The translations under genes were made by a program, and so were the position numbers. DNA of 64,000 nt. Origin: Demequina sp. NBRC 110051 (lineage in GTDB: Bacteria > Actinomycetota > Actinomycetes > Actinomycetales > Demequinaceae). Location: assembly GCF_002090055.1 (NCBI RefSeq), contig NZ_BBRH01000008.1, positions 1-64,000 of the forward strand, given 5' to 3'. The notes beneath the pieces are model-generated. The model saw only the letters and a program-made list of their open reading frames with translations. It ran no database searches and had not been told where the DNA came from. Positions 1 to 64,000 of the stretch are shown in pieces (within the stretch, counting starts at the first letter, position 1; every line of letters starts with the position of its first letter).

Positions 1-15
1 TGGTGTGATGGAGTC

Positions 16-2130
16 ATGACCGAAACCACGGCGCAGGCGGCTCCTCCGAGAGCCGGTTTTCGCGCCCGCGGCTCCGACGAATGGGATGCGCGGGTGCGCT
101 CCGCGTTGTCCGAGCGCCGGTCGCTCACGCACGCCGGTGTGAGCGGGATGACTGACGACGACCTCGTGGCGCTCGCCGTGGCGGTTGGTGCCGTGCGCAA
201 GGACGCGGACCGCATGATGGCGGTTGTCGCCGCGGAGCAGGCCGTGCGATCGCGAGCGAAGGCACGCAAGGTCGGGCTCGCTCGGGGCCGGGGTAAGGGT
301 GACGAGCGCGGGCTCGTGTCATCTCAGACCGGCGGCTCGGCTGCCGAGTCGAGCCGGCTCATCGAGTTGGGCGAGACGCTTCGCGATGCGGAACGGGCCG
401 GGCGCGGCGAGCCTGCCGTGGACCCGGCCTCGGAACAACCGGTGGCGGTCTTCCCTGAGGTCGCTCGCGCCGTGAACGCGGGAGAGTTGAGCGTCGAGGC
501 ATCGGCCATGATCACGCGGATGCTGAAGCGGGTACGGCAGCGGGTCGCACCGCCGGCTTTGGCGAAGGCTGAGCGCAAACTTGTCTTCGCTGCGCGCCAC
601 ATGCGCCTCGAGAAGCTCGCCGGCCTCATCACGAGGACCGAGGAACGGCTGGATGCCGAACACCGCGAGGCCCTCGCGCAGGAGCGTCGTGAACGGAGAT
701 TTCTCCGGGTCGGTGAATCGGCCGATGGCATGGTCACCGTGAACGGGCGGCTTGACCCGGAAAATGGCGCACCTCTCGTCGCCGTGATGCAGGCGATGGT
801 CAATCAGAACTTCCGCCTGCGCAAGCGCATGCAGGAGGCGGCCAATGCTGGTGAAGCGGTCGTCGTCGACGAGCGCACGCCGGAACAGGTGAGGGCCGAT
901 GCCATGGGCGACTTCGCGCGTCACCTCCTCGGTTGCGAGGTATCGGTCTTGCCGAAAGCAGGGGTGACTTTGGTGGTGCGAACCGGACTTGAGGAGCTGC
1001 GCGACGGGTGGGGCGGGGCGGAGATCGACGGACACGCTGCGAGTCTCGACGCTGGCGCTCTCCGCCGCGCCGCCGCCGCGGCAGACGTCATCCCGCAGGT
1101 GCTAGGCGGGAAGTCAGAGGTGCTCGACCAGGGCGTCAAGCGGCGGCTCTTCACCTTCGAGCAGAAACTGGCGCTCGTTCAGCGCGACGGTGGCTGCGCC
1201 ATGTGCGGTGCTCCGCCGTCCTGGTGCGACGCGCACCACATCGTGCACTGGTCACGCGGTGGAACCACCGACCTGGCCAACGGTGTGATGCTCTGCGTGC
1301 GGTGCCACCACGATGTTCATCGGGCGGGCTGGATCATCGATGCCACCGCGAGCGAGGTCTGGTTCACGCCACCGGCCGAGGTGGATCCGGCGCGACGACG
1401 GCGTCCAGGGGGCAGGAGACTGTTCGACGCCTACCCGCTCGAACAGGAATCCCCGCCGGGAGGTGTGAATCCGGGAGAGGCGAAAGATCGGGGAGGAACC
1501 TGTGCGTGTGTGAAGTACGAGCCCCGTGGGGCGACCTTGGTCGAAGAGGTCCATGGCGACGGGTCGTTCGAGCGGCACCGCGACGACCTGAACGACGATG
1601 GGGCTGAGGCCATCGGCTCGATGCATCCGCACGCACCGTTCGACGAACCTGCTCAGCTCACGACTTGCCGTCGGTTCTCTGCAGGGCCACGCCGCACGGC
1701 GCGCCGGAGCCATGCACCTCCGCGCCGTCGCCGGCCACCGGAGGGACGCGTGCCCGCACCGCGCCACGCGGGAGGTACCGGGCCGTCTCCGCCGAGCGCC
1801 CACCTACACTCGCAGGCAACGAGGAGGAGTAGGCATGCACGAGATCACCTGCCCGCACTGTGGCAAGGCATTCACGGTCGACGAGGCCGGCTACGCCGAC
1901 ATCCTGAGCCAGGTGCGCACCAAGGAGTTCGACGCCGAGCTCGAGAAGCGGCTTCACCTGGCCGAAGCCGACAAGAAGGCCGCGGTCGACCTCGCCAAGG
2001 CGCAGGCCGCCTCGGAAGCGCAGAAGACCGCGTCGGCCAAGGACACGGAAATACAGCAGCTGAAGGCGCAGCTGGAGGCCTCGGGCACCCAGCAGCAGCT
2101 CGCGGTCGCCGAGGCGCTCAAGGCGATTGA
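16..2130 (+). CDS. DUF222 / HNH endonuclease-like protein with overlong C-terminus
   Basis: The protein has the layout of actinobacterial DUF222-HNH proteins: an Arg/Ala-rich alpha-helical N-terminal region (about residues 1-370) and an HNH nuclease motif near residues 395-440, seen as CAMCG, then AHHIVHW, then CVRCHHDVH. Such proteins are abundant in Micrococcales and their role is unsettled; DNA cleavage is inferred from the HNH motif only. ATG at 16 follows a GATGGAG ribosome site. The frame stays open to 2130, giving 704 residues where the family is usually 400-550, and it runs 296 bases into the next gene. From about residue 550 the translation turns into Arg/Pro-rich sequence typical of a wrong frame, so the true end is probably lost to a frameshift or stop mutation near 1650-1830. 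The N-terminal two thirds are certain, the C-terminus is not. Confidence 0.8.
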
Positions 2131-3169
2131 GAAAGAGCGCGACTCCCTCGCAAACGAACTGTCGCAGGCGAAGGCCGCATCGGCATCGGCCGCCGAGCTT
2201 GCCGAAGCCAAGCTGACCGCCGAACTTCAGAAGGCCGTCGCGGCGCAAGAATCGCAGATCGCCGACCTGAAGCACGCGCTGGAGAAGGCCGGCCTCGAGA
2301 AGTCGCACGCCGAGGCCTCGCTTAAGGAGAAGTACACCGCCGAGATTGCCTCGCGCGAGATTCAAATCAAGGATCGCGACGACGCCATCGAGCGGCTCAA
2401 GGATATGAAGGCGCGTCTGTCGACCAAGATGGTGGGCGAGACGCTCGAGCAGCACTGTGAGATCCAGTTCAACCAGCTGCGCGCGACCGCCTTTCAGCAC
2501 GCCTACTTCGAGAAGGACAACGACGCGTCGACGGGCTCCAAGGGCGACTACATCTTCCGGGAGTCCGATGCCGAGGGCACCGAGGTGGTCTCGATCATGT
2601 TCGAAATGAAGAACGAGTCCGACACCACGGCGACCAAGCACAAGAACGAGGACTTCTTCAAGGAGCTCGACAAGGATCGCCGCGAGAAGGGCTGCGAGTA
2701 CGCGGTCCTCGTGACGCTGCTGGAGCCCGACAGCGAGCTCTACAACTCGGGCATTGTCGACGTCTCCCATCGCTACCCGAAGATGTACGTGGTGCGCCCC
2801 CAGTTCTTCATTCCCATCATCACGCTCCTGCGCAATGCCGCCCAAAGCGCGCTGGCCTACAAGCAAGAGCTCGCACTGGTGCGCGCCCAGAACATCGACA
2901 TCACCAACTTCGAGTCCGAACTCGAGGACTTCAAGGACAGGTTCGGCCGCAACTGGCGCCTGGCCTCGGACGGCTTCGAGGAGGCGGTCAAGCGCATCGA
3001 CGAGGCGATCAAGGACCTCGAGAAGACCAAGCAGGCCCTCCACAAGTCCGCGAACAACCTGCGCCTGGCCAACGACAAGGCCGAGGACCTCACCATCAAA
3101 AAGCTCACTCGCGGCAACCCCACCATGGCCGCGAAGTTCGCCGAGCTCGAGGCGGGGGAGAGTCGTTAG
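1835..3169 (+). CDS. DUF2130 family protein with zinc ribbon and coiled coil
   Basis: The 444-residue protein starts with a single CPHCG zinc-knuckle-like motif (residues 6-10), continues with an Ala/Glu/Lys-rich coiled coil (about 30-215), and ends with the DUF2130 domain (about 220-400). That domain shows GDYIF followed by FEMKNE (about 237-260), an acidic residue then ExK, which resembles the core of PD-(D/E)xK nuclease folds; nuclease activity is my inference. ATG at 1835 is chosen because a strong AGGAGGAG sits ten bases upstream and the protein begins directly with the conserved zinc motif; the frame itself opens further upstream inside the HNH gene. The function of the family is unknown. 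Confidence 0.85.
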
Positions 3170-3178
3170 GCGGCAGCG

Positions 3179-4021
3179 TTAGGCGCTCGCACGCTCCACG
3201 GCCCTCGCCATCGCGGCCGCGGTCTGCTCGGGGTACGTCGCGGCGACATCGTGACCCGCGCCCGGGATGACGACGTGATCGGTGCGGCGCGCATGGACCA
3301 GCGTGGCCACCAGCACGGCAGCCTCATCGGCGAACCACGGGTGAGTCTCGCCGCCCGAGATCACGGTCAGCGGCGCGGCGAAGCGGGTGCTGTCCGCATC
3401 AGTCCAGCGGGCCGCGAGGAGCGCCGGGATGTCGGCCGCGAAGAACGCCTCCGCGTGGGAGGCGGGCAGCGGGCAACCCGCACCGCCGAGCCCGGCTTGG
3501 AAGTTTGCCGCGGCGCGCTCGGCTCCCAGGCGGTCCCGGCTCACGAGCAGCGCACGGTTCGCGGCGCGGAACTCGGCGGTGCTCGCACTCAGCACGGGAG
3601 GCGGCTCCACGGCGATGACTCCCGCGACCCGCTCTGGAAAGCCGGCGCCCATCCGTAGCGCTACCGCGGCCGCGTACGAACTCCCCGCGATCACCGCTTG
3701 CTCGATGCCGCATGTGTCGAGGAGGGCGACGGCATCCAGCGCGTCCTCGGTGAGCGACCCGGAAGAGTGCTCCGTTCCCTGCGTGCCACGCGGATCGCTC
3801 GCGCCGTATCCACGACGACGGAGGGCGAAACAGGCACGACCCGTAAGCGCTGCGGCTCGCTGAGCCGACGGGGCGAGCTCGTCAGGCGTGAGCGCGGTGC
3901 CGATCGCCACTAGCGGGGGAAGAGTCCTATGTCCGCCAGTTTCCCCGGGTGCGTCGAGACGGCGCACGTCGAGGACGCCACGTTTCGTGGCGACAGCACT
4001 CCACCTTGCCGTCGCTGCCAC
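3179..4021 (-). CDS. alpha/beta hydrolase
   Basis: A 280-residue soluble protein with an alpha/beta-hydrolase layout. The nucleophile elbow is GSSYA (about residues 113-117, Ser115) and the likely catalytic His lies in GAGHDVA near residue 256. An RRRGYGASDPRG segment near residue 68-79 fits the loop before the cap. The substrate cannot be told. The start is GTG and has no convincing ribosome site, so a later GTG (VRRLDAPG) is possible. It converges on the DUF2130 gene with nine bases between the stops. Confidence 0.75.
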   Translation of the reverse strand: MAATARWSAVATKRGVLDVRRLDAPGETGGHRTLPPLVAIGTALTPDELAPSAQRAAALTGRACFALRRRGYGASDPRGTQGTEHSSGSLTEDALDAVALLDTCGIEQAVIAGSSYAAAVALRMGAGFPERVAGVIAVEPPPVLSASTAEFRAANRALLVSRDRLGAERAAANFQAGLGGAGCPLPASHAEAFFAADIPALLAARWTDADSTRFAAPLTVISGGETHPWFADEAAVLVATLVHARRTDHVVIPGAGHDVAATYPEQTAAAMARAVERASA

Positions 4022-4423
4022 CTGTCGAACCTACGCCTGAATGCCCCGGCGGACCGGGCAGCGGAGCCCCCGAGCGATGCACGGAAAACCGAACCTGAGC
4101 CGATGAGACCCACCTCGTCATGAGCCGCGCCAAACGAACCGCGCCCAACGAGCCGCGCCCAACGAGCCGCGCCAAACGAGCCGCGCCCAACGAGCCGCGC
4201 CCAACGAGCCGCGCCAAACGAGCCGCGCCCAGCGGAGGGCGTGCCGACCTGAGGATCACCGCGAGAGCGCGAGCCAACCACGGCATCGGCGGTTGTCCGA
4301 TTCGCCCCGATTTCGACACTCTCATTGTTGGAACATCACGATTGTGCAACCCAAGATGAGGAATGCCCGCCATGGTGGAAGAGTTGCAGTGATGGCACGC
4401 AATCCCCAGACCGTGGAGGAAAC
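4022..4423. other. 402-base intergenic region holding a tandem repeat
   Basis: The region separates a leftward hydrolase gene from a rightward membrane-protein gene, so it should carry two divergent promoters. It holds the 14-bp tandem array at 4122-4233 and a one-mismatch copy of the CCACGGCATCGGCC word at 4278-4291. From 4310 to 4390 the base composition becomes more AT-rich, as expected for a promoter of the rightward gene, but I cannot assign -35 and -10 boxes with confidence. Short open frames across the array are not supported as genes. Confidence 0.6.
4122..4233. repeat. 14-bp tandem repeat, eight units, with 42-bp higher-order period
   Basis: Eight head-to-tail units of 14 bp read GAGCCGCGCCMAAC-like. 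Type A is GAGCCGCGCCAAAC (units 1, 4, 7); type C is GAGCCGCGCCCAAC (units 3, 5, 6); unit 2 has GAACC instead of GAGCC; unit 8 ends CAGC. The A units recur every third unit, giving a 42-bp super-repeat and suggesting growth by triplication of a three-unit block. There are no spacers, so it is not a CRISPR array. Confidence 0.95.
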
Positions 4424-4825
4424 GTGACAGTCCCAGAGTTGTCGCTCCCAGCGCTACGAGCGCGCCCCGCACACCGCGCCGCCGTGCCCGCCCCGAGCCC
4501 GAGTTGGCTCGACGAGGCCGCACCGCCCAGCGGGGAGATCGACACCGTCGCCCACGTGGCGCCCGCGCACGCCGGCGCCGCTCATCACACGCCCGCAGCC
4601 CCGTTCACCGCGAAGGCCGGCGTCGACATCGCCGCCATGGTGGCGAGGGGCGCGCTCATCGGCGGCCTCGTCGCGCTGCTCTATGTGGCGATCGCCGGCG
4701 GATGGATCGGAGCCGCCACCGAGGCGCTCAGCGGCTGGTGGGCGGCGGATGTGGCGCCCTGGTTCGCTATCGACATCGTCTCCGACGGCGGCGAGGCCGG
4801 GACCGTTCCCGCATCGGTCGGCTGA
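4424..4825 (+). CDS. small single-pass membrane protein, function unknown
   Basis: A 133-residue protein. GTG at 4424 is preceded by GGAGGAAAC at ideal distance; the frame is open further upstream but without a ribosome site. The N-terminal 80 residues are Pro/Ala-rich and probably disordered, followed by one membrane segment (about residues 83-103, ALIGGLVALLYVAIAGG) and a Trp-rich tail. I do not recognise the family. It lies 15 bases before the YbaK-like gene and may be cotranscribed with it. Confidence 0.6.
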   Translation: MTVPELSLPALRARPAHRAAVPAPSPSWLDEAAPPSGEIDTVAHVAPAHAGAAHHTPAAPFTAKAGVDIAAMVARGALIGGLVALLYVAIAGGWIGAATEALSGWWAADVAPWFAIDIVSDGGEAGTVPASVG

Positions 4826-4840
4826 CGCTAGCCTCGAGGA

Positions 4841-5320
4841 ATGACTGACGTCCCTGACACTCCTGCCCTGCGCGCGCTCGCTGCGTTGGGCATCGACTAC
4901 GAGGTGACGGCGCACGGTCCCGTGCGCTCGCTGGAGGAGGCCGCGGCGGAGCGTGGACTGGATCCGCACCAGGTTCTGAAGACGCTCGTGGTGCGCCGCG
5001 GCGACGGCGACTTCCTGTTTGTTCTGGTCCCCGGCGATCGCCAGATCTCGTGGCCCAAGCTGCGCGAGCACCTGGGCGTGAGCCGGCTGTCCATGCCGGA
5101 CAAGGACGTGGCGCGCGACGTGACGGGCTACGAGCGCGGCACCATCACGCCGTTCGGAGCGACTACTGCGTGGCCCGTTATCGCGGACCGGCTGATCGTG
5201 TCGCGCGAGGGGCCGGTATCGATCGGCGGGGGAGCCCATGGCGTCGCGGCGTCGCTTCACCCTGCTCAACTGGTCGAGGTGCTCGACGCGACGGTGGTGG
5301 ATGTCACCGAGCCCACCTGA
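4841..5320 (+). CDS. YbaK/EbsC-family aminoacyl-tRNA deacylase
   Basis: The 159-residue protein matches the YbaK/ProX editing-domain family, which hydrolyses mischarged aminoacyl-tRNA (for YbaK, Cys-tRNA(Pro)). Visible family features are the conserved lysine in VLKTLVV (about residue 47), the PGDRQISWPKL segment, and the GTITPFG motif near residue 104, followed by the SIGGGAHG loop. The length is normal for a free-standing deacylase. Exact tRNA specificity is not readable from sequence. Confidence 0.88.
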   Translation: MTDVPDTPALRALAALGIDYEVTAHGPVRSLEEAAAERGLDPHQVLKTLVVRRGDGDFLFVLVPGDRQISWPKLREHLGVSRLSMPDKDVARDVTGYERGTITPFGATTAWPVIADRLIVSREGPVSIGGGAHGVAASLHPAQLVEVLDATVVDVTEPT

Positions 5321-5330
5321 TGGCGAGCTC

Positions 5331-6044
5331 GTGACTCCGGCCGGGTACACGCGTCCCGCCATCGATGCTGGGGAGTACCGCGATGATGCTGGCACGGTGA
5401 TTCCGTACGGCCGCCGCTGGGAGGGCGCGCCCTACGACGGCTTCCCGCCCGAGTGGGCCTACTCGATCTGCCCCCATCCAGAACGCTTCGCGCCCCTCAC
5501 CACTGTGACCGAGGCAATCGTGGCCTTCCTCGCGTCCACCTACGACGTGAAGGTCGCGACCTTCGACGTGGTCGATCCGGCCGAGCCCGAGGAGGCGCTT
5601 CCCGAAGCGGTGCGCCGCCACCTGCGAGAACGTGCCGCGTGGGCGAAGCTCTGGGTGCGCGTGACGGTGCTCACGCCGACTCGTCCTGGCGCGGCGGCGC
5701 TCGCCTTCCTCTTCACGGAGTCCGAGGACGGCTTCCCCGGCGGTGCGGTGTTCGCGGGCGAGTCGCTCGACCACAGGACGGCAGGGTGCGGGTGCGATGC
5801 GTGCGATGACAGCATCGAAGCCCTTGCGGACGATCTCGAGGAGTGTGTCTTTGCGGTCGTCGAGGGACACGCGTTCGAACGCGTCCGCGATGGTGCGCTG
5901 CAGCGTGGATACGACGTTCCAGGCTGGGGGTCATCGATGCGCACGACCCCGGGAAACCGGCGCAACCGGGAGGTGCGACGGCGCGTGGCGGACGCGGTCA
6001 GGGCCCGCGGCTCGGAAAAATTCCGTGCGTGGGTCTCGCCATAG
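5331..6044 (+). CDS. DUF6226-like hypothetical protein
   Basis: A 237-residue protein without signal peptide or membrane segment. It has a conserved-looking N-terminal YSICPHPERFAPL segment and a CGCDACDDSIEALADDLE motif near residues 152-169, which is what I recall from the actinobacterial DUF6226 family; no function is known. GTG at 5331 is favoured, ten bases after the stop of the deacylase gene, because the upstream part of the frame overlaps that gene. The cysteine cluster could bind a metal, but this is inference. Confidence 0.6.
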   Translation: MTPAGYTRPAIDAGEYRDDAGTVIPYGRRWEGAPYDGFPPEWAYSICPHPERFAPLTTVTEAIVAFLASTYDVKVATFDVVDPAEPEEALPEAVRRHLRERAAWAKLWVRVTVLTPTRPGAAALAFLFTESEDGFPGGAVFAGESLDHRTAGCGCDACDDSIEALADDLEECVFAVVEGHAFERVRDGALQRGYDVPGWGSSMRTTPGNRRNREVRRRVADAVRARGSEKFRAWVSP

Positions 6045-6477
6045 TGCCTGGTGGTAGACCATGATGGGAGATGCCGCGACGCGGGCTTGCCCACTCCCCC
6101 CGAGTGACCCGCGCCGCGGCCCTTTCCCCCCTAGGGTCCTAGGCGGCCTCCTGAGAGCACCGTTGACGCTTGCGCGCTTCATCCGCTGAGTGGTGATGAA
6201 GCATGCTTGCGCCTCCAGGGACCTGTGATGGCGCCGCGCTGGCGATGGCATACCGCGCGCGATGCCGGCTCGTGGTGCCGCTTCGGTAAGTGCTTGGGGT
6301 CAGGAACCCCGGGTGGTTCACCGTGACGGCCTGCTGGCGATCGGTGGTGGAGGTCTTCCGGCCTCTGTTGGGGCGTGCTTGTCCGGAAAATGGACGCGCC
6401 GTTGTTCTCACCCTGAGCCCCCTCGCGTGAGTACTGCCCCGTTCGCGCCGAGAGGTTTCGGCATGCACCTACCGTTG

Positions 6478-6497
6478 CCCCGGTGTCACGACCGGGG
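6478..6497. terminator. GC-rich hairpin, terminator-like
   Basis: CCCCGGT and ACCGGGG form a perfect 7-bp stem around a 6-base loop (GTCACG). There is no T run, as is usual in high-GC actinobacteria. It lies about 190 bases beyond the end of the leftward hydrolase gene at 6692, so it may end that transcript or belong to an unknown RNA. Confidence 0.35.
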
Positions 6498-6588
6498 CCC
6501 CCTCAGTGGTCCTTTGACTCGACTGACGCTACACGGTTTCACCAGGTTTAGCGAGAGATTTGTCACACTTTGTGCGTGAACAGGCGAT

Positions 6589-6617
6589 TTGAAAACTCCT
6601 GGAAACACGAGATTTAT
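6589..6617 (+). promoter_or_regulatory. sigma-70-like promoter sequence pointing right
   Basis: TTGAAA (6589-6594) and ATTTAT (6612-6617) are separated by exactly 17 bases, in an AT-enriched stretch. No rightward gene follows; a transcript would run antisense into the dienelactone-hydrolase gene. Confidence 0.3.
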
Positions 6618-6691
6618 CGGCGTGTCACCGGGACCGGTTACAGTCCGCTCGATATGCGACAGGTGTGGGCCATGGGTGTCGGGGCAGCCGG

Positions 6692-7291
6692 CTACAGCGT
6701 GACGCGCGCGGGTTCCGCCCTGCCCGCATCGATGCGGGCGAGGAAGTCCGCCACGCGCTCCTCGAACGCGTCCGCGGCATCGGCGTCGTAGTCCGCCAGT
6801 GTCGGGTCGACGAAGAGGTGGCCCCGGTGGGGGTAGGTGAACACCTCCGCGTGCGGCGCCCCGCGACGCAGCGTCTCCACGTCGTCGGTGGTGCACCAGT
6901 CGTCCGGGTCGGCGACGTGGATCTGCAGCGGTAGGTGAGCGGGCCACGCGCTGCCAAGGTGCTCGGGAGGCATGGCTCCACCCATGAGCACGCACCCGCG
7001 AATCCCGCGCCGGTGCTGGGCGACCAACTGCGCCTGCATGGTGCCGAGCGAAAAGCCGATCACGACATCGGCCGCCGGATGTTTGCGCGCCGCGCGCATT
7101 CCTACGTGCGCGACGGCGTCATGGCCGATGGTCTCGGCGTGGCGCACGCCATCCTCGTCGTTATCGAAGACCCGTCCGGCGTAGGCGTCGGGCGTGTAGA
7201 CCGTGTGCCCGTCGGCGCGCAGGCGATCCGCGAACGCGCACAGCCCCTCGGTGAGGCCGCGCGCGTGGTGGAACAGCAGGATCTCCGCCAT
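6692..7291 (-). CDS. dienelactone hydrolase family protein
   Basis: A 199-residue compact alpha/beta hydrolase of the dienelactone-hydrolase type. The nucleophile elbow is GFSLGT with Ser81, where classic dienelactone hydrolases carry Cys; the C-terminal GHLFVDPTLADYD segment (about residue 157-169) holds the catalytic His and the family's typical following acidic motif. Such Ser variants are common among actinobacterial paralogues of unknown substrate. It stands alone, transcribed leftward. Confidence 0.8.
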   Translation of the reverse strand: MAEILLFHHARGLTEGLCAFADRLRADGHTVYTPDAYAGRVFDNDEDGVRHAETIGHDAVAHVGMRAARKHPAADVVIGFSLGTMQAQLVAQHRRGIRGCVLMGGAMPPEHLGSAWPAHLPLQIHVADPDDWCTTDDVETLRRGAPHAEVFTYPHRGHLFVDPTLADYDADAADAFEERVADFLARIDAGRAEPARVTL

Positions 7292-7376
7292 ATGCCCAGT
7301 CTCGCGCCAGCGGCGCCCCTTCGCACGTCGAAAGGGCGCCGCTCGCGTGGGATATCGACCACGACCGTGGGTGAGA

Positions 7377-8153
7377 TCAGGCCTCCGTGGGCATCTCCGT
7401 CACCGCGAAGGGTTCCATCGTGGGAGCCTCCGATCCACCCGCCGGCTCCTCGGTGAGGGCGACCGCGGCCATGTGCGCCACGTCGACCTCGGAGACCGAC
7501 ATGTAGACGCCGTCCTCGCGGGGGGTAAAGGTGGGGCCGGCATCGATGGTGCCGTCATCCATGACCAGCCACAGCTGGTACTCCTTGCCGTCCTCGGGCA
7601 GTCCCGCGTCGGTGCCCATGAGCGCCACCGAGTTCATCTCGTGGCTCACCATGACCTTGCCGCTTCCGAGCCCGAGAGAGATGGCTTCCATGTCCTCCGA
7701 CGAGGCGACCGTCATGACGTCCTTCTCCATGGCGAGCTGGGCCGTGCGCTCGGCACGGGCATCGGCCACCATGACCCCGCCAACGGCCAGCACAGCCACC
7801 ACGGCGGCCGCCACAGGAGCGGCGATCCACCAGCGACGACGCCTCGTGGCAGGGGAGAAGGAAAGCACGTCGGCGTCGCCGCTGGCGGGCTTGGTGCCCG
7901 CGCGCGGCGCTTCATCGAGCAGCGGCGGCAACTGTGCGGTCCTTGACACCTCATCCATCACCCGTGCGCGCAGAGACGGGGGAGGAGTCGCGGTGTGGGA
8001 GTCGGCCAAGGCCTCCGTCGCCAGGGCAAGCGAGGCGACCTCGTCGCGGCAGTCGGCACACTCGTCGAGGTGCGCCTCGAAGGCGCGGCGCTCGTCGGTG
8101 ACGAGCGCGTCCACGGCGTAGGGAGCCGCTAGCGTGTGCAGGTTCTCGTTCAT
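7377..8153 (-). CDS. RskA-type anti-sigma factor
   Basis: A 258-residue single-pass membrane protein. The cytoplasmic N-terminus carries a zinc-anti-sigma motif His28-x3-Cys32-x2-Cys35, followed by a membrane segment near residues 109-130 (WWIAAPVAAAVVAVLAVGG) after a TRRRR stop-transfer, and an extracytoplasmic RskA domain (about 140-250) with the GKEYQLWLVMDDG core. Its ATG overlaps the stop of the sigma gene by four bases (ATGA), the usual arrangement for sigK-rskA pairs. It is expected to hold the sigma factor at the membrane until regulated proteolysis. Confidence 0.88.
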   Translation of the reverse strand: MNENLHTLAAPYAVDALVTDERRAFEAHLDECADCRDEVASLALATEALADSHTATPPPSLRARVMDEVSRTAQLPPLLDEAPRAGTKPASGDADVLSFSPATRRRRWWIAAPVAAAVVAVLAVGGVMVADARAERTAQLAMEKDVMTVASSEDMEAISLGLGSGKVMVSHEMNSVALMGTDAGLPEDGKEYQLWLVMDDGTIDAGPTFTPREDGVYMSVSEVDVAHMAAVALTEEPAGGSEAPTMEPFAVTEMPTEA

Positions 8154-8767
8154 CGCTCGACCCCCAATGCGTCGCGTAGTTTGATGAGTCCGTCTCGTAT
8201 GCGGGCCTTACATGTGCCCAACGGTATGTCCAGCGCCTGCGCCGCCTCTCGGTGCGTGAAGCCTTTGTAGAAACACAGGTCGAGCGCTTCTCGCTGTCGC
8301 TCGGTCAGCTGTTGCAGCCCGGCCTTGACGCGAGCGGCCTGCCATTCGCCGTGCATGGTGTCCACCACGTCCTCGGCTCCGTCATGGTCGATCTCGACAG
8401 GCACGGCGTGCGCGTGAAGGCGGTTGGTGTGGGCCTGCTCGGACCGGACCCGGTCCACGGCCCGGCGGTGGGCGATGGTGAGGATCCACGATCGCGCGCT
8501 ACCGGCCTCACGGTCGAAGCGTGCGGCGCGGCGCCACACCTCCACGAGTGCCTCCTGGGCGACGTCTTCCGCCATGTCGCGGTCGCGCACAATGCGCAGC
8601 GCGAGACCGAAGACGGAGCCGGCGACGAGGCTGTAAAGCTCCTCGTAGGCGGCACCGTCGCCCAAAGCGGTCTGTTCCAGGAGTGTCGTCATGCGCACCC
8701 CCGGGTCGTCCTCGGGCGCGGGGCCCGGGCGCAAGGTCGGGGGCACGGCACGCAGATGCCTGTCCAT
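8150..8767 (-). CDS. sigK: ECF RNA polymerase sigma factor, SigK type
   Basis: A 205-residue ECF sigma factor. Region 2 spans about residues 30-105 (with RDRDMAEDVAQEALVEVWRRAARF and the -10 recognition helix TIAHRRAVDRVRSEQ), and region 4 about 145-195 (LTERQREALDLCF, then the helix-turn-helix HREAAQALDIPLGTCKARI). The start at 8767 is chosen because ACAGGAGGACGGC lies directly upstream; the frame is open for another 370 bases. The VDRVRSEQ sequence and the RskA partner match the SigK group, which in mycobacteria controls mpt70/mpt83/dipZ. A dipZ gene lies just upstream here, supporting the assignment. Confidence 0.87.
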   Translation of the reverse strand: MDRHLRAVPPTLRPGPAPEDDPGVRMTTLLEQTALGDGAAYEELYSLVAGSVFGLALRIVRDRDMAEDVAQEALVEVWRRAARFDREAGSARSWILTIAHRRAVDRVRSEQAHTNRLHAHAVPVEIDHDGAEDVVDTMHGEWQAARVKAGLQQLTERQREALDLCFYKGFTHREAAQALDIPLGTCKARIRDGLIKLRDALGVER

Positions 8768-8985
8768 GCCGTCCTCCTGTCCGTCCGTCACGAGTTCTCC
8801 CTCCACGGCACCAGGGTGGTGGTGCGCGTCATCATCCTGCACCATCGTGTGGGCGTGGGGGTCATCGTGACTCCTTCCTCGCAGCGACGCCGCCTGGGGC
8901 GGCCTGACACCTGCTGTTCGGCGCCGGTGGAGACGCGGATGGGTCGAGCGGGGCATCGTTCCGAGGAGCGGTTCCAGACATGCCA

Positions 8986-9015
8986 CGAGGGCGGCCGATG
9001 TGCCGGCCGCCCTCG
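8986..9015 (-). terminator. perfect 12-bp hairpin after the small lipoprotein gene
   Basis: CGAGGGCGGCCG and its exact complement flank a 6-base loop (8998-9003). It lies 24 bases beyond the stop of the leftward lipoprotein gene and before the sigma gene, so it probably ends the dipZ-side transcript. No T run follows. Confidence 0.65.
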
Positions 9016-9038
9016 TCACACAGGTCTCGCGCGGTGCC

Positions 9039-9200
9039 CTATCCCGTGGGCTCCATGGTTGACTCCATGCCTGGGTCCATCGTCGACTCCATCTCTTCTG
9101 ACGGGGCGCTCGGGTCCTCGGCGGTGGTGTCGCCACACGCGGCCAGGAACGACCCGCCTAGCAAGATGGCGGCGGGAATTGCTGCCTTACGAAGATCCAT
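9039..9200 (-). CDS. 53-residue Met-rich lipoprotein
   Basis: ATG at 9200 follows a strong GAAGGAGGAACC site; an upstream in-frame extension is not needed. The peptide has a lipoprotein signal (MDLRKAAIPAAILLGGSFLAAC, lipobox LAAC with Cys near residue 20) and a mature part of only about 33 residues that is acidic and repetitive: EEMESTMDPGMESTMEPTG contains a near-duplicate of MESTM. No domain fits in this length. It sits between dipZ and sigK, where mycobacteria carry the fasciclin lipoproteins MPT83/MPT70. It could be a metal-binding or stress peptide, or a remnant; function unknown. Confidence 0.7.
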   Translation of the reverse strand: MDLRKAAIPAAILLGGSFLAACGDTTAEDPSAPSEEMESTMDPGMESTMEPTG

Positions 9201-9295
9201 CGTCGGTTCCTCCTTCAGGTCACGGGCCGCCTTGGCCCGTCGCCTGGTCAACGGGCGACGCACACTCAGATACTTCACAGACGCATCGGCTTGGC

Positions 9296-11002
9296 CTACC
9301 CGAACGTGAACGCGAAGGCCTGCACGCCCGGCGTGAACTCGAGGGTCATGATGTCGTCCACGGGCGCGCCTTCGTACAGGTCGTACAGGTCCGACGTGCC
9401 GTCCACCTCGACCACCCGCTCGTAATCCGGGTCGCCCTGCAGCGTCACGCGCACCTCGCCCTCGCCCGCCATCACGAGGTGCACGTCAGCGGCGTAGAAA
9501 TTCAGCATGAGCATGGAGCCCTCGCCGGCGGCCTCGGCGTACTCCTCGGTGACGGTCCACGGCCCCACATAAGCGAAGTGGTCGGGCTGGGGGACGGCGT
9601 CGTGGCCGTAGGTGGTCGGCTCGTCCTCGACCACCTGCCCGGCGTTGTCGGCGTATTGCAGCCGGCCGTAACCCAGGTACGTCTCCTGCGTGCGCCCCTG
9701 AGTGTGATTGCCAGCATCTGCTTCCACGGTGTCGCCGCCGCTCATGCCCAGCAGCTCCTGGATGAGGCGCTCCGTCTCCTCGTAGGCGCCCTCCCCGTAG
9801 TGCACCTGGCGCACCGTGCCGTCCGCGTCGATCAGGTAGTGAGCCGGCCAGAACCGCTGGCTCCACTCGCGCCACGTCTCGAAGTCGTTGTCGATCGCGA
9901 TGGGGTAGTCGATCTCATACCGCGACGCGGCGTCGGCGACATTCGCCACGTCCTTCTCGAACGCGAACTCGGGGGAGTGGACGCCGATGATGGTGAGCCC
10001 CGCGTCGCGATACTTCTCGTCCCACGCGGTGAGGTATGGGAACGTGCGCTGGCAGTTGATGCACGAGTAGGTCCAGAAATCGATCAGCACGGGTCCGTCG
10101 AGCTCCTCGAGCGACAGTGCCTCACCGTCCGCCGTATTGAGCCACTCCTGGATGCCGACCAGGTCGCGCGCCGGCCCGCAGTTCTGCAGCACACCGGGGT
10201 CCCCGGCCTCGCACTCGTCAAAGGTGAGTGCGTCCGGAGAGCCTGCCACGGCATCGGCCGTCTCCGAGCGCCCGGTGAGGTCGTCCAACTCCGAGCGCAC
10301 GGTGTCGTTGTCCTCGATCGCGCTCTGCGCATCGGCCAACACCCCTGGTACCCAGCGCTGGAGCGGCTCGGCGACGTTGGTGGCGATCACCAGGGCAGTC
10401 GCGACGAGCACCACGCCGGAACCCACCCGGATGGCCCTCAGGTGCTCTCGCACCCACCGGATACGGGCGCCCATCGCCTGACCCGCGAGGCCGAACCCCA
10501 GCAGTGGGATCGCGATGCCCATCGAGAACGCGAGCGTCAGCCCCACCAGGCCCCACGACAGCCCGTTGGTCGCCGCGAGCACCGTGATGGACGCGAGGAT
10601 GGGACCCGCGCACGGCACAAAGACGAGTCCCAGCGCGAGGCCCATGACGAAGCCGTTGCCGCCGCGGTTCAGTTGCAGCGGGCGGATGCGCTCGAAGGGG
10701 CGCTGCAACAGTTCGCCCAACGGCTCGATGGCGAGGCCAAGGCCCACCACGGCAAGGACGATGATTCCGGTCCACCTCAGCAGCGCATCGGGCAGCCCGA
10801 GCGAGGACAGCAGGATTCCGCCCAACAGCGTGAAGAACGCGAAACTCGTCACGAGCCCGCCGACCACCACGAGCGGCCGCCGGCGCGAGCGAGCCCCGTC
10901 CTGGATCGAGGACGTGAGGATCGCGGGCAGCACCGGCAGGACACACGGGCTGAGGGCCGTGATGATGCCCGACACGAGCCCGACGGCAATCAGCGTGATC
11001 AT
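9296..11002 (-). CDS. dipZ: DipZ: CcdA membrane domain fused to thioredoxin-like domain
   Basis: A 568-residue fusion. Residues 1-215 form a CcdA-type six-helix membrane domain with redox cysteines in SPCVLP (Cys20) and VPCAGP (Cys131). Residues about 280-420 form an extracytoplasmic thioredoxin/AhpC-like domain with active site CINC (Cys314, Cys317), and the last 140 residues a beta-rich DipZ C-terminal domain. The family passes reducing power from cytoplasmic thioredoxin across the membrane. Two extra cysteines in the linker (DECEAG, LQNCG; about 264 and 275) may form a structural disulfide. The gene is leftward, upstream of the lipoprotein and sigK genes, matching the SigK regulon layout. 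Confidence 0.92.
   Translation of the reverse strand: MITLIAVGLVSGIITALSPCVLPVLPAILTSSIQDGARSRRRPLVVVGGLVTSFAFFTLLGGILLSSLGLPDALLRWTGIIVLAVVGLGLAIEPLGELLQRPFERIRPLQLNRGGNGFVMGLALGLVFVPCAGPILASITVLAATNGLSWGLVGLTLAFSMGIAIPLLGFGLAGQAMGARIRWVREHLRAIRVGSGVVLVATALVIATNVAEPLQRWVPGVLADAQSAIEDNDTVRSELDDLTGRSETADAVAGSPDALTFDECEAGDPGVLQNCGPARDLVGIQEWLNTADGEALSLEELDGPVLIDFWTYSCINCQRTFPYLTAWDEKYRDAGLTIIGVHSPEFAFEKDVANVADAASRYEIDYPIAIDNDFETWREWSQRFWPAHYLIDADGTVRQVHYGEGAYEETERLIQELLGMSGGDTVEADAGNHTQGRTQETYLGYGRLQYADNAGQVVEDEPTTYGHDAVPQPDHFAYVGPWTVTEEYAEAAGEGSMLMLNFYAADVHLVMAGEGEVRVTLQGDPDYERVVEVDGTSDLYDLYEGAPVDDIMTLEFTPGVQAFAFTFG
10246..10259 (+). repeat. CCACGGCATCGGCC word, copy 1
   Basis: Exact copy inside dipZ; on the gene strand it reads GCC GAT GCC GTG (Ala-Asp-Ala-Val). 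Confidence 0.9.
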
Positions 11003-11018
11003 GCGAGGGATTCGTGGC

Positions 11019-11032
11019 GGCCGATGCCGTGG
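11019..11032 (-). repeat. CCACGGCATCGGCC word, copy 2
   Basis: Exact copy in the 68-base gap between the divergent dipZ and patatin genes. Confidence 0.9.
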
Positions 11033-11070
11033 TTGGGTTTCGTGTCAGGCCTCCCCGCTAGCCTGGCTTC

Positions 11071-11904
11071 ATGACGGTCGGTTTCGTCCTGGGCGGCGGC
11101 GGGGTGCGTGGCGCCACCGAGGTGGGCATGCTGCGCGCGCTGTTCGAGGCGGGGGTGGCGCCGGACCTCATCGTCGGCACGAGCATCGGTGCCCTCAACG
11201 GCGCGGCGGTCGCGCACGACCCGAGCCCCACGGTGATCGCGACGCTGGAGCGGGCGTGGAACTCGCCCACGGCATCGGCCATCTACGGCGAATGGTGGCC
11301 GCGGCAGATCCGCCGCCTCGCTAAGTCACGCACTCACCTCAACAATCCTGCCCCGCTGCGCGACATGATCGTGGACCTGGTGGGGGAAGACTCGCGGTTC
11401 GAGGACCTCGCGGTGCCGTTCGCGGTGTGCGCGGCGTCCATCGAGCGGGCGGCCGAGACGTGGTTCGACACCGGTCCGGTGGTCGATGCGGTGTTGGCGT
11501 CCGCCTCCGTGCCCGCCGCGCTGCCGCCCACGGTGATCGACGGCGAGCACTACATCGACGGCGGCATCGTGAACTCGATCCCGCTGGGCGAGGCGATCCG
11601 GCGCGGCGCCGACGAGGTATTCGTGCTGCAGGTGGGGCGCATCGAGGAGCCGCTGAGCGCGCCTCAGAAGCCCTCCGACGTGGCCAAGATCGCGTTCGAG
11701 ATCTCCCGGCGCCACCGGTTCGCGAGGGATATGGCCGATGTCCCTGGGGGCATCCGTATCCACGTCTTGCCCTATGGCGGGGCGCAGGAGGGCGACGAGA
11801 AGCTGGGCGCGTTCAGGCGGCTCGATACGGTGGGAGCGCGCATGGACGCGGCCCACGCGGCGACAGCCGCGTACCTCGAGGAAGCAGGGGTGACGCGCGG
11901 GTGA
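11071..11904 (+). CDS. patatin-like phospholipase
   Basis: A 277-residue patatin-family acyl hydrolase. It shows the oxyanion loop GGGGVRG (8-14), the serine elbow GTSIG (36-40, Ser38), and the Asp of the DGG motif (about residue 163, YIDGGIVN), forming the family's Ser-Asp dyad. There is no signal peptide. The stop overlaps the GTG start of the following acyltransferase gene by four bases, so the two are probably coupled, suggesting a role in membrane lipid turnover. Confidence 0.9.
   Translation: MTVGFVLGGGGVRGATEVGMLRALFEAGVAPDLIVGTSIGALNGAAVAHDPSPTVIATLERAWNSPTASAIYGEWWPRQIRRLAKSRTHLNNPAPLRDMIVDLVGEDSRFEDLAVPFAVCAASIERAAETWFDTGPVVDAVLASASVPAALPPTVIDGEHYIDGGIVNSIPLGEAIRRGADEVFVLQVGRIEEPLSAPQKPSDVAKIAFEISRRHRFARDMADVPGGIRIHVLPYGGAQEGDEKLGAFRRLDTVGARMDAAHAATAAYLEEAGVTRG
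11267..11280 (+). repeat. CCACGGCATCGGCC word, copy 3
   Basis: Exact copy inside the patatin gene, read as ACG GCA TCG GCC (Thr-Ala-Ser-Ala). Confidence 0.9.
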
Positions 11905-12998
11905 GACGCTACTGGAGGCTTCCGCCCGTCTGGGTGCGTCGCTGCGTGATCGCCCCCGCCATCGTGCTGCTGGCGTTCGTGTGGCTGCCCATGACGGTGT
12001 GGCTCGTGGTGGTCGTCGCGGGCGTGGTCGCGTGGGCGCTGCCCGGTCACGTGCGCATCCTGCGCGTGATCTTCATGGCGGGGCTGTACCTGCTGTGGGA
12101 CGCGGTCGCGCTGGTGTGGATGCTGGGGCTGTGGCTGATCTCCGGGTTCGGGTGGAGAGTCAACTCGCCGTGGTTCCAGCGCCAGCACTATGCGCTCGCA
12201 GGCACCATGCTGCGCTCGCTGTTCCGTGCCGCAAAGTGGACGCTGCGCCTGGAAATCGACACCTCGGCGTGGGACGTGGATGCGGTGGCCGTGGGCCGGC
12301 CGCTCATCGTGGTGTCGCGCCACGCGGGGCCGGGCGACTCATTCATCATCGTCGAGTCGCTCATTAACCGGTTCCGCCGCGAGCCCGCGATCGTCCTCAA
12401 GGACACCCTGCAGTGGGACCCGGCCGTCGACGTGCTGCTCAACCGCGTGCCGACCCGGTTTGTGGCACCACGTAGTTCGCGCAAGAAGGGCGCGCCGGGC
12501 GGCGCGCTGTCCATCGCCGCGATGGCGCGTGACCTGGAGGCCGAGGACGCGCTGCTGATCTTCCCCGAGGGCGCCAACGCGACTCCCGGGCGCCGTGCCA
12601 AGCGCATCGCCCAACTGCGCGCCGCGGGCCGCGACGCGCTCGCGGACCGGGCCGAGTCCATGCCCCACGTGATGCCGCCGCACCCCGGCGGCGTGCTCGC
12701 GGCGATTGAGGCGTGCCCCGAGGCCGCCGTGATGGTCGTGGCTCACACAGGTCTTGAGAAGCTCTCGACGGTCGCGGACGTGTGGCGCGAGTTGCCCGTC
12801 GACAAGGTGATCACGCTTCAGGGCTGGACCGCCTTGCCCGACGAGATCCCCGTGGGCCGCGAGGCGCGCGAGGCGTGGCTGTATGACTGGTGGGAGCGCG
12901 TGGACGACTGGATCGACGAGTATCACGCCGAGCCGCTCGCGCCGCGGCGCTCGCGGCTGACCCGGGAGGCGCGCTCCGGGGGTGAGTCGCGTGGCTGA
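11901..12998 (+). CDS. PlsC-like 1-acyl-glycerol-3-phosphate acyltransferase family protein
   Basis: A 365-residue membrane acyltransferase. Two or three hydrophobic segments occupy residues 15-85. The acyltransferase motifs are HAGPGD (about 141-146, the H-x4-D motif) and FPEG (about 220-223), followed by an unusually basic GRRAKRIAQLR stretch. GTG at 11901 is chosen by the GTGA overlap with the patatin gene. The family transfers acyl groups to lysophospholipids; pairing with a patatin fits a deacylation/reacylation unit, which is inference. Confidence 0.82.
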   Translation: MRRYWRLPPVWVRRCVIAPAIVLLAFVWLPMTVWLVVVVAGVVAWALPGHVRILRVIFMAGLYLLWDAVALVWMLGLWLISGFGWRVNSPWFQRQHYALAGTMLRSLFRAAKWTLRLEIDTSAWDVDAVAVGRPLIVVSRHAGPGDSFIIVESLINRFRREPAIVLKDTLQWDPAVDVLLNRVPTRFVAPRSSRKKGAPGGALSIAAMARDLEAEDALLIFPEGANATPGRRAKRIAQLRAAGRDALADRAESMPHVMPPHPGGVLAAIEACPEAAVMVVAHTGLEKLSTVADVWRELPVDKVITLQGWTALPDEIPVGREAREAWLYDWWERVDDWIDEYHAEPLAPRRSRLTREARSGGESRG

Positions 12999-13482
12999 GT
13001 CGTTGCTGGGGCGCGCCCGCACGTTCGTGCGTGAGGGGCGCTGGGGCATGGTCGCCGTCCAAGGGCTGATGTTCCTCGCTGTTGCGGCGACCGCGCTGCT
13101 GCCGTCGCCCGGGCCGGAGTTCCCGCAGTCGCTGTGGGGCTCGCTGGTGCTCGTGCTGCTGGGATCCGCGGGCGTGCTGTGGACCGGGCGCTCGCTCGGT
13201 GGTTCGCTGACGCCGTCGCCGGTGCCCAACGGCGTGGGCCTCGTGGGCTCGGGGCTGTACCGCTTGGTTCGTCACCCCATGTACACGGCCCTGGTGGTGA
13301 TCTGCCTGGGCGTGGCGGTGGGGGCGGGCAAGTGGACCTGCTATCTCTCCGTGGTGGCCCTGGTGGTGTTCTTCGAGATCAAGACGCGCGCCGAGGAGCG
13401 CTACCTGCGCGTGGCCTACCCGGGGTACGGTGCGTACGCGTCGCGCACGGGGAAGTTCATTCCGTGGCTGGGGAGGGGCTAA
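12982..13482 (+). CDS. isoprenylcysteine carboxyl methyltransferase family membrane protein
   Basis: A 166-residue integral membrane protein with about four helices and the ICMT/phospholipid-methyltransferase signature: GLYRLVRHPMY (about 90-100) and, near the end, EERYL..YPGYGAY with IPWL. The conserved RHP and EE residues bind S-adenosylmethionine in this family. GTG at 12982 overlaps the acyltransferase gene by 17 bases; GTG at 12991 is an alternative. The substrate is probably a lipid-like acceptor, given the operon. Confidence 0.8.
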   Translation: MSRVAESLLGRARTFVREGRWGMVAVQGLMFLAVAATALLPSPGPEFPQSLWGSLVLVLLGSAGVLWTGRSLGGSLTPSPVPNGVGLVGSGLYRLVRHPMYTALVVICLGVAVGAGKWTCYLSVVALVVFFEIKTRAEERYLRVAYPGYGAYASRTGKFIPWLGRG

Positions 13483-13547
13483 CGAGCTCCCCGACCACGT
13501 GTCCGAAATGACCGACAGGCCTCGTATGTCGCCGGTAGAGTGTCGCC

Positions 13548-14096
13548 ATGGGAACGGACCGCGCGCGACTCTTGCTCCACCCAGTACGCATGCGCGTGGT
13601 CATTGCCCTCAGCGGCGAGGAGCTCACCACGCGTGATCTGCAGAAGATCATGCCCGAGGTCCCGCAGGCGTCCCTGTACCGCGCCATCTCGCAGCTTCAC
13701 GACGCGGGCGTGATCGAGGTGGTGAGCTCCGAGCGCCGGGGTGGGGCCATGGAGCGCACGTACCGCGCCGTGCCGCGCGAGAGCATCATGACGCAGGAGG
13801 AGTTCACCTCCGGCACGGCCGAGGAGTTCCTCGCCACCATGCAGGCCTTCGCCGATCAGATCGTCTCCACGACCACCCGTTATGTGGGCACCCACGACGG
13901 TGACGAGTGGAAGAAGTCCCGCTTCTCGGTGCGTCACGGCGTGAGCTGGTTGACCGCGGAGGAGCGCGGGGACCTCGCGGAGGAGCTCGGCGCGATCTTC
14001 GCAAAGTATGAAGACAGGCCGCGGCGCGATGGCACGGCGCCGGTCGCTATCAACGTCGCGGTCGTCCCTGACGTGGCGACCGAACGCGGCGTGTAG
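13548..14096 (+). CDS. winged-helix transcriptional regulator (ArsR/HTH-20 type)
   Basis: A 182-residue protein with an N-terminal winged helix: HPVRMRVVIAL (10-20), then LTTRDLQKIMPEVPQASLYRAISQLHDAGVIEVV (about 26-59), the recognition helix being ASLYRAISQL. A basic wing (ERRGGAMERTYR) follows, then a helical C-terminal half of unknown ligand. A -10-like TAGAGT (13535-13540) precedes the gene. It faces the MFS exporter gene convergently, so regulation of that gene is not implied. Confidence 0.75.
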   Translation: MGTDRARLLLHPVRMRVVIALSGEELTTRDLQKIMPEVPQASLYRAISQLHDAGVIEVVSSERRGGAMERTYRAVPRESIMTQEEFTSGTAEEFLATMQAFADQIVSTTTRYVGTHDGDEWKKSRFSVRHGVSWLTAEERGDLAEELGAIFAKYEDRPRRDGTAPVAINVAVVPDVATERGV

Positions 14097-14116
14097 CCGG
14101 CGCGTCACCGCCGCGC

Positions 14117-14172
14117 AACCGGCCCGGCGGCTCGGGCTCACGTACGCGAGCCCACCACGGCATCGGCCGGTT
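14117..14172. terminator. nested hairpins between convergent genes
   Basis: AACCGGCC (14117-14124) pairs with GGCCGGTT (14165-14172), and inside it GGGCTC (14134-14139) pairs with GAGCCC (14148-14153) around an 8-base loop. The right arm includes a copy of the CCACGGCATCGGCC word. It is placed to end transcription from both the regulator and the MFS gene. Confidence 0.55.
14155..14168 (+). repeat. CCACGGCATCGGCC word, copy 4
   Basis: Exact copy in the gap between convergent genes, forming part of the nested hairpin there. Confidence 0.9.
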
Positions 14173-15944
14173 TAACGCATGAACAGCGCGCGGTCGAGCG
14201 GCACGGGCGACTGGCTCGCGGCCTGACGCCAGCGCTCCTCGGCCTCATGCCGGTGCGCGGCGGCCTCTTGACGGTCGGCATCGGACAGCTCGCGCTGGCG
14301 CAGGCGCCACTCGCGGCGGCGCTGCTGCACCTCGTACATGCTCATGCGCGCCATGCGAATGTGACGCGGCACCGACAGCATGACGAGCGTGCGCCGGTCC
14401 ACGGTGGCGACCACCACGCCCGCGACTGCGGTCAGCAGCAGCGAGAACCACGGCAGCACGGCCGTGGAGAACGTCGCGACCACCCAGGCGCCCAGCAGGG
14501 GACCCAGTGCGGAGCCCGCGTTGGCCGTCGACGTGTACACGCCGCCGGCGAGGTCCGTGCGCATGGGGGCGTGGCGCATGGCCCAATTGAGCAGGGCGGC
14601 GACGAGCACCGCCCATCCCGAGGACAGCAGCGCCTGCGCGGCGATTGCGGACCACGGCTGGGCGAGCGCCAGCACCACCCAGGACAGCGCGAGCGCCGCG
14701 CTACCGACGGCTACCGTGCGCACCGCGTGGCGCGCGAGGAACGGGCCGATCGCGAGCGTAGCGCCCACGGCGAGCAGGCCGCCGATGGCGAACAGCACGG
14801 GCACCATGCCAGACGGGAGGCCCGAGACCCCGGTGTAGTACGGCACCACATAGGTCCAGGTGGTGGTCATGGACACCGAGACGAGGAAGGCGACGGCGAG
14901 CACGCGAATGAAGGCGCCGCGGTTGGGGAGGTCACCGAGCACGGCCGGCCCGCTGGTCGACCCGCGCGAGGCAGGCAGCGACAGGGCGAGCGCGACGGTC
15001 ACGACCAGACCGGTCACCGCGAGGGCGACGAAGGGCATACGCCACCCGATCTGGGCGCCCATGACAGTGACCACGGGGGTGCCGAACACGCCCGCGGCCG
15101 CAGAGCCCAGCATGATGCCGGTGACGGAGCGCGCGCGCAGGTGGGGCGCGAAGAGGCTTGCGGCCGTCGGCGCCACCATGGCCCAGAACAGCGCGTGCGC
15201 GCCGGCGGACAGCACACGGCCCACGGCCAACACCTCGATCGTGGGTGCCGCGGCCGCGACACCGACTCCCGCCGTCCACACCGCGAACGCGGCCGTCAGG
15301 GCCACGCGGCGGCTCACCCGCTTGGTCGCGAGCGTCAGCGGCACCGCGGCCGCAACGACGGTGAGCGCGAAGGCCGTCGCGAGGAGGCCGACCGTCGCGA
15401 CGGATACCCCCAGTCCCGATGCGATGGCAGGCGTGAGGGCGACGACGGCTCCCTCGTTGACGCCCGCCGCGAACGCGCCGAAGGCAAGCACCGCCAGGCC
15501 GATCCGCGCGCGCTGGGGTGTGAGCGACAGCGCAGCCTCGTCGCGCTCCGTGGCAAGGGGCTCGTCAAGGACGACGGCCTCGGGCGATCCGCCGAGCACC
15601 GGCAGGGAGAACGTCGTGGGCTCGGGATCGACCACGGGGACCGGGGCCCACATGTCCTCGGCGAACTCAGCAGCGTGGGTGTCGGCCTCCGCGGCCTCGC
15701 CGGTGGGTTCCTCCTCGGTGCGGTCGCCCTCGTCGATGCCAGCGTCCTGGTCGGTCCCGTCCCCCTCGTCGGGCGTCGCAAACGACCACGTGCCGCCGCC
15801 GTGCTCCTCGGCCCAGGCCTCCTCCTCGCCCAGGAGGGGCAGGTCAAGCGTCATCGTCAGCGCATCGGCCGGCGGTTCGTAGGTGTCCGCCGTGGTGTCC
15901 GGCTCTTCCGGCGTCCCATCCTGCGGGGCGCGAGCGTCGCTCAC
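14172..15944 (-). CDS. MFS transporter with long acidic N-terminal extension
   Basis: A 590-residue major-facilitator protein. Residues 1-145 are a hydrophilic, strongly acidic extension (many Asp/Glu, Pro, Thr), absent from ordinary MFS exporters. About twelve helices follow (residues 148-530) and resemble the arabinose-efflux/DHA1 group: AFGAFAAGVNEGAVV in helix 1 and GRVLSAGAHALFWAMVAPTAASLF around helices 4-5. A basic, Arg/Gln-rich cytoplasmic tail (about 535-590) ends the protein. Substrate unknown. Confidence 0.85.
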   Translation of the reverse strand: MSDARAPQDGTPEEPDTTADTYEPPADALTMTLDLPLLGEEEAWAEEHGGGTWSFATPDEGDGTDQDAGIDEGDRTEEEPTGEAAEADTHAAEFAEDMWAPVPVVDPEPTTFSLPVLGGSPEAVVLDEPLATERDEAALSLTPQRARIGLAVLAFGAFAAGVNEGAVVALTPAIASGLGVSVATVGLLATAFALTVVAAAVPLTLATKRVSRRVALTAAFAVWTAGVGVAAAAPTIEVLAVGRVLSAGAHALFWAMVAPTAASLFAPHLRARSVTGIMLGSAAAGVFGTPVVTVMGAQIGWRMPFVALAVTGLVVTVALALSLPASRGSTSGPAVLGDLPNRGAFIRVLAVAFLVSVSMTTTWTYVVPYYTGVSGLPSGMVPVLFAIGGLLAVGATLAIGPFLARHAVRTVAVGSAALALSWVVLALAQPWSAIAAQALLSSGWAVLVAALLNWAMRHAPMRTDLAGGVYTSTANAGSALGPLLGAWVVATFSTAVLPWFSLLLTAVAGVVVATVDRRTLVMLSVPRHIRMARMSMYEVQQRRREWRLRQRELSDADRQEAAAHRHEAEERWRQAASQSPVPLDRALFMR

Positions 15945-16272
15945 GAGGCCTCCTTCCTACCGACCGACTACACCTCTCACCAGGCGCGACGGAGCGGCCC
16001 GGGTGTCGAGAGAAACGTTCCCCTGAGCCAACTATGGCGCACGTCGAGATGTTCCTGCGACGGCAAAGATCCCGGACCTCCCTGCCCTCCGCGTCGGACA
16101 GTGTCAACCGGAATCGAGAACGATGCGCGGGGGTGACCAGGTCATCGGCCCCTCTCACCGGCGTGGCGCGGGTGAATCCGGTTCACACCGTCTGCGAGGG
16201 GCGCCCCAACCCTTGCGGCTGCTGCGGTGTTGAGGCAGTGCCCACGCGCTGTGCTGTCCGGGAGGGAACATC
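15945..16272. other. 328-base divergent intergenic region
   Basis: It separates the leftward MFS gene from a rightward lipoprotein gene and should carry both promoters. A GGGAGGGAAC ribosome site for the lipoprotein gene ends it. I could not assign promoter boxes; a GGAAT at about 16110 is reminiscent of an ECF -35 element but unsupported. Confidence 0.5.
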
Positions 16273-17163
16273 ATGCGCACACCTCACGTCCCCCGTCGTC
16301 CCGCCGTTCTCGCGGCCGTCGCCGGCGTCGTCGTTGCCGCCGGATGCACAGGGGACCCCGAGGACAAACCGGGGCCCGCCTCGGCCGCGGCGCTGCCCAG
16401 CCCCGAAGCCACCGTGACGCCGATGGCTCCGGGCGATGGCTCGCTCAGTCCAGGCGGGGGAGAGGTCGCCGCTCAGGACGGCCTGATCAGCCCGGCGGAC
16501 GTGCCAGAGATGCGCGACCTCATCGCGTCGTTCTCGCCGGAGATTCCCGGATTTGTTCTCGAGGAGCAGCGCGGCGCGCCTCCGTATGACACGGTCTACA
16601 GCTACTGGTTCGCTGCGGGGGCGGAGGTGACCCCGGGCGCGTGTCGGAGCGTCGAGCACGCCATCGAGTTGGCCACCGACGTCGACCTCACCGACGCCGC
16701 CCGCGACCTTGTTCAGCCGGACGGGCTCTACGTCACTGCTGAGGAGTCGCCCGTCGCAGGGGACGACGTCGAGGGGCCACATATCCACGTGATCACGCGA
16801 ATCTTCGGCGATCCGCGGCTCGCGGCGGCGACCGTGGCGGAGCCTCTGGCTGCCGACTGCGACACGTACACGGTGGCGTATCCGGCGCACGACTTCGGCT
16901 TCCGGCGCGAAGGTCTGGAGGTCGCGATGGTCGATCTTCCAGGCGTGGAGCTGCCGACCACGCGGATCACCGTCCCCGTCGACGTGTCGTGGGAGGAGGG
17001 CCCCGACGGCGCCCCAATCGACGTAGACACCGTCGCGAGCGTCTCCTATGTCCACGTCACGGGTCGCTACGCGGTGCGCCTCTTCATGGCCGAGGTCGAC
17101 GGCCACGAAGACCTGGCAGCGGACGTCATCGCAGCCTTCGTCGACCACACGTCCGGGCACTGA
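16273..17163 (+). CDS. secreted lipoprotein, function unknown
   Basis: A 296-residue protein with a lipoprotein signal peptide: RRPAVLAAVAGVVVAAGC, Cys near residue 25, followed by a Pro/Ala/Ser linker and a folded domain from about residue 75. Three cysteines remain in the mature part. No family recognised. GGGAGGGAAC precedes the ATG. It lies 75 bases upstream of an ECF sigma gene on the same strand and may be a target or sensor of that system; this is inference from position. Confidence 0.7.
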   Translation: MRTPHVPRRPAVLAAVAGVVVAAGCTGDPEDKPGPASAAALPSPEATVTPMAPGDGSLSPGGGEVAAQDGLISPADVPEMRDLIASFSPEIPGFVLEEQRGAPPYDTVYSYWFAAGAEVTPGACRSVEHAIELATDVDLTDAARDLVQPDGLYVTAEESPVAGDDVEGPHIHVITRIFGDPRLAAATVAEPLAADCDTYTVAYPAHDFGFRREGLEVAMVDLPGVELPTTRITVPVDVSWEEGPDGAPIDVDTVASVSYVHVTGRYAVRLFMAEVDGHEDLAADVIAAFVDHTSGH

Positions 17164-17238
17164 CGCCCTGCATAGCCACATCAGGGCGAGCACAATGGAC
17201 ACGAGGACCGGCAGCCGCCGGCGGGAGGGTCGCTCATC

Positions 17239-17781
17239 ATGAGCGCTTGGCATGGAGTCCTGGAGGAGCTGATCCGGCAGCGACGCAGCGCGCTCGTCGG
17301 GTACGCCTACCTGCTCGCCGGTGACCGCCCACTCGCCGAGGACCTGGTCCATGACGCCATCATCCGCACGTTTTCCCGTGCACGTCGGCTCGAGAACGTG
17401 GGCGCGGCCGAGGGTTACGTGCGGCGCGCCATCCTCACGCTCTTTCTCAACAATCGGCGCTCGCGCTCGCGGGCTCTGGCCAAGCAGCACCTCCTGGTGG
17501 TGCCCGATGTCGCGCCACCCGACGACGCGGCAGGGGACCACGACGTGGTGGTCTGCGCGCTCAACGGCCTCGCGCCGCGCCAGCGCGCCTGCGTGGTGCT
17601 GCGGTACTTCGAGGACCTCTCCACCGCGGAGACGGCCGAGCGCCTGGGCCTGTCCGAGGGCTCGGTCAAGCGCTACGTCCACGACGCGATGGTGCATATG
17701 CGGGGCGAGTTGGGAGACATTGATCCGGGCCCCGAGCCGACACCTCAGTCGGTGGTGCTGGTGAAGGGAGGTGCGCGATGA
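17239..17781 (+). CDS. ECF sigma factor, SigE/SigM-like
   Basis: A 180-residue ECF sigma factor. Region 2 includes YLLAGDRPLAEDLVHDAIIRTFSRARRL (about 24-52) with a short -10 recognition segment, and region 4 includes LAPRQRACVVLRYFEDLSTAETAERLGLSEGSVKRYVHDA (about 112-150). A GGGAGGG site precedes ATG 17239. The next gene overlaps by four bases and encodes a membrane protein, giving the usual sigma/anti-sigma layout. Confidence 0.88.
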   Translation: MSAWHGVLEELIRQRRSALVGYAYLLAGDRPLAEDLVHDAIIRTFSRARRLENVGAAEGYVRRAILTLFLNNRRSRSRALAKQHLLVVPDVAPPDDAAGDHDVVVCALNGLAPRQRACVVLRYFEDLSTAETAERLGLSEGSVKRYVHDAMVHMRGELGDIDPGPEPTPQSVVLVKGGAR

Positions 17782-18620
17782 GTGCAGAGTTGAGGCGCCT
17801 CCTCGCGGAGGTGGCCGAGCGTGAGTCGGAGCGCTTTGCCCGGACGCATCCCGACGACGATGTGCTGCTGTACGAGCGCGCTGTTGCTCCCCGGCGGGCC
17901 CTGAGGCGTACGGCACAGGCCAGCGGCGTCGCTGCCGTCGCCGCGTCTGTCGCGCTGGGGTTTGTCGCGGCCGATGCCGTGGTCACCGACCGTCGCGACG
18001 CCACCCCTGCGGCGTCCCCCTCGGGTACGTCACTCACGCCGACAGGAACCGGATGGACAGAGTTGCCCGAGGACTCAGCCGCCGATGCCTGGCGCGTGAG
18101 CGGCCGACCGCTCGACGCGTTCTTCGTTCCCGAGGGTCCCGACGAGGCCGTGTTGGTGGGCGCCGACGTCACGGGAGACGCCCTCACCACGTGCCAGGTT
18201 CTCGATGCCTTCGCCCGCTTCCAGATGCTCGCCGATGCGGCTGAGGCCCCGCTTCCCGAGGCTCCCCTCTCGTCGCAGCGACTGGGAGGGTTCCACGGGC
18301 TGGGCGACGTGGGGGTTTACGAGGCGGAGTTCACGCGCCGCGCGGGCGCCGCGGCCTACCTCGCGCTCATGGTCGAGGCCGCGCAGATGTGCCGTCAGGC
18401 GGTGGGCGGCGCGGCTGTGGTGAACGTCGAGGAGGACGTCGCGTTCAGTGCCGTGGCAGGTGGCGGCATGCGCGTCGACATCTCTCGCGACGGCACCGAC
18501 CCATGGCGCCTGTGGGTCCACGTCCAGCAAGGGCGCATGCTCACGGTCATCGCGGAGCCCGGCGGCGCCGATGAGGTCGCGCCCGTGATCACGTCCTACT
18601 TCACGGCGTGGGACCGATGA
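17778..18620 (+). CDS. putative anti-sigma factor, single-pass membrane protein
   Basis: A 280-residue protein: about 45 cytoplasmic residues, one membrane segment (about 51-70, ASGVAAVAASVALGFVAADAVV), and an extracytoplasmic domain. ATG overlaps the sigma gene stop (ATGA). The cytoplasmic part lacks the His-Cys zinc motif, so it would be a non-zinc anti-sigma factor; assignment rests on coupling and topology. Two Cys residues (CQVL, MCRQ) lie in the outer domain. The stop lies 20 bases inside the convergent VOC gene. Confidence 0.6.
   Translation: MSAELRRLLAEVAERESERFARTHPDDDVLLYERAVAPRRALRRTAQASGVAAVAASVALGFVAADAVVTDRRDATPAASPSGTSLTPTGTGWTELPEDSAADAWRVSGRPLDAFFVPEGPDEAVLVGADVTGDALTTCQVLDAFARFQMLADAAEAPLPEAPLSSQRLGGFHGLGDVGVYEAEFTRRAGAAAYLALMVEAAQMCRQAVGGAAVVNVEEDVAFSAVAGGGMRVDISRDGTDPWRLWVHVQQGRMLTVIAEPGGADEVAPVITSYFTAWDR
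17969..17982 (-). repeat. CCACGGCATCGGCC word, copy 5
   Basis: Exact copy inside the putative anti-sigma gene at the end of its membrane helix (Ala-Asp-Ala-Val). Confidence 0.9.
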
Positions 18621-18987
18621 GGTGTAGCCAGTTGCCGGCGGGGTCCTTGAACCAGGCCATGTCCGGCATGGCCCCGTCCGGATCGCGCGCGATGCCGTCC
18701 GGATCGCACCACTCGAGCCGCTCAAGCACCACGCCGCGCTGCACCAGCTCCCCGGCGGTGGCGACCACGTCGTCCACGGGGAACATCAGCACCGTGTGGC
18801 TCGCTGCCTGGTGACCCTCCTTCTCGTAGATCATCGCCCGGCCGCCGCCTGCGAAGGCGACGTGGAGCATCGGCCCCGGTTCATCGTCCAGGCGCACGTC
18901 CAATCCCAGGACGTCTCGATAGAACTCGGCGGCCGTGGCCGCCGAGTCGACGGAAAAGGTGGCAACTGCGGGGCTGTCGGTCAGCAT
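18601..18987 (-). CDS. VOC-family glyoxalase-like protein
   Basis: A 128-residue protein with two beta-alpha-beta-beta-beta modules typical of vicinal-oxygen-chelate proteins: ATFSVDSAATAAEFYRDVLGLDV at the start and PDMAWFKDPAGNWLHLIG at the end, the last part being the classic VOC C-terminal strand with a possible metal-binding His in LHLIG. AGGAG precedes the start. Reaction unknown. Its 3' end overlaps the anti-sigma gene by 20 bases, convergently. Confidence 0.8.
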   Translation of the reverse strand: MLTDSPAVATFSVDSAATAAEFYRDVLGLDVRLDDEPGPMLHVAFAGGGRAMIYEKEGHQAASHTVLMFPVDDVVATAGELVQRGVVLERLEWCDPDGIARDPDGAMPDMAWFKDPAGNWLHLIGPTP

Positions 18988-19049
18988 GGGGAACTCCTTT
19001 GTCCTCTCGCCAGTGTCACCCCGGGGTCCTCGCGCCGCACGCCGAGCGT

Positions 19050-19286
19050 CCCGTACACTGGTCGCACCAGCGTCGACCCGGCCATCACCGGTGAGCTTGC
19101 GGAAGAACGGGAGCGATCCCTAGTAGAACCGCACGGGCAGCCCGTCACAGCGGCGTCTCCGTGGCAGCGGGGGCATGAGTGGCACTCGTCAGGGTGCAAG
19201 CGAGGTGGTACCGCGCAGCGGCCGTGTGACACGCACGGCGAGGCGTCCTCGTGCGAAGGCTAGCGACCCGACGAGGACCACCCCAT
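19050..19286 (+). promoter_or_regulatory. translational T-box riboswitch of ileS
   Basis: The leader has a short stem I with the Ile specifier ATC in GGCCATCACCGG (19080-19091), then CGGAAGAACGG (19100-19110), and the conserved T-box AAGCGAGGTGGTACCGCG (19198-19215) that pairs with the uncharged tRNA 3' end. Downstream, GTCCTCGT (19245-19252) is complementary to ACGAGGAC (19271-19278), which contains the ileS ribosome site GAGGA. The switch therefore acts on translation: uncharged tRNA-Ile should free the ribosome site. A -10-like TACACT at 19054-19059 could be the promoter. This is the ultrashort stem-I class known from actinobacterial ileS. Confidence 0.9.
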
Positions 19287-22200
19287 ATGAGCACGTATCC
19301 CCAGCATCGGCCGTCCGCCGAGGTTCCCGCGTCCCCGAGCTTCCCCTCCCTCGAGGAGGATGTGCTCGCGTACTGGAAGGAAGACGCCACCTTCCAGGCC
19401 TCGATCGACAACCGCGCGGACTCCGAGGAGTTCGTCTTCTACGACGGCCCGCCGTTCGCCAACGGACTGCCGCACTACGGCCACCTACTGACCGGCTACG
19501 CGAAGGACGTCGTCCCGCGCTTCGAGACCATGCGCGGCAAGAAGGTCGAGCGCCGCTTTGGCTGGGACACCCATGGCCTGCCCGCCGAGCTCGAGGCCGA
19601 GCGGATCCTGGGCATCACCGACAAGTCCCAGATCGAGGAGATGGGCATCGCGGCGTTCAACAAGGCGTGCCGCGACTCGGTGCTGCGCTACACGGACGAG
19701 TGGCAGGAGTACGTCACCCGCCAGGCGCGCTGGGTGGACTTCGACAACGACTACAAGACGCTCGATCCCACCTTCATGGAGTCGGTGATCTGGGCCTTCA
19801 AGTCGCTGTACGACAAGGGCCTGGCGTACGAGGGTCACCGCGTGCTGCCGTATTGCTGGCGCGACGAGACGCCGCTGTCCAACCACGAGCTGCGCATGGA
19901 CGACGACGTGTACGCGTCGCGCCAGGACCCCGCGCTCACGGTGACGATGCCCCTGGTGGACGCCCCCGGCGACCTCGCGGGCGCGGAAATCCTCATCTGG
20001 ACCACCACGCCCTGGACGCTGCCCAGCAACCTCGCCGTGGCCGTGGGCCCCGAGATCGAGTACTCCGTCGTGGAGCCCGGCGCCGACTCGGCCTTCGCGG
20101 GCCGCCGCCTGGTGATCGGCTCGGCCCGCCTCGCTGCCTATGCGCGCGAACTGGGGGAGGACGCGACCGTCGTGACGACCGTGACCGGTGCCTCGCTTGG
20201 CGGGCTCGCGTACGTGCCGCCGTTTGCCTACTTCGCCGGCATGGAGAACGCCCACCGCGTGCTGGTCGCGGACTTCGTGTCCGTCGAGGACGGCACGGGA
20301 ATCGTCCACATGGCGCCCGGCTTCGGTGAGGACGACGCCGCGGTGTGTGCCGAGAACGGCATCGGCACCGTGGTGCCCGTCGACTCCAAGGGCCGCTTCA
20401 CCAGTGAGGCGCCTGACTATGTGGGCGAGCAGGTCTTCGACGCCAACCCCACGATCATCAAGGACCTCAAGGCCCGCGAGCTGGTGCTGCGCCACGAGAC
20501 CTACGACCACAGCTACCCGCACTGCTGGCGCTGCCGCAACCCCCTGATCTACCGCGCCATCTCCTCGTGGTTCATCAAGGTCACCGACTTCCGTGACCGC
20601 ATGGTGGAGCTCAACGAGGACATCACCTGGGTGCCCGGCCACATCAAGGAGGGCCAGTTCGGCAAGTGGCTCGAGGGCGCGCGCGACTGGTCCATCAGCC
20701 GCAACCGCTACTTCGGGACGCCCATCCCCGTGTGGGTCTCGGACAACCCCGCCTACCCGCGCACCGACGTGTACGGCAGCTTCGAGGATCTCGAGCGCGA
20801 CTTTGGTCGCCTACCGCTGAACGAGGAGGGCCAGCCCGACCTGCACCGGCCCTACATCGACGACCTCACGCGCCCCAACCCGGACGACCCGACCGGGCAG
20901 TCGACCATGCGCCGCATCACAGACGTGTTCGACGTGTGGTTCGACAGCGGCTCCATGCCGTTCGCTCAGGTGCACTACCCGTTCGAGAACGAGGAGTGGT
21001 TCGACACCCACAACCCCGCGGACTTCATCGTCGAATACATCGGCCAGACCCGCGGCTGGTTCTACGTCATGCACGTCCTCGCGACGGCGCTGTTCGACCG
21101 TCCCGCGTTCTCGACGTCGATCTCCCACGGCATCGTGCTCGGCTCCGATGGTCGGAAGATGTCCAAGTCGCTGCGCAACTACCCGGACGTCAACGAGGTG
21201 TTCCACCGCGACGGCTCCGACGCCATGCGCTGGTTCCTCATGTCCAGCCCCATTCTGCGCGGCGGCAACCTGGTGGTGACCGAGGAGGGCATCCGCGAGG
21301 GCGTGCGCGAGGTCATGCTGCCGCTGTGGAGCTCGTACTACTTCTTCACGATGTATGCGGGCGCCGCGAACGGCGCGGCTGGCTATATGGCCAAGCCGGT
21401 AGCGGCCGATGCCGTGGCTGGCTTGCCTGTCATGGACCGGTATGTGTTGGCCAAGACCGCCGAGCTGGTCGAGACCATGTCCGCCCAGCTCGACGCCTAC
21501 GACGTGCCCGGCGCGTCCGAGTCGCTCACGCAGTTCATGGACCTGCTGACGAACTGGTACATCCGCACCCAGCGCGACCGGTTCTGGGACGAGGACGCGG
21601 CCGCGTTCGACACGCTCTACACGGTGCTCACCACCGTGACGCGCCTGGCCGCGCCGCTGCTGCCGCTCGAGACCGAGGAGATCTACCGCGGCCTCACGGG
21701 CGAGCGCTCGGTGCACCTCACGGACTACCCCGTGGTGGAGCAGGCGTGGGTCGACTCGTCGCTCGGCGGCGTGATGGACCAGGTGCGCGAGATCGTCTCC
21801 TCCGCTCACGCGCTGCGCAAGGCGGAGAAGATCCGCGTGCGCCAGCCGCTTGCGGCCCTCGAGGTCGCGGTGGCGGATGTTGCGGGGCTCACCCCGTACG
21901 CGGAACTGATTGCTTCCGAGCTCAACGTGAAGACGGTGCGCGTGGTCTCGGAGGCCGAGTTCACGGCCGCGCACCCCGTGGAGCAGCGCCTGTCCGTCAA
22001 CGCCCGCGCGGCCGGCCCGCGCATCGGCAAGGACGTCCAGGCGGCCATCAAGGGCGCCAAGACGGGCGACTGGTCTGTGTCTGGTGCCGGTGAGGTGGTG
22101 TCCGGCGGCATCGGCCTGGTCGAGGGCGAGTACGAGCTCGCCACGGTCATCGGTGGCGGCGACGAGGCGGCGGACGAGGCCGCCGCGGTGCTCGGCTCGG

Positions 22201-22487
22201 GCGGCTTTGTGCTGCTCGAGACGGGCCTCACACCCGAACTCGAGGCGGAGGGCTACGCCCGCGACGTCATCCGTGTGGTGCAGGACACCCGCAAGGCCTC
22301 GGGCCTGCAGGTGTCCGACCGTATCGAGCTGGCGCTCACGGTGCCCGCCGAGCGGGTGGGAGCCGTCGAGACGTGGCGTGACCTCATCGCGGCCGAGACG
22401 CTCGCGGTCCACCCCGACACGGGCTCCTCGCGAGTGACCGTCGTGGCCGAGGGTGACCTCGCCGCGACCGTGACCGCGGCCAACTGA
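19287..22487 (+). CDS. ileS: isoleucyl-tRNA synthetase
   Basis: A 1066-residue class I synthetase charging tRNA-Ile. The HIGH motif appears as HYGH (63-66) inside [14 protein letters not shown], and KMSKS near residues 624-628. Between them lies the CP1 editing domain with [11 protein letters not shown] (about 238), which clears mischarged Val. The anticodon-binding domain follows from about residue 700. ATG at 19287 is nine bases after GAGGA; the frame opens 36 bases earlier within the T-box. The long form (over 1000 residues, no zinc-binding C-terminus) is the eukaryote-like IleRS2 class. Confidence 0.97.
21404..21417 (-). repeat. CCACGGCATCGGCC word, copy 6
   Basis: Exact copy inside ileS, in a poorly conserved linker (Ala-Asp-Ala-Val). 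Confidence 0.9.
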
Positions 22488-23317
22488 TGACGCTCATCTC
22501 TGCCGCCGGGCTCGCGGACGCACTGTCCCGCGAGTCCGGCCGGCCGGTCCTGCTCGACGTGCGCTGGTCGCTCGCCGAGCCCGACGGGCGCGACGCCTAC
22601 CTGGCCGGGCACCTGCCCGCCGCGGTCTACGTGAGTCTCGAGGACGAGCTGTCCTCGCACGGCGCGCCGTCCGAGGGACGGCACCCGCTGCCGAGCCGGT
22701 TGTCTCTTGAAGCCGCGGCCCGGCGCTGGGGCCTGAACGACGGCGATGCTGTGGTGGTCTACGACGCTGCGACGTCGCTCGCGGCAGCCCGCGCCTGGTG
22801 GCTCTTGCGCCACGCGGGCGTGGACGTGCGCATCCTCGACGGGGGACTGGCAGCGTGGGCCGCCGCGGGTGGCGCGCTCGAGGCGGGTGACGTGGAGGTC
22901 TTGCCCGGTGCGGTGACGCTGGACTGGGGCCGCATGCCCGTCATCGATATCGATGCGACGGCTGCTTTCCCGGAGCGCGGCGTGCTGCTCGATGCGCGTG
23001 CGGGGGAGCGCTTCCGCGGCGAGGTCGAGCCGATCGACCCCCAGGCCGGTCACATCCCCGGTGCGGTCAACGTCCCGATGGCGGACTATGTGAACGGCGA
23101 CGGGTCGTTCCTGCCCACGGCGGAGATCGCCGAGCGCTACGCGGCGGTCGGCATCGACGGCTCACTGCCGGTGGCGTCGTACTGCGGCTCCGGCGTGACC
23201 GCTGCGCACCAGGTCGCGGCGCTCGAGACCATCGGCATCACGGCGGCTCTGTACCCGGGGTCGTGGTCCCAGTGGTCGAACACGCCGGGGCGCGAGGTCG
23301 CGACGGGGGAGGCCTAG
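22487..23317 (+). CDS. two-domain rhodanese (sulfurtransferase)
   Basis: A 276-residue thiosulfate/3-mercaptopyruvate sulfurtransferase. Two rhodanese domains are visible: an inactive N-terminal one (VLLDVRWSLAEPDGRDAYLAGHLPAA, 21-46) and a C-terminal one with active site CGSGVTA (Cys about residue 232), the six-residue loop typical of 3-mercaptopyruvate/SseA types. ATG overlaps the last base of ileS. Its stop shares a CTAG with the stop of the convergent amidohydrolase gene. Confidence 0.88.
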   Translation: MTLISAAGLADALSRESGRPVLLDVRWSLAEPDGRDAYLAGHLPAAVYVSLEDELSSHGAPSEGRHPLPSRLSLEAAARRWGLNDGDAVVVYDAATSLAAARAWWLLRHAGVDVRILDGGLAAWAAAGGALEAGDVEVLPGAVTLDWGRMPVIDIDATAAFPERGVLLDARAGERFRGEVEPIDPQAGHIPGAVNVPMADYVNGDGSFLPTAEIAERYAAVGIDGSLPVASYCGSGVTAAHQVAALETIGITAALYPGSWSQWSNTPGREVATGEA

Positions 23318-24609
23318 AGGGGGAGCCTCTCGCGCGGCGCGACCTCATCCAGGTCCTTCACGAAGCGCCCTCCCTGGATCACGGCACGGATGCGCTGGGG
23401 ATCGCCGAGGTCGTGGATGCGCTCCAGGGGGTTGATGTCGGACAGCACCATGTCGGCGAGCATGCCAGGCGCGAGAGTGCCCAGGCGGTCGTCGAGTCGC
23501 ATGAGCTTCGCGCCGGTCGCCGTGCCCGCGTGGAGCGCCTGAAGTGGCGTGAGGCCCGCCTCGACGAGGTGACCCAGCTCGGTGAGGTTGCGTCCCTGTG
23601 GGTGGATGCCTGCATCGGTGCCCATGCCGATGGTGACGCCGGCATCGATGGCGCGCCGCGTGGACGCCACCCCGCGGGCCTGCCAATCCCGCTTGAGGGC
23701 GGCGCGCTCCGCGCCCAGGACGGTGGCGTCCGCGGGACGCAGAAGCGTGCTGAGCGTCGGGATCATGGCCGTGCCGTGTTCGACCATGAGTGCAAGGGTG
23801 TCGTCGGTGACGTCATAGCCGTGTTCCACGCTCGCGGCGCCGCCGACCACGGCGGCGGTGACGCCGTCGGCGCCCTGCGCGTGCGCGGTCACGGGCTGCG
23901 ACTGGAGGCGCGCCATCTCCTCGACGATGAGGCGGACGTGCTCCATGGGGAGGCCGGGCTCATCGGGGCCATAGCTGGGCGAAGACATGCCTCCGGTGGT
24001 GCAGACCTTGATCACGTCCGCGCCAGTGCGAGCAAGGGTGCGCACGGTCCGGATGACCTCGTCGTCGGTGTCGACCACGCGCCATCCTGGGGTGGTGGCC
24101 CGCTCCGCGTACAGAGGCACCGAGCCATTGGGGAACACGGGGTCGCCGTGGCCGCCAGTCGGGGACAGTAGGGCGATCGCAAGGTGCATGCGTGGGCCCA
24201 GGGCGCGGCCCTGCGCGATGGCACGTCGGTATCCGGGGGTGAGTCCCGACAGGTCGCGAGCGCTGGTGACTCCGGCCTCGAGCGTCTGGCGCATGGTCGA
24301 CGCTGTCGCGAGCGCCTCCTCCTCGGGGAACCACAGGCGTTGCTCGTCGAGACCCGCATCATGCGACATGGCGAGGTGCACGTGGAGGTCCACGAAGCCT
24401 GGCATGAGGTAGCCGCCGGACGCATCGATCACGGTCGCGCCTGCGCCCGCCTGTGCACGTCGTGGGCCCACATACGTCAGGACTCCGTCCTGGAACTCCA
24501 CCTCGCCGTTCTCGATCGGGTCACGCAGCGTGCCGTCGAGGATGGTCGCGCCGACAACGCGGGTGGTGGTCGAAGAGGTGGGGGTGAGGGGCAGGATTCC
24601 GGCCGGCAT
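23314..24609 (-). CDS. metal-dependent amidohydrolase (imidazolonepropionase-like)
   Basis: A 431-residue amidohydrolase-superfamily protein with all expected ligands: HxH (His76, His78 in DLHVHLA), Lys201 (DVIKVCTTGG, the usual carboxylated lysine), His243 (TAHAQG), His263 (VEHGYDV), and Asp331 (GMGTDAG). The TTGG-containing lysine segment places it with prolidase/imidazolonepropionase-like members (arginine/lysine carboxypeptidase group). It is the last gene of the leftward ABC-transporter operon, 25 bases after the ATPase gene, so it probably hydrolyses the imported compound. A more upstream start is possible but lacks support. Confidence 0.87.
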   Translation of the reverse strand: MPAGILPLTPTSSTTTRVVGATILDGTLRDPIENGEVEFQDGVLTYVGPRRAQAGAGATVIDASGGYLMPGFVDLHVHLAMSHDAGLDEQRLWFPEEEALATASTMRQTLEAGVTSARDLSGLTPGYRRAIAQGRALGPRMHLAIALLSPTGGHGDPVFPNGSVPLYAERATTPGWRVVDTDDEVIRTVRTLARTGADVIKVCTTGGMSSPSYGPDEPGLPMEHVRLIVEEMARLQSQPVTAHAQGADGVTAAVVGGAASVEHGYDVTDDTLALMVEHGTAMIPTLSTLLRPADATVLGAERAALKRDWQARGVASTRRAIDAGVTIGMGTDAGIHPQGRNLTELGHLVEAGLTPLQALHAGTATGAKLMRLDDRLGTLAPGMLADMVLSDINPLERIHDLGDPQRIRAVIQGGRFVKDLDEVAPRERLPL

Positions 24610-24634
24610 GCGTGAAGGGAGCCTTTCGAGAGAG

Positions 24635-25417
24635 TCAGGCGGCGGGTGCGTCGAGGGTGAACCCGGGCGAGCCGGGGTCGGCCTCGAGGAGCGCCTTGGT
24701 GTACCAGTGCTGAGGTGACGAGAAGATCTGTGCGACCGGTCCCGCCTCCACGACGACGCCGCGGTAGAGGACAACGACGTCGTCGCTGACGTGCTGGACC
24801 ACCGCGAGGTTGTGCGAGATGAACATCATGGTGAGCCCAAGTGATTCGCGGATATCCGCCAAGAGTTCGAGCACCTGTGCCTGGACCGACACGTCGAGCG
24901 CGGAGGTGATCTCGTCCGCGATGACGAAGGAGGGATCGATGATGAGTCCACGGGCGATCGCGATGCGCTGGCGCTGGCCCCCGGAAAACTCGTGAGGATA
25001 GCGGTGCATCATCGACGCATCGAGCCCCACGCGCTCAAGCCAGTGCGCTATGCGGTCTTGGTAGGGGCGGACGCGCCCGCGACCGGGCTCAATGGCCTCC
25101 GCGAGAGTCTGGGCAATGGTCCGTCGCGGAGACAGGGAGGAGAACGGGTCCTGAGGGATCATCTGAATGCGTCGCCGGTATTGCGCGAGCTCTCGACGCG
25201 TCGCCAAGCGCACATCCAGGCCGTCGACCCAGATCTCACCGCCAGACGCGGGGACCACTCCGACCAGGGCCTTGGCAAGGGTGGACTTGCCAGAGCCCGA
25301 CTCGCCTACGACGCCCACGGTGCGGCCCGTGCCCAGGCTGACGGACACGTCCTGCAGTACGTGCGACGTGCCGAAGTGCACGTTGAGGTCGGTCACATTG
25401 ACCAGGGTGTCGCTCAT
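24635..25417 (-). CDS. oligopeptide-type ABC transporter ATP-binding protein (DppF/OppF-like)
   Basis: A 260-residue ATPase. Walker A is GESGSGKST (about 38-46), the Q-loop lies in QMIPQDPFSSLSPR, the signature is FSGGQRQRIAIARG, Walker B is FVIADEITSALD, and the H-loop is FISHNL. The SLSPR after the Q-loop is typical of OppF/DppF. ATG overlaps the stop of the preceding gene (ATGA). Confidence 0.93.
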   Translation of the reverse strand: MSDTLVNVTDLNVHFGTSHVLQDVSVSLGTGRTVGVVGESGSGKSTLAKALVGVVPASGGEIWVDGLDVRLATRRELAQYRRRIQMIPQDPFSSLSPRRTIAQTLAEAIEPGRGRVRPYQDRIAHWLERVGLDASMMHRYPHEFSGGQRQRIAIARGLIIDPSFVIADEITSALDVSVQAQVLELLADIRESLGLTMMFISHNLAVVQHVSDDVVVLYRGVVVEAGPVAQIFSSPQHWYTKALLEADPGSPGFTLDAPAA

Positions 25418-27123
25418 GCCTTGTCCTCTTCGAGTCGCACGGACGGGGTCGCCGCGAGCAGCTGGCGTGTATAGGGATGGGCTGCGCGCTCGACGGTGAG
25501 GTTGTCCATGTCGTCGATCTGTTCGACGATCTGGCCGCGTTGCATCACCAGCACGCGGTCGCATAGGCGGCGCACCACGCCGAGGTCGTGGGAAATGAAC
25601 AGGACGGCGGTGCCACGCTCCGTGTTGAGGCGGTTGATCAGAGTCAGAACCTCGCGCTGCACCGTGACGTCGAGTGCCGTGGTGGGCTCGTCGGCGATGA
25701 GCAGTTCGGGCTTCACGGACATCGCGGAGGCGATCATGGCGCGCTGGTTCATGCCGCCGGACAGTTCGTGAGGGTTCTGGCGCAGCCGGCCCTCGGGATC
25801 GGGCATGAGGACGTCCTTGAATGCCGCGAGGAGAGCCCTGCGGGCCTCGCGCCTGTTCATGCCCATGCGCGTGCGCAGCACATCGGACAGCTGTGAGCCC
25901 AGCGTAAGAGCAGGGTTGAGGGCGGTGCCGGGGTCTTGGTAAACCAGGCCGATGCGCGACGCGAGTTCCGCCGGAGGGACCTTGCCCGTGAGATCGGTAT
26001 CGCCCAGCGTGAGGCGCCTGACCGAGGCGGACAGGCCGTCGGCGAGCAGCCGCGACGCCACCGAGGCAGTCAGTGACTTGCCTGAACCCGATTCGCCGAC
26101 GATGCCGACGATCTCGCCGCGGCGAATGGTGAAGGACACGTCGGAGACCAGCTCGCGGCCGGACTCGATGTGGGTCACTGTGACGCCGTCGGCCACCAGG
26201 AGGGCGTCGTCATCCGCGGGCGACAGGGCGCTCGTCTCTCCCTCGCGGAGGGTGAGCTGAGACTGCTTCGCGTTCGAGCGCGGGTTGGCGGCGGCGGCGA
26301 GCCCATCTCCGATGAAGAGCGCGGACATCGACACGATCACGATGGCGAGCGCCGGGCCCACGAGCAGGATGGGGTTCGTCATGATCTTCGACAGGCTGTC
26401 CGCGAGGAGCGTGCCGTAGTCGAAGTAGGGCGCCTGGGTGCCAAGGCCCACGAACGACAGTCCCGAGATCTCCACGAGCGCGCCGGCGAAGGCCTGGGCC
26501 GTGATGATGAGCATGGGTTCGGCCATGTTTGGCAGGACGTGACGGAGCGCGATGCGGTGGGCGGGCACGCCCAGCAGCCGAGCCGTCGACACATATTGGC
26601 GTGCGGCGATGCCGGACGCGAGGTTGGCCGTGAGCCGGGCGAAGCCCGCGATCGACGCAGCGGCGACCGCAATGACGGCATTGATGGCGCCCTGGCCGAG
26701 GATCGCGGCGACGATGATCGCCAGTAGGAGCCCGGGGTACGAGATGAAGAACTCGATGAGGCGCAGGCCCAGGTTGCGCAGGCGCCGTGGTGCGAGCCAG
26801 ACGGCGATGCCGAAACCGACCCCGATGGCGGCCGCGAGCGCCGTGGCGGCCAGCGCCATCAGCACGGTGGTGCGCGTCGCCACCAGCGTGCGGGCAAGCA
26901 TGTCGCGGCCCAGGGTGTCAGTGCCGAGAGGGTGACCCGGCACGGAGCCCAGGCTGGACTCGCCCGTGAGCTCGGCCGCCTGGTCGGCGTAGAAGAAGGG
27001 CGCAATGATGGCGACGAGGATGACCGCCGCAAACATGGCGAGCCCCGTCACGAGAGTGCCGTTCCAGCGGAAGCGGCGGCGCGCTGCCACGGGTGCAGGA
27101 GCGTGGGCGGTGATCTCAGTCAC
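25414..27123 (-). CDS. fused ABC permease (DppC-like) and ATPase (DppD-like)
   Basis: A 569-residue fusion of two transporter parts. Residues 1-275 are a DppC-type permease with HPLGTDTLGRDML and the EAA-like coupling loop (ARLLGVPAHRIALRHVLPN); residues about 300-569 are a DppD-type ATPase with GESGSGKS (Walker A), LSGGMNQRAMIASAM (signature), and LLIADEPTTALD (Walker B). The start is set at GTG 27123, which has GGAGAAG seven bases upstream; a TTG lies 12 bases earlier. The gene overlaps the previous one by eight bases. Confidence 0.92.
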   Translation of the reverse strand: MTEITAHAPAPVAARRRFRWNGTLVTGLAMFAAVILVAIIAPFFYADQAAELTGESSLGSVPGHPLGTDTLGRDMLARTLVATRTTVLMALAATALAAAIGVGFGIAVWLAPRRLRNLGLRLIEFFISYPGLLLAIIVAAILGQGAINAVIAVAAASIAGFARLTANLASGIAARQYVSTARLLGVPAHRIALRHVLPNMAEPMLIITAQAFAGALVEISGLSFVGLGTQAPYFDYGTLLADSLSKIMTNPILLVGPALAIVIVSMSALFIGDGLAAAANPRSNAKQSQLTLREGETSALSPADDDALLVADGVTVTHIESGRELVSDVSFTIRRGEIVGIVGESGSGKSLTASVASRLLADGLSASVRRLTLGDTDLTGKVPPAELASRIGLVYQDPGTALNPALTLGSQLSDVLRTRMGMNRREARRALLAAFKDVLMPDPEGRLRQNPHELSGGMNQRAMIASAMSVKPELLIADEPTTALDVTVQREVLTLINRLNTERGTAVLFISHDLGVVRRLCDRVLVMQRGQIVEQIDDMDNLTVERAAHPYTRQLLAATPSVRLEEDKA

Positions 27124-28162
27124 GGTCTTCTCCAAGGGTGCGGGGGTCGATGGCGCCCAGGACGATGTCGATGATCAGTGTCGTGATCAGCGAGATGGCG
27201 CCGATGACGAAGACCGCGGCCCGGATCACGGGATAGTCCTTGTCCTCGGCGATCGCGCGGATGACCGCGCTTCCGATGCCCGGCCACGCGAAGACCGTCT
27301 CGACGATGAGTGCGGATCCGAGCAAGGCGGTGAGGATGATGCCGGCCAACGTGAGCGACGTCGTCAAGACGTTGGGCAGGAGGTGCTTGGCGTAGCGGAC
27401 CATGGCCGGCAAGCGCCATCCGCGTGCGGAGCGCATGTAGTCCATCTCTTCGACTACCGCGGCTTCGCGCCGGACGATGCGCGCCATGCCTCCGATCGAT
27501 CCGATCGAGAGTGCGGCGATGGGCAGAATCGCCGACTGCCAGTACCCGTAGGCGAGGGTGTAGGCGGGCGGAAACCATGCAAGCCACAGGGCGAAGATGA
27601 CGACGAGGAAGGTCGCGAGGATGTACGGCGGGATCGACGTCAGGATGCTGGTCACGGTCGTGAACAGCGAACCGAGCCAGCGGTTGCGGTCGCCGCGGGT
27701 CGCGATCGCAACGGCGATGCCAAGCGAGACTCCGCCGACGAGGACGATCGCCACGGCGGCGAACGCGATGGTGATCGTGTACGGGGCCGCGGTTATGACG
27801 ATGTCGAGGGCTGGAACCCCGTAGCGGAACGACTCGCCGAAGTCGCCAGTGAAGACGCCGGTGACGTAATCCCACAACTGGACCAGCATGGGGTCGTCGA
27901 GCCCAAGTTCGTCGCGGACGGCCTCGACGGTGGTGGGGGAGGCGTCGGGGCCGGCGATGGCCTCTGCAGGGTCGCCCGGGATCAACTGGACGATGAAGAA
28001 CGTCATCAGCACCAGCATGACGAGGCTGATGACGAGGCCGGTGAACCGGCGGATCAGGAACGCGCGCCAGACGCGGGCGCGGCTGCCCGCCTGGTGCGCC
28101 GTCGGTGCGGGCGCGTCGCCCACATCGGTGGCAGTGAGGTCTTCCGACAGCGTGGTGCTCAT
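27116..28162 (-). CDS. ABC transporter permease, DppB-like
   Basis: A 348-residue permease with six predicted helices. FLIRRFTGLVISLVMLVLMTFFIVQLIPGDPAE near the start is the classic DppB/OppB N-terminus, and the coupling loop is YMRSARGWRLPAMVRYAKHLLPN. ATG at 28162 follows AAAGGAAC. It forms the heterodimer partner of the permease half of the following fused gene. Confidence 0.93.
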   Translation of the reverse strand: MSTTLSEDLTATDVGDAPAPTAHQAGSRARVWRAFLIRRFTGLVISLVMLVLMTFFIVQLIPGDPAEAIAGPDASPTTVEAVRDELGLDDPMLVQLWDYVTGVFTGDFGESFRYGVPALDIVITAAPYTITIAFAAVAIVLVGGVSLGIAVAIATRGDRNRWLGSLFTTVTSILTSIPPYILATFLVVIFALWLAWFPPAYTLAYGYWQSAILPIAALSIGSIGGMARIVRREAAVVEEMDYMRSARGWRLPAMVRYAKHLLPNVLTTSLTLAGIILTALLGSALIVETVFAWPGIGSAVIRAIAEDKDYPVIRAAVFVIGAISLITTLIIDIVLGAIDPRTLGEDRD

Positions 28163-28211
28163 ATGGTGTCGTTCCTTTCCCTGCAAGTCGATGTGGGCGA
28201 CGCGGAGGGCC

Positions 28212-29783
28212 TTAGCCCGCGACCCTCATGGTGGTGAGGTCCCAGGCGCCGGCGATGATCGGCGACGTGAAGCCGTCACGGGCCACGATGTAGTGGGTGT
28301 CGGAGATCAGCGGCGCGAAGGCCACGTCCTCGAGTACGGTCTCCTGAGCGTTGAGGAGGGCAGCGCAGGACTCGTCGGCGTCATCGGTGGTGGTCGCGAG
28401 CTCGAAGGCAGCGTCGGCCACATCGTTGGCCTTGCCGGTGATGTTCGAGCCGCCGTCCTCGCTCAGCGTGCCCATGACGCGCTCCAGCGAGATGGCAGGA
28501 ATACCCGAGGTGTTGCCGTCCGCGACCAGAGTGACGTCGTAGGAACCCTTCTCCTCGCGCTGGGCGGCGCGCCAGTCGGCGGGGTCGAGGGCGGTGACCT
28601 CGACGGTGGCGCCGGCTGCACGGAGGGACTCGGCCATGTAGTCGGTCGCGGGGTCCCAGTTCGACATGGTCAGGAGGCGAATGTTCTGGCCGTCGAGCAC
28701 CGATGCCGCGGCGGCGGGGTCGTACGCCTGCAGGAGCGACTCGTCGGTGTTCACGCACGGGGACTGGATGTACGTGATCGAGGCGAGGTCCGTGCCAAGG
28801 CCATCGAGCGCGGCGTCGTTGAAGCCGTCGCGCGAGATCGCCTGAGCCGTCGCGGCGCGCAGCTCGGGGGAGTCGACGTAGATCGAGCCGGAGCCGTCGG
28901 TCTGGTTGAACACCAGCGAGTAGGCGGAGGCGTTGGTCGTCGAGTACGAGAAGTCGTCGCTCTCCGTGAACTGCAGCGCGTTCGAGTCGTAGAAGCGCGT
29001 CACGTCGACGCCGCCGGACTGCAGGAGGTTCGCCGACGTGGTGGAGTCGGCCGCGACCGTGATGTTGATGGTCTGGGCGGGCGTGCCGTCAAGCTCGTAG
29101 GGCCACGCGGTGTAGTCGTCGCGAAGCTCGTACGACACCGAAACGCCAGCGTTGTTGTCAGCCAGCGTGTAGGGGCCGGACCAGGCGCCGTCGACGGTGC
29201 CAGCCGCGAGACCTTCAAGGTCAGCCAATCCCGCGGGGCAGATGATGCCGGTGTTCTCGAGCGTGAGTCCCGCGAACACGGAAGCGTAGGGCTCGGTGAG
29301 GCTGATCGACAGCGTGTCGCCATCCGCCGTGAAGGTCGGAGTGCCGGTCCCGAAGGCCTTCGCGGTCGCGGCCTGAGCTGCCGCGTCGTCGACGGTGGTG
29401 AGGTAGGTCAGCGAGTCAGCAGCAATCTGCGCGTCGATGACGGTGCCATCCGAGCAGACAGCATCGTTGCGAATCGTGAGGGTGTAGTCGGTTGCGGACG
29501 TCGCTTCCCAGTCAGTCGCGAGGCCGCCCACAAAGCCGTCGTCGCTTGCACGCAGCAGGGTGTCGAAGCCCAGACGGGCGGCGGACACGGTAGCCGAGCC
29601 CGAGGCAATCGCGGGGTCGAACTGCGTGGGCGAGGAGAACAGTTCGGTGTTGATGGTGGTGGCCGCTGCCGCGGTGGAGTCGGACGAGGGCGTCGAGTCG
29701 GTCTGTTCCGCGGGCGAGCACGCGGCCAGTCCCAGTGTCGCGGCGAGCGCGATCGACGCCAGGGTGGCGGTTTTCTTAGTCAT
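28212..29783 (-). CDS. ABC transporter substrate-binding lipoprotein (SBP family 5)
   Basis: A 523-residue extracytoplasmic solute receptor. The signal peptide ends in LGLAAC (Cys about residue 22), then comes a Ser/Thr/Ala linker and the family-5 peptide-binding fold, with DTLLRASDDGFVGGLATDWEAT near the start and the usual SYELRDDY segment. Family-5 receptors bind peptides, nickel complexes, opines and other small cationic compounds, so the name does not fix the ligand. It is the first gene of the leftward operon; three operator-like repeats lie 135-185 bases upstream. Confidence 0.92.
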   Translation of the reverse strand: MTKKTATLASIALAATLGLAACSPAEQTDSTPSSDSTAAAATTINTELFSSPTQFDPAIASGSATVSAARLGFDTLLRASDDGFVGGLATDWEATSATDYTLTIRNDAVCSDGTVIDAQIAADSLTYLTTVDDAAAQAATAKAFGTGTPTFTADGDTLSISLTEPYASVFAGLTLENTGIICPAGLADLEGLAAGTVDGAWSGPYTLADNNAGVSVSYELRDDYTAWPYELDGTPAQTINITVAADSTTSANLLQSGGVDVTRFYDSNALQFTESDDFSYSTTNASAYSLVFNQTDGSGSIYVDSPELRAATAQAISRDGFNDAALDGLGTDLASITYIQSPCVNTDESLLQAYDPAAAASVLDGQNIRLLTMSNWDPATDYMAESLRAAGATVEVTALDPADWRAAQREEKGSYDVTLVADGNTSGIPAISLERVMGTLSEDGGSNITGKANDVADAAFELATTTDDADESCAALLNAQETVLEDVAFAPLISDTHYIVARDGFTSPIIAGAWDLTTMRVAG

Positions 29784-29917
29784 GGTTGCTCCCAAGGGAC
29801 GGAGGTGAGGAAGACCGCGCGGGCTCTCGTGGCAGCGACGTGGACCGCTCTTGCGGCCCATGTCCGTACCGCGACCGTTGCGGCATCGGGGTCTGCGGGC
29901 CGCCGGCGGGGCCGTAA

Positions 29918-29968
29918 GCATCCAACATCGTCCGATGTGTATCCAATCTAGTCATTTGTGTATCCGAC
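29918..29968. promoter_or_regulatory. three operator-like repeats phased at 21 bp
   Basis: GCATCCAAC (29918-29926), GTATCCAAT (29939-29947) and GTATCCGAC (29960-29968) are direct copies whose starts are exactly 21 bases apart, two turns of the helix. A separate palindrome ACATCGTCCGATGT lies between the first two. They lie upstream of the substrate-binding-protein gene and are proposed sites for the GntR protein encoded at 37606-38313. Confidence 0.6.
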
Positions 29969-30331
29969 GAGCATCGCTGATGTTACGAGCATGTAAATTC
30001 CGGCCGAGCTCGAGGCGTTCTCGTGCGGATGGTCGACGCCGACGTGCGGGAGTGCCGCCCTCGCGGCCGCGCGGGTCGATCCGCCGTGAGGTGCGAGTTG
30101 CGCGCCATCTGATATGTCAGGCCGCGGGCGCGAGGCGAGGTTCGTGCCGCGGTGCGCCAGGGGTGGCGGCGCGCCGGCAGGGTGAACGAGGCGCCCTCGG
30201 GGGATGCCCTCGTCTGGCGACAGGCCTCTCGCGGGCGACCCCGCCCACACCCCCAGGATCCCCCGACCGGTCGGTAGAAATTGACCACTTGCGTCCGAAT
30301 TTACCCGCCGGAAACACTGTTGTCGCTGTGC

Positions 30332-30360
30332 GGATACGTTGTCATGTAAATTGGATCCAA
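30332..30360. promoter_or_regulatory. operator-like pair upstream of urea carboxylase
   Basis: GGATAC (30332-30337) and the palindrome TTGGATCCAA (30351-30360, GGATCC starting at 30353) have their cores 21 bases apart. They lie about 110-140 bases before the urea carboxylase start and overlap a plausible promoter (TTGTCG at 30321). Confidence 0.55.
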
Positions 30361-30469
30361 AGTTGTTCGGATCGTGCCCAAGTTGTCCTGACGGGACGCG
30401 GTGGACAGCGAAGCAGCCCGGATCGCCGTTCGTGACGGCGGGGCATTCAACGGGAGGACCAGACGTACC

Positions 30470-33400
30470 GTGACTTCACCGCTTAGCCGCGTCCTCGTGG
30501 CCAACCGAGGCGAGATCGCTCGCCGGATCGTCCGCGCCGTCCACGACGCTGGCCTCACGGCCGTAGCCGTCTATACGTCGGCGGACGCGGCATCGGCGCA
30601 CGTGCGTGAGGCAGATGAAGCTGTCGCGCTCGCCGCCGACGGCGCGGGATACCTCGACGTCGACGAGCTCGTCGACGTCGCGTGCCAGGTGGGCGCGGAC
30701 GCGATTCACCCCGGGTACGGCTTCCTGTCCGAGAATCCGGCGTTTGCCGCGGCGGTAGAAGCTGCCGGGCTCGTCTTTGTCGGGCCGACCGCCGAGCAGA
30801 TCGAGCTCTTCGGCTCGAAGTCGCGTGCGCGTGAACTTGCGGACAGCGTCGGTGTCGCGAGCGTTCCCGGCACTGGAGTGCTGACGCGCGGCTCGGAGGC
30901 TGCCGCGGCCGCACAGGCGCTGGGCTACCCCGTGATGGTGAAGGCCGTCGCCGGAGGTGGAGGCATGGGTGTGCAGCGCTGCGACGAGCCCAGCACACTC
31001 GCCGACACGATCGATGCCGTCAGTTCGCTCTCCGCCCGCCTGTTCGGCAACGGTGACGTCTTTCTCGAAAAGGCCGTCATCGAGCCGCGCCACGTCGAAG
31101 TGCAGGTGGTGGGCGACGGTAAGGGCGGCGTCTCCGTGCTTGGGGACCGCGATTGCAGCTTGCAGCGCCGCCACCAGAAGGTGATGGAGGAGGCGCCCGC
31201 GCAAGCCCTCAGCGATGACCTGCGCGCCCGCCTGTGGGATGACGCGACGCGCATTGCGGCCGCCGTGCATTACCGCTCGGTGGGCACCGTGGAGTTCCTC
31301 GTCGCGGGCGAGGACTCCTACTTCCTTGAGGCGAACACGCGCCTGCAGGTCGAGCACCCCGTGACGGAACAGGTCACGAAGCTCGACCTCGTGGGCCTCA
31401 TGCTTGCGATCGCCGGTGGCGACCTGGTCCTGCCCACGGCGACCCAGGTGGGGCATGCGGTCGAGGCCCGCCTCTGCGCAGAGGACGTCTTCGCGGGCTC
31501 GCGTCCGTCATCCGGCCTCGTCACCCAGGTGGTGCTGCCAAGCGGCGATGGCATCCGCGTCGAGTCGGGCATTGAGTCTGGCGACGTCGTCACGACCGAC
31601 TACGACAGCCTGCTCGTCAAGGTCATCGCGACGGGCAAGGATCGCGACGAGGCCTTCTCGCGGCTGGCCGAGGGTCTCGACGCCATGCGCATCGACGGCA
31701 TCGAGACAAATCTGCCCTTGGTGCGTGCTCTCGCTCGCTCGGCCGCCGTGGTGGCCGCAGTGCCGACGACCGCGACGCTCGCGACGGTGGACGTGGCTGA
31801 CGAACGCGTCACGGTGGTCCGTGCCGGAATGTCGACCACGCTGCAGGACTGGCCGGGGCGAGTGGGGCATTGGCAGGTGGGCGTGCCGCCGTCGGGGCCG
31901 TTTGATGATCTGTCGATGCGCCGCGCCAACCGCCTGGTCGGAAACCCCGAGGGTGCGACCGCTTTTGAGGCGACCATGCTCGGGCCCGTCCTCGCGTTCT
32001 CGTATGCCACCACGGTGGCCGTGACGGGTGCGCCGGCGCCGGTCACGCTCGACGGCGAGGACGTCCCGCAGTGGCGCGCCCTTGAGGTGCGTCCAGGGCA
32101 ACGCCTGCAGGTCGGAACTCCCTCCGCGGGTGCTCGTACCTACATCGCGGTGGCCGGCGGGATCGACGTCCCCCAGTATTTGGGAAGCGCCTCGACCTTC
32201 GAGGCCGGTGGCTTTGGCGGTCACGGCGGACGTGCGCTGCGGCTGGGCGACGTGCTGCGTCCCGGCGCCGCGCGCACGCTCACTCCGGAGCCTTCGGCGG
32301 GCGAGGATGTTCCCGATTTCGGCCACACGTGGGAACTCCACGTTGCCGAAGGCCCGCAACCTGCCCCCGAGTACTTCACTCGAGAGGCGATCGACGAGCT
32401 CTATCAGGCATCGTGGCGGGTTCACGTTCACGCCGCACGCACCGGCGTCAGGCTCCTCGGGCCCAAGCCCACATGGTCGCGTCCGGATGGCGGCGAGGCG
32501 GGCCTTCACCCCTCGAACCTTCACGACAACCCGTATTCGGTGGGAGCCATCAACTTCACGGGTGACACCCCGTCCATTCTGGGACCCGATGGCCCGTCCC
32601 TTGGCGGTTTCGCGTGTCCGGTGACCGTGGTGTCGCCCGACCGATGGAAGCTTGGGCAGCTTCGTCCCGGTGACACCGTTCGGCTGGTGCCGGTCGACGA
32701 GACGACGCTCGACGGCGTGCGGGCCGCACGTGCCGCCGCGGTGGCGTTCGTCCCCTCCCACAGTGCGCGCGACGCGGACGAGGGAGTGCTGAGTCGGCGC
32801 GACGCCCACGCGGGCGGGCCCGAGGTCGTCTACCGGCGCGGTGGTGACGACAACCTGCTCGTCGAGTACGGCCCCATGGAATTGGACCTCGGTCTGCGGA
32901 TGCGCGTGCACGCGCTGATGGAGGCGTTGAGCGCACACGCTGGCCCTGGACTTATCGATGTCACCCCGGGAATCCGTTCGCTGCATCTTCACGTCGACGC
33001 CGATCGGCTGAGCGTCCGCACGCTTCATGGGCTTCTCGAGGAGTTGGAGGACACGCTGCCTCCCACCGAGGCCCTGAGCGTCCCGAGTCGTGAGGTGCGT
33101 CTGCCGATGTCGTGGGACGACCCCGTGGTACGCGAGGCCATCGCTCGCTACGAGGACCTCATCCGTGACGACGCCCCGTGGAACCCCGACAACATCGAGT
33201 TCATTCGCCGCATTAATGGCTTGGACAGCGTCGACGACGTGCGCCGCACCGTCTTCGACGCCTCGTACATGGTGTTGGGGCTCGGAGACGTCTACCTCGG
33301 CGCACCCGCGGCCGCGCCCATCGATCCGCGCCACCGCCTGGTCACCACGAAGTACAACCCGGCGCGCACCTGGACCGCCGCCGGCACCGTGGGCATCGGC

Positions 33401-34057
33401 GGCAGTTACATGTGCATCTACGGCATGGATAGCCCCGGCGGCTATCAGCTCGTGGGTCGCACCCTTCCCATCTGGGCGGGCGTCAGGCAATCGAACCCCA
33501 ATTTCGCGGCCAATGCGCCGTGGCTGTTGCGCTTTTTTGACCGCATCCGCTTTGAAGAGGTCGACGCAGACACGCTGGCCGAGCAGCGCCTCGCCTTCGC
33601 GGCAGGGCGCCTGGAGATCGAGGTCGAGGACGGGGAGTTTTCGCTCGCCGAGCACCGCGAGTTCCTCGACCGCGAGGCCTCATCGATCACCGAGTTTCGA
33701 CAGCGCCAGGCGGTGGCGTTCGCTGAGGAGCGCGCGGCCTGGGAGGCCGCAGGGGAGTTCTCGGCGACAGCCACCGAGCCCGAGCCGACCGCATCGGCCG
33801 TCGTCCCCGCTATCGACGTACCCGAGGGTGCCATCGTCTGCGAGGCGCCCATGGCCGGTTCGGTGTGGCGAGTGCCCGTCCAGCCCGGTCAGACCCTTTC
33901 AAGCGCCGACCCCGTCGTCATTCTCGAGGCCATGAAGATGGAGCTTCCCGTCGTGCCGGACGTGCACGCAACGGTCCTCGAGGTGCTCGTGAGCGCCGGT
34001 CAATCCGTCACCGCCGGACAGCCGGTGGCTGTCGTGCGGCCCACTTCGCAAGGTTAA
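30470..34057 (+). CDS. urea carboxylase
   Basis: A 1195-residue biotin enzyme converting urea, ATP and bicarbonate to allophanate. Domain order matches urea carboxylase: biotin carboxylase (about 1-445; VLVANRGEIARRI, the ATP loop KAVAGGGGMG, EANTRLQVEHPVTE), carboxyltransferase half AHS2 (about 455-740; RAGMSTTLQDWPGRVGHWQVG), half AHS1 (about 800-1010), and a C-terminal biotinyl domain with EAMKMEL (Lys about 1155). It is not fused to allophanate hydrolase, which is encoded 4.3 kb away. GTG 30470 is chosen by alignment to the family N-terminus; GGGAGGA lies rather far upstream. A guanidine carboxylase is conceivable, but the DUF1989 partners of that pathway are absent. Confidence 0.9.
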   Translation: MTSPLSRVLVANRGEIARRIVRAVHDAGLTAVAVYTSADAASAHVREADEAVALAADGAGYLDVDELVDVACQVGADAIHPGYGFLSENPAFAAAVEAAGLVFVGPTAEQIELFGSKSRARELADSVGVASVPGTGVLTRGSEAAAAAQALGYPVMVKAVAGGGGMGVQRCDEPSTLADTIDAVSSLSARLFGNGDVFLEKAVIEPRHVEVQVVGDGKGGVSVLGDRDCSLQRRHQKVMEEAPAQALSDDLRARLWDDATRIAAAVHYRSVGTVEFLVAGEDSYFLEANTRLQVEHPVTEQVTKLDLVGLMLAIAGGDLVLPTATQVGHAVEARLCAEDVFAGSRPSSGLVTQVVLPSGDGIRVESGIESGDVVTTDYDSLLVKVIATGKDRDEAFSRLAEGLDAMRIDGIETNLPLVRALARSAAVVAAVPTTATLATVDVADERVTVVRAGMSTTLQDWPGRVGHWQVGVPPSGPFDDLSMRRANRLVGNPEGATAFEATMLGPVLAFSYATTVAVTGAPAPVTLDGEDVPQWRALEVRPGQRLQVGTPSAGARTYIAVAGGIDVPQYLGSASTFEAGGFGGHGGRALRLGDVLRPGAARTLTPEPSAGEDVPDFGHTWELHVAEGPQPAPEYFTREAIDELYQASWRVHVHAARTGVRLLGPKPTWSRPDGGEAGLHPSNLHDNPYSVGAINFTGDTPSILGPDGPSLGGFACPVTVVSPDRWKLGQLRPGDTVRLVPVDETTLDGVRAARAAAVAFVPSHSARDADEGVLSRRDAHAGGPEVVYRRGGDDNLLVEYGPMELDLGLRMRVHALMEALSAHAGPGLIDVTPGIRSLHLHVDADRLSVRTLHGLLEELEDTLPPTEALSVPSREVRLPMSWDDPVVREAIARYEDLIRDDAPWNPDNIEFIRRINGLDSVDDVRRTVFDASYMVLGLGDVYLGAPAAAPIDPRHRLVTTKYNPARTWTAAGTVGIGGSYMCIYGMDSPGGYQLVGRTLPIWAGVRQSNPNFAANAPWLLRFFDRIRFEEVDADTLAEQRLAFAAGRLEIEVEDGEFSLAEHREFLDREASSITEFRQRQAVAFAEERAAWEAAGEFSATATEPEPTASAVVPAIDVPEGAIVCEAPMAGSVWRVPVQPGQTLSSADPVVILEAMKMELPVVPDVHATVLEVLVSAGQSVTAGQPVAVVRPTSQG

Positions 34058-34066
34058 GGAGAAACC

Positions 34067-34828
34067 ATGATCATCGATGCCTACAACACCACGCAGGACG
34101 TTCGCGGGCGCAGCGACTACCTCACCGGTGCGCGCCCGGGGGAGCCGGCGCCGCCGTATGTGCCGTTCGACGCTCAACGCATTCTTACGCGCATGGACGC
34201 TGCTGGCGTCGACAAGGCGATGGTGTGCTCTCTCGCGCAGCGCATCGAGAACGACTTCCTGGTCGAACTCGTCAAGCAGCACCCGGACCGCCTGTTCGGC
34301 TTCGGACAGGTCATGCCCCAGGACGATGACGCGACCGATCAGATCCGCAGGTTCGTCGACGCGGGGCTCGTGGGACTGAAGCTGCACCCCAGCATGCACG
34401 GCTACCACGTAGCCGACCACGGCCTGCTCGACCCCGTCTTCGAGGTGTGCGCCGAACTGGGAATCCCGGTCCTCATCAACGCGCTCGACGACGCCTTCTG
34501 TGCGCCGTTCGCCATCGAGGAGATCGCGAAGGACCACCCCACGGTGCCGACCATCATCGCCCACATGGGCGCCGTGTGGAACGTGCCGGAGGCCATCATC
34601 GTCGCCGAGCGCCGCGAGAACGTCTACCTCGAGACCTCTGCCACGCTGATGTCGGATATCAAGCGCGCGTACGCTCGACTCGGCGCGACGAAGATTCTCA
34701 TGGGTTCCGAATGGCCCGGATCCGACTTCGACCTGGAGCGGATGAAGGTTGCCAAGGCCGTCCCGGATGAGGCGGACCGCGCCCTCATCGAAGGAGGCAA
34801 CATGGCCCGGATCATGGGGTGGGTGTGA
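34067..34828 (+). CDS. amidohydrolase-2 family protein with altered metal site
   Basis: A 253-residue TIM-barrel protein of the amidohydrolase-2 (ACMSD/PDC-lactonase-like) group. The family core is visible as GLKLHPS (Lys105, His107), IIAHMG (His166), and NVYLETSAT. However the N-terminal HxH motif reads DAYNT (Tyr6, Thr8), the usual His before the mid-barrel reads INALDD, and the catalytic GSDxP reads GSEWP (Glu214). At least three classical metal or catalytic positions are therefore changed, so the protein may be metal-free or use another chemistry. AAGGAGAAACC precedes ATG; it lies nine bases after urea carboxylase. Confidence 0.82.
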   Translation: MIIDAYNTTQDVRGRSDYLTGARPGEPAPPYVPFDAQRILTRMDAAGVDKAMVCSLAQRIENDFLVELVKQHPDRLFGFGQVMPQDDDATDQIRRFVDAGLVGLKLHPSMHGYHVADHGLLDPVFEVCAELGIPVLINALDDAFCAPFAIEEIAKDHPTVPTIIAHMGAVWNVPEAIIVAERRENVYLETSATLMSDIKRAYARLGATKILMGSEWPGSDFDLERMKVAKAVPDEADRALIEGGNMARIMGWV

Positions 34829-35295
34829 GCACTCGCCGACCCACGTTCGCCGAGGCGATCGCGGCGATGGGCGAGGAGGATGCTGTACTCGCCCACGCCG
34901 CCCGCGAGCTCCTTGACGCGCGGTATGTCGCTGGGCGCCACGAGGTGGCGGCTGCGGCCCGCACCGACGACGGCGGCATCGTCACCGGCATCCATGTCGA
35001 GGCCTCCCAGGGTCGGGCGTCGATCTGCGCCGAGTCCGGCGTGGCATCGGGCGTCGTCGCGGCGGGTAGCAAGGCCGTCGCGCTCGTCGCCGTCCTGCGC
35101 AGGCGCGACGGCACCGTCCATCTGATCGAGCCCTGCGGCGTCTGCGCCGAACTGCTGGCCGATATGTGGCCGGACGCACGGGTATGGGCCGCCCGCGAGG
35201 CTACCCCCGAGCCCATTGCCGCTGCTGACCTGCTGCCCTTCCGCCACACGCGCATTGGCCGCCTTGACGCTTCTTCGAAGGAGAACCCCGCATGA
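34825..35295 (+). CDS. cytidine deaminase-like protein
   Basis: A 156-residue zinc deaminase of the cytidine/blasticidin-S-deaminase type. The zinc and catalytic motif is CAES (Cys68, Glu70) and the second zinc motif is PCGVC (Cys103, Cys106). The usual CAER is CAES and the PCGxCR arginine is Ala, so the substrate is probably not cytidine. GTG at 34825 overlaps the previous stop by four bases, and the next gene overlaps by four bases too, making a tightly coupled operon. A role in deaminating the island's substrate is inference. Confidence 0.82.
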   Translation: MSTRRPTFAEAIAAMGEEDAVLAHAARELLDARYVAGRHEVAAAARTDDGGIVTGIHVEASQGRASICAESGVASGVVAAGSKAVALVAVLRRRDGTVHLIEPCGVCAELLADMWPDARVWAAREATPEPIAAADLLPFRHTRIGRLDASSKENPA

Positions 35296-36101
35296 CCGTT
35301 TCGTTCCCGCCCACGGGCCTCGACATCCGCTCGCTCGCCGCCGAACTCGGTGGCACCGGCGTTCCTCTGCGCTGGGAGGAGCTTGACTGGCCCAGTGTGC
35401 CAAGCGTCGTCGAGCACACCCGCGCCGCAATCATTCCCATCGGCGCGGTGGAGCAGCACGGCCCCCACCTGCCCATGAACGTCGACACCGAGATCGACAC
35501 GGCCGTGACGGACTGCGTGTCCGCCGTCACGGGCATCCCCGTCATCCCGCCGGTGTCGATTGGCGTCTCCGCCTCGCACGGCGACTTCCCCGGCACCTTG
35601 ACGCTCAGCCCCGAGACGCTCATCGCGGTCATGCAGGACCTCACCGACTCGCTGTACCGCTCGGGTGTGCGCCAGTTCATCTTTATTTCGGGTCACATCT
35701 GGAACAACGGCGCGCTCGACGTCTCGATCGAGAAGCTCCGCACGCGGTACCCGGACGTGCGCGCGCGCTCCATCGGCTACGTCACGATGTACCCGGGACC
35801 GGAAGTGAACGGTCGCGTGAACTACGGCCGCGGCCTCATGCACGCCAACTTCTTCGAGACGTCGGTCATGCTTCATCTGCGGCCCGACCTGGTGCGCATG
35901 GACCGGGTCGTCTCGCACTCCGACCGAGATTCCTTCTGGGACTACCGCATGGATCAGGTGTCCGATTCCGGCGTCTGGGGCAACGAGGTCGGCCAGGCCA
36001 ACGCCGAGCACGGACGCGCAGAGTTCGACCGCTGCGTCGAGCGCACCGCACGCGCCCTCGCCGCGGCGATCAGGGAGCCGGAGCCCGAGCGCACCCGCTA
36101 A
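35292..36101 (+). CDS. creatininase family amidohydrolase
   Basis: A 269-residue protein with the creatininase-family metal motifs: GAVEQHGPHLPMNVDTE (about 49-65, with Glu, His and Asp ligands), HGDFPGTLTL (about 97-106), and ISGHIWNNG (about 133-141, His ligand). The family opens cyclic amides (creatinine, and others such as dehydro-inososes and formamidopyrimidines). In this operon it most likely opens a ring before urea release. It is the last gene of the rightward operon and is followed by a strong hairpin. Confidence 0.88.
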   Translation: MTVSFPPTGLDIRSLAAELGGTGVPLRWEELDWPSVPSVVEHTRAAIIPIGAVEQHGPHLPMNVDTEIDTAVTDCVSAVTGIPVIPPVSIGVSASHGDFPGTLTLSPETLIAVMQDLTDSLYRSGVRQFIFISGHIWNNGALDVSIEKLRTRYPDVRARSIGYVTMYPGPEVNGRVNYGRGLMHANFFETSVMLHLRPDLVRMDRVVSHSDRDSFWDYRMDQVSDSGVWGNEVGQANAEHGRAEFDRCVERTARALAAAIREPEPERTR

Positions 36102-36120
36102 ACCACCAACCGGCCCCGTC

Positions 36121-36155
36121 ACGCCGGCGACCGTCCACTGGGCGGTCGCCGGCGT
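36121..36155. terminator. perfect 13-bp hairpin between convergent genes
   Basis: ACGCCGGCGACCG (36121-36133) and its exact complement (36143-36155) flank a 9-base loop. It begins 20 bases after the creatininase stop and can serve both that operon and the convergent MFS gene. No T run. Confidence 0.8.
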
Positions 36156-36258
36156 CATGCTGTGCGTGGTCAAGCGCAAGGACGGCCGGTCGTGCGGAGC
36201 CGCAGGTCGAGAGCATGGGGGAGCCCGGTCCGCGTCCGTAGCCCGCCGCGACCCGGTC

Positions 36259-37437
36259 TTAGAGCGCAGCACGCACCTTCGCTGCTCGCGCGAGCGTGGG
36301 GATCACCGCGAGCTGAACGACGGCGCACAGAGTGATGGTGATGGAAGTCCCCAGGGTGCCGATGAGGAAGCCTCCCGCAAGGGCACCCAGCGACATTCCG
36401 GCCGAGGTGAAGGCGGAAAACCATCCGATGGCCGTCGCTCGGCGTGGCCCGTCGAGCGTGGTCGTGGCGAGCATGGTGAGTGAGGGGTACAGAGGGGCGT
36501 ATCCAAACCCCATGACCACCGCGGAGAGGCACGCGATGGCGAACGTGGGCGACCAGGCAAGGCCCACGAGGCCCGCGGCCACGACCACCAGGGACGCGCG
36601 CGCTGCACGCGCCGGGCCGAGGGAATCGGTGACTGCGCCGAGCACCACACGGGCGATGAGCACGGATGCGGCGAATACCAGGAGCACCGACGCTCCACCC
36701 ATGACGCCCGTGGCCGGTACCCCGGCGGACTCGAGGTGCGCGACCACAAAGGTGGTGATGACGCCCTGGGCTCCCCACGCCGCGACGGCGATTGCCGCCG
36801 GTACGCTCACGGCGCGAGCGATCGATACCGACGCGTCTGCCGTGGTGGCCACTGCCGGTGTGGCCGTCGGTGCTTCTCGGACCATCGCGGCCATGAGTAG
36901 GCTCGCCGCTTGCACCGCGAGCAGCAGGGCCCACGTGGAACGGTTTCCGATCCAGGCGTACGAGTTCTCGGCGAGGACCGGCCCGATGGCGAGACCGATC
37001 CAGACGCTCATCCCGTAGTACCCCAGCGCGCGGCCGCGGGTCGCCTCGGGAGACGTGGCGCTGACCCATGCCGTGGTCGCCACGGTGATCCCCGCGTTGC
37101 CCAGGCCGTAGGCGATCCGACTGAACGCGATACCGGGGATCGTGAACGACACGACGGCGATGGCGACGCCGGCGACGGCGATGGCCGCCGCGGCGAGGGT
37201 CACTCGGCGAGGGCCGAAGCGTCCTGCGAGATAGCCAAGGCCCGGCATGGTGGCCATGCCGACGAACCCTGCGATGGACACCAGTGATCCCGCCAAGGCG
37301 GTATCAAAGCCCAGCAGCTCTGTGACGCCGCGGTTGAGAAGGGGAGAGGTCCCTGACATGACGCCGTAGTTGGCGGTGGCGGCCGCGGTGATGAGCCAGA
37401 AGCCCCACGAGCGGAACCCAGCGGCTGTCAATGTCAC
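36259..37437 (-). CDS. MFS transporter of the catabolic island
   Basis: A 392-residue, twelve-helix transporter. The typical MFS loop 2-3 motif appears as GYLAGRFGPRRVTLAAAA (about 67-84). GTG at 37437 follows GGGAGAAACC. An operator-like pair lies 26 bases upstream, tying it to the GntR regulon. It provides a second, secondary uptake (or efflux) route next to the ABC transporter; the substrate is unknown. Confidence 0.85.
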   Translation of the reverse strand: MTLTAAGFRSWGFWLITAAATANYGVMSGTSPLLNRGVTELLGFDTALAGSLVSIAGFVGMATMPGLGYLAGRFGPRRVTLAAAAIAVAGVAIAVVSFTIPGIAFSRIAYGLGNAGITVATTAWVSATSPEATRGRALGYYGMSVWIGLAIGPVLAENSYAWIGNRSTWALLLAVQAASLLMAAMVREAPTATPAVATTADASVSIARAVSVPAAIAVAAWGAQGVITTFVVAHLESAGVPATGVMGGASVLLVFAASVLIARVVLGAVTDSLGPARAARASLVVVAAGLVGLAWSPTFAIACLSAVVMGFGYAPLYPSLTMLATTTLDGPRRATAIGWFSAFTSAGMSLGALAGGFLIGTLGTSITITLCAVVQLAVIPTLARAAKVRAAL

Positions 37438-37462
37438 GGTTTCTCCCGCATCGTCGGTTAGA

Positions 37463-37492
37463 TGTATCCGAAAGACATTGTATTGGATACAA
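37463..37492. promoter_or_regulatory. operator-like inverted pair upstream of the MFS gene
   Basis: TGTATCCGAA (37463-37472) and TTGGATACAA (37483-37492) form an inverted pair; the GTATCC and GGATAC cores start 21 bases apart. The same layout recurs upstream of allophanate hydrolase (40128-40154). Confidence 0.65.
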
Positions 37493-37605
37493 CTAGCGTG
37501 GATGACACGCGCGGGAGGTGGTGAGCGGTGACGGCAGGTCGAGCCTGCGCGGTGGGCAGCGAACTCGCCCCACCGGGTGACGATGGGGGAGGGAGCGCTA
37601 CGGGA

Positions 37606-38313
37606 TCAGCGTGTCATCAGGCTGGACGAGCGCCGCTCGTACCAGCGCGCCACCTGTTCCCCTGCGGCGATGACGTGGTCGCGCATCAGGCGGCCGGCCT
37701 CGTCGGCGTCGTGGGTCGCGAGTGCGTCGATGATGCGCGTGTGCTCGCGATGGTTTTCCTCGCGATGGCTCGCATTCTCGAGGAGTAGCAGGCCGGGCAC
37801 ATTCTTGGGAAGGGACGCTTGCACGCCGTCAAGAACGGACTGCAGGCGCGCGTTGTCGGCCGCTGCGAGGATGGTGGGGTGCAGTGCGTGCTCGTTGGCC
37901 TCGTCGAGGATTTGGCTGCGCGATGGCTCGGCGCCGTCTCGCGCCGCGGCGCGAGTGAGCTCGAACAGCTTGTCGTTGTGCTCGCGCATACGGTCGATAT
38001 CGTCGCTCGACAGACGCGTCGCCGCCCGCCGCGCGGCAAGCGCCTCGAGTTCGGCGCGTACCTCGTACGCCTCGCGCACTTCCCAGGGCGTGGGGATGCG
38101 CACCACGGCACCTCGGTGCGGGTAGATCTCGATGAGCCCGCCCGCCTGAAGCTGTCGGAGGGCTTCGCGCACGGGCGTGCGGCTCGTGCCAAAGCGCTCG
38201 GCGAGATCCGCCTGCCGTAGCGGCGTGCCAGCGGCAATTTCGCCGGACACGATGAGGTCGCGAATGTTCCGTGCGAGGTCGTCGACCAGGGCAGAGGTAT
38301 CGGTGGTGGGCAT
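37606..38313 (-). CDS. GntR-family regulator, FCD (FadR-like) subgroup
   Basis: A 235-residue regulator. The N-terminal winged helix (about 7-75) contains GTPLRQADLAERFGTSRTPVREALRQLQAGGLIEIYPHRGAVV, the classic GntR signature. The C-terminal half is an FCD ligand-binding helix bundle with the metal-type His residues near its end (EHTRIIDALATHDADEAGRLMRDHV). ATG 38313 follows GCGAGGAC; the frame is open further upstream. A palindromic operator lies 46 bases upstream, suggesting autoregulation. It sits between the MFS and allophanate hydrolase genes and is the natural regulator of the island. Confidence 0.88.
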   Translation of the reverse strand: MPTTDTSALVDDLARNIRDLIVSGEIAAGTPLRQADLAERFGTSRTPVREALRQLQAGGLIEIYPHRGAVVRIPTPWEVREAYEVRAELEALAARRAATRLSSDDIDRMREHNDKLFELTRAAARDGAEPSRSQILDEANEHALHPTILAAADNARLQSVLDGVQASLPKNVPGLLLLENASHREENHREHTRIIDALATHDADEAGRLMRDHVIAAGEQVARWYERRSSSLMTR

Positions 38314-38358
38314 GCGGCGTCCTCGCTCGTGCTGACGGGCGAGCGCAATCCCGCCCCC

Positions 38359-38370
38359 ATTGGATCCAAT
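38359..38370. promoter_or_regulatory. palindromic operator upstream of the GntR gene
   Basis: ATTGGATCCAAT is a perfect 12-bp palindrome and shares the GGATCC/GGATAC core with the other sites of the island. No second copy is found 21 bases away here. Confidence 0.55.
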
Positions 38371-38401
38371 AGGGGCGAGTCTAGGGCGTGTGGCGACCAT
38401 C

Positions 38402-40099
38402 TCAGCGCGACTGGCCGACGTAGGCGCGCCAACCGCCAAGATGCGTGATGTCCTCGCCTGCCATGTCTGTCGACACGAATCCCGCCACGACCGTGCCGTC
38501 GTGAAGGGTGAGGGGGCCAAGGGCGAGGGGTGCCTTCACGTCCGCCAGGAGGTCGCTCAGCGATGCCGCGGGCACGAGCCACTTCTCGCCCTCGAGGCCG
38601 TGAGCGACAGGCTCCAAGGCGGGGGCGACGCCCGGACGTGCCAGCGCGCCGGGTAGGGCGACCATGCGATAGCGCGGGGCGGTGACGACCGGACCGGCCA
38701 GGCGGGCGCCGCGTTCCGTCAGCTGGTAGTTGAGCGGCTGGCCTGCCAAGTGCGCGCCGAATACCACGACGGGAACGCCGTCGTCAGGTCGCAGCGACGG
38801 GGCCTCCTCTCCCGTGAGGCGAGCAGCGATATCGACCGCCACCTGGTCGCGAAAAGCTGGTGCGACGACCGTGACGCCGAATCCACCCGTGGGAGTGTCG
38901 GCCGCGGGTACCGCGACGCCGCACAGGTCGAGCAGGTTCATGAAGTTGGTGAAGGTGCCGAGGTGTGCATTGGCCGCGATCGGCTGGGCCTCGACCTCCT
39001 CGAACGTGGGGTGGGCGGGGGCTGTGGGGATCAGCAGGGCGTCGAGAGTCGCAAAAGTCTCGCGAGCGTCACGGCGCGCGCAGTCGAGGCGCTCGACGTC
39101 GTCGACGAAGCTCACGGCGGTGTGGACGCCGGCCGCGGCGGCGATCTGGCTCACCACGGGGTCCGCTCCTGAGGGGTGGTCCGCGAGGAACGTGCCGTAG
39201 GCGGCGGCACGTTCCGCGACCAAGGCGCCGCCATAGAGGAGGGTCGCGGTCTCAAGCATGCCGCTGATGTCAACGGTGACGAGCGTGGCGCCCTGCGCCT
39301 CAAGTCGCGCGGCCGCCGAGGCGAATGCCTCGGCGCGGTCGGAATCGAGCGACACGAGGTCCTCGGGGCGCGGGACACCCACCGTCGGGCGCGGGGGAGC
39401 GGCAAGCGGAGCGTCGGGGGTCCACCCTCGCGACAGCGTGTCGCGTTCGCTGGGCCCGATGATGGCCGCGGCCGCGCGGCTCGCCTCGGTGAGGGACCGC
39501 GCGAACACGGTGACGCAGTCGTACGAGCGCGAGGCGGGGACGACGCCCGATGCCGGCACCAGCCCGCGCGTGCACTTCAGTCCAACGATGCCGTTGAAGG
39601 CTGCGGGCACGCGTCCGCTGCCAGCGGTGTCGGTGCCAAGCGCGAGGTCGACCAGCCCGCGTGCGACCGCGACTGCGGAGCCGGACGATGACCCGCCCGA
39701 GATGCGGCCTGGATGGGTCGCGGACTCGGGCGCGCCAAAGGGGGAACGGGTGCCCACCAAGCCGGTGGCGAATTGGTCCATGTTGGTGGAGCCCATCACG
39801 ATCGCCCCCGCGGCACGGAGGCGGGCGACGGCCTCTGCATCATGCGCGGCGACGTCGCCGAACTCCGGGTGTGCCGCCGTCGTGCGCAGCCCCGCCACAT
39901 CGATGTTGCCCTTCACTGCGACGGTGAGGCCCGCCAGCGGGAGGTCATCGCCGGCGGCCAGGCGCCGATCAACCTCTGCCGCCTCCGCGAGCACCGTCTC
40001 CGCGGCGACGCGCTCAATCCACACGCTGGGAGTGGGGTCGGACTCGATGCGTGCGAGGGCGGCACGCACCCGGTGCACAAGGTTCGTTGCTGCGGACAA
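38402..40099 (-). CDS. atzF: allophanate hydrolase (AtzF-type)
   Basis: A 565-residue amidase-signature enzyme that hydrolyses allophanate to two ammonia and two CO2. The Ser-cisSer-Lys triad is visible as Lys63 (VAVKGN), a Ser in GGSSSGSA (137-139) and Ser161 (GTDTAGSGR). The C-terminal 120 residues form the AtzF_C domain (VFGAHLAGQPLNYQLTERGARL), which separates it from general amidases. The start is TTG at 40099, supported by GAAGGAGG ten bases upstream. With the separate urea carboxylase it completes the ATP-dependent urea pathway. Confidence 0.92.
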   Translation of the reverse strand: MSAATNLVHRVRAALARIESDPTPSVWIERVAAETVLAEAAEVDRRLAAGDDLPLAGLTVAVKGNIDVAGLRTTAAHPEFGDVAAHDAEAVARLRAAGAIVMGSTNMDQFATGLVGTRSPFGAPESATHPGRISGGSSSGSAVAVARGLVDLALGTDTAGSGRVPAAFNGIVGLKCTRGLVPASGVVPASRSYDCVTVFARSLTEASRAAAAIIGPSERDTLSRGWTPDAPLAAPPRPTVGVPRPEDLVSLDSDRAEAFASAAARLEAQGATLVTVDISGMLETATLLYGGALVAERAAAYGTFLADHPSGADPVVSQIAAAAGVHTAVSFVDDVERLDCARRDARETFATLDALLIPTAPAHPTFEEVEAQPIAANAHLGTFTNFMNLLDLCGVAVPAADTPTGGFGVTVVAPAFRDQVAVDIAARLTGEEAPSLRPDDGVPVVVFGAHLAGQPLNYQLTERGARLAGPVVTAPRYRMVALPGALARPGVAPALEPVAHGLEGEKWLVPAASLSDLLADVKAPLALGPLTLHDGTVVAGFVSTDMAGEDITHLGGWRAYVGQSR

Positions 40100-40127
40100 G
40101 TGCGGCCTCCTTCGGGTTTCGTCGAGT

Positions 40128-40154
40128 GTATCCGAAGAACATCAAATTGGATGC
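40128..40154. promoter_or_regulatory. operator-like inverted pair upstream of allophanate hydrolase
   Basis: GTATCC (40128-40133) and GGATGC (40149-40154) start 21 bases apart in inverted order, flanked by TGTATCCGAA and AATTGGATGCAA. On the leftward strand, TACACT in the right part could be the -10 box, so binding would block the promoter. Confidence 0.62.
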
Positions 40155-40303
40155 AATATGCAACGCGACCGTGTGAAGACGTGCCGGTGCCGCCTGAGCG
40201 CGCCCGCGCACGACTTCCGGCGCCGCCGCGAGTGGCGCAGCTCGCCGGGAGCGTCGGTGGCCCGGTTGAGAAGGCGGCGCCGCGTGCGCGATCCTGGAGT
40301 TCG

Positions 40304-40483
40304 TTAGCCGACGACGACGACCGCGGCGGAGGCGGTGGGGCTTTCGGCGGGCTCCGTGTCGGTCAGGGACCGGCTGAGCAGGATGATGCCGATCACGACG
40401 GCCATGCCGACGATGCCGGCGACGCCGGCCATGATGAGCGACCATCCGGTCGACAGCTGGCGATGCCCATACTTGTCCTTCAC
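40304..40483 (-). CDS. 59-residue single-pass membrane protein
   Basis: The GTG-started leftward frame encodes a short basic N-terminus (VKDKYGHRQLS), a membrane segment of about 25 residues (TGWSLIMAGVAGIVGMAVVIGIILLS), and a Thr/Glu/Ala/Pro tail ending in a run of four valines and Gly. A stop codon lies five codons before the GTG, so the start is nearly fixed. Composition and topology look genuine, but no family is recognised and the ribosome site is weak. It lies 32 bases after the DUF2510 gene in the same direction. Confidence 0.55.
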   Translation of the reverse strand: MKDKYGHRQLSTGWSLIMAGVAGIVGMAVVIGIILLSRSLTDTEPAESPTASAAVVVVG

Positions 40484-40515
40484 GCGGACATCATCTCATC
40501 GGCGGGCGCGCCGCC

Positions 40516-41076
40516 TCAGGGGCAGGGGCCGTCTGCCATCCCGCCCAGGCTCGAGTAGTGCACCGTGGTCGCGTCTGCGGTGGTGGCGATGCAGAAGTCC
40601 ACGCCGTCCGTCGCGAAGTCCGCGAGCGTGACGCCCTCGGAGGCCGGCAGGGTGACGAAGCCCCAATCGGGCGTGCCGACAAGGTAGTTGGCGCCGTCCC
40701 ACTCAACGGCGGGCATGGACATGTTCTCGACGGCGTAGGCCGCCACTTCCGAGGAGAGTGCGGCGGCGTCGGCGCGGGCTGCGGCGACCTGCGCTTCGGA
40801 CCGCTGGCTGAGGAAGATGGGGATGGCGATCGCGGCGAGCAGGCCGATGATCATCAACGCGCCCAACACCACCCCCACGATGATGAGGGCGACGGTCGCA
40901 CCAGAGCGACCCTTCGCCGGCGTCGCCCCAGGTGCCGCCCCAGGTGCCGCCCCAGGCCCCGGAGCGCCCGTGATCGGCGCCACGTGCGCGGTCCAGGCGG
41001 TGCCGTCCCAGTAGCGCATCTGACCCGGCGATTGAGTGTCGCGGTACCAGCCCGCGGGTGTGGTGGTCTCGGTCAT
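40516..41076 (-). CDS. DUF2510 protein with pilin-like membrane helix
   Basis: A 186-residue protein. Residues 6-35 form a DUF2510 module (AGWYRD...MRYWDGTAWTAHV). A Gly/Ala/Pro linker with a 12-base DNA repeat (PGAAPGAAPGA) follows, then a membrane helix and its exit (about 62-90, ending GLLAAIAIPIFLSQRSEAQ) that strongly resembles the N-terminal helix of type IV pilins, and a C-terminal domain with two Cys (about 159 and 185) that may form a disulfide, as in pilins. No prepilin cleavage site is evident, so pilin function is doubtful. Confidence 0.8.
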   Translation of the reverse strand: MTETTTPAGWYRDTQSPGQMRYWDGTAWTAHVAPITGAPGPGAAPGAAPGATPAKGRSGATVALIIVGVVLGALMIIGLLAAIAIPIFLSQRSEAQVAAARADAAALSSEVAAYAVENMSMPAVEWDGANYLVGTPDWGFVTLPASEGVTLADFATDGVDFCIATTADATTVHYSSLGGMADGPCP

Positions 41077-41232
41077 GATCTACCCCCTCGCGCCGGACGC
41101 TAGCAGTGCGGCCGGCGCGGCGGTAGATCCGGGTCCCAATCGCCCCGAAAAGTCGACTATTTTCCCTGGTAAATCAGGTAAAGCGAAGGTCAAGAAAATT
41201 GGTGGTCGAAACGGTCGTGAGCACGCCAAATC

Positions 41233-42699
41233 GTGCCGCACAATATCTCAGTGACCCACCCCGTTTTCGCAGGAATGAACCCTGCTGACGCCGAGCGCGA
41301 GATCGACGCTCTGATCTTTTCCCGCAGCCCCGAGGCCGACCACGCGGCCAAGCTCCGTCGCGTCGCGGCGGCCCTCAGTCGCTTGGGCGATCCTCACCGC
41401 GAGCTGCGCATCGTCCACGTCACCGGCACCAACGGCAAGACGTCGACCAGCCGCATGATCGAGTCGCTGCTGCGCGCCCACGGCCTCAGCACCGGCCTGT
41501 TCACGTCGCCGCACCTCACCACCTTCCGCGAGCGCATCCAGATCGACGGTCAGCCGCTCGCTCAGGAGGCCCTGGTGCGCCTGTGGGAGCGCGTCGCACC
41601 GGTGATTCACGCGGTGGACTCGGACTCGCGCGCGATCGGCGGGCCGCGCATGTCGTTCTTCGAGATCCTCACGGTCCTGGGTTTCACCGCGTACGCGGAT
41701 GCGGGAGTGGACGTCGCCGTCATCGAGGTCGGCATCGGCGGCTCGCGCGATGCGACCAACATCGGCGATGGAGAGGTCGCCGTCCTCACGCCGATGGCGG
41801 AGGACCACTCCAACTACTTCGTGGGTGGCATCACGGGCGTCGCCGCAGAGAAGTCCGGCATCATCAAGCCCGGCGCGACCGTGGTGTCCGCGATGCAGCC
41901 CGAGGTTGCGGAGGACATCATCCGCGCGGCGGCAGCGAGCGCGGGCGCCGTGATGCGGTGGGAGGGCGTGCACCATGAGGTGCTGGGCCGCGCGGCCGAC
42001 CCTGCCGGCCAGGTGGTGCGCATGCGCACCATGGGCGCCGTCTCCGAGACCCTCGTCGCTCTTCACGGCGACTTCCAGGCCCAGAACGCGATGATCGCGC
42101 TCGCGTCCACCGAGGCCTTCCTCGAGCTCTTCCACCGCGTCCCCGCGGCTCAGGCGCTTGACGCCGAGGCCGTCGCGCGCGGCTTTGCCGGCGCCACCTC
42201 GCCCGGCCGGCTCGAGGTCATCCACGATCAGCCCACCATCGTCGTGGACGCGGCGCACAACCCCCACGGCGTCGAGGCTCTCGCGTCGACCCTTCCGGAG
42301 GCATTCGGCTTCTCGACGACGGTCGGCGTGGTCGCAGTGCTCGCCGACAAGGATGGCGAGGGCATCCTCACAGGCCTGTCGCGCGTGGTCGACCATGTGG
42401 TCGTCACGCAGACCGACTCGCCGCGCGCGACCCCCGTCGCGAACCTCGCGGCGGCCGCTACCGACGTATGGGGCGCCGAGAACGTGACCGTCGCCCCCAC
42501 GGTCGCGGAGGCGATGGCGACGGCCACGGCCATGGCCCTCGACGCGGGTCCCGACGCCGGCGTCCTGGTCGCGGGCTCCATCACGCTCGTCGCCGCCGCG
42601 CGGCGCGTGGTGCAGCGCGAGCACGAGTCCCAGGTCAAGATCGTCCCGCCGCGACTTGCGGACGCGGGCGAGTCGTCGACGGAGACCATCCCGGCCTGA
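41233..42699 (+). CDS. FolC-like Mur-ligase family protein, divergent paralogue
   Basis: A protein of up to 488 residues related to folylpolyglutamate/dihydrofolate synthase. The ATP loop is VTGTNGKTST, followed by TGLFTSPHL and RERIQIDG as in FolC, and the second domain carries VVDAAHNPHG. The family's DHxxxLG motif is changed to EDHSNYFVG. It is followed at 72 bases by a second, more canonical folC. The start is uncertain: ATG 41233, GTG 41251 and ATG 41275 (after GCAGGA) are all possible. It may act as the ligase for one of the two folate reactions or for another substrate. Confidence 0.82.
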   Translation: MPHNISVTHPVFAGMNPADAEREIDALIFSRSPEADHAAKLRRVAAALSRLGDPHRELRIVHVTGTNGKTSTSRMIESLLRAHGLSTGLFTSPHLTTFRERIQIDGQPLAQEALVRLWERVAPVIHAVDSDSRAIGGPRMSFFEILTVLGFTAYADAGVDVAVIEVGIGGSRDATNIGDGEVAVLTPMAEDHSNYFVGGITGVAAEKSGIIKPGATVVSAMQPEVAEDIIRAAAASAGAVMRWEGVHHEVLGRAADPAGQVVRMRTMGAVSETLVALHGDFQAQNAMIALASTEAFLELFHRVPAAQALDAEAVARGFAGATSPGRLEVIHDQPTIVVDAAHNPHGVEALASTLPEAFGFSTTVGVVAVLADKDGEGILTGLSRVVDHVVVTQTDSPRATPVANLAAAATDVWGAENVTVAPTVAEAMATATAMALDAGPDAGVLVAGSITLVAAARRVVQREHESQVKIVPPRLADAGESSTETIPA

Positions 42700-42771
42700 G
42701 GGGCGCCCGCGTCACCGACGCCCGCTGAGGACCGAAGGCCCGCGGCGGCTACGCATGGGAGACTTGACCCC

Positions 42772-44178
42772 ATGCCTGACGCCAACGACCTGGTCCTCGG
42801 CGGGCTCACCCCCGATGAGGCCGAGCGCGAGATCTACCAGCACATCCTGTCGCGCAGTCCCGAGCACGACTTTGAGCCCACGCTCGACCGCGTGCGCGAG
42901 GCCTGCGAGCTCCTGGGCGACCCCCAGAGTTCCTTCAAGGTGATCCACCTCACGGGCACCAACGGCAAGACCTCGACGGCTCGCATGGCGGAGTCGCTGG
43001 TGCGCGAGCACGGCCTGCGCACCGGCCTGTTCACGTCGCCGCACCTCACGAGCGTGCGCGAGCGCATCCAGATCGACGGCGAGCCCATCGCACAGGACGA
43101 GTTCATCCGATTGTGGAGCGAGGTCGCCCCGATCATCCACCTGGTCGACGCGCGCTCGGTCGAGGTCGGCGGACCGCGCATGTCGTTCTTCGAGGTGCTC
43201 GTGGTGCTCGCCTACGCGGCCTTCGCAGACGCCCCGGTGGACGTCGCCGTGATCGAGGTCGGCATGGGCGGCGTGTGGGACGCGACCAACGTGGCCGATG
43301 GCGACGTATCCGTCATCGCCCCGATCTCCATGGACCACGCGCAGTGGCTGGGTGACACGCTCCACGCGATCGCGACGGAGAAGGCCGGCATCATCAAGGA
43401 CGGCGCCGCCACCGTGATCTCTCACCAGAGCGAGTCCGTGGTGCCCGTCCTCCTCGAGGCGGTCGCGGCCAATAACGCGCGGGCCCGCTGGGAGGGGGAC
43501 GACCTCGAGGTCGTGGACCGCCAGCCTGGCGTGGGCGGCCAGCTCGTCACGCTGCGCACCAGCGCCGCGACGTACGAGGACATCTTTGTGCCGCTGTACG
43601 GCGAGCACCAGGCCCACAACGCGCTGCTCGCGCTCGCGGCCGTCGAGGCCTTGCTCGCCGACGGGGGAGAGCCACAGTCGCTTGCGGCCGATGCCGTGGA
43701 GGCCGGGTTTGGTGCCGTCACCTCTCCCGGGCGCCTGGAGGCGGTGCGCACCTCGCCCATGGTCTTGGTCGACGCCGCGCACAACCCCGCGGGCGTGGAC
43801 GCTCTCGTGGAGGCGCTAGAGGAGTCCTTCACGTTCGAGACCCTCGTGGGCGTCGTGGGTGTGCTTCAGGACAAGGACGCCGAGGGCATCCTCGCGGGCC
43901 TCGAGCCCGTGCTTGACCACGTCGTCATCACGTCCTCGCAGTCGTCGCGGGCCATCCCGGCCGACGACCTCGCGGCCATCGCGATCCCGCTCTTCGGCGA
44001 GGACCGCGTCACCGTGGCAGGCACGTTGCCCAACGCGATCGACGAGGCGGTCCAGCGCGCCGAGCGTGACCATGACATGGGTGCGGGTGTCATCGCCGTC
44101 GGGTCGATTACGGTGGTGGCGGAGACGCGCATTCTCATGCGCGCCGACGAGCGCAAGGGAACGGGGCAGGCGCGATGA
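42772..44178 (+). CDS. folC: folylpolyglutamate synthase / dihydrofolate synthase
   Basis: A 468-residue Mur-ligase enzyme that adds glutamate to dihydropteroate and folates. Motifs are LTGTNGKTSTARM (ATP loop, about 62-74), TGLFTSPHL, RERIQIDG, the canonical MDHAQWLGDTLHAIATEKAGI, and VLVDAAHNPAG. The next gene is DUF4233, overlapping by four bases, and then ndk downstream, which is the usual actinobacterial folC context, so this copy is the probable orthologue of the standard FolC. Confidence 0.93.
   Translation: MPDANDLVLGGLTPDEAEREIYQHILSRSPEHDFEPTLDRVREACELLGDPQSSFKVIHLTGTNGKTSTARMAESLVREHGLRTGLFTSPHLTSVRERIQIDGEPIAQDEFIRLWSEVAPIIHLVDARSVEVGGPRMSFFEVLVVLAYAAFADAPVDVAVIEVGMGGVWDATNVADGDVSVIAPISMDHAQWLGDTLHAIATEKAGIIKDGAATVISHQSESVVPVLLEAVAANNARARWEGDDLEVVDRQPGVGGQLVTLRTSAATYEDIFVPLYGEHQAHNALLALAAVEALLADGGEPQSLAADAVEAGFGAVTSPGRLEAVRTSPMVLVDAAHNPAGVDALVEALEESFTFETLVGVVGVLQDKDAEGILAGLEPVLDHVVITSSQSSRAIPADDLAAIAIPLFGEDRVTVAGTLPNAIDEAVQRAERDHDMGAGVIAVGSITVVAETRILMRADERKGTGQAR
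43686..43699 (-). repeat. CCACGGCATCGGCC word, copy 7
   Basis: Exact copy inside the second folC gene (Ala-Asp-Ala-Val). Confidence 0.9.
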
Positions 44179-44645
44179 CCGAGGCTCACGAGCCCGAGCA
44201 GGCCGGTGACGCCGTGCAGGCCGAGCAGCCCGCCCCCAAGAAGCCCCGCTCCGCGTCATTGGTGTTCCGCCAGACGGTGCTGCTGTGCGAGGCGTTCACC
44301 ATGTTCTTCGCCACGCTGTTGGGCTACGGCCTGGTGCGCGGCGAGCTCATCGACGCCACCATGACGCAGATTCTGGTGGGCGGCCTCGCGCTGACCGTGT
44401 TGATGGGCTGGGCCTCGGGCGTCCAGAAGAGGTCCTGGGGCATCTGGGTGGGCTGGGCCATGCAGGTGCCGCTGCTGGCGGCCGGCGTGGTCGACACCGC
44501 GATCACCATCATGGGTGTCATCTACCTCGTGGTGTGGATCGCGGGCGTCCGCCTGGGAGGGCGCATCGACCGCGAACGCGGCGAGCGCGACGCCGCCGCG
44601 GCCGCACGCGAGGCCGCGGCCTCGGAGAACGCGGCGGACGCGTGA
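44175..44645 (+). CDS. DUF4233 membrane protein
   Basis: A 156-residue protein with a charged Pro/Ala-rich N-terminus (about 1-28), then about four membrane helices (about 30-125), and a charged Ala/Arg/Glu tail. The SLVFRQTVLLCEAFTMFFATLLGYGL segment and position directly after folC are typical of DUF4233, a conserved actinobacterial family of unknown function. ATG overlaps the folC stop (ATGA). Confidence 0.88.
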   Translation: MTEAHEPEQAGDAVQAEQPAPKKPRSASLVFRQTVLLCEAFTMFFATLLGYGLVRGELIDATMTQILVGGLALTVLMGWASGVQKRSWGIWVGWAMQVPLLAAGVVDTAITIMGVIYLVVWIAGVRLGGRIDRERGERDAAAAAREAAASENAADA

Positions 44646-45112
44646 GCCGCCTGGCCTGGCGCCTGTTCGCGGACGCCGTCATCGGCGTCACGGGCCTCGT
44701 GATGCTGTTCTGGGCCCTCGAGACCATCTTCCTGGTCAGCGCCGCCGCGGCCCGCGACGGTGGTGAGGCCGAGCTCGCCTTCACCACGTACCTGATGCTT
44801 TTCGCCGGCCTGGTGCTGGGCGCGGGCGCCATGTACGACGCGCTCAGGCGCTGGTCTATTCACTTGCGCGGCCACCCGCGAGACTCGCAGGCGCCTGCGT
44901 GGCTGCTCACCATCGTGATCGTCGTGGGCGCGATCGCGCTGCTCGTGGGCCTCGTGATCCACACCGCGTACATCGCGGACCTCGACGCCGTGCCCAGCCG
45001 CCCCAGCCAGGGCTACGTGCTGTTCCAGGTCACGGCGGCGATCTTCATGCTGCTGCCGCTGGTGCCGCTGTCGGTCCGGTGGGCGCCGGGCTACCGCCGA
45101 GCGCGGCTGTAA
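44642..45112 (+). CDS. four-helix membrane protein, function unknown
   Basis: A 156-residue integral membrane protein with about four hydrophobic segments (about 9-33, 46-62, 83-108, 125-145). GTG at 44642 overlaps the DUF4233 stop (GTGA), so it belongs to the folC operon. I do not recognise a family. The cytoplasmic loop RRWSIHLRGHPRDSQ is basic. Confidence 0.72.
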   Translation: MSRLAWRLFADAVIGVTGLVMLFWALETIFLVSAAAARDGGEAELAFTTYLMLFAGLVLGAGAMYDALRRWSIHLRGHPRDSQAPAWLLTIVIVVGAIALLVGLVIHTAYIADLDAVPSRPSQGYVLFQVTAAIFMLLPLVPLSVRWAPGYRRARL

Positions 45113-45140
45113 CTACACCGCGCACGCGGCGCACCCAGCC

Positions 45141-45653
45141 TCAGTCGACCGTGACGACCGACGTCACGTCGTAGCCGGCCAGGCGCTCGCGCCCGGGCAG
45201 CCCCGCGATCTCCATGAGGAACGCGAAGCTCACGCTCGCGGCTCCCGCACGTTCCAGCATGTCCGCGACGGCGCGCGCCGTGCCGCCGGTGGCGAGCACG
45301 TCGTCGATCACCAGCAGGCGCTTGCCTGCCAAACCGTTGGGGCTCACGACCAGTTCGGAGGCGCCGTACTCGATCGTCGCGTCGGCCTCCAGCAGCTCGC
45401 CGGGCATCTTGCCCTTCTTGCGCACCATCGACATGCCCACGCCCTTGGTCTGCGCGACCACGGGGGCGAAGATGAAGCCGCGCGCGTCCACGCCCACCAC
45501 CGCGTCGATCTCACCGGCGGGGGTGAGGGCTTCACAGGCCTCCTTGAACTTCGCCGGGTCGGCGAGGATGGGGGAGATGTCGTAGAAGAGGATGCCCTCG
45601 ACCGGGAAGTCGGGGAAGGTGTCGAAGTCGGCGAGCGTGATCACGTGCCCCAT
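45141..45653 (-). CDS. apt: adenine phosphoribosyltransferase
   Basis: A 170-residue purine-salvage enzyme forming AMP from adenine and PRPP. The N-terminal FPDFPVEGILFYDISPILADP (about 14-34) and the PRPP loop LLVIDDVLATGGTARA (about 112-127) are diagnostic; VRKKGKMPGE is the flexible catalytic loop. It converges on the folC operon and diverges from ndk with 48 bases between starts. Confidence 0.95.
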   Translation of the reverse strand: MGHVITLADFDTFPDFPVEGILFYDISPILADPAKFKEACEALTPAGEIDAVVGVDARGFIFAPVVAQTKGVGMSMVRKKGKMPGELLEADATIEYGASELVVSPNGLAGKRLLVIDDVLATGGTARAVADMLERAGAASVSFAFLMEIAGLPGRERLAGYDVTSVVTVD

Positions 45654-45701
45654 GGTCCCACGGATGCTGACCGTTCAGCCGTGGCCTGTATCCTCGCGGC
45701 C

Positions 45702-46130
45702 ATGACTGTCCCCACCGAACGCACCCTCATTCTTGTGAAGCCCGACGGCGTCGAGCGCGGCCTGTCCGGCGAGATCCTTCGCCGCATCGAGGCCAAGGGC
45801 TACACGCTCGTGGCCGTCGAGCTGAAGAGCGCGACCCCCGAACTGCTCGAGCAGCACTACGCCGAGCACGTTGGCAAGCCCTTCTATCAGCCGCTCGTGG
45901 ACTTCATGCTGTCCGGCCCCGTCCTCGCGATCGTGGCCGAGGGCGACCGTGTCATCGAGGGCTTCCGGTCGCTTGCCGGCGCCACCGACCCCACCACCGC
46001 GGCGCCCGGCACCATCCGCGGCGACCTGGGCCGCCACTGGCCCACCAAGGTCATCCAGAACCTCGTCCACGGCTCGGACTCCGAGGAGTCCGCGGCCCGC
46101 GAGATCGCGATCTGGTTCCCGGCGCTGTAA
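45702..46130 (+). CDS. ndk: nucleoside-diphosphate kinase
   Basis: A 142-residue kinase passing phosphate from ATP to NDPs through a phosphohistidine. TLILVKPDGVERGLSGEIL (8-26) and the active-site NLVHGSDS with His123 are clear. ATG 45702 gives the expected N-terminus. TATCCT at 45689-45694 could be a -10 box. A long stem-loop follows the stop. Confidence 0.97.
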   Translation: MTVPTERTLILVKPDGVERGLSGEILRRIEAKGYTLVAVELKSATPELLEQHYAEHVGKPFYQPLVDFMLSGPVLAIVAEGDRVIEGFRSLAGATDPTTAAPGTIRGDLGRHWPTKVIQNLVHGSDSEESAAREIAIWFPAL

Positions 46131-46132
46131 AG

Positions 46133-46188
46133 CCCACCACGGCATCGGCCATCCCTACGGAGGGCCGATGCCACACGGCCCTGGTGGG
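46133..46188 (+). terminator. long stem-loop after ndk built from two inverted GGCATCGGCC words
   Basis: CCCACCA (46133-46139) pairs with TGGTGGG (46182-46188), and GGCATCGGCC (46141-46150) with GGCCGATGCC (46163-46172) around a 12-base loop; the two stems are separated by an asymmetric bulge. The left arm is an exact copy of the 14-bp word, the right arm a 10-base core copy in inverted orientation. Confidence 0.7.
46137..46150 (+). repeat. CCACGGCATCGGCC word, copy 8
   Basis: Exact copy between ndk and smc, left arm of the stem-loop there. Confidence 0.9.
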
Positions 46189-46229
46189 CCTCACCCACCC
46201 TCCGTACGTGGCTCGCTAGGCTGACCCCC

Positions 46230-49200
46230 GTGCATCTCAAGACGCTGACGCTCCGTGGCTTCAAGTCCTTCGCGTCCGCGACGACCCTCGAGTTCGAGCC
46301 GGGCGTCACCTGTGTGGTGGGCCCGAACGGCTCGGGCAAGTCCAACGTGGTCGACGCCCTCGCGTGGGTGATGGGCGAGCAGGGCGCCAAGACGCTGCGC
46401 GGCGGCAAGATGGACGACGTCATCTTCGCCGGTACCTCCGGGCGCGCACCGCTGGGCCGCGCTGAGGTGTCCCTCACCATCGATAACTCCGACGGCGCGT
46501 TGCCGATCGAGTACACCGAGGTGACGATCAGCCGCACGCTGTTCAGGACCGGCGGCTCCGAGTACCGCATCAACGGCTCCGCGTGCCGCCTGCTCGACAT
46601 CCAGGACCTGCTGTCGGACTCGGGCCTCGGCCGCGAGATGCACGTCATCGTCGGTCAGGGCCAGCTCGACGCCGTGCTGCGCGCGACCCCAGAGGACCGG
46701 CGCCACTTCATCGAAGAGGCCGCGGGCATCCTCAAGCACCGCAAGCGCAAGGACAAGGCGTTGCGCAAGCTCGACGCGATGCAGGGCAACCTCACGCGGG
46801 TGCAGGACCTCACGGCGGAGATCCGCCGCCAGCTGGGCCCGCTGGGTAAGCAGGCCGAGGTAGCGCGCCGTGCCCAGTTCATCCAGGTGGACGTGCGCGA
46901 CGCCAAGTCCCGCCTGCTCGCCGACGACCTCGCGCAGATGCAGGGGCGCCTGGCGCAGGAGAAGGCCGACGAGTCCGCGCTGATCGAGCGCCGCGAGCAG
47001 GTCGAGAAGGAACTGGCCGCCGCGCGCGCCCGCCTCGCCTCGCTCGAGCAGGCCGCCGCCGAGGCCACCCCGGCGCTCACGCGCGCCAACGACACGTACT
47101 ACCGCCTCTCCGCGCTGCGCGAGCGCCTGCGCAACCTCGAGTCGCTCGCCCAGGAGCGACTCAGGATGCTCGGCACCCAGGGCGACACCACGCCGCCCAC
47201 CGATCTGGTCGATCTGGACGAGCAGCTCGAGCGCGCCCGCGACGCGAAGCGCGAGCTCGACGCCGAGGTCGCCGCCGCAGGCGTCACCCTCGAGGAGGCC
47301 GAGGTCGCCCGGCGCGAGGCCGAGGCTGTTGCCGAGGCCTCCGAGCGTCACCTCGCCAACCTGCTGCGCTCCGTCGCCGACCGCCGCGAGGGCGTCGCGA
47401 GACTCGCCGGCGATGTCGCAGCGCGCCGCTCGCGCGTCGAGGCCGCCGAGGCCGAGATTGGGCGCCTGCGCGAGTCCAAGGCCGCGGCCGAGAAGCGCGC
47501 CCATGAGGCCACCACCGAGTTCCAGCACCTCGAGACCTCCGTCGCATCCGTCGAGGACGGCGAGGAGGACCTGGACGCCGCCCACGAGGCCGCAACGGCC
47601 GAGTGGGACGAGGCGAAGTCCGCTCTCGACGCCCTCAAGGAAGCGATGCACACCGCCACGCGCGAGCGCGACACCCACGCGGCCCGTGCCGAGGCGCTCG
47701 AACTGTCGCTGACCCGCAAGGACGGGGCGGGGGAGCTGCTCGCGGCCGGCGTGACCTCGGTGCGCGGCACGGTGGCCGCGCTGATCGAGGTGGCGGCCGA
47801 TGCCGAGGACGCCATCGCGGCGGCGCTCGGCCCGCTCGCGGACGCCTTGGCAGTGGACTCGGTCGAGTTGGCCGTGGACGCCATCCGGTGGCTGCGCGAC
47901 GAGGACGCGGGACGCGCCCGATTCCTCGTGGCCGATGCCGCGGCGGTGGCCGCCAACCCCGCGGTGTCGCTGCCCGACGGCGCCGCATGGGCGTCCGACC
48001 TCATCAGCGGCGCGGGCGGCATCGCGGACACGGTCCGCGCACTCGTGTCTGGCGTCGCCGTCGTCGACGACCTTGCCGCGGCCCGCGCGCTCGTCGCGTC
48101 GCTGCCCCAGGTCACCGCGGTGACACGTCGCGGAGACGTGCTGGGGGCGCGCAGCGCCTCTGGCGGCGCGGGCGATGCCCCGAGCGTGCTGCACATGCAG
48201 GCCGCACTCGACGAGGCCAAGGCCAAGCGCGACGGTGCCGCTGCGGACGTGGAGCGCACGGGTTTCGCGCTGCGCGAGGCCGAGGAACGCGAGTCGACGG
48301 CACGCGCGGCCCAGCGCACCACTCTCGAGCGGCTGAACGAGTCCGACGCCCGCATGGCCGCGGTCGCCGAGCAGCTCGGTCACCTGGGAGCGACGGCCCG
48401 TGCCGCGAAGGACGATGCTGCCCGGCTCGAGACCCAGATCGAGGCCGCACACGGCCGCATGGACGAGCAGTCGCGCGAGCTCGAGTCGCTCGCCGAGCGC
48501 CTGGCCGCCGCGCAGGCCGAGCCCGAGCAGACCGAATCCGACACCGTCGAGGCGCAGACTCAGCGCGACGAGGACGCCCAGGCCGCGGTGGCCGCCCGCG
48601 CGCGCGAGACCGAGGCGCGGCTTCAACTGCGCACCTCGGAGGAGCGTGCACGGGCGCTCGCGGCCCGCGCCGAGTCGCTCGAGCGCGCCGTGATCGCCGA
48701 GCGCGACGCCCGCGCCCGCGCCGAGGAGGCCGCCAAGCGTCGCGCCCGCCAGGCCGGCGCGGCACGCGAGGTGATCGCCGGCTGCGCCGACGCCCTCGCC
48801 GCGATCGACATCTCCGTTGCGACCGCCGACGACCGGCGCGCAGCCGCCGAGCAGGCCCGCGCCGAGCGCTCCGGTGAGCTGGGCGACGTCCGCCAGCTGG
48901 TCGAGGCTCACGCCGACGAGCATCGCCGCCTCACCGACGACGCCCACCGCGACGAGGTCGCACGCGCCCAACTCTCAGTGCGCCTCGAGCAACTCGAGCA
49001 GCGCTCCGTCGACGAGCTCGGCATGGACCCCGCGCAGCTCATCGAGGAGTTCGGACCCCACCTGCCGGTGCCGGTGCGCGACGACTCAGCCACGGCATCG
49101 GCCGCAGAGACGGACGGGGAGAGCGCCGAAGGCGAGCGAACCGAACCGTACGTCCGCGAGCGTCAGGAAAAGCGCCTGCGCGCCGCCGAGCGCGCCATGA

Positions 49201-49814
49201 ACCAGCTGGGCAAGGTCAACCCGCTGGCCCTCGAGGAGTTCGCCGCACTCGAGGAACGCCACAAGTTCCTGCAGGACCAGCTGAGCGACATCAAGAAGTC
49301 GCGCGAAGACCTCATGGAGATTGTGCGCGAGATCGACGAGCGCGTGGAGCAGATCTTCGCGCAGGCCTTCGAGGACACCAAGGCCCAATTTGACCGCGTC
49401 TTCCCTCGCCTGTTCCCCGGTGGCGAGGGCAAACTCGTGCTGACCGACCCCACGAACATGCTCACCACGGGCATCGAGGTCGAGGCGCGCCCCGCGGGCA
49501 AGAAGGTCAAGCGGCTGTCCCTGCTGTCTGGCGGCGAGCGGTCGCTCACCGCCGTCGCGCTACTCGTGTCCATCTTCAAGGCGCGCCCCAGCCCGTTCTA
49601 CGTCATGGACGAGGTCGAGGCGGCGCTGGACGACGTCAACCTGGGCCGCCTGCTGGAGATCTTCCGCGAGCTCCAGGAGGACTCGCAGCTGATCGTCATC
49701 ACCCACCAAAAGCGCACCATGGAGATCGCGGACGCCCTGTACGGCGTCACCATGCGCGGCGACGGCGTCACCACCGTCATCTCGCAGCGCCTCACCGACG
49801 GCGACGCGGCGTAG
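46230..49814 (+). CDS. smc: chromosome segregation protein SMC
   Basis: A 1194-residue SMC ATPase that organises and separates chromosomes with ScpAB. Walker A is GPNGSGKS (31-38) after the FKSFA start typical of the family; two long Ala/Glu/Arg coiled coils (about 170-500 and 680-1030) flank the hinge (about 505-660, Gly/Ala-rich, IAAALGPLADAL). The C-terminal head has LSGGERSLTA (about 1090-1100) and Walker B YVMDEVEAALDD (about 1122-1133). GTG at 46230 matches the family start. The NQLGKVNPLALEEFAAL segment before the head is also standard. Confidence 0.97.
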   Translation: MHLKTLTLRGFKSFASATTLEFEPGVTCVVGPNGSGKSNVVDALAWVMGEQGAKTLRGGKMDDVIFAGTSGRAPLGRAEVSLTIDNSDGALPIEYTEVTISRTLFRTGGSEYRINGSACRLLDIQDLLSDSGLGREMHVIVGQGQLDAVLRATPEDRRHFIEEAAGILKHRKRKDKALRKLDAMQGNLTRVQDLTAEIRRQLGPLGKQAEVARRAQFIQVDVRDAKSRLLADDLAQMQGRLAQEKADESALIERREQVEKELAAARARLASLEQAAAEATPALTRANDTYYRLSALRERLRNLESLAQERLRMLGTQGDTTPPTDLVDLDEQLERARDAKRELDAEVAAAGVTLEEAEVARREAEAVAEASERHLANLLRSVADRREGVARLAGDVAARRSRVEAAEAEIGRLRESKAAAEKRAHEATTEFQHLETSVASVEDGEEDLDAAHEAATAEWDEAKSALDALKEAMHTATRERDTHAARAEALELSLTRKDGAGELLAAGVTSVRGTVAALIEVAADAEDAIAAALGPLADALAVDSVELAVDAIRWLRDEDAGRARFLVADAAAVAANPAVSLPDGAAWASDLISGAGGIADTVRALVSGVAVVDDLAAARALVASLPQVTAVTRRGDVLGARSASGGAGDAPSVLHMQAALDEAKAKRDGAAADVERTGFALREAEERESTARAAQRTTLERLNESDARMAAVAEQLGHLGATARAAKDDAARLETQIEAAHGRMDEQSRELESLAERLAAAQAEPEQTESDTVEAQTQRDEDAQAAVAARARETEARLQLRTSEERARALAARAESLERAVIAERDARARAEEAAKRRARQAGAAREVIAGCADALAAIDISVATADDRRAAAEQARAERSGELGDVRQLVEAHADEHRRLTDDAHRDEVARAQLSVRLEQLEQRSVDELGMDPAQLIEEFGPHLPVPVRDDSATASAAETDGESAEGERTEPYVRERQEKRLRAAERAMNQLGKVNPLALEEFAALEERHKFLQDQLSDIKKSREDLMEIVREIDERVEQIFAQAFEDTKAQFDRVFPRLFPGGEGKLVLTDPTNMLTTGIEVEARPAGKKVKRLSLLSGGERSLTAVALLVSIFKARPSPFYVMDEVEAALDDVNLGRLLEIFRELQEDSQLIVITHQKRTMEIADALYGVTMRGDGVTTVISQRLTDGDAA
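49090..49103 (+). repeat. CCACGGCATCGGCC word, copy 9
   Basis: Exact copy inside smc, in a variable stretch before the C-terminal head (Thr-Ala-Ser-Ala). Confidence 0.9.
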
Positions 49815-49829
49815 AGACCGGCTGCACCA

Positions 49830-49847
49830 CTCTCAGTCACCTGAGAG
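49830..49847 (+). terminator. short hairpin after smc
   Basis: CTCTCAG and CTGAGAG form a perfect 7-bp stem with a 4-base loop, 15 bases after the smc stop. Not followed by T residues. Confidence 0.5.
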
Positions 49848-49991
49848 CGCGGGAAGTAAACTGACTGCGGCATTGTTGCCGCCGTGCGGGAGCACTGGCT
49901 CAGCCGCGACGATCCCCCTGATCTCGTTCGTGGCTCACGTTTGCCCGCACGTCCCGTCCCTTTTGTCCGTCTAGCGCCAAGGAGCAGCTCC

Positions 49992-50363
49992 ATGCCGTCC
50001 TCCCTCACCTCCGGTCTCGCCCTCGCCCTCACCCTGTCGGTGATCGTGTTCGTGGTCGCGGCCTTTGCCGAGGGTCGGGCCCAGCACCTGGTGCGGATCA
50101 TCCTGCGCGTGGACGAGCGCCGCGGCATGGACCACGTCTACGACGAGGTCGAGCGCGAGGACAACGCCTGGGAACTGCTCCACGGCATCGACTCCGAACC
50201 CGAGTCCGTCTCCGGTGGTGAGCGTGCCGCCGCGTGGGCCCGCGAGGCCGCCGCCGAGGCTCGCGAGGTCGCCATCACCGCCCGCGACCGCGTCCAGGCG
50301 CTGCGCGCCAGCGATGTCGAGGCGGCGACCGCCACCGGCGAGATCGCGCTGCCCCGGCACTAG
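49992..50363 (+). CDS. small membrane-anchored protein, function unknown
   Basis: A 123-residue protein with one N-terminal membrane helix (about 5-27, LTSGLALALTLSVIVFVVAAFA) and a charged, mostly helical cytoplasmic part with an Ala/Arg/Glu coiled-coil stretch (about 75-105). AAGGAGCAG precedes ATG 49992; the frame is open earlier without a ribosome site. It sits between smc and ftsY. No family recognised. Confidence 0.65.
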   Translation: MPSSLTSGLALALTLSVIVFVVAAFAEGRAQHLVRIILRVDERRGMDHVYDEVEREDNAWELLHGIDSEPESVSGGERAAAWAREAAAEAREVAITARDRVQALRASDVEAATATGEIALPRH

Positions 50364-50425
50364 CCCACTGCCTCGAGCCGTCATCGGCGGGCCGTGAGCC
50401 CGTCCCTACCTGACACACTGGTGCC

Positions 50426-51604
50426 ATGGACGTGACCTGGATTCCTGGAGACGCCGACCTCGTCGTCGTCATCGTCGCCGCCGTGGCCGTCATCGGCGGC
50501 ATCTTCGGCGTCAGCCGCCGCGCCAAGGGCTCGCACCGCGCTCAGTCGCAGGCTCCCGCGCGGCCCACCGACGTGGCGGTGCCGAGCGCTGCGTCGCCGG
50601 AGCCGTCGCCTGAGGAGTCGCCGGAAGGCGAGCCCGCCGCCGTCCCGACCCGGACGCTGCCCGCCGAGGCTGCCGTCGTTACCGAGGCCCCCGAGGACCC
50701 CGAGACCCGGTTGGGGCGCCTGCGTTCGCGCCTCAGCGGGGGATTGGGTGCGAGCCTGCTCGCGATCTTCTCGAGGGGTTCCCTGGGGGAGGACGACTGG
50801 GACGAGCTCGAGGAGACCCTGCTGCTCGCCGACGTGGGCGCCGCGGCCACAGACGACATCCTCGATGCCTTGCGTGCCCGGCTGAAGGCCGACCCCGAGG
50901 CGGACCCGCGGGCGACCCTGCGCGCCGTGCTGCTCGAGATCGTCGACCCGACGCTCGACCGCGAGCTCAACCTCTCCGCCCCTGGCAGCGGCGCGCACGA
51001 GCCCATCGTGGTGGTGGGTGTCAACGGGGTGGGCAAGACCACGTCGGTGGGCAAGATCGCGCGCGTGCTGGTCGCGGAGGGCCACAGCGTGGTGCTCGGA
51101 GCGGCCGACACGTTCCGTGCGGCCGCGGCGGATCAGCTCGAGACCTGGGGAGCACGCGTGGGCGTGCCCGTGGTGCGCTCAGAGATCGACGGCGCCGACC
51201 CCGCCTCCGTGGCGTTCGACGCCGCCTCCCGTGCGCGCGACGACGGCGCCGACGTGGTGCTGATCGACACCGCCGGCCGCCTGCAGAACAAGGCCGGCCT
51301 CATGGATCAGCTGGGCAAGATCATCCGCGTGTCGTCCAAGGTGGCCGCCCCTGTCGAGGTGCTGCTGGTGCTGGATGCCACCACCGGCCAGAACGGCATG
51401 ACGCAGGCCAAGGTGTTCGCCGAGGTCGCACCCATCACCGGCATCGTGCTGACCAAGATGGACGGCACCGCCAAGGGTGGCATCGTCGTCGCCGTCCAGC
51501 GAGAGCTGGGCGTTCCCGTCAAGCTCATCGGCCTGGGCGAGGGGGCTGACGACCTTGCCCCCTTCGACGCCGAGCAGTTCGTGGACGGGCTCCTGGGGGC
51601 CTGA
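50426..51604 (+). CDS. ftsY: signal recognition particle receptor FtsY
   Basis: A 392-residue SRP receptor GTPase. Residues 10-30 form a membrane anchor (LVVVIVAAVAVIGGIFGV), as in actinobacterial FtsY, followed by a Pro/Glu-rich linker to about 90. The NG domain follows: G1 GVNGVGKTT (about 198-206), AADTFRAAA, DTAGR, and TKMDGTAKGG (about 350). It partners Ffh, encoded 4 kb downstream, in cotranslational membrane targeting. Confidence 0.97.
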   Translation: MDVTWIPGDADLVVVIVAAVAVIGGIFGVSRRAKGSHRAQSQAPARPTDVAVPSAASPEPSPEESPEGEPAAVPTRTLPAEAAVVTEAPEDPETRLGRLRSRLSGGLGASLLAIFSRGSLGEDDWDELEETLLLADVGAAATDDILDALRARLKADPEADPRATLRAVLLEIVDPTLDRELNLSAPGSGAHEPIVVVGVNGVGKTTSVGKIARVLVAEGHSVVLGAADTFRAAAADQLETWGARVGVPVVRSEIDGADPASVAFDAASRARDDGADVVLIDTAGRLQNKAGLMDQLGKIIRVSSKVAAPVEVLLVLDATTGQNGMTQAKVFAEVAPITGIVLTKMDGTAKGGIVVAVQRELGVPVKLIGLGEGADDLAPFDAEQFVDGLLGA

Positions 51605-51627
51605 CACCCGTCACCGATTCCGGTCAT

Positions 51628-51664
51628 GAGCGCCGGTCCGCCCGTCACGGGTGGGCCGGCGCTC
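51628..51664 (+). terminator. 16-bp stem-loop after ftsY
   Basis: GAGCGCCGG with TCCGCCC on the left pairs with GGGTGGG and CCGGCGCTC on the right around a 5-base loop (51644-51648); two of the 16 pairs are G-T wobbles. It begins 23 bases after the stop. Confidence 0.72.
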
Positions 51665-51779
51665 GTGCGTCGAGATCCGTCGCCGCGCGCGTGCGCCCGT
51701 CGCCCACAACGGACAAAGCGTGCACGGTGATCCCGTGATCGGCGCCTCGCAACAAGGGTTTTACCTCCGCGCGGCCCTG

Positions 51780-51808
51780 TTAACCGATGCGAAACATGCC
51801 GGTGTTTC
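51780..51808. promoter_or_regulatory. GlnR-like binding site upstream of amtB
   Basis: TTAAC, six bases, then GAAAC (51780-51795) fits the actinobacterial GlnR pattern gTnAC-n6-GaAAC at nine of ten defined places or nearly so. The same GAAAC faces a GTTTC (51804-51808) in inverted order. The site lies 67-95 bases before the amtB start, fitting nitrogen-limitation control. No AmtR-type box is seen. Confidence 0.55.
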
Positions 51809-51874
51809 AGGGGCAACACTTCTTCGCCAGGCTGTCTACGACTCGCCGAGGGGCGGGACTTAAGGAGAAGCAGA

Positions 51875-53454
<1,580 letters not shown>

Positions 53455-53471
53455 GGAGCCATTCGAGATAC

Positions 53472-55232
53472 ATGGAGCACATCCCCAGCGCTGCTGAGGG
53501 CTCCGACGCTGAGGTCCCGCACCCTTCCGGGGTGCGGGACCTCAAGCGTTCGAGGGCCCAGGTCGCGGCGCAGCTCACCGCAGACGGCGTGCCGGGTCCC
53601 GAGCGCCGCCGCCGCCTGACCGCGCTCGTCAAGGACGCGCTGGTCGCGCACTGGGCCGAGGCTGCCGGCCCCGCCGAGGGCGTCGCGCTCGGCGCCGTCG
53701 GATCGCTCGGACGCGGCGACGCCGGCCCCTGGTCAGACCTCGACCTGGTGCTGCTGCACGACGGCCGCCAGTCGAAGGACGCTCTCGCGGAGCTCGCCCA
53801 GCGGCTGTGGTACCCCATCTGGGACGCCGGGCTCGAGCTCGACTATTCGATGCGGTCGCTCACCGAGTGCCGCCAGGTGGCCTCGAAGGACCTCGCCGCC
53901 GCCGCCGGACTGCTCGACATCCAGCCCGTCGCGGGCGATGACACCCTGGTGGCGCAGGCCCGCGCCGCGATCTATCACGACTGGCGCGCGGCCTCCCGCA
54001 AGCGCCTGCCCGAACTTCTCGCCGCCTCGCGCGCCCGCGCCGAGCGCCATGGCGAGCTCGCGTACCTCATCGAGCCGCACCTCAAGGAGGCCCGCGGGGG
54101 CCTGCGCGACTACATGAGTCTCTCGGCTCTCAGCGCGACGTGGCTCACCGACCGCCCTCACGGCTCCGTGGACACCGCCGGCGAGCACCTGCGCGACGTG
54201 CGCGACGCCCTCCACCTGGTCTCGGGGCGCCCCGTCAACGTGCTCGGACGCCACGTCACCGACGAGGTCGCCGAGCTGATGGGTTTCACCGACCCCGACG
54301 ATCTGCTCGCCTCGGTCGCCGATGCCGGACGTTCCGTCGCGTACGCCCTCACCCAGACCGAACGCGGCGCGCGCCGCTCGCTCGAGCGCTCCGGCATCGG
54401 CTCGGTGGCGTGGAAGGCCAGGCGGCTGTCCAAAGCCCCGCGTCACGTGAGCGTGGCCGAGGGGCTCATCGACGTCGACGGAGAGCTCGCCCTCGCCCCT
54501 GGGGCGGAAGCGAACGTCGACCCGCTCCTGCCGCTCAGGGCCGCCGCGACCGCGGCGACGACCGGGTTGTCGTTCACTCCTGGCCTGCTGGAGGCGATGC
54601 AGGCCTCGCCCGACCTGAGCGAGCCGTGGCCCGAGCAGGCTCGCACGCACCTACGCGACCTCTTGCGCTCCAGCCATCACCTGGTGTCGGTGTGGGAGGC
54701 GATGGACCTGCACGGCTTCGCGGTGCGCTGGGTGCCCGAGTGGGAGGGCGTGCGCAACCGTCCGCAGCGCAGCGCCATCCACCGCTACACCGTCGACCGC
54801 CACATGATCGAGTCGGTGGTGCTGGCAGCGAAGCACCGCAGGGACGTGCCGGACCAGGATCTGCTGTTCGCGACGGCATGGCTGCACGACATCGGCAAGC
54901 GGGCGGGCGCGACCGACCATTCGGTAGACGGCGCCGCGCTCATCCCCGCGATCGGCGCCCGCCTGGGGTGGTCGCCGGCCTTCACGGCGGACGTCGAGAC
55001 TCTCGTGCGCCACCACCTGCTGCTGTCCATCCTGTCGACCACGCGTGATCTCGACGACCCCGAGACCGTCACCGCGCTGCTCGACGCTCTCGGCCATCGC
55101 GAGGACCTGCTGCTGACCCTGCGCGCGATCACCGAGGCCGATTCGCATGCGGCCGGGCCCAAGGTGTGGACCACGTGGCGGGCGAGCCTCGCCGACACGC
55201 TGACGGCCAAGGCGAGGGCAGCGCTGAACTAA
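53472..55232 (+). CDS. glnD: GlnD-like PII nucleotidyltransferase lacking ACT domains
   Basis: A 586-residue (or 566 if GTG 53532 is used) PII-modifying enzyme. The nucleotidyltransferase motif is GSLGRGDAGPWSDLDL (77-92, with Asp89 and Asp91), the GlnD linker contains EPHLKEARGGLRDY (about 200), and the HD domain has HxxHD-type WLHDIGK (about 470) that removes the nucleotide. The protein ends right after the HD domain, whereas GlnD is usually 750-900 residues with two C-terminal ACT domains that sense glutamine. The stop is followed by noncoding DNA, so this is not a simple frameshift. Confidence 0.9.
   Translation: MEHIPSAAEGSDAEVPHPSGVRDLKRSRAQVAAQLTADGVPGPERRRRLTALVKDALVAHWAEAAGPAEGVALGAVGSLGRGDAGPWSDLDLVLLHDGRQSKDALAELAQRLWYPIWDAGLELDYSMRSLTECRQVASKDLAAAAGLLDIQPVAGDDTLVAQARAAIYHDWRAASRKRLPELLAASRARAERHGELAYLIEPHLKEARGGLRDYMSLSALSATWLTDRPHGSVDTAGEHLRDVRDALHLVSGRPVNVLGRHVTDEVAELMGFTDPDDLLASVADAGRSVAYALTQTERGARRSLERSGIGSVAWKARRLSKAPRHVSVAEGLIDVDGELALAPGAEANVDPLLPLRAAATAATTGLSFTPGLLEAMQASPDLSEPWPEQARTHLRDLLRSSHHLVSVWEAMDLHGFAVRWVPEWEGVRNRPQRSAIHRYTVDRHMIESVVLAAKHRRDVPDQDLLFATAWLHDIGKRAGATDHSVDGAALIPAIGARLGWSPAFTADVETLVRHHLLLSILSTTRDLDDPETVTALLDALGHREDLLLTLRAITEADSHAAGPKVWTTWRASLADTLTAKARAALN
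53511..53543 (+). promoter_or_regulatory. perfect 14-bp hairpin at the glnD start
   Basis: GAGGTCCCGCACCC (53511-53524) and its exact complement (53530-53543) enclose a 5-base loop. It begins 57 bases after glnK and lies within the first 24 codons of the longest glnD frame. A GTG at 53532-53534, in frame with glnD, sits inside the right arm. It may terminate amtB-glnK transcripts or control glnD translation. Confidence 0.7.
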
Positions 55233-55233
55233 G

Positions 55234-55247
55234 CCACGGCATCGGCC
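55234..55247 (+). repeat. CCACGGCATCGGCC word, copy 10
   Basis: Exact copy beginning directly after the glnD stop codon, in the gap before ffh. Confidence 0.9.
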
Positions 55248-55322
55248 ATCGTTCGCTGGCCGCGCAGGGCGCCGTCGCCGACCCCAGGTAGGCTTGAGGC
55301 CGCGCTTGAAGAAGGGACACCT

Positions 55323-56918
55323 GTGTTCGCCAACCTGTCCGACCGCTTGACCTCGACGTTCCGGAACCTCCGGGGCAAGGGCCGCCTCACCGAGGCGGAC
55401 ATCGACGGCACCATCCGCGAGATCCGTCGCGCCCTGTTGGACGCCGACGTCGCCGTGCCGGTGGTCCGCACGTTCACCGGCAACATCCGGGAGCGCGCGC
55501 TCGGCGCAGAGGTCTCGGGTGCGCTGAACCCGGGTCAGCAGGTCGTCAAGATCGTCAACGAGGAGCTCGTCGCGATCCTGGGCGGCGAGGCGCGCCGCCT
55601 CAACTTCGCGAAGTCCGGCCCCACGGTCATCATGCTCGCCGGTCTGCAGGGTGCGGGTAAGACCACCCTGGCCGGCAAGCTCGCGCACCACCTCAAGGAG
55701 AACGGCCAGACGCCGCTGCTGGTCGCCGCCGACCTCCAGCGCCCCAACGCCGTCAATCAGCTCCAGGTGGTCGGCGAGCGCGCGGGCGTGCCCGTGTTCG
55801 CGCCCGAGCCGGGCGTCACCCGCGAGGGCGAGCGCGTCAAGGGCAACCCCGTCAAGGTCGCGAAGAAGGGCCTCAAGGAGGCCGAGCAGCGCCAGCACTC
55901 CGTGGTCATCGTCGACACCGCGGGCCGCCTAGGCATCGACCAGGAGCTGATGAAGCAGGCCGCGGACATCCGCAAGGCCATCGAGCCCGACGAGGTCCTG
56001 TTCGTCATCGACGCGATGATCGGTCAGGACGCCGTCGCGACGGCGCAGGCCTTCGACCAGGGCGTCGACATCACCGGTGTGGTTCTCACCAAGCTCGACG
56101 GCGACACCCGCGGTGGTGCGGCGCTGTCGGTGCGCGAGGTCACCGGCAAGCCCATCCTGTTCGCGTCGACCGGCGAGAAGCTCGACGAGTTCGAGGTCTT
56201 CCACCCGGACCGCATGGCGAGCCGCATCCTCGACATGGGCGACATCATGACGCTCATCGAGCAGGCCGAAAAGAAGTTTGACCAGGCCGAGGCCGAGCGC
56301 ATGGCGGCCAAGGTCACCAAGGGCGAAGACTTCACCTTCACCGACTTCCTCGCGCAGATGCAGCAGCTCAAGAACATGGGCTCGATGAAGAAGATGCTGG
56401 GCATGCTGCCCGGTATGGGCGCCATGCGCGACCAGATCGAGAACTTCGACGAGCGCGAGCTGGTCCGCACCGAGGCGATCGTCCAGTCGATGACGCCGCT
56501 CGAGCGCGACAATCCCAAGGTCCTCAACGGCTCGCGCCGCGCGCGCATCGCGAAGGGATCTGGCGTCACCGTCGCGGACGTGAACTCCTTGGTCAAGCGC
56601 TTCGAGCAGGCGCAGCAGATGATGCGTGCCATGGCCCGCGGCGGCGGTATGCCGCAGCTTCCCGGCCAGGGCGGCGGCCCCGGCGCGTGGGGCGGGATGC
56701 CCGGCGGCAAGAAGTCCAAGGGCAAGCAGGCGCCGCAGAAAAAGGTCAAGGGCAAGTCGGGCAACCCCGCCAAGCGTGCCCAGCAGGAGGCCGCGGCACG
56801 GAACAAGTCGGCCGCCCCGCAGGCACCCTCCGGCAGTGCCTTTGGCCTCAGCCAGCAGCCCGAGGACTTCGACCCGTCCAAGCTCGAGTCCGATCTCGGC
56901 AAGTACCTGGGGCGCTAA
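55323..56918 (+). CDS. ffh: signal recognition particle protein Ffh
   Basis: A 531-residue SRP54 GTPase. The N domain spans 1-90, G1 is GLQGAGKTT (about 107-115), then DTAGRLG and TKLDGDTRGGAAL, and the Met-rich M domain (about 330-435) includes MLGMLPGMG and the RNA-binding SRRARIAKGSG. The tail from about 455 is Gly/Lys/Ala-rich and longer than in E. coli, as in other actinobacteria. GTG at 55323 follows GAAGGGAC. It targets nascent membrane proteins to FtsY. Confidence 0.97.
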   Translation: MFANLSDRLTSTFRNLRGKGRLTEADIDGTIREIRRALLDADVAVPVVRTFTGNIRERALGAEVSGALNPGQQVVKIVNEELVAILGGEARRLNFAKSGPTVIMLAGLQGAGKTTLAGKLAHHLKENGQTPLLVAADLQRPNAVNQLQVVGERAGVPVFAPEPGVTREGERVKGNPVKVAKKGLKEAEQRQHSVVIVDTAGRLGIDQELMKQAADIRKAIEPDEVLFVIDAMIGQDAVATAQAFDQGVDITGVVLTKLDGDTRGGAALSVREVTGKPILFASTGEKLDEFEVFHPDRMASRILDMGDIMTLIEQAEKKFDQAEAERMAAKVTKGEDFTFTDFLAQMQQLKNMGSMKKMLGMLPGMGAMRDQIENFDERELVRTEAIVQSMTPLERDNPKVLNGSRRARIAKGSGVTVADVNSLVKRFEQAQQMMRAMARGGGMPQLPGQGGGPGAWGGMPGGKKSKGKQAPQKKVKGKSGNPAKRAQQEAAARNKSAAPQAPSGSAFGLSQQPEDFDPSKLESDLGKYLGR

Positions 56919-56923
56919 GCCGC

Positions 56924-58030
56924 ATGACGGGAGGGCCGATGCCGGGGCCGGGTGACGCCCTGCACCTCACCGGCCCGGTCCTCGTCGACGACGACACCGT
57001 CCGCGCAGAGGCGTGGGTGGTGGGCGGCCGGATCACGTATGAGCGGCCGATGCATTCCGGCACCCCCGTACGGATCGACGGCTGGGTCACCCCCGGCCTG
57101 GTCGACGTCCACTGTCATATTGGGCTGGATTCCGGCGGCGCGACCGACCGCGATCTCGCGGTCAAGCAGGCGACCGTGGACAGAGACGCCGGCACCTTGC
57201 TGATTCGCGACGCGGGCAGCCCCCTCGACACCTCCTTTGTGCACGAGCGCGACGACCTTCCGCGCCTGATCCGCTCCGCACGCTTCATCGCCCGGCCCAA
57301 GCGGTACCTGCGCGGCTACGCACGCGAGATCGAGGCGGCGGACCTGCCGACGGTCGCCGAAGAGGAGGCGCTGAAGGGCGACGGCTGGGTCAAGCTCATC
57401 GCCGACTGGATCGACCGTGACCACGGCGACCTCACGCCGCTGTGGTCGCCGTCGCAGCTCGCCGAGGCTCTGACGCGGGTCCACGCCGCCGGTGCGCGGG
57501 CGACGGCGCACACCTTTTCGACCGAGGCGATAGGTCCGCTTCTCGAGGCCGGCATCGACTGCCTCGAACACGGCACCGGCATGACCGCGGAGCACATCGC
57601 GACCGCCGCGAAGCGTGGGATTCCCGTGGTCCCCACGCTGCTCCAGGTGGACAACTTCGTGGGATTCGCCGATGCCGGGGAGGCGAAGTTTCCCGCCTAC
57701 GCCGCGCGCATGCGCCGCATGCACACCCGCCGCTACGAGCACGTACGCGACCTCTACGACGCTGGCGTGCCGCTCCTCGTCGGCACCGACGCGGGCGGCA
57801 CGCTCGGCCACGGCCTGCTGCCGCGCGAGGCGAGCGAGATGGCCAAGGCCATTCCTGCACGGGCCGTTCTCGCCGCCGCCTCCTGGAAGGCCCGCGCCTT
57901 CCTCGGGGCCGACACCCTCACCGAGGGCGCGAGTGCCGACCTGGTGGTCTACGACCGCGACCCGCGCGAGGACATCCGCGTCCTCGCCGAGCCCACCGCT
58001 GTGGTGCTGCGCGGCGCGCGCGTGGCCTGA
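56924..58030 (+). CDS. metal-dependent amidohydrolase
   Basis: A 368-residue amidohydrolase-superfamily enzyme with a full ligand set: HCH (His63, His65 in DVHCHIG), Lys157 (GWVKLIAD), His196 (ATAHTF), His216 (LEHGTG), and Asp289 (VGTDAGG). Its C-terminal ADLVVYDRDPREDIRVLAEP is typical of the imidazolonepropionase-like group. ATG 56924 lies six bases after ffh; ATG 56939 is an alternative, and the frame remains open upstream inside ffh. Substrate unknown. Confidence 0.86.
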   Translation: MTGGPMPGPGDALHLTGPVLVDDDTVRAEAWVVGGRITYERPMHSGTPVRIDGWVTPGLVDVHCHIGLDSGGATDRDLAVKQATVDRDAGTLLIRDAGSPLDTSFVHERDDLPRLIRSARFIARPKRYLRGYAREIEAADLPTVAEEEALKGDGWVKLIADWIDRDHGDLTPLWSPSQLAEALTRVHAAGARATAHTFSTEAIGPLLEAGIDCLEHGTGMTAEHIATAAKRGIPVVPTLLQVDNFVGFADAGEAKFPAYAARMRRMHTRRYEHVRDLYDAGVPLLVGTDAGGTLGHGLLPREASEMAKAIPARAVLAAASWKARAFLGADTLTEGASADLVVYDRDPREDIRVLAEPTAVVLRGARVA

Positions 58031-58093
58031 CTCTGAGCAAACTCTGAGGCCGCGGGCGGCCGGCTCCCAGCCTTCGTCGGTGGGATAGAGGGC

Positions 58094-58540
58094 ATGAAGC
58101 TCTCCTCGGGCATTATCGTCACCGGCCTCGCCGCCACCATGCTCACCACCGGCGCCGTTCTTGGCACAGGGTTCCTGGGCCCGGCCGATGCTTCGGTCGC
58201 CTCGGGCGCCGCCGTCGCCGCGGCAGCGGCCCCCTCCGACGCTGCCGCGTCCGCCGCGGTCGCGGCGACCTACGACGGCGAGGCGGTCCAGACGCGCTAC
58301 GGCGCGTTCCAGGCCTCCATCACGGTGGTCGACGGCGTGGTGACGGAGATCTCGTGGCTCCAGGAGGGCGAGAGCGACCCCCATTCGCAGCGCATCAACG
58401 AGGAGGCGGTGCCGGAACTGGTCGATGCGATCCTTGCGGCGCAAAGCGTCGACGTCGGCTACATCTCGGGCGCCAGTTACACGTCGCAGGGCGTCGAGGA
58501 AGCGGTGCAATCCGCGTTCGAGCAGGCCGGGCTCGCATGA
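58094..58540 (+). CDS. FMN-binding domain protein, probably covalently flavinylated
   Basis: A 148-residue exported protein: signal-like hydrophobic N-terminus (about 5-30), Ala-rich linker, and an FMN_bind domain (about 65-148). The C-terminal SGASYTS motif (125-131) is the ApbE target, with Thr130 the likely FMN carrier. ATGA overlap couples it to the ferric-reductase-like gene, and an apbE lies in the same cluster. Confidence 0.87.
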   Translation: MKLSSGIIVTGLAATMLTTGAVLGTGFLGPADASVASGAAVAAAAAPSDAAASAAVAATYDGEAVQTRYGAFQASITVVDGVVTEISWLQEGESDPHSQRINEEAVPELVDAILAAQSVDVGYISGASYTSQGVEEAVQSAFEQAGLA

Positions 58541-59910
58541 GTGCGCCGGCAATCACCAGGCCGGTGGCGCGGGCGAGTCGCGGGACCACCACGCGCTCGC
58601 GAACCCAAGACACGCTGGAAGCGGTCGCGTGGCTGGTGGGAACCGGGGCCGTCGCGTGCATGCTCGCCTCGGGCACGGTCGACCTGTCCACCGGGGCCGG
58701 CGCTCTCGTGGCCGGCGCACGCGTCACTGGGATGGTCGCCTCCACGACGATCCTGGTGCAGCTGGTCCTGATCGCCCGCGTGCCGCTCGTGGAGCGCGCC
58801 ATCGGCCACGATCGCGCCGCGGTCCTCCACGGCCGCCTGGGGCGACTGGGATTCCTGGTCATCCTCGCGCATGTGGCGCTCAGCATCGTGGGCTATGCCG
58901 CCAGCGCCAGCCAGGGCGTGGTGGCGCAGGCATGGGAGTTGATAGTCGGGTTCGGCGAACCCATGTTCATGGCGTGGGCGGGGCTTGCCGTCCTCGTCGC
59001 CGTCGTGGTGACCTCATACGCCGTGGTGCGCGCGCGCTGGCGGTACGAGAACTGGCACGCCGTGCACGTGTTCAGCTACCTGGCGATCGGCCTCACCATC
59101 CCGCATCAGCTCACCGACGGCGAGACATTCCTCAGCATGGGTTTCGCGTGGTGGTACTGGATGCTGCTGTGGTCGCTCGCGGTCGGCTCGCTGCTCGTGT
59201 TCCGCGTTCTGCGTCCGCTCGTGCGTGCCGTGCGGCACCGCACCCGCGTCGCCGCGGTGACGCCTCTGCCCGACGGCTCGGTCGACCTTGTGCTTCATGG
59301 CCGCGCCCTGTCACGGATGTGGGCGCGCTCGGGACAGTTCGTGCTGCTGCGATTCATCGCTCCCGGGATGTGGGGCCAGGCGCACCCGTATTCGCTGTCG
59401 CGTGCTCCGCTGCCAGAGTGGTGGCGGTTCACCATCAAGCCGCTCGGCGACGCGTCTCGAGCGGTCGCTCACGTGCCCGTGGGGACGCGTGTGATCGTCG
59501 AGGGTCCGCTGGGCATCTTCACCGCTGACCGCGCGACGGGAGAGCATCTGGTGCTGGCAGGAGCCGGAGTAGGCGTCACGCCCTTGATCGGGTTGCTCGA
59601 GGATGCTCCCGACGGTGGTCGCTGCACGGTGATCGTGCGCGGCTCGACCGAGCACGACATCCCGCACCTCGACGAGATCCGCCGCTTCGCCACCGCGAAG
59701 GGTGCCGCTCTCCACGTGCTGACCGGACCTCGCGGCGACGGCTGGCGTCCCCTCGCGGACCACCACGGCATCGGCCATCTGGTGCCCGACCTCGCCCGGA
59801 GCGACGTGTATGCCTGCGGTCCCGCCGGCTGGGTGGACGCCCTCGAAGCGGATGCCAGGGCCGCGGGCCTCACGGCACGGGCTTTTCACCGCGAGTTGTT
59901 CGCCTGGTAG
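58537..59910 (+). CDS. ferric-reductase-like transmembrane flavoprotein (copy 1)
   Basis: A 457-residue protein with six membrane helices (about 25-215) of the ferric reductase type, with paired His candidates for heme (VLHGRLGRLGFLVILAHVALS and NWHAVHVFSYLAIGLTIPH), and a cytoplasmic FAD/NAD(P)-binding oxidoreductase domain (about 225-457): HPYSLSRAP for FAD, GAGVGVTPL and CGPAGWVDAL for the pyridine nucleotide. It probably passes electrons from NAD(P)H across the membrane to the flavinylated partner. Confidence 0.9.
   Translation: MSAPAITRPVARASRGTTTRSRTQDTLEAVAWLVGTGAVACMLASGTVDLSTGAGALVAGARVTGMVASTTILVQLVLIARVPLVERAIGHDRAAVLHGRLGRLGFLVILAHVALSIVGYAASASQGVVAQAWELIVGFGEPMFMAWAGLAVLVAVVVTSYAVVRARWRYENWHAVHVFSYLAIGLTIPHQLTDGETFLSMGFAWWYWMLLWSLAVGSLLVFRVLRPLVRAVRHRTRVAAVTPLPDGSVDLVLHGRALSRMWARSGQFVLLRFIAPGMWGQAHPYSLSRAPLPEWWRFTIKPLGDASRAVAHVPVGTRVIVEGPLGIFTADRATGEHLVLAGAGVGVTPLIGLLEDAPDGGRCTVIVRGSTEHDIPHLDEIRRFATAKGAALHVLTGPRGDGWRPLADHHGIGHLVPDLARSDVYACGPAGWVDALEADARAAGLTARAFHRELFAW
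59763..59776 (+). repeat. CCACGGCATCGGCC word, copy 11
   Basis: Exact copy inside the first ferric-reductase-like gene, but in a third reading frame (His-Gly-Ile-Gly). Confidence 0.9.
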
Positions 59911-60013
59911 GTCGTGGGGACGGCGCGACGGTTCGCTGAGGATTGTCGAAGGGCCGTGGACCGTTCGGTGTCGCCCCGGGGATACTGGTCCCACGCCAAC
60001 CGAGGAGGACCCC

Positions 60014-61372
60014 ATGACGACGGTGACCACCGCCGCCCGCGCTCGCGTGACCGCGAGACGCGCCTGGTGGGCCGACGGCCTCGAGGCCGGCGTATGGCTG
60101 GCCAGCGTGGCAGGCGTCGCCCTCATGATCGCCTCGGGCGGGCTCGCCTATGTCGAGACGACCGCGGACTGGCTCTACGCGTTCGGCCGCGTGCTGGGGA
60201 TCGTCGCCGCCGTGCTGATGATGGCGCAGGTGCTCCTCGCCTCGCGCGCGCCCTTCGTCGAGCGGTCCATGGGCCACGACCGCGCCATCGCCACGCATAC
60301 CCGGCTGGGCAAGATCGCCATCGTCCTCATGCTGGTGCACCTGATCCTCATGACGACCGTGACGGCCTCCTATGACGGACGCTCGGCGATCGACCAGGTG
60401 TTGACGTGGCCCGAGTACGGCTGGTGGATGCTGCTCGCGCTCCTCGCGGGCACCGCCTTCCTCGTCGTGTTGCTCACGTCGCTCACGGCCGTGAGGCTCC
60501 GGTGGCCATACGAGCGCTGGCACGCCGTCCACATGCTGGTCTACGTGGGTGTCGCGTTCGCCGTGCCCCATCAGTTCCTCGAGGGCTCGACGTTCCGCTC
60601 GGGTGGGCTCGCGTGGTGGTTCTGGGCGGTGCTGTGGACCGTGTCGATCGGCTCTTTTGTGGTGTGGCGGCTCGCGCGGCCCCTGGTGCTGATGGCGCGT
60701 CACGGACTCACCGTGGAATCCGTGACGCCCTTGCCCGACGGCTCCGCGACCGTCACGATGACCGGGCGCGACCTCGACCGGCTGGGTGCACGGCCGGGCC
60801 AGTTCTTCCTGTGGCGGTTCCTGGGTGATGGCCTCGCCACCCAGCAACACCCGTATTCGCTGTCCGCCGCGCCGGGGGAGTACCTGCGCATCACCGCCAA
60901 GCCCTCGGGCGACGGCTCACGCGCGCTCGCGGGCCTCACTGCGGGCACGCGGGTCATGGTCGAGGGGCCCTTGGGGGTGTTCCACCACGGCACGCGCACC
61001 GGATCCTCCCTGGTGCTCGTGGCCGCGGGGATTGGCATCACGCCGATTCGCGCCATGCTTGAGCAGTGCGATGCCGGCGAGAACGTCACGGTGGTGGTGC
61101 GTGCACGCTCGCGCGAGGAGGCGCCCCTGCTGGACGAGGTCGAGGCCCTCGCGGCCGAGCGCGGCGCGCGCCTCATCGTCGCTTTTGGACCGCGCGGCGA
61201 GACGTGGGGCAGTGCGGACACGCCGCTCGCGGTGCGCGACCTCGTCAACGAACCCGCCACCACGGACCTGTACGTGTGCGGCCCGCGCGCCTGGGCGCTC
61301 CAGGTGGCGGCCGATGCCCACGCGAGCGGCCTGCCCCCGCACGCGATTCATCGCGAAGAGTTTGGATGGTGA
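60014..61372 (+). CDS. ferric-reductase-like transmembrane flavoprotein (copy 2)
   Basis: A 452-residue paralogue of the preceding gene with the same layout: heme-binding His in THTRLGKIAIVLMLVHLIL and RWHAVHMLVYVGVAFAVPHQ, FAD motif HPYSLSAAPGEYLRI, GIGITPIRAML, and CGPRAWALQVA. GAGGAGGACCCC precedes ATG 60014. It is separated from copy 1 by 103 bases, so it may have its own promoter; the following FMN-binding gene starts four bases after its stop. Confidence 0.9.
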   Translation: MTTVTTAARARVTARRAWWADGLEAGVWLASVAGVALMIASGGLAYVETTADWLYAFGRVLGIVAAVLMMAQVLLASRAPFVERSMGHDRAIATHTRLGKIAIVLMLVHLILMTTVTASYDGRSAIDQVLTWPEYGWWMLLALLAGTAFLVVLLTSLTAVRLRWPYERWHAVHMLVYVGVAFAVPHQFLEGSTFRSGGLAWWFWAVLWTVSIGSFVVWRLARPLVLMARHGLTVESVTPLPDGSATVTMTGRDLDRLGARPGQFFLWRFLGDGLATQQHPYSLSAAPGEYLRITAKPSGDGSRALAGLTAGTRVMVEGPLGVFHHGTRTGSSLVLVAAGIGITPIRAMLEQCDAGENVTVVVRARSREEAPLLDEVEALAAERGARLIVAFGPRGETWGSADTPLAVRDLVNEPATTDLYVCGPRAWALQVAADAHASGLPPHAIHREEFGW

Positions 61373-61376
61373 CCGC

Positions 61377-61877
61377 ATGAGGACTCAGGCAGGCGTGATG
61401 GTGGTGGGCGCCTCGGCGGTCATGCTCACCGCCGGGGTGATCGCCGCCCCCGACGTGACGGGCGCGGTGGGCGCGGACGCCGACCCCACGGCGACGGGTG
61501 ACGCGACCGGCGGTGCCACCGACGGCTCGCAGACCCCCGACTCGAGCGCTACCGGCACGGACGGGGGTACGGACGGGGGCGCCGACGCCGGCGCTGGCGT
61601 CACGGGCACCTTCGACGGCCCCGTCGTCTCGAACCTGCGCGGCGACTACCAGGCGAGCCTGACGTTCGAGGACGGCGTGCTTGTTGACGTGACCTTCCCC
61701 GTCGCTGGCACCGACGCCCCCGAGTCGCGCTTTGTCAACGAGCAGTCGCTGCCCGTTCTCGAGGAAGAGATGCTCGCCGCCCAAGACTGGGACGTCGAGT
61801 ACATCTCGGGGGCGAGCTACACCTCCCCGGCGATGGTCGAGTCCGCCCAGGGCGCCTTCGAGGACGCGGGCCTGTGA
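61377..61877 (+). CDS. FMN-binding domain protein (copy 2)
   Basis: A 166-residue exported protein paralogous to the one at 58094: hydrophobic signal (about 5-25), an acidic Gly/Thr/Asp linker (about 30-78) longer than in copy 1, and an FMN_bind domain with SGASYTS (144-150, Thr149 the likely FMN site). GTGA overlap couples it to apbE. Confidence 0.87.
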   Translation: MRTQAGVMVVGASAVMLTAGVIAAPDVTGAVGADADPTATGDATGGATDGSQTPDSSATGTDGGTDGGADAGAGVTGTFDGPVVSNLRGDYQASLTFEDGVLVDVTFPVAGTDAPESRFVNEQSLPVLEEEMLAAQDWDVEYISGASYTSPAMVESAQGAFEDAGL

Positions 61878-62671
61878 CCGAGCGCCGGACGTTCGTGGCC
61901 ATGGCCATGGACGTGGATCTTGAGGTCGTGGGAGATGTCGAGGCCGATGCCGTGGATGCGCTGGCAGCGCACCTCGAGTCCGACCTCGCTTGGGTCGACA
62001 GCGTGTTTTCGACGTACCGCGAGGACAGCTGGATCAGCCGGATCAACAACGGCAAGGCGAGCCTCGGCGAGGCGCCGCCCGCGCTCGCGGAGGTCCTGGA
62101 CCTGTGCGAGAGCTTCCGCGACGAGACAGGTGGACTGTTCGACGCGCGCACGCCCGACGGCCGGATCGACCCCACCGGGATCGTGAAGACCTGGGCGCTC
62201 GAGCGCGTGCGCTGGCGCCTCGCACTCCTCGGCGCCGACGGCTGGCGCCTCGCGTGCTCGGGCGACGTGACGGTCGCGGGGCGGGCGCCTACGGAGGCCG
62301 GCTGGCGCATCGGCCTCGCGGACCCCCGGCACGCGCCCGGACCCGACGTCCCCGTCGTGGGAGTCGTCACGCTCGGCGCAGGCGGCCTGGCGGCCACCGG
62401 CCGCCACGCGCTCGCGACCTCGGGCCTCGCCCATCGCAGCGGCCACATCTGGGATCCCCGCACCGGCCAGGCGGCCGCACAGGTGGCCCAGGCGAGCGTC
62501 ATCGGTGACGACCTGGTGCGCTGTGACGCGTGGGCCACGGCGGTCGTGGTGGGCGGCAAGGCCGCGGCCAAGGCGGCCCAGCGCGAGGGGCTCGACGTCC
62601 AGGCCCTCACCATCGTCGATGGGACGGTGCGCGCCTCGCGTACGCCGGGCTGGCGATCCACAGGGTCCTAG
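61874..62671 (+). CDS. apbE: FAD:protein FMN transferase (ApbE)
   Basis: A 265-residue enzyme that attaches FMN to Thr in exported flavoproteins. AMAMDVDLEV at the start, DPTGIVKTWAL (about 99-109, normally DxGGxxKG), CSGDV (normally GGDV), and RCDAWATAVVV (Mg/flavin site, about 217-227) are recognisable though shortened relative to the usual 300-340 residues. No signal peptide is visible, so it would act in the cytoplasm or be very loosely related to exported forms. Targets are presumably the two adjacent FMN_bind proteins. Confidence 0.85.
   Translation: MTERRTFVAMAMDVDLEVVGDVEADAVDALAAHLESDLAWVDSVFSTYREDSWISRINNGKASLGEAPPALAEVLDLCESFRDETGGLFDARTPDGRIDPTGIVKTWALERVRWRLALLGADGWRLACSGDVTVAGRAPTEAGWRIGLADPRHAPGPDVPVVGVVTLGAGGLAATGRHALATSGLAHRSGHIWDPRTGQAAAQVAQASVIGDDLVRCDAWATAVVVGGKAAAKAAQREGLDVQALTIVDGTVRASRTPGWRSTGS
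61942..61955 (-). repeat. CCACGGCATCGGCC word, copy 12
   Basis: Exact copy inside apbE (Ala-Asp-Ala-Val). Confidence 0.9.
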
Positions 62672-62728
62672 GGGGGGTTCACCCCGGTGCGCTACTGTGA
62701 CGGGCACAGGTCCTGGCGAGAGGGAACG

Positions 62729-63364
62729 ATGGCACAGCGCATCCTTTCCGCCGCGGCTCTGGCGCTGGGGGGCGCGCTGGCGCTCGGTGGATGTAGCTCG
62801 ATGTCGAGCGACGTGGCACTGACGAGCACCGTGGTCGAGACGGCGTCCCCGCCGGCCGAGGACTCGGCGACGCCCGCGCCCGGTGCGGCGCGCATCGGCC
62901 TGGCCGACGACACTCAGTCGGACATCGCCCGCCTGATCAAGATGAACGCCGCCCTCAACGATGACGGCACCATGGGCTCGGGCTGCGCCCCGCAAGAGGA
63001 TGCCGGGGTGCCGGACGGCACGTGGTTCGTCTTCGTCTCCCACGTGACAGCCGAGGGCGCCGACGTCGACATCGCCTGCGTGTTCGGCGAGGGCTCCGAG
63101 CCGTGGGAGGTCGCCCGCGAGGAGGCCGACGCTGACTGGGCCAACCACGTCGTCACCAACGACGTGGTGAACCGGGTCGCGATCGAGACATCGCCCGATG
63201 TCGAGGCGTATCTGAGTGCCTTTGACTGGGTGCCGGTCGATGCCGCGACCGCGATGGCGCAGGGCGAGCCCCTGGGCGACGGCGAGTCCGCCGGGGTGTG
63301 GATCGTTGTGGAGGAGGGACGGATCGTGCAGGTCATCGAGCCCGAGGGCGCGCGCGCCACCTGA
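62729..63364 (+). CDS. lipoprotein, function unknown
   Basis: A 211-residue protein with a lipoprotein signal (LALGGALALGGC, Cys about residue 22), a Thr/Pro/Ala linker, and a mature domain with two Cys (about 85 and 112) and a negatively charged surface. ATG 62729 follows GAGAGGGAAC. No family recognised. It lies 57 bases after apbE and may be part of the electron-transfer locus or stand alone. Confidence 0.68.
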   Translation: MAQRILSAAALALGGALALGGCSSMSSDVALTSTVVETASPPAEDSATPAPGAARIGLADDTQSDIARLIKMNAALNDDGTMGSGCAPQEDAGVPDGTWFVFVSHVTAEGADVDIACVFGEGSEPWEVAREEADADWANHVVTNDVVNRVAIETSPDVEAYLSAFDWVPVDAATAMAQGEPLGDGESAGVWIVVEEGRIVQVIEPEGARAT

Positions 63365-63512
63365 CGCATTTCCCCCGCGCCGCCGGATCTGGCACAATAG
63401 TGCGTTGGCTGGCGCGGCCCTCTACCCGCCCGGCTATTCGTCTTGCTAGCGGACCCTTCCCGATTTCCCCGGGACCGGCGAGCCGGCTCACACCGAATAA
63501 AGGAGAACAGCC

Positions 63513-63989
63513 ATGGCTGTGAAGATTCGCCTCAAGCGCTTCGGCAAGAAGCGCGCCCCGTTCTACCGCGTCGTGGTGATGGACTCGCGCACCAAGCGTG
63601 ACGGCCGCGCCATCGAGGAGATCGGCAAGTACCACCCCACCGAGGAGCCCTCGGTCATCGAGATCGACTCGGAGCGCGCGCAGTACTGGCTCTCCGTGGG
63701 CGCCCAGCCCACCGAGCAGGTTGCCGCACTCCTGAAGCTCACCGGCGACTGGGGCAAGTTCAAGGGCGAGAAGGATGCCACCAGCACCGTCAAGGTTGCC
63801 GCTGGCAAGGCCTCGGCCGAGGACCAGATCAAGGCTCAGGCCGACGCCGCCGAGAAGCTGAAGGCCGACAAGGCCGCTGCCGCGGAGAAGGCCAAGAAGG
63901 AGGCCGAGGAGGCCGCCAAGGCCGAGGCCGCCGAGGCCGACGCCGAGGCTCCCGCCGCCGACGAGGCCGCTGAGTCCGAGGAGAACTAA
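63513..63989 (+). CDS. rpsP: 30S ribosomal protein S16 with Ala/Lys/Glu-rich tail
   Basis: Residues 1-85 are standard S16 ([49 protein letters not shown]). A 70-residue low-complexity tail rich in Ala, Lys and Glu follows, as in many actinobacterial S16 proteins; it is probably a helix or disordered. AAAGGAGAAC precedes ATG. CACAAT at about 63392-63397 could be a -10 box. Confidence 0.97.
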
Positions 63990-63991
63990 TC

Positions 63992-64000
63992 GTGGTCGTC
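63992..64000 (+). CDS. possible start of a following gene, cut by the window edge
   Basis: GTG at 63992 lies three bases after rpsP, with GAGGAGAAC just upstream. In actinobacteria a KH-domain RNA-binding protein often follows rpsP, but only three codons are visible, so this is inference from gene order. Confidence 0.3.

Follow-up and report, generated by a model that had tools for sequence, protein, structure and literature searches.

We propose that an island for the catabolism of a nitrogen-rich compound, found in a 64,000-nucleotide stretch of the Demequina sp. NBRC 110051 genome (hereafter the window, to which all coordinates refer), is controlled by its own FCD-type GntR protein, which would repress the whole island and its own gene through a set of predicted operators, with GlnR as a second input. 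From the sequence, we put the probability of this reading at about 80%. Read at each unit, the sequence shows that GTATCC and GGATAC are two ways of reading one underlying palindrome, TTGKATMCAA. Every unit of the island has palindromic sites of this kind upstream, in pairs spaced 21 bp apart throughout, except for a single site at gntR.

The ABC operon (minus strand, 29783 down to 23314) and the uca operon (plus strand, 30470-36101) are divergent. The ABC operon begins with the gene of an SBP_bac_5 substrate-binding protein (sbp; 28212-29783, minus strand), followed by the genes of a permease, a permease-ATPase fusion, an ATPase and a COG1228-like amidohydrolase (23314-28186, minus strand). 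It is preceded by a triple predicted operator (29918-29965, minus strand) with cores at 29918, 29939 and 29960, in steps of 21 bp, and this triple is kept in place in Demequina flava, D. sediminicola and a fourth genome of the genus, G002. The uca operon contains the urea carboxylase gene (30470-34057, plus strand) and the genes of an amidohydrolase-2, a cytidine-deaminase-like protein and a creatininase family protein (34067-36101, plus strand), with a paired operator upstream (30332-30358, plus strand; GGATAC and GGATCC, 21 bp apart). A second pair, GTATCC and GGATAC at the same distance (37464-37490, minus strand), precedes the MFS transporter gene (36259-37437, minus strand), and a third, GTATCC and GGATGC (40128-40154, minus strand), precedes the allophanate hydrolase gene (38402-40099, minus strand), with a pair in the matching position in three other Demequina. 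The gntR gene itself (37606-38313, minus strand) has upstream the perfect palindrome ATTGGATCCAAT (38359-38370, minus strand), close to the likely transcription start. Two cores are poor palindromes, namely the upstream one at uca (30332) and the outermost one at the ABC operon (29918).

A preliminary description of this DNA had placed GTATCC/GGATAC cores upstream of the ABC, urea carboxylase, MFS, gntR and allophanate hydrolase genes, and all of its core coordinates are real on re-reading. Seven of the nine paired cores are exact GKATMC, but GCATCC at 29918 and GGATGC at 40149 carry one mismatch each. The palindrome at 38359, described as single, is indeed without a partner at +/-21 bp; in D. 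sediminicola, the gntR site has retained a degenerate partner 21 bp away. The gene units were also named correctly, but the uca operon extends to the amidohydrolase-2, cytidine-deaminase-like and creatininase genes, and the last gene of the ABC operon encodes an amidohydrolase.

We scanned the genome with degenerate patterns, using reversed patterns as controls, and found that exact 21-bp pairs are confined to the island rather than frequent in unrelated promoters: GKATMC-N15-GKATMC occurs exactly three times in the whole 2.75-Mb genome, all three in the island (3/3), compared with 0 for the reversed control. The same is true of the full palindrome TTGKATMCAA (exactly three in the genome, all in the island). 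In 3000 dinucleotide shuffles, the mean number of exact pairs was 0.003 (maximum 1), against 3 observed in the island. The bare hexamer GGATAC/GTATCC, with 19 copies in the window for 10.6 expected, is only about twofold enriched, a point in favour of chance or low-complexity resemblance. Because the hexamer is not rare, the earlier statement that the pattern occurs nowhere else in the window holds for the 21-bp pair and the full palindrome only. For these, chance is refuted by their confinement to the island, by shuffles far below the observed number and by conservation across several families, and we give it practically no weight.

Allowing one mismatch, we found 28 pairs genome-wide compared with 5 in the control, the 29918 and 40128 pairs among them. 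Single palindromes with one mismatch are at background (16 genome-wide, 5 of them in the island, versus 18 in the control), and none of the 11 outside the island coincides with a one-mismatch pair. Since such single palindromes are background, we claim no regulon target outside the island for this genome.

The preliminary description had also pointed to the upstream regions of relatives as a test. We compared them and found sites before gntR, within about 210 bp, in 16 of 16 orthologue loci; at 13 loci, the GntR orthologues are 46-84% identical. The relatives of the island are those of D. flava, D. sediminicola, G002, Cellulosimicrobium sp. CUA-896 and Cellulomonas sp. B6. We compared 44 Demequina genomes. 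The 4 with a gntR orthologue have 2-4 exact pairs in the island, this genome having three, whereas 0-2 pairs occur in each of the 40 without an orthologue, most of them with a GC-rich stretch between the cores. Furthermore, of 396 genomes in the order, an identical set of 12 has the orthologues of gntR and of the amidohydrolase-2 gene, a coincidence with a chance of 4e-23 if the genomes were independent, which they are not.

In other families, the surroundings of the sites differ. G211 and G107 are large genomes in which the amidohydrolase-2 operon and gntR lie on separate contigs, and yet an exact 21-bp pair is found near the start of the operon's SBP gene, while in G237 five exact pairs lie within 20 kb around the amidohydrolase-2 gene. 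Around gntR in these genomes, pairs are found near copper amine oxidase, aldehyde dehydrogenase, EgtE-like and Rieske genes. The pair thus stands beside differing enzyme genes in different families, indicating that the sites go with the regulator rather than with a particular enzyme. At L116 (2890), L118 (3928) and L117 (3791-17173), amidohydrolase-2, deaminase-like and creatininase-like genes are far from gntR or unlinked to it, and exact 21-bp pairs are present. Such unlinked pathway genes with pairs may belong to a scattered regulon in these families.

The proposal that the FCD-type GntR protein reads the shared operator is well supported by the linkage of sites to gntR across genomes, by the unlinked operons and by the fit to the FadR-subfamily consensus, TKGT/ACMA (PMC4494728). 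The island operator TTGKATMCAA agrees with these arms, and the replacement of GT by GG is common at one position. We considered whether another transcription factor reads the sites, with GntR as a mere neighbour, given that clusters elsewhere hold further regulators (in L117, for example, a MarR-family protein). The GntR orthologue alone was found to accompany the sites at all loci, however, the region upstream of gntR always bears a site, unlinked operons carry sites in genomes that keep GntR, and the motif is of the FadR-subfamily type, so that another reader appears very improbable. The FCD-type GntR protein is most likely the binder of the predicted operators.

This protein has 235 amino acids (Pfam GntR 7.7e-17, FCD 1.2e-18), with an N-terminal GntR winged helix (PF00392, 61.2 bits for a cut-off of 27) and a C-terminal FCD effector domain (PF07729, 68.2 bits for a cut-off of 24.3). 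Among the orthologues, the DNA-binding domain is 55-94% identical compared with 45-81% for the effector domain. Three histidines of the FCD domain are invariant in 13 of 13 orthologues, as in metal-binding FCD domains, and we infer from this likeness that they may have a metal role. The orthologues also share an invariant C-terminal stretch around WYE, located after the FCD domain. This stretch is a candidate surface for contact between dimers.

At the 13 GntR-orthologue loci, we counted 30 exact-core pairs spaced 21 bp apart and at most one pair at any other spacing between 7 and 70 bp (shuffle mean 0.10), bearing in mind that pair counts across related genomes are not independent. In the summed site matrix, the inner arms, those towards the partner site, show stronger conservation than the outer ones. 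Cooperative binding of dimers on one face of the DNA, suggested in the preliminary description, is a plausible reading of this arrangement. Single sites are kept in Cellulomonas B6 and no exact pair is found there, so that the pair is not strictly needed.

We assigned the -10 boxes by eye and found that the predicted operators lie on the likely promoters. The likely -10 box of the ABC operon, TAGATT (29945-29950, minus strand), overlaps the left arm of the middle operator, and TAGATTGGATAC at this position is conserved in 6 of 6 genomes. That of the uca operon, TAAATT (30347-30352, plus strand), abuts the downstream core and reads TAGATT in relatives. TACAAT (37477-37482, minus strand), the likely -10 box of the MFS gene, lies between the two cores, and at gntR the operator is downstream of the likely box TAGACT (38378-38383, minus strand). 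Overlapping or abutting of cores and likely -10 boxes at sbp, uca and mfs is seen in relatives as well. Measured from the start of the -10 hexamer, the core starts about 6 bp later at sbp and uca, 7 bp later at atzF and 15-16 bp later at gntR; at mfs, one core starts 8 bp before and one 13 bp after it.

These positions bear on whether the 21-bp spacing merely reflects promoter geometry, that is, dimers that independently cover the -10 and -35 regions, which are about two helical turns apart. At sbp and uca, one core does abut the likely -10 box with its partner over the -35 region, as such geometry would have it. The position relative to the likely -10 box differs from promoter to promoter, however, yet the distance is 21 bp in 30 pairs, and at the ABC promoter one more copy follows after a further 21 bp. 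A spacing that stays constant while the position varies favours a constraint set by the protein, and we regard promoter geometry as unlikely to explain it.

FadR-type proteins act as activators at some promoters. With this precedent, the GntR protein could be imagined to activate the island instead of repressing it. We consider activation quite improbable, given that the sites at gntR, mfs, sbp and uca are downstream of the likely -10 box or overlap it, in positions where a bound protein would block polymerase, and that the activator position at sbp and uca is already taken by a GlnR box. It is from the overlap of the operators with the likely -10 boxes that we infer repression.

Neither this overlap nor the GlnR boxes figured in the preliminary description. 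The GlnR a-b box has the consensus t/gTnAC-n6-GnAAC (PMC3087709, PMC10704036), and the window has six boxes of this type, one each at sbp, uca and amtB among them. In the ABC promoter, TTTACATGCTCGTAAC (29982-29997, minus strand) lies upstream, 38 bp from the centre of the operator pair; in the uca promoter, TTTACCCGCCGGAAAC (30300-30315, plus strand) lies upstream at 37 bp, a location that it keeps in three other Demequina species. The box upstream of amtB (box at 51780-51795, plus strand; gene at 51887-53098) serves as the reference GlnR box for this genome. Of 36 GlnR-like boxes in 15 sequences, 12 lie within 110 bp of an operator, compared with 0.96 expected, and 11 of these 12 are upstream of the operator centre at a distance of 37-39 bp and point at the gene. 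GlnR itself is encoded in this genome (contig C11 at about 182.5 kb, locus L077), and the best PDB matches of the protein are 8hih and 8hig over its full length and 4o1h and 4o1i for the receiver domain. Elsewhere in the genome (L084, contig C14 at about 108.8 kb), we noted a protein resembling NnaR, a nitrate regulator, identified by eye only, in which an OmpR-type DNA-binding domain closes a uroporphyrinogen-synthase-like protein.

We hypothesize that the two regulators act together as follows. One GntR dimer would bind each TTGKATMCAA palindrome, so that two, or at the ABC promoter three, dimers would sit exactly two helical turns apart on the same face of the DNA, one over the -10 region and the next over the -35 region or around the start site. 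Under nitrogen scarcity, GlnR would activate the two promoters of greatest importance, those of the uptake ABC operon and of the urea carboxylase-amidohydrolase-deaminase-creatininase operon, from a box about 50 bp before the likely start; of the two operators, the upstream one would cover the -35 region and the downstream one the -10 region. A metabolite of the pathway would bind the FCD effector domain and take GntR off the DNA, turning the island on, and expression would accordingly need both nitrogen limitation and release of GntR by the metabolite. Binding, cooperativity, repression, activation by GlnR and the existence of an inducer are all predicted here from sequence.

Several parts of this scheme have known counterparts. 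As in the local repressors of the FadR (FCD) subfamily (PMC4494728), a GntR winged helix is joined to an FCD domain, the palindrome is of the AT-flanked TKGT/ACMA type and autoregulation is predicted; the comparative study of this subfamily also described double sites with constant spacing (PMC4494728). The island differs from these repressors in having a double or triple site at nearly every target, at a fixed 21 bp across several families, and in lacking a divergon around the regulator gene. E. coli NanR, another case in which FCD-type GntR dimers are proposed to lie side by side on repeated sites, binds the (GGTATA)3 operator, a close direct repeat of half-sites, and needs a 32-residue N-terminal extension for cooperativity (PMC8012715). 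In contrast, the island operators are full palindromes 21 bp apart, and the island GntR lacks a long N-terminal extension, its winged helix starting from about residue 11. Without an extension of the NanR type, another surface would be needed for contact between dimers. Likewise, a GlnR-type a-b box upstream of nitrogen-scavenging operons is a feature of the actinomycete GlnR regulon, whereas here the box is coupled at a fixed distance to the operators of a local GntR repressor.

We searched the literature for the palindrome, for a 21-bp cooperative GntR operator and for a creatininase, urea carboxylase and GntR cluster, and in this search, which covered few subscription papers, no description of the system was found. 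The regulon is new, and its kind is already known. More tentatively, and at somewhat less than even odds, this may be a GntR subfamily new to description: a dimer of dimers on a rigid 21-bp module that would have moved as a unit onto unrelated nitrogen-catabolic operons of several actinobacterial families, locked behind a GlnR box at several promoters as a two-input cassette (nitrogen-starved and substrate-present), with cooperativity through surfaces other than a NanR-like extension. In any case, sequence alone has defined an uncharacterised regulator and its target set, and the spacing rule is so strict that the regulon can be recognised in other genomes, unlinked genes included. The island offers a clean natural system for two questions: by what means an FCD-type GntR protein that has no NanR-like extension imposes a spacing of two turns, and how global control by nitrogen is joined to a local substrate repressor.

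The genes marked by the sites, encoding the amidohydrolase-2, deaminase-like and creatininase-like proteins, point to a catabolic pathway that probably yields urea. They are the best-conserved pathway genes, with the amidohydrolase-2 82-93% identical across families, and they form a catabolic core. For the urea amidolyase pathway, both the urea carboxylase (TIGR02712, 1530 bits for a cut-off of 1304) and the allophanate hydrolase (TIGR02713, 592 bits for a cut-off of 511) score above curated cut-offs. At the position equivalent to K. lactis 1330, Asp marks carboxylases of the guanidine type and Asn those of the urea type (PMC11410670); the island carboxylase has Asn and is of the urea type. 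In addition, no Rfam match to a guanidine riboswitch was found in 22000-46000, and no carboxyguanidine deiminase gene is among the island genes. The Asn residue and the lack of a guanidine riboswitch indicate that the last pathway steps handle urea, and we reject a guanidine carboxylase pathway on the Asn signature together with the absence of the partner genes. In M. smegmatis under nitrogen limitation, urea amidolyase, allophanate hydrolase and a creatininase-family gene rise (PMC4617892).

Neither urea carboxylase nor allophanate hydrolase is found within the 20 kb examined in Cellulosimicrobium sp. CUA-896 (L015) and Cellulomonas sp. B6 (L016), where the other island genes are kept with operator sites in front. 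These two genes look like an add-on to the island. The cluster partners in other families, among them copper amine oxidase, a Rieske protein, aldehyde dehydrogenase, a glutamine-synthetase-like and a luciferase-like protein, suggest amine or heterocycle breakdown, though without a fit to any single known pathway. Finally, two genes of the folC type (folylpolyglutamate synthase family) lie in tandem at 41233-42699 and 42772-44178, and in the relatives only one such gene is seen beside the island.
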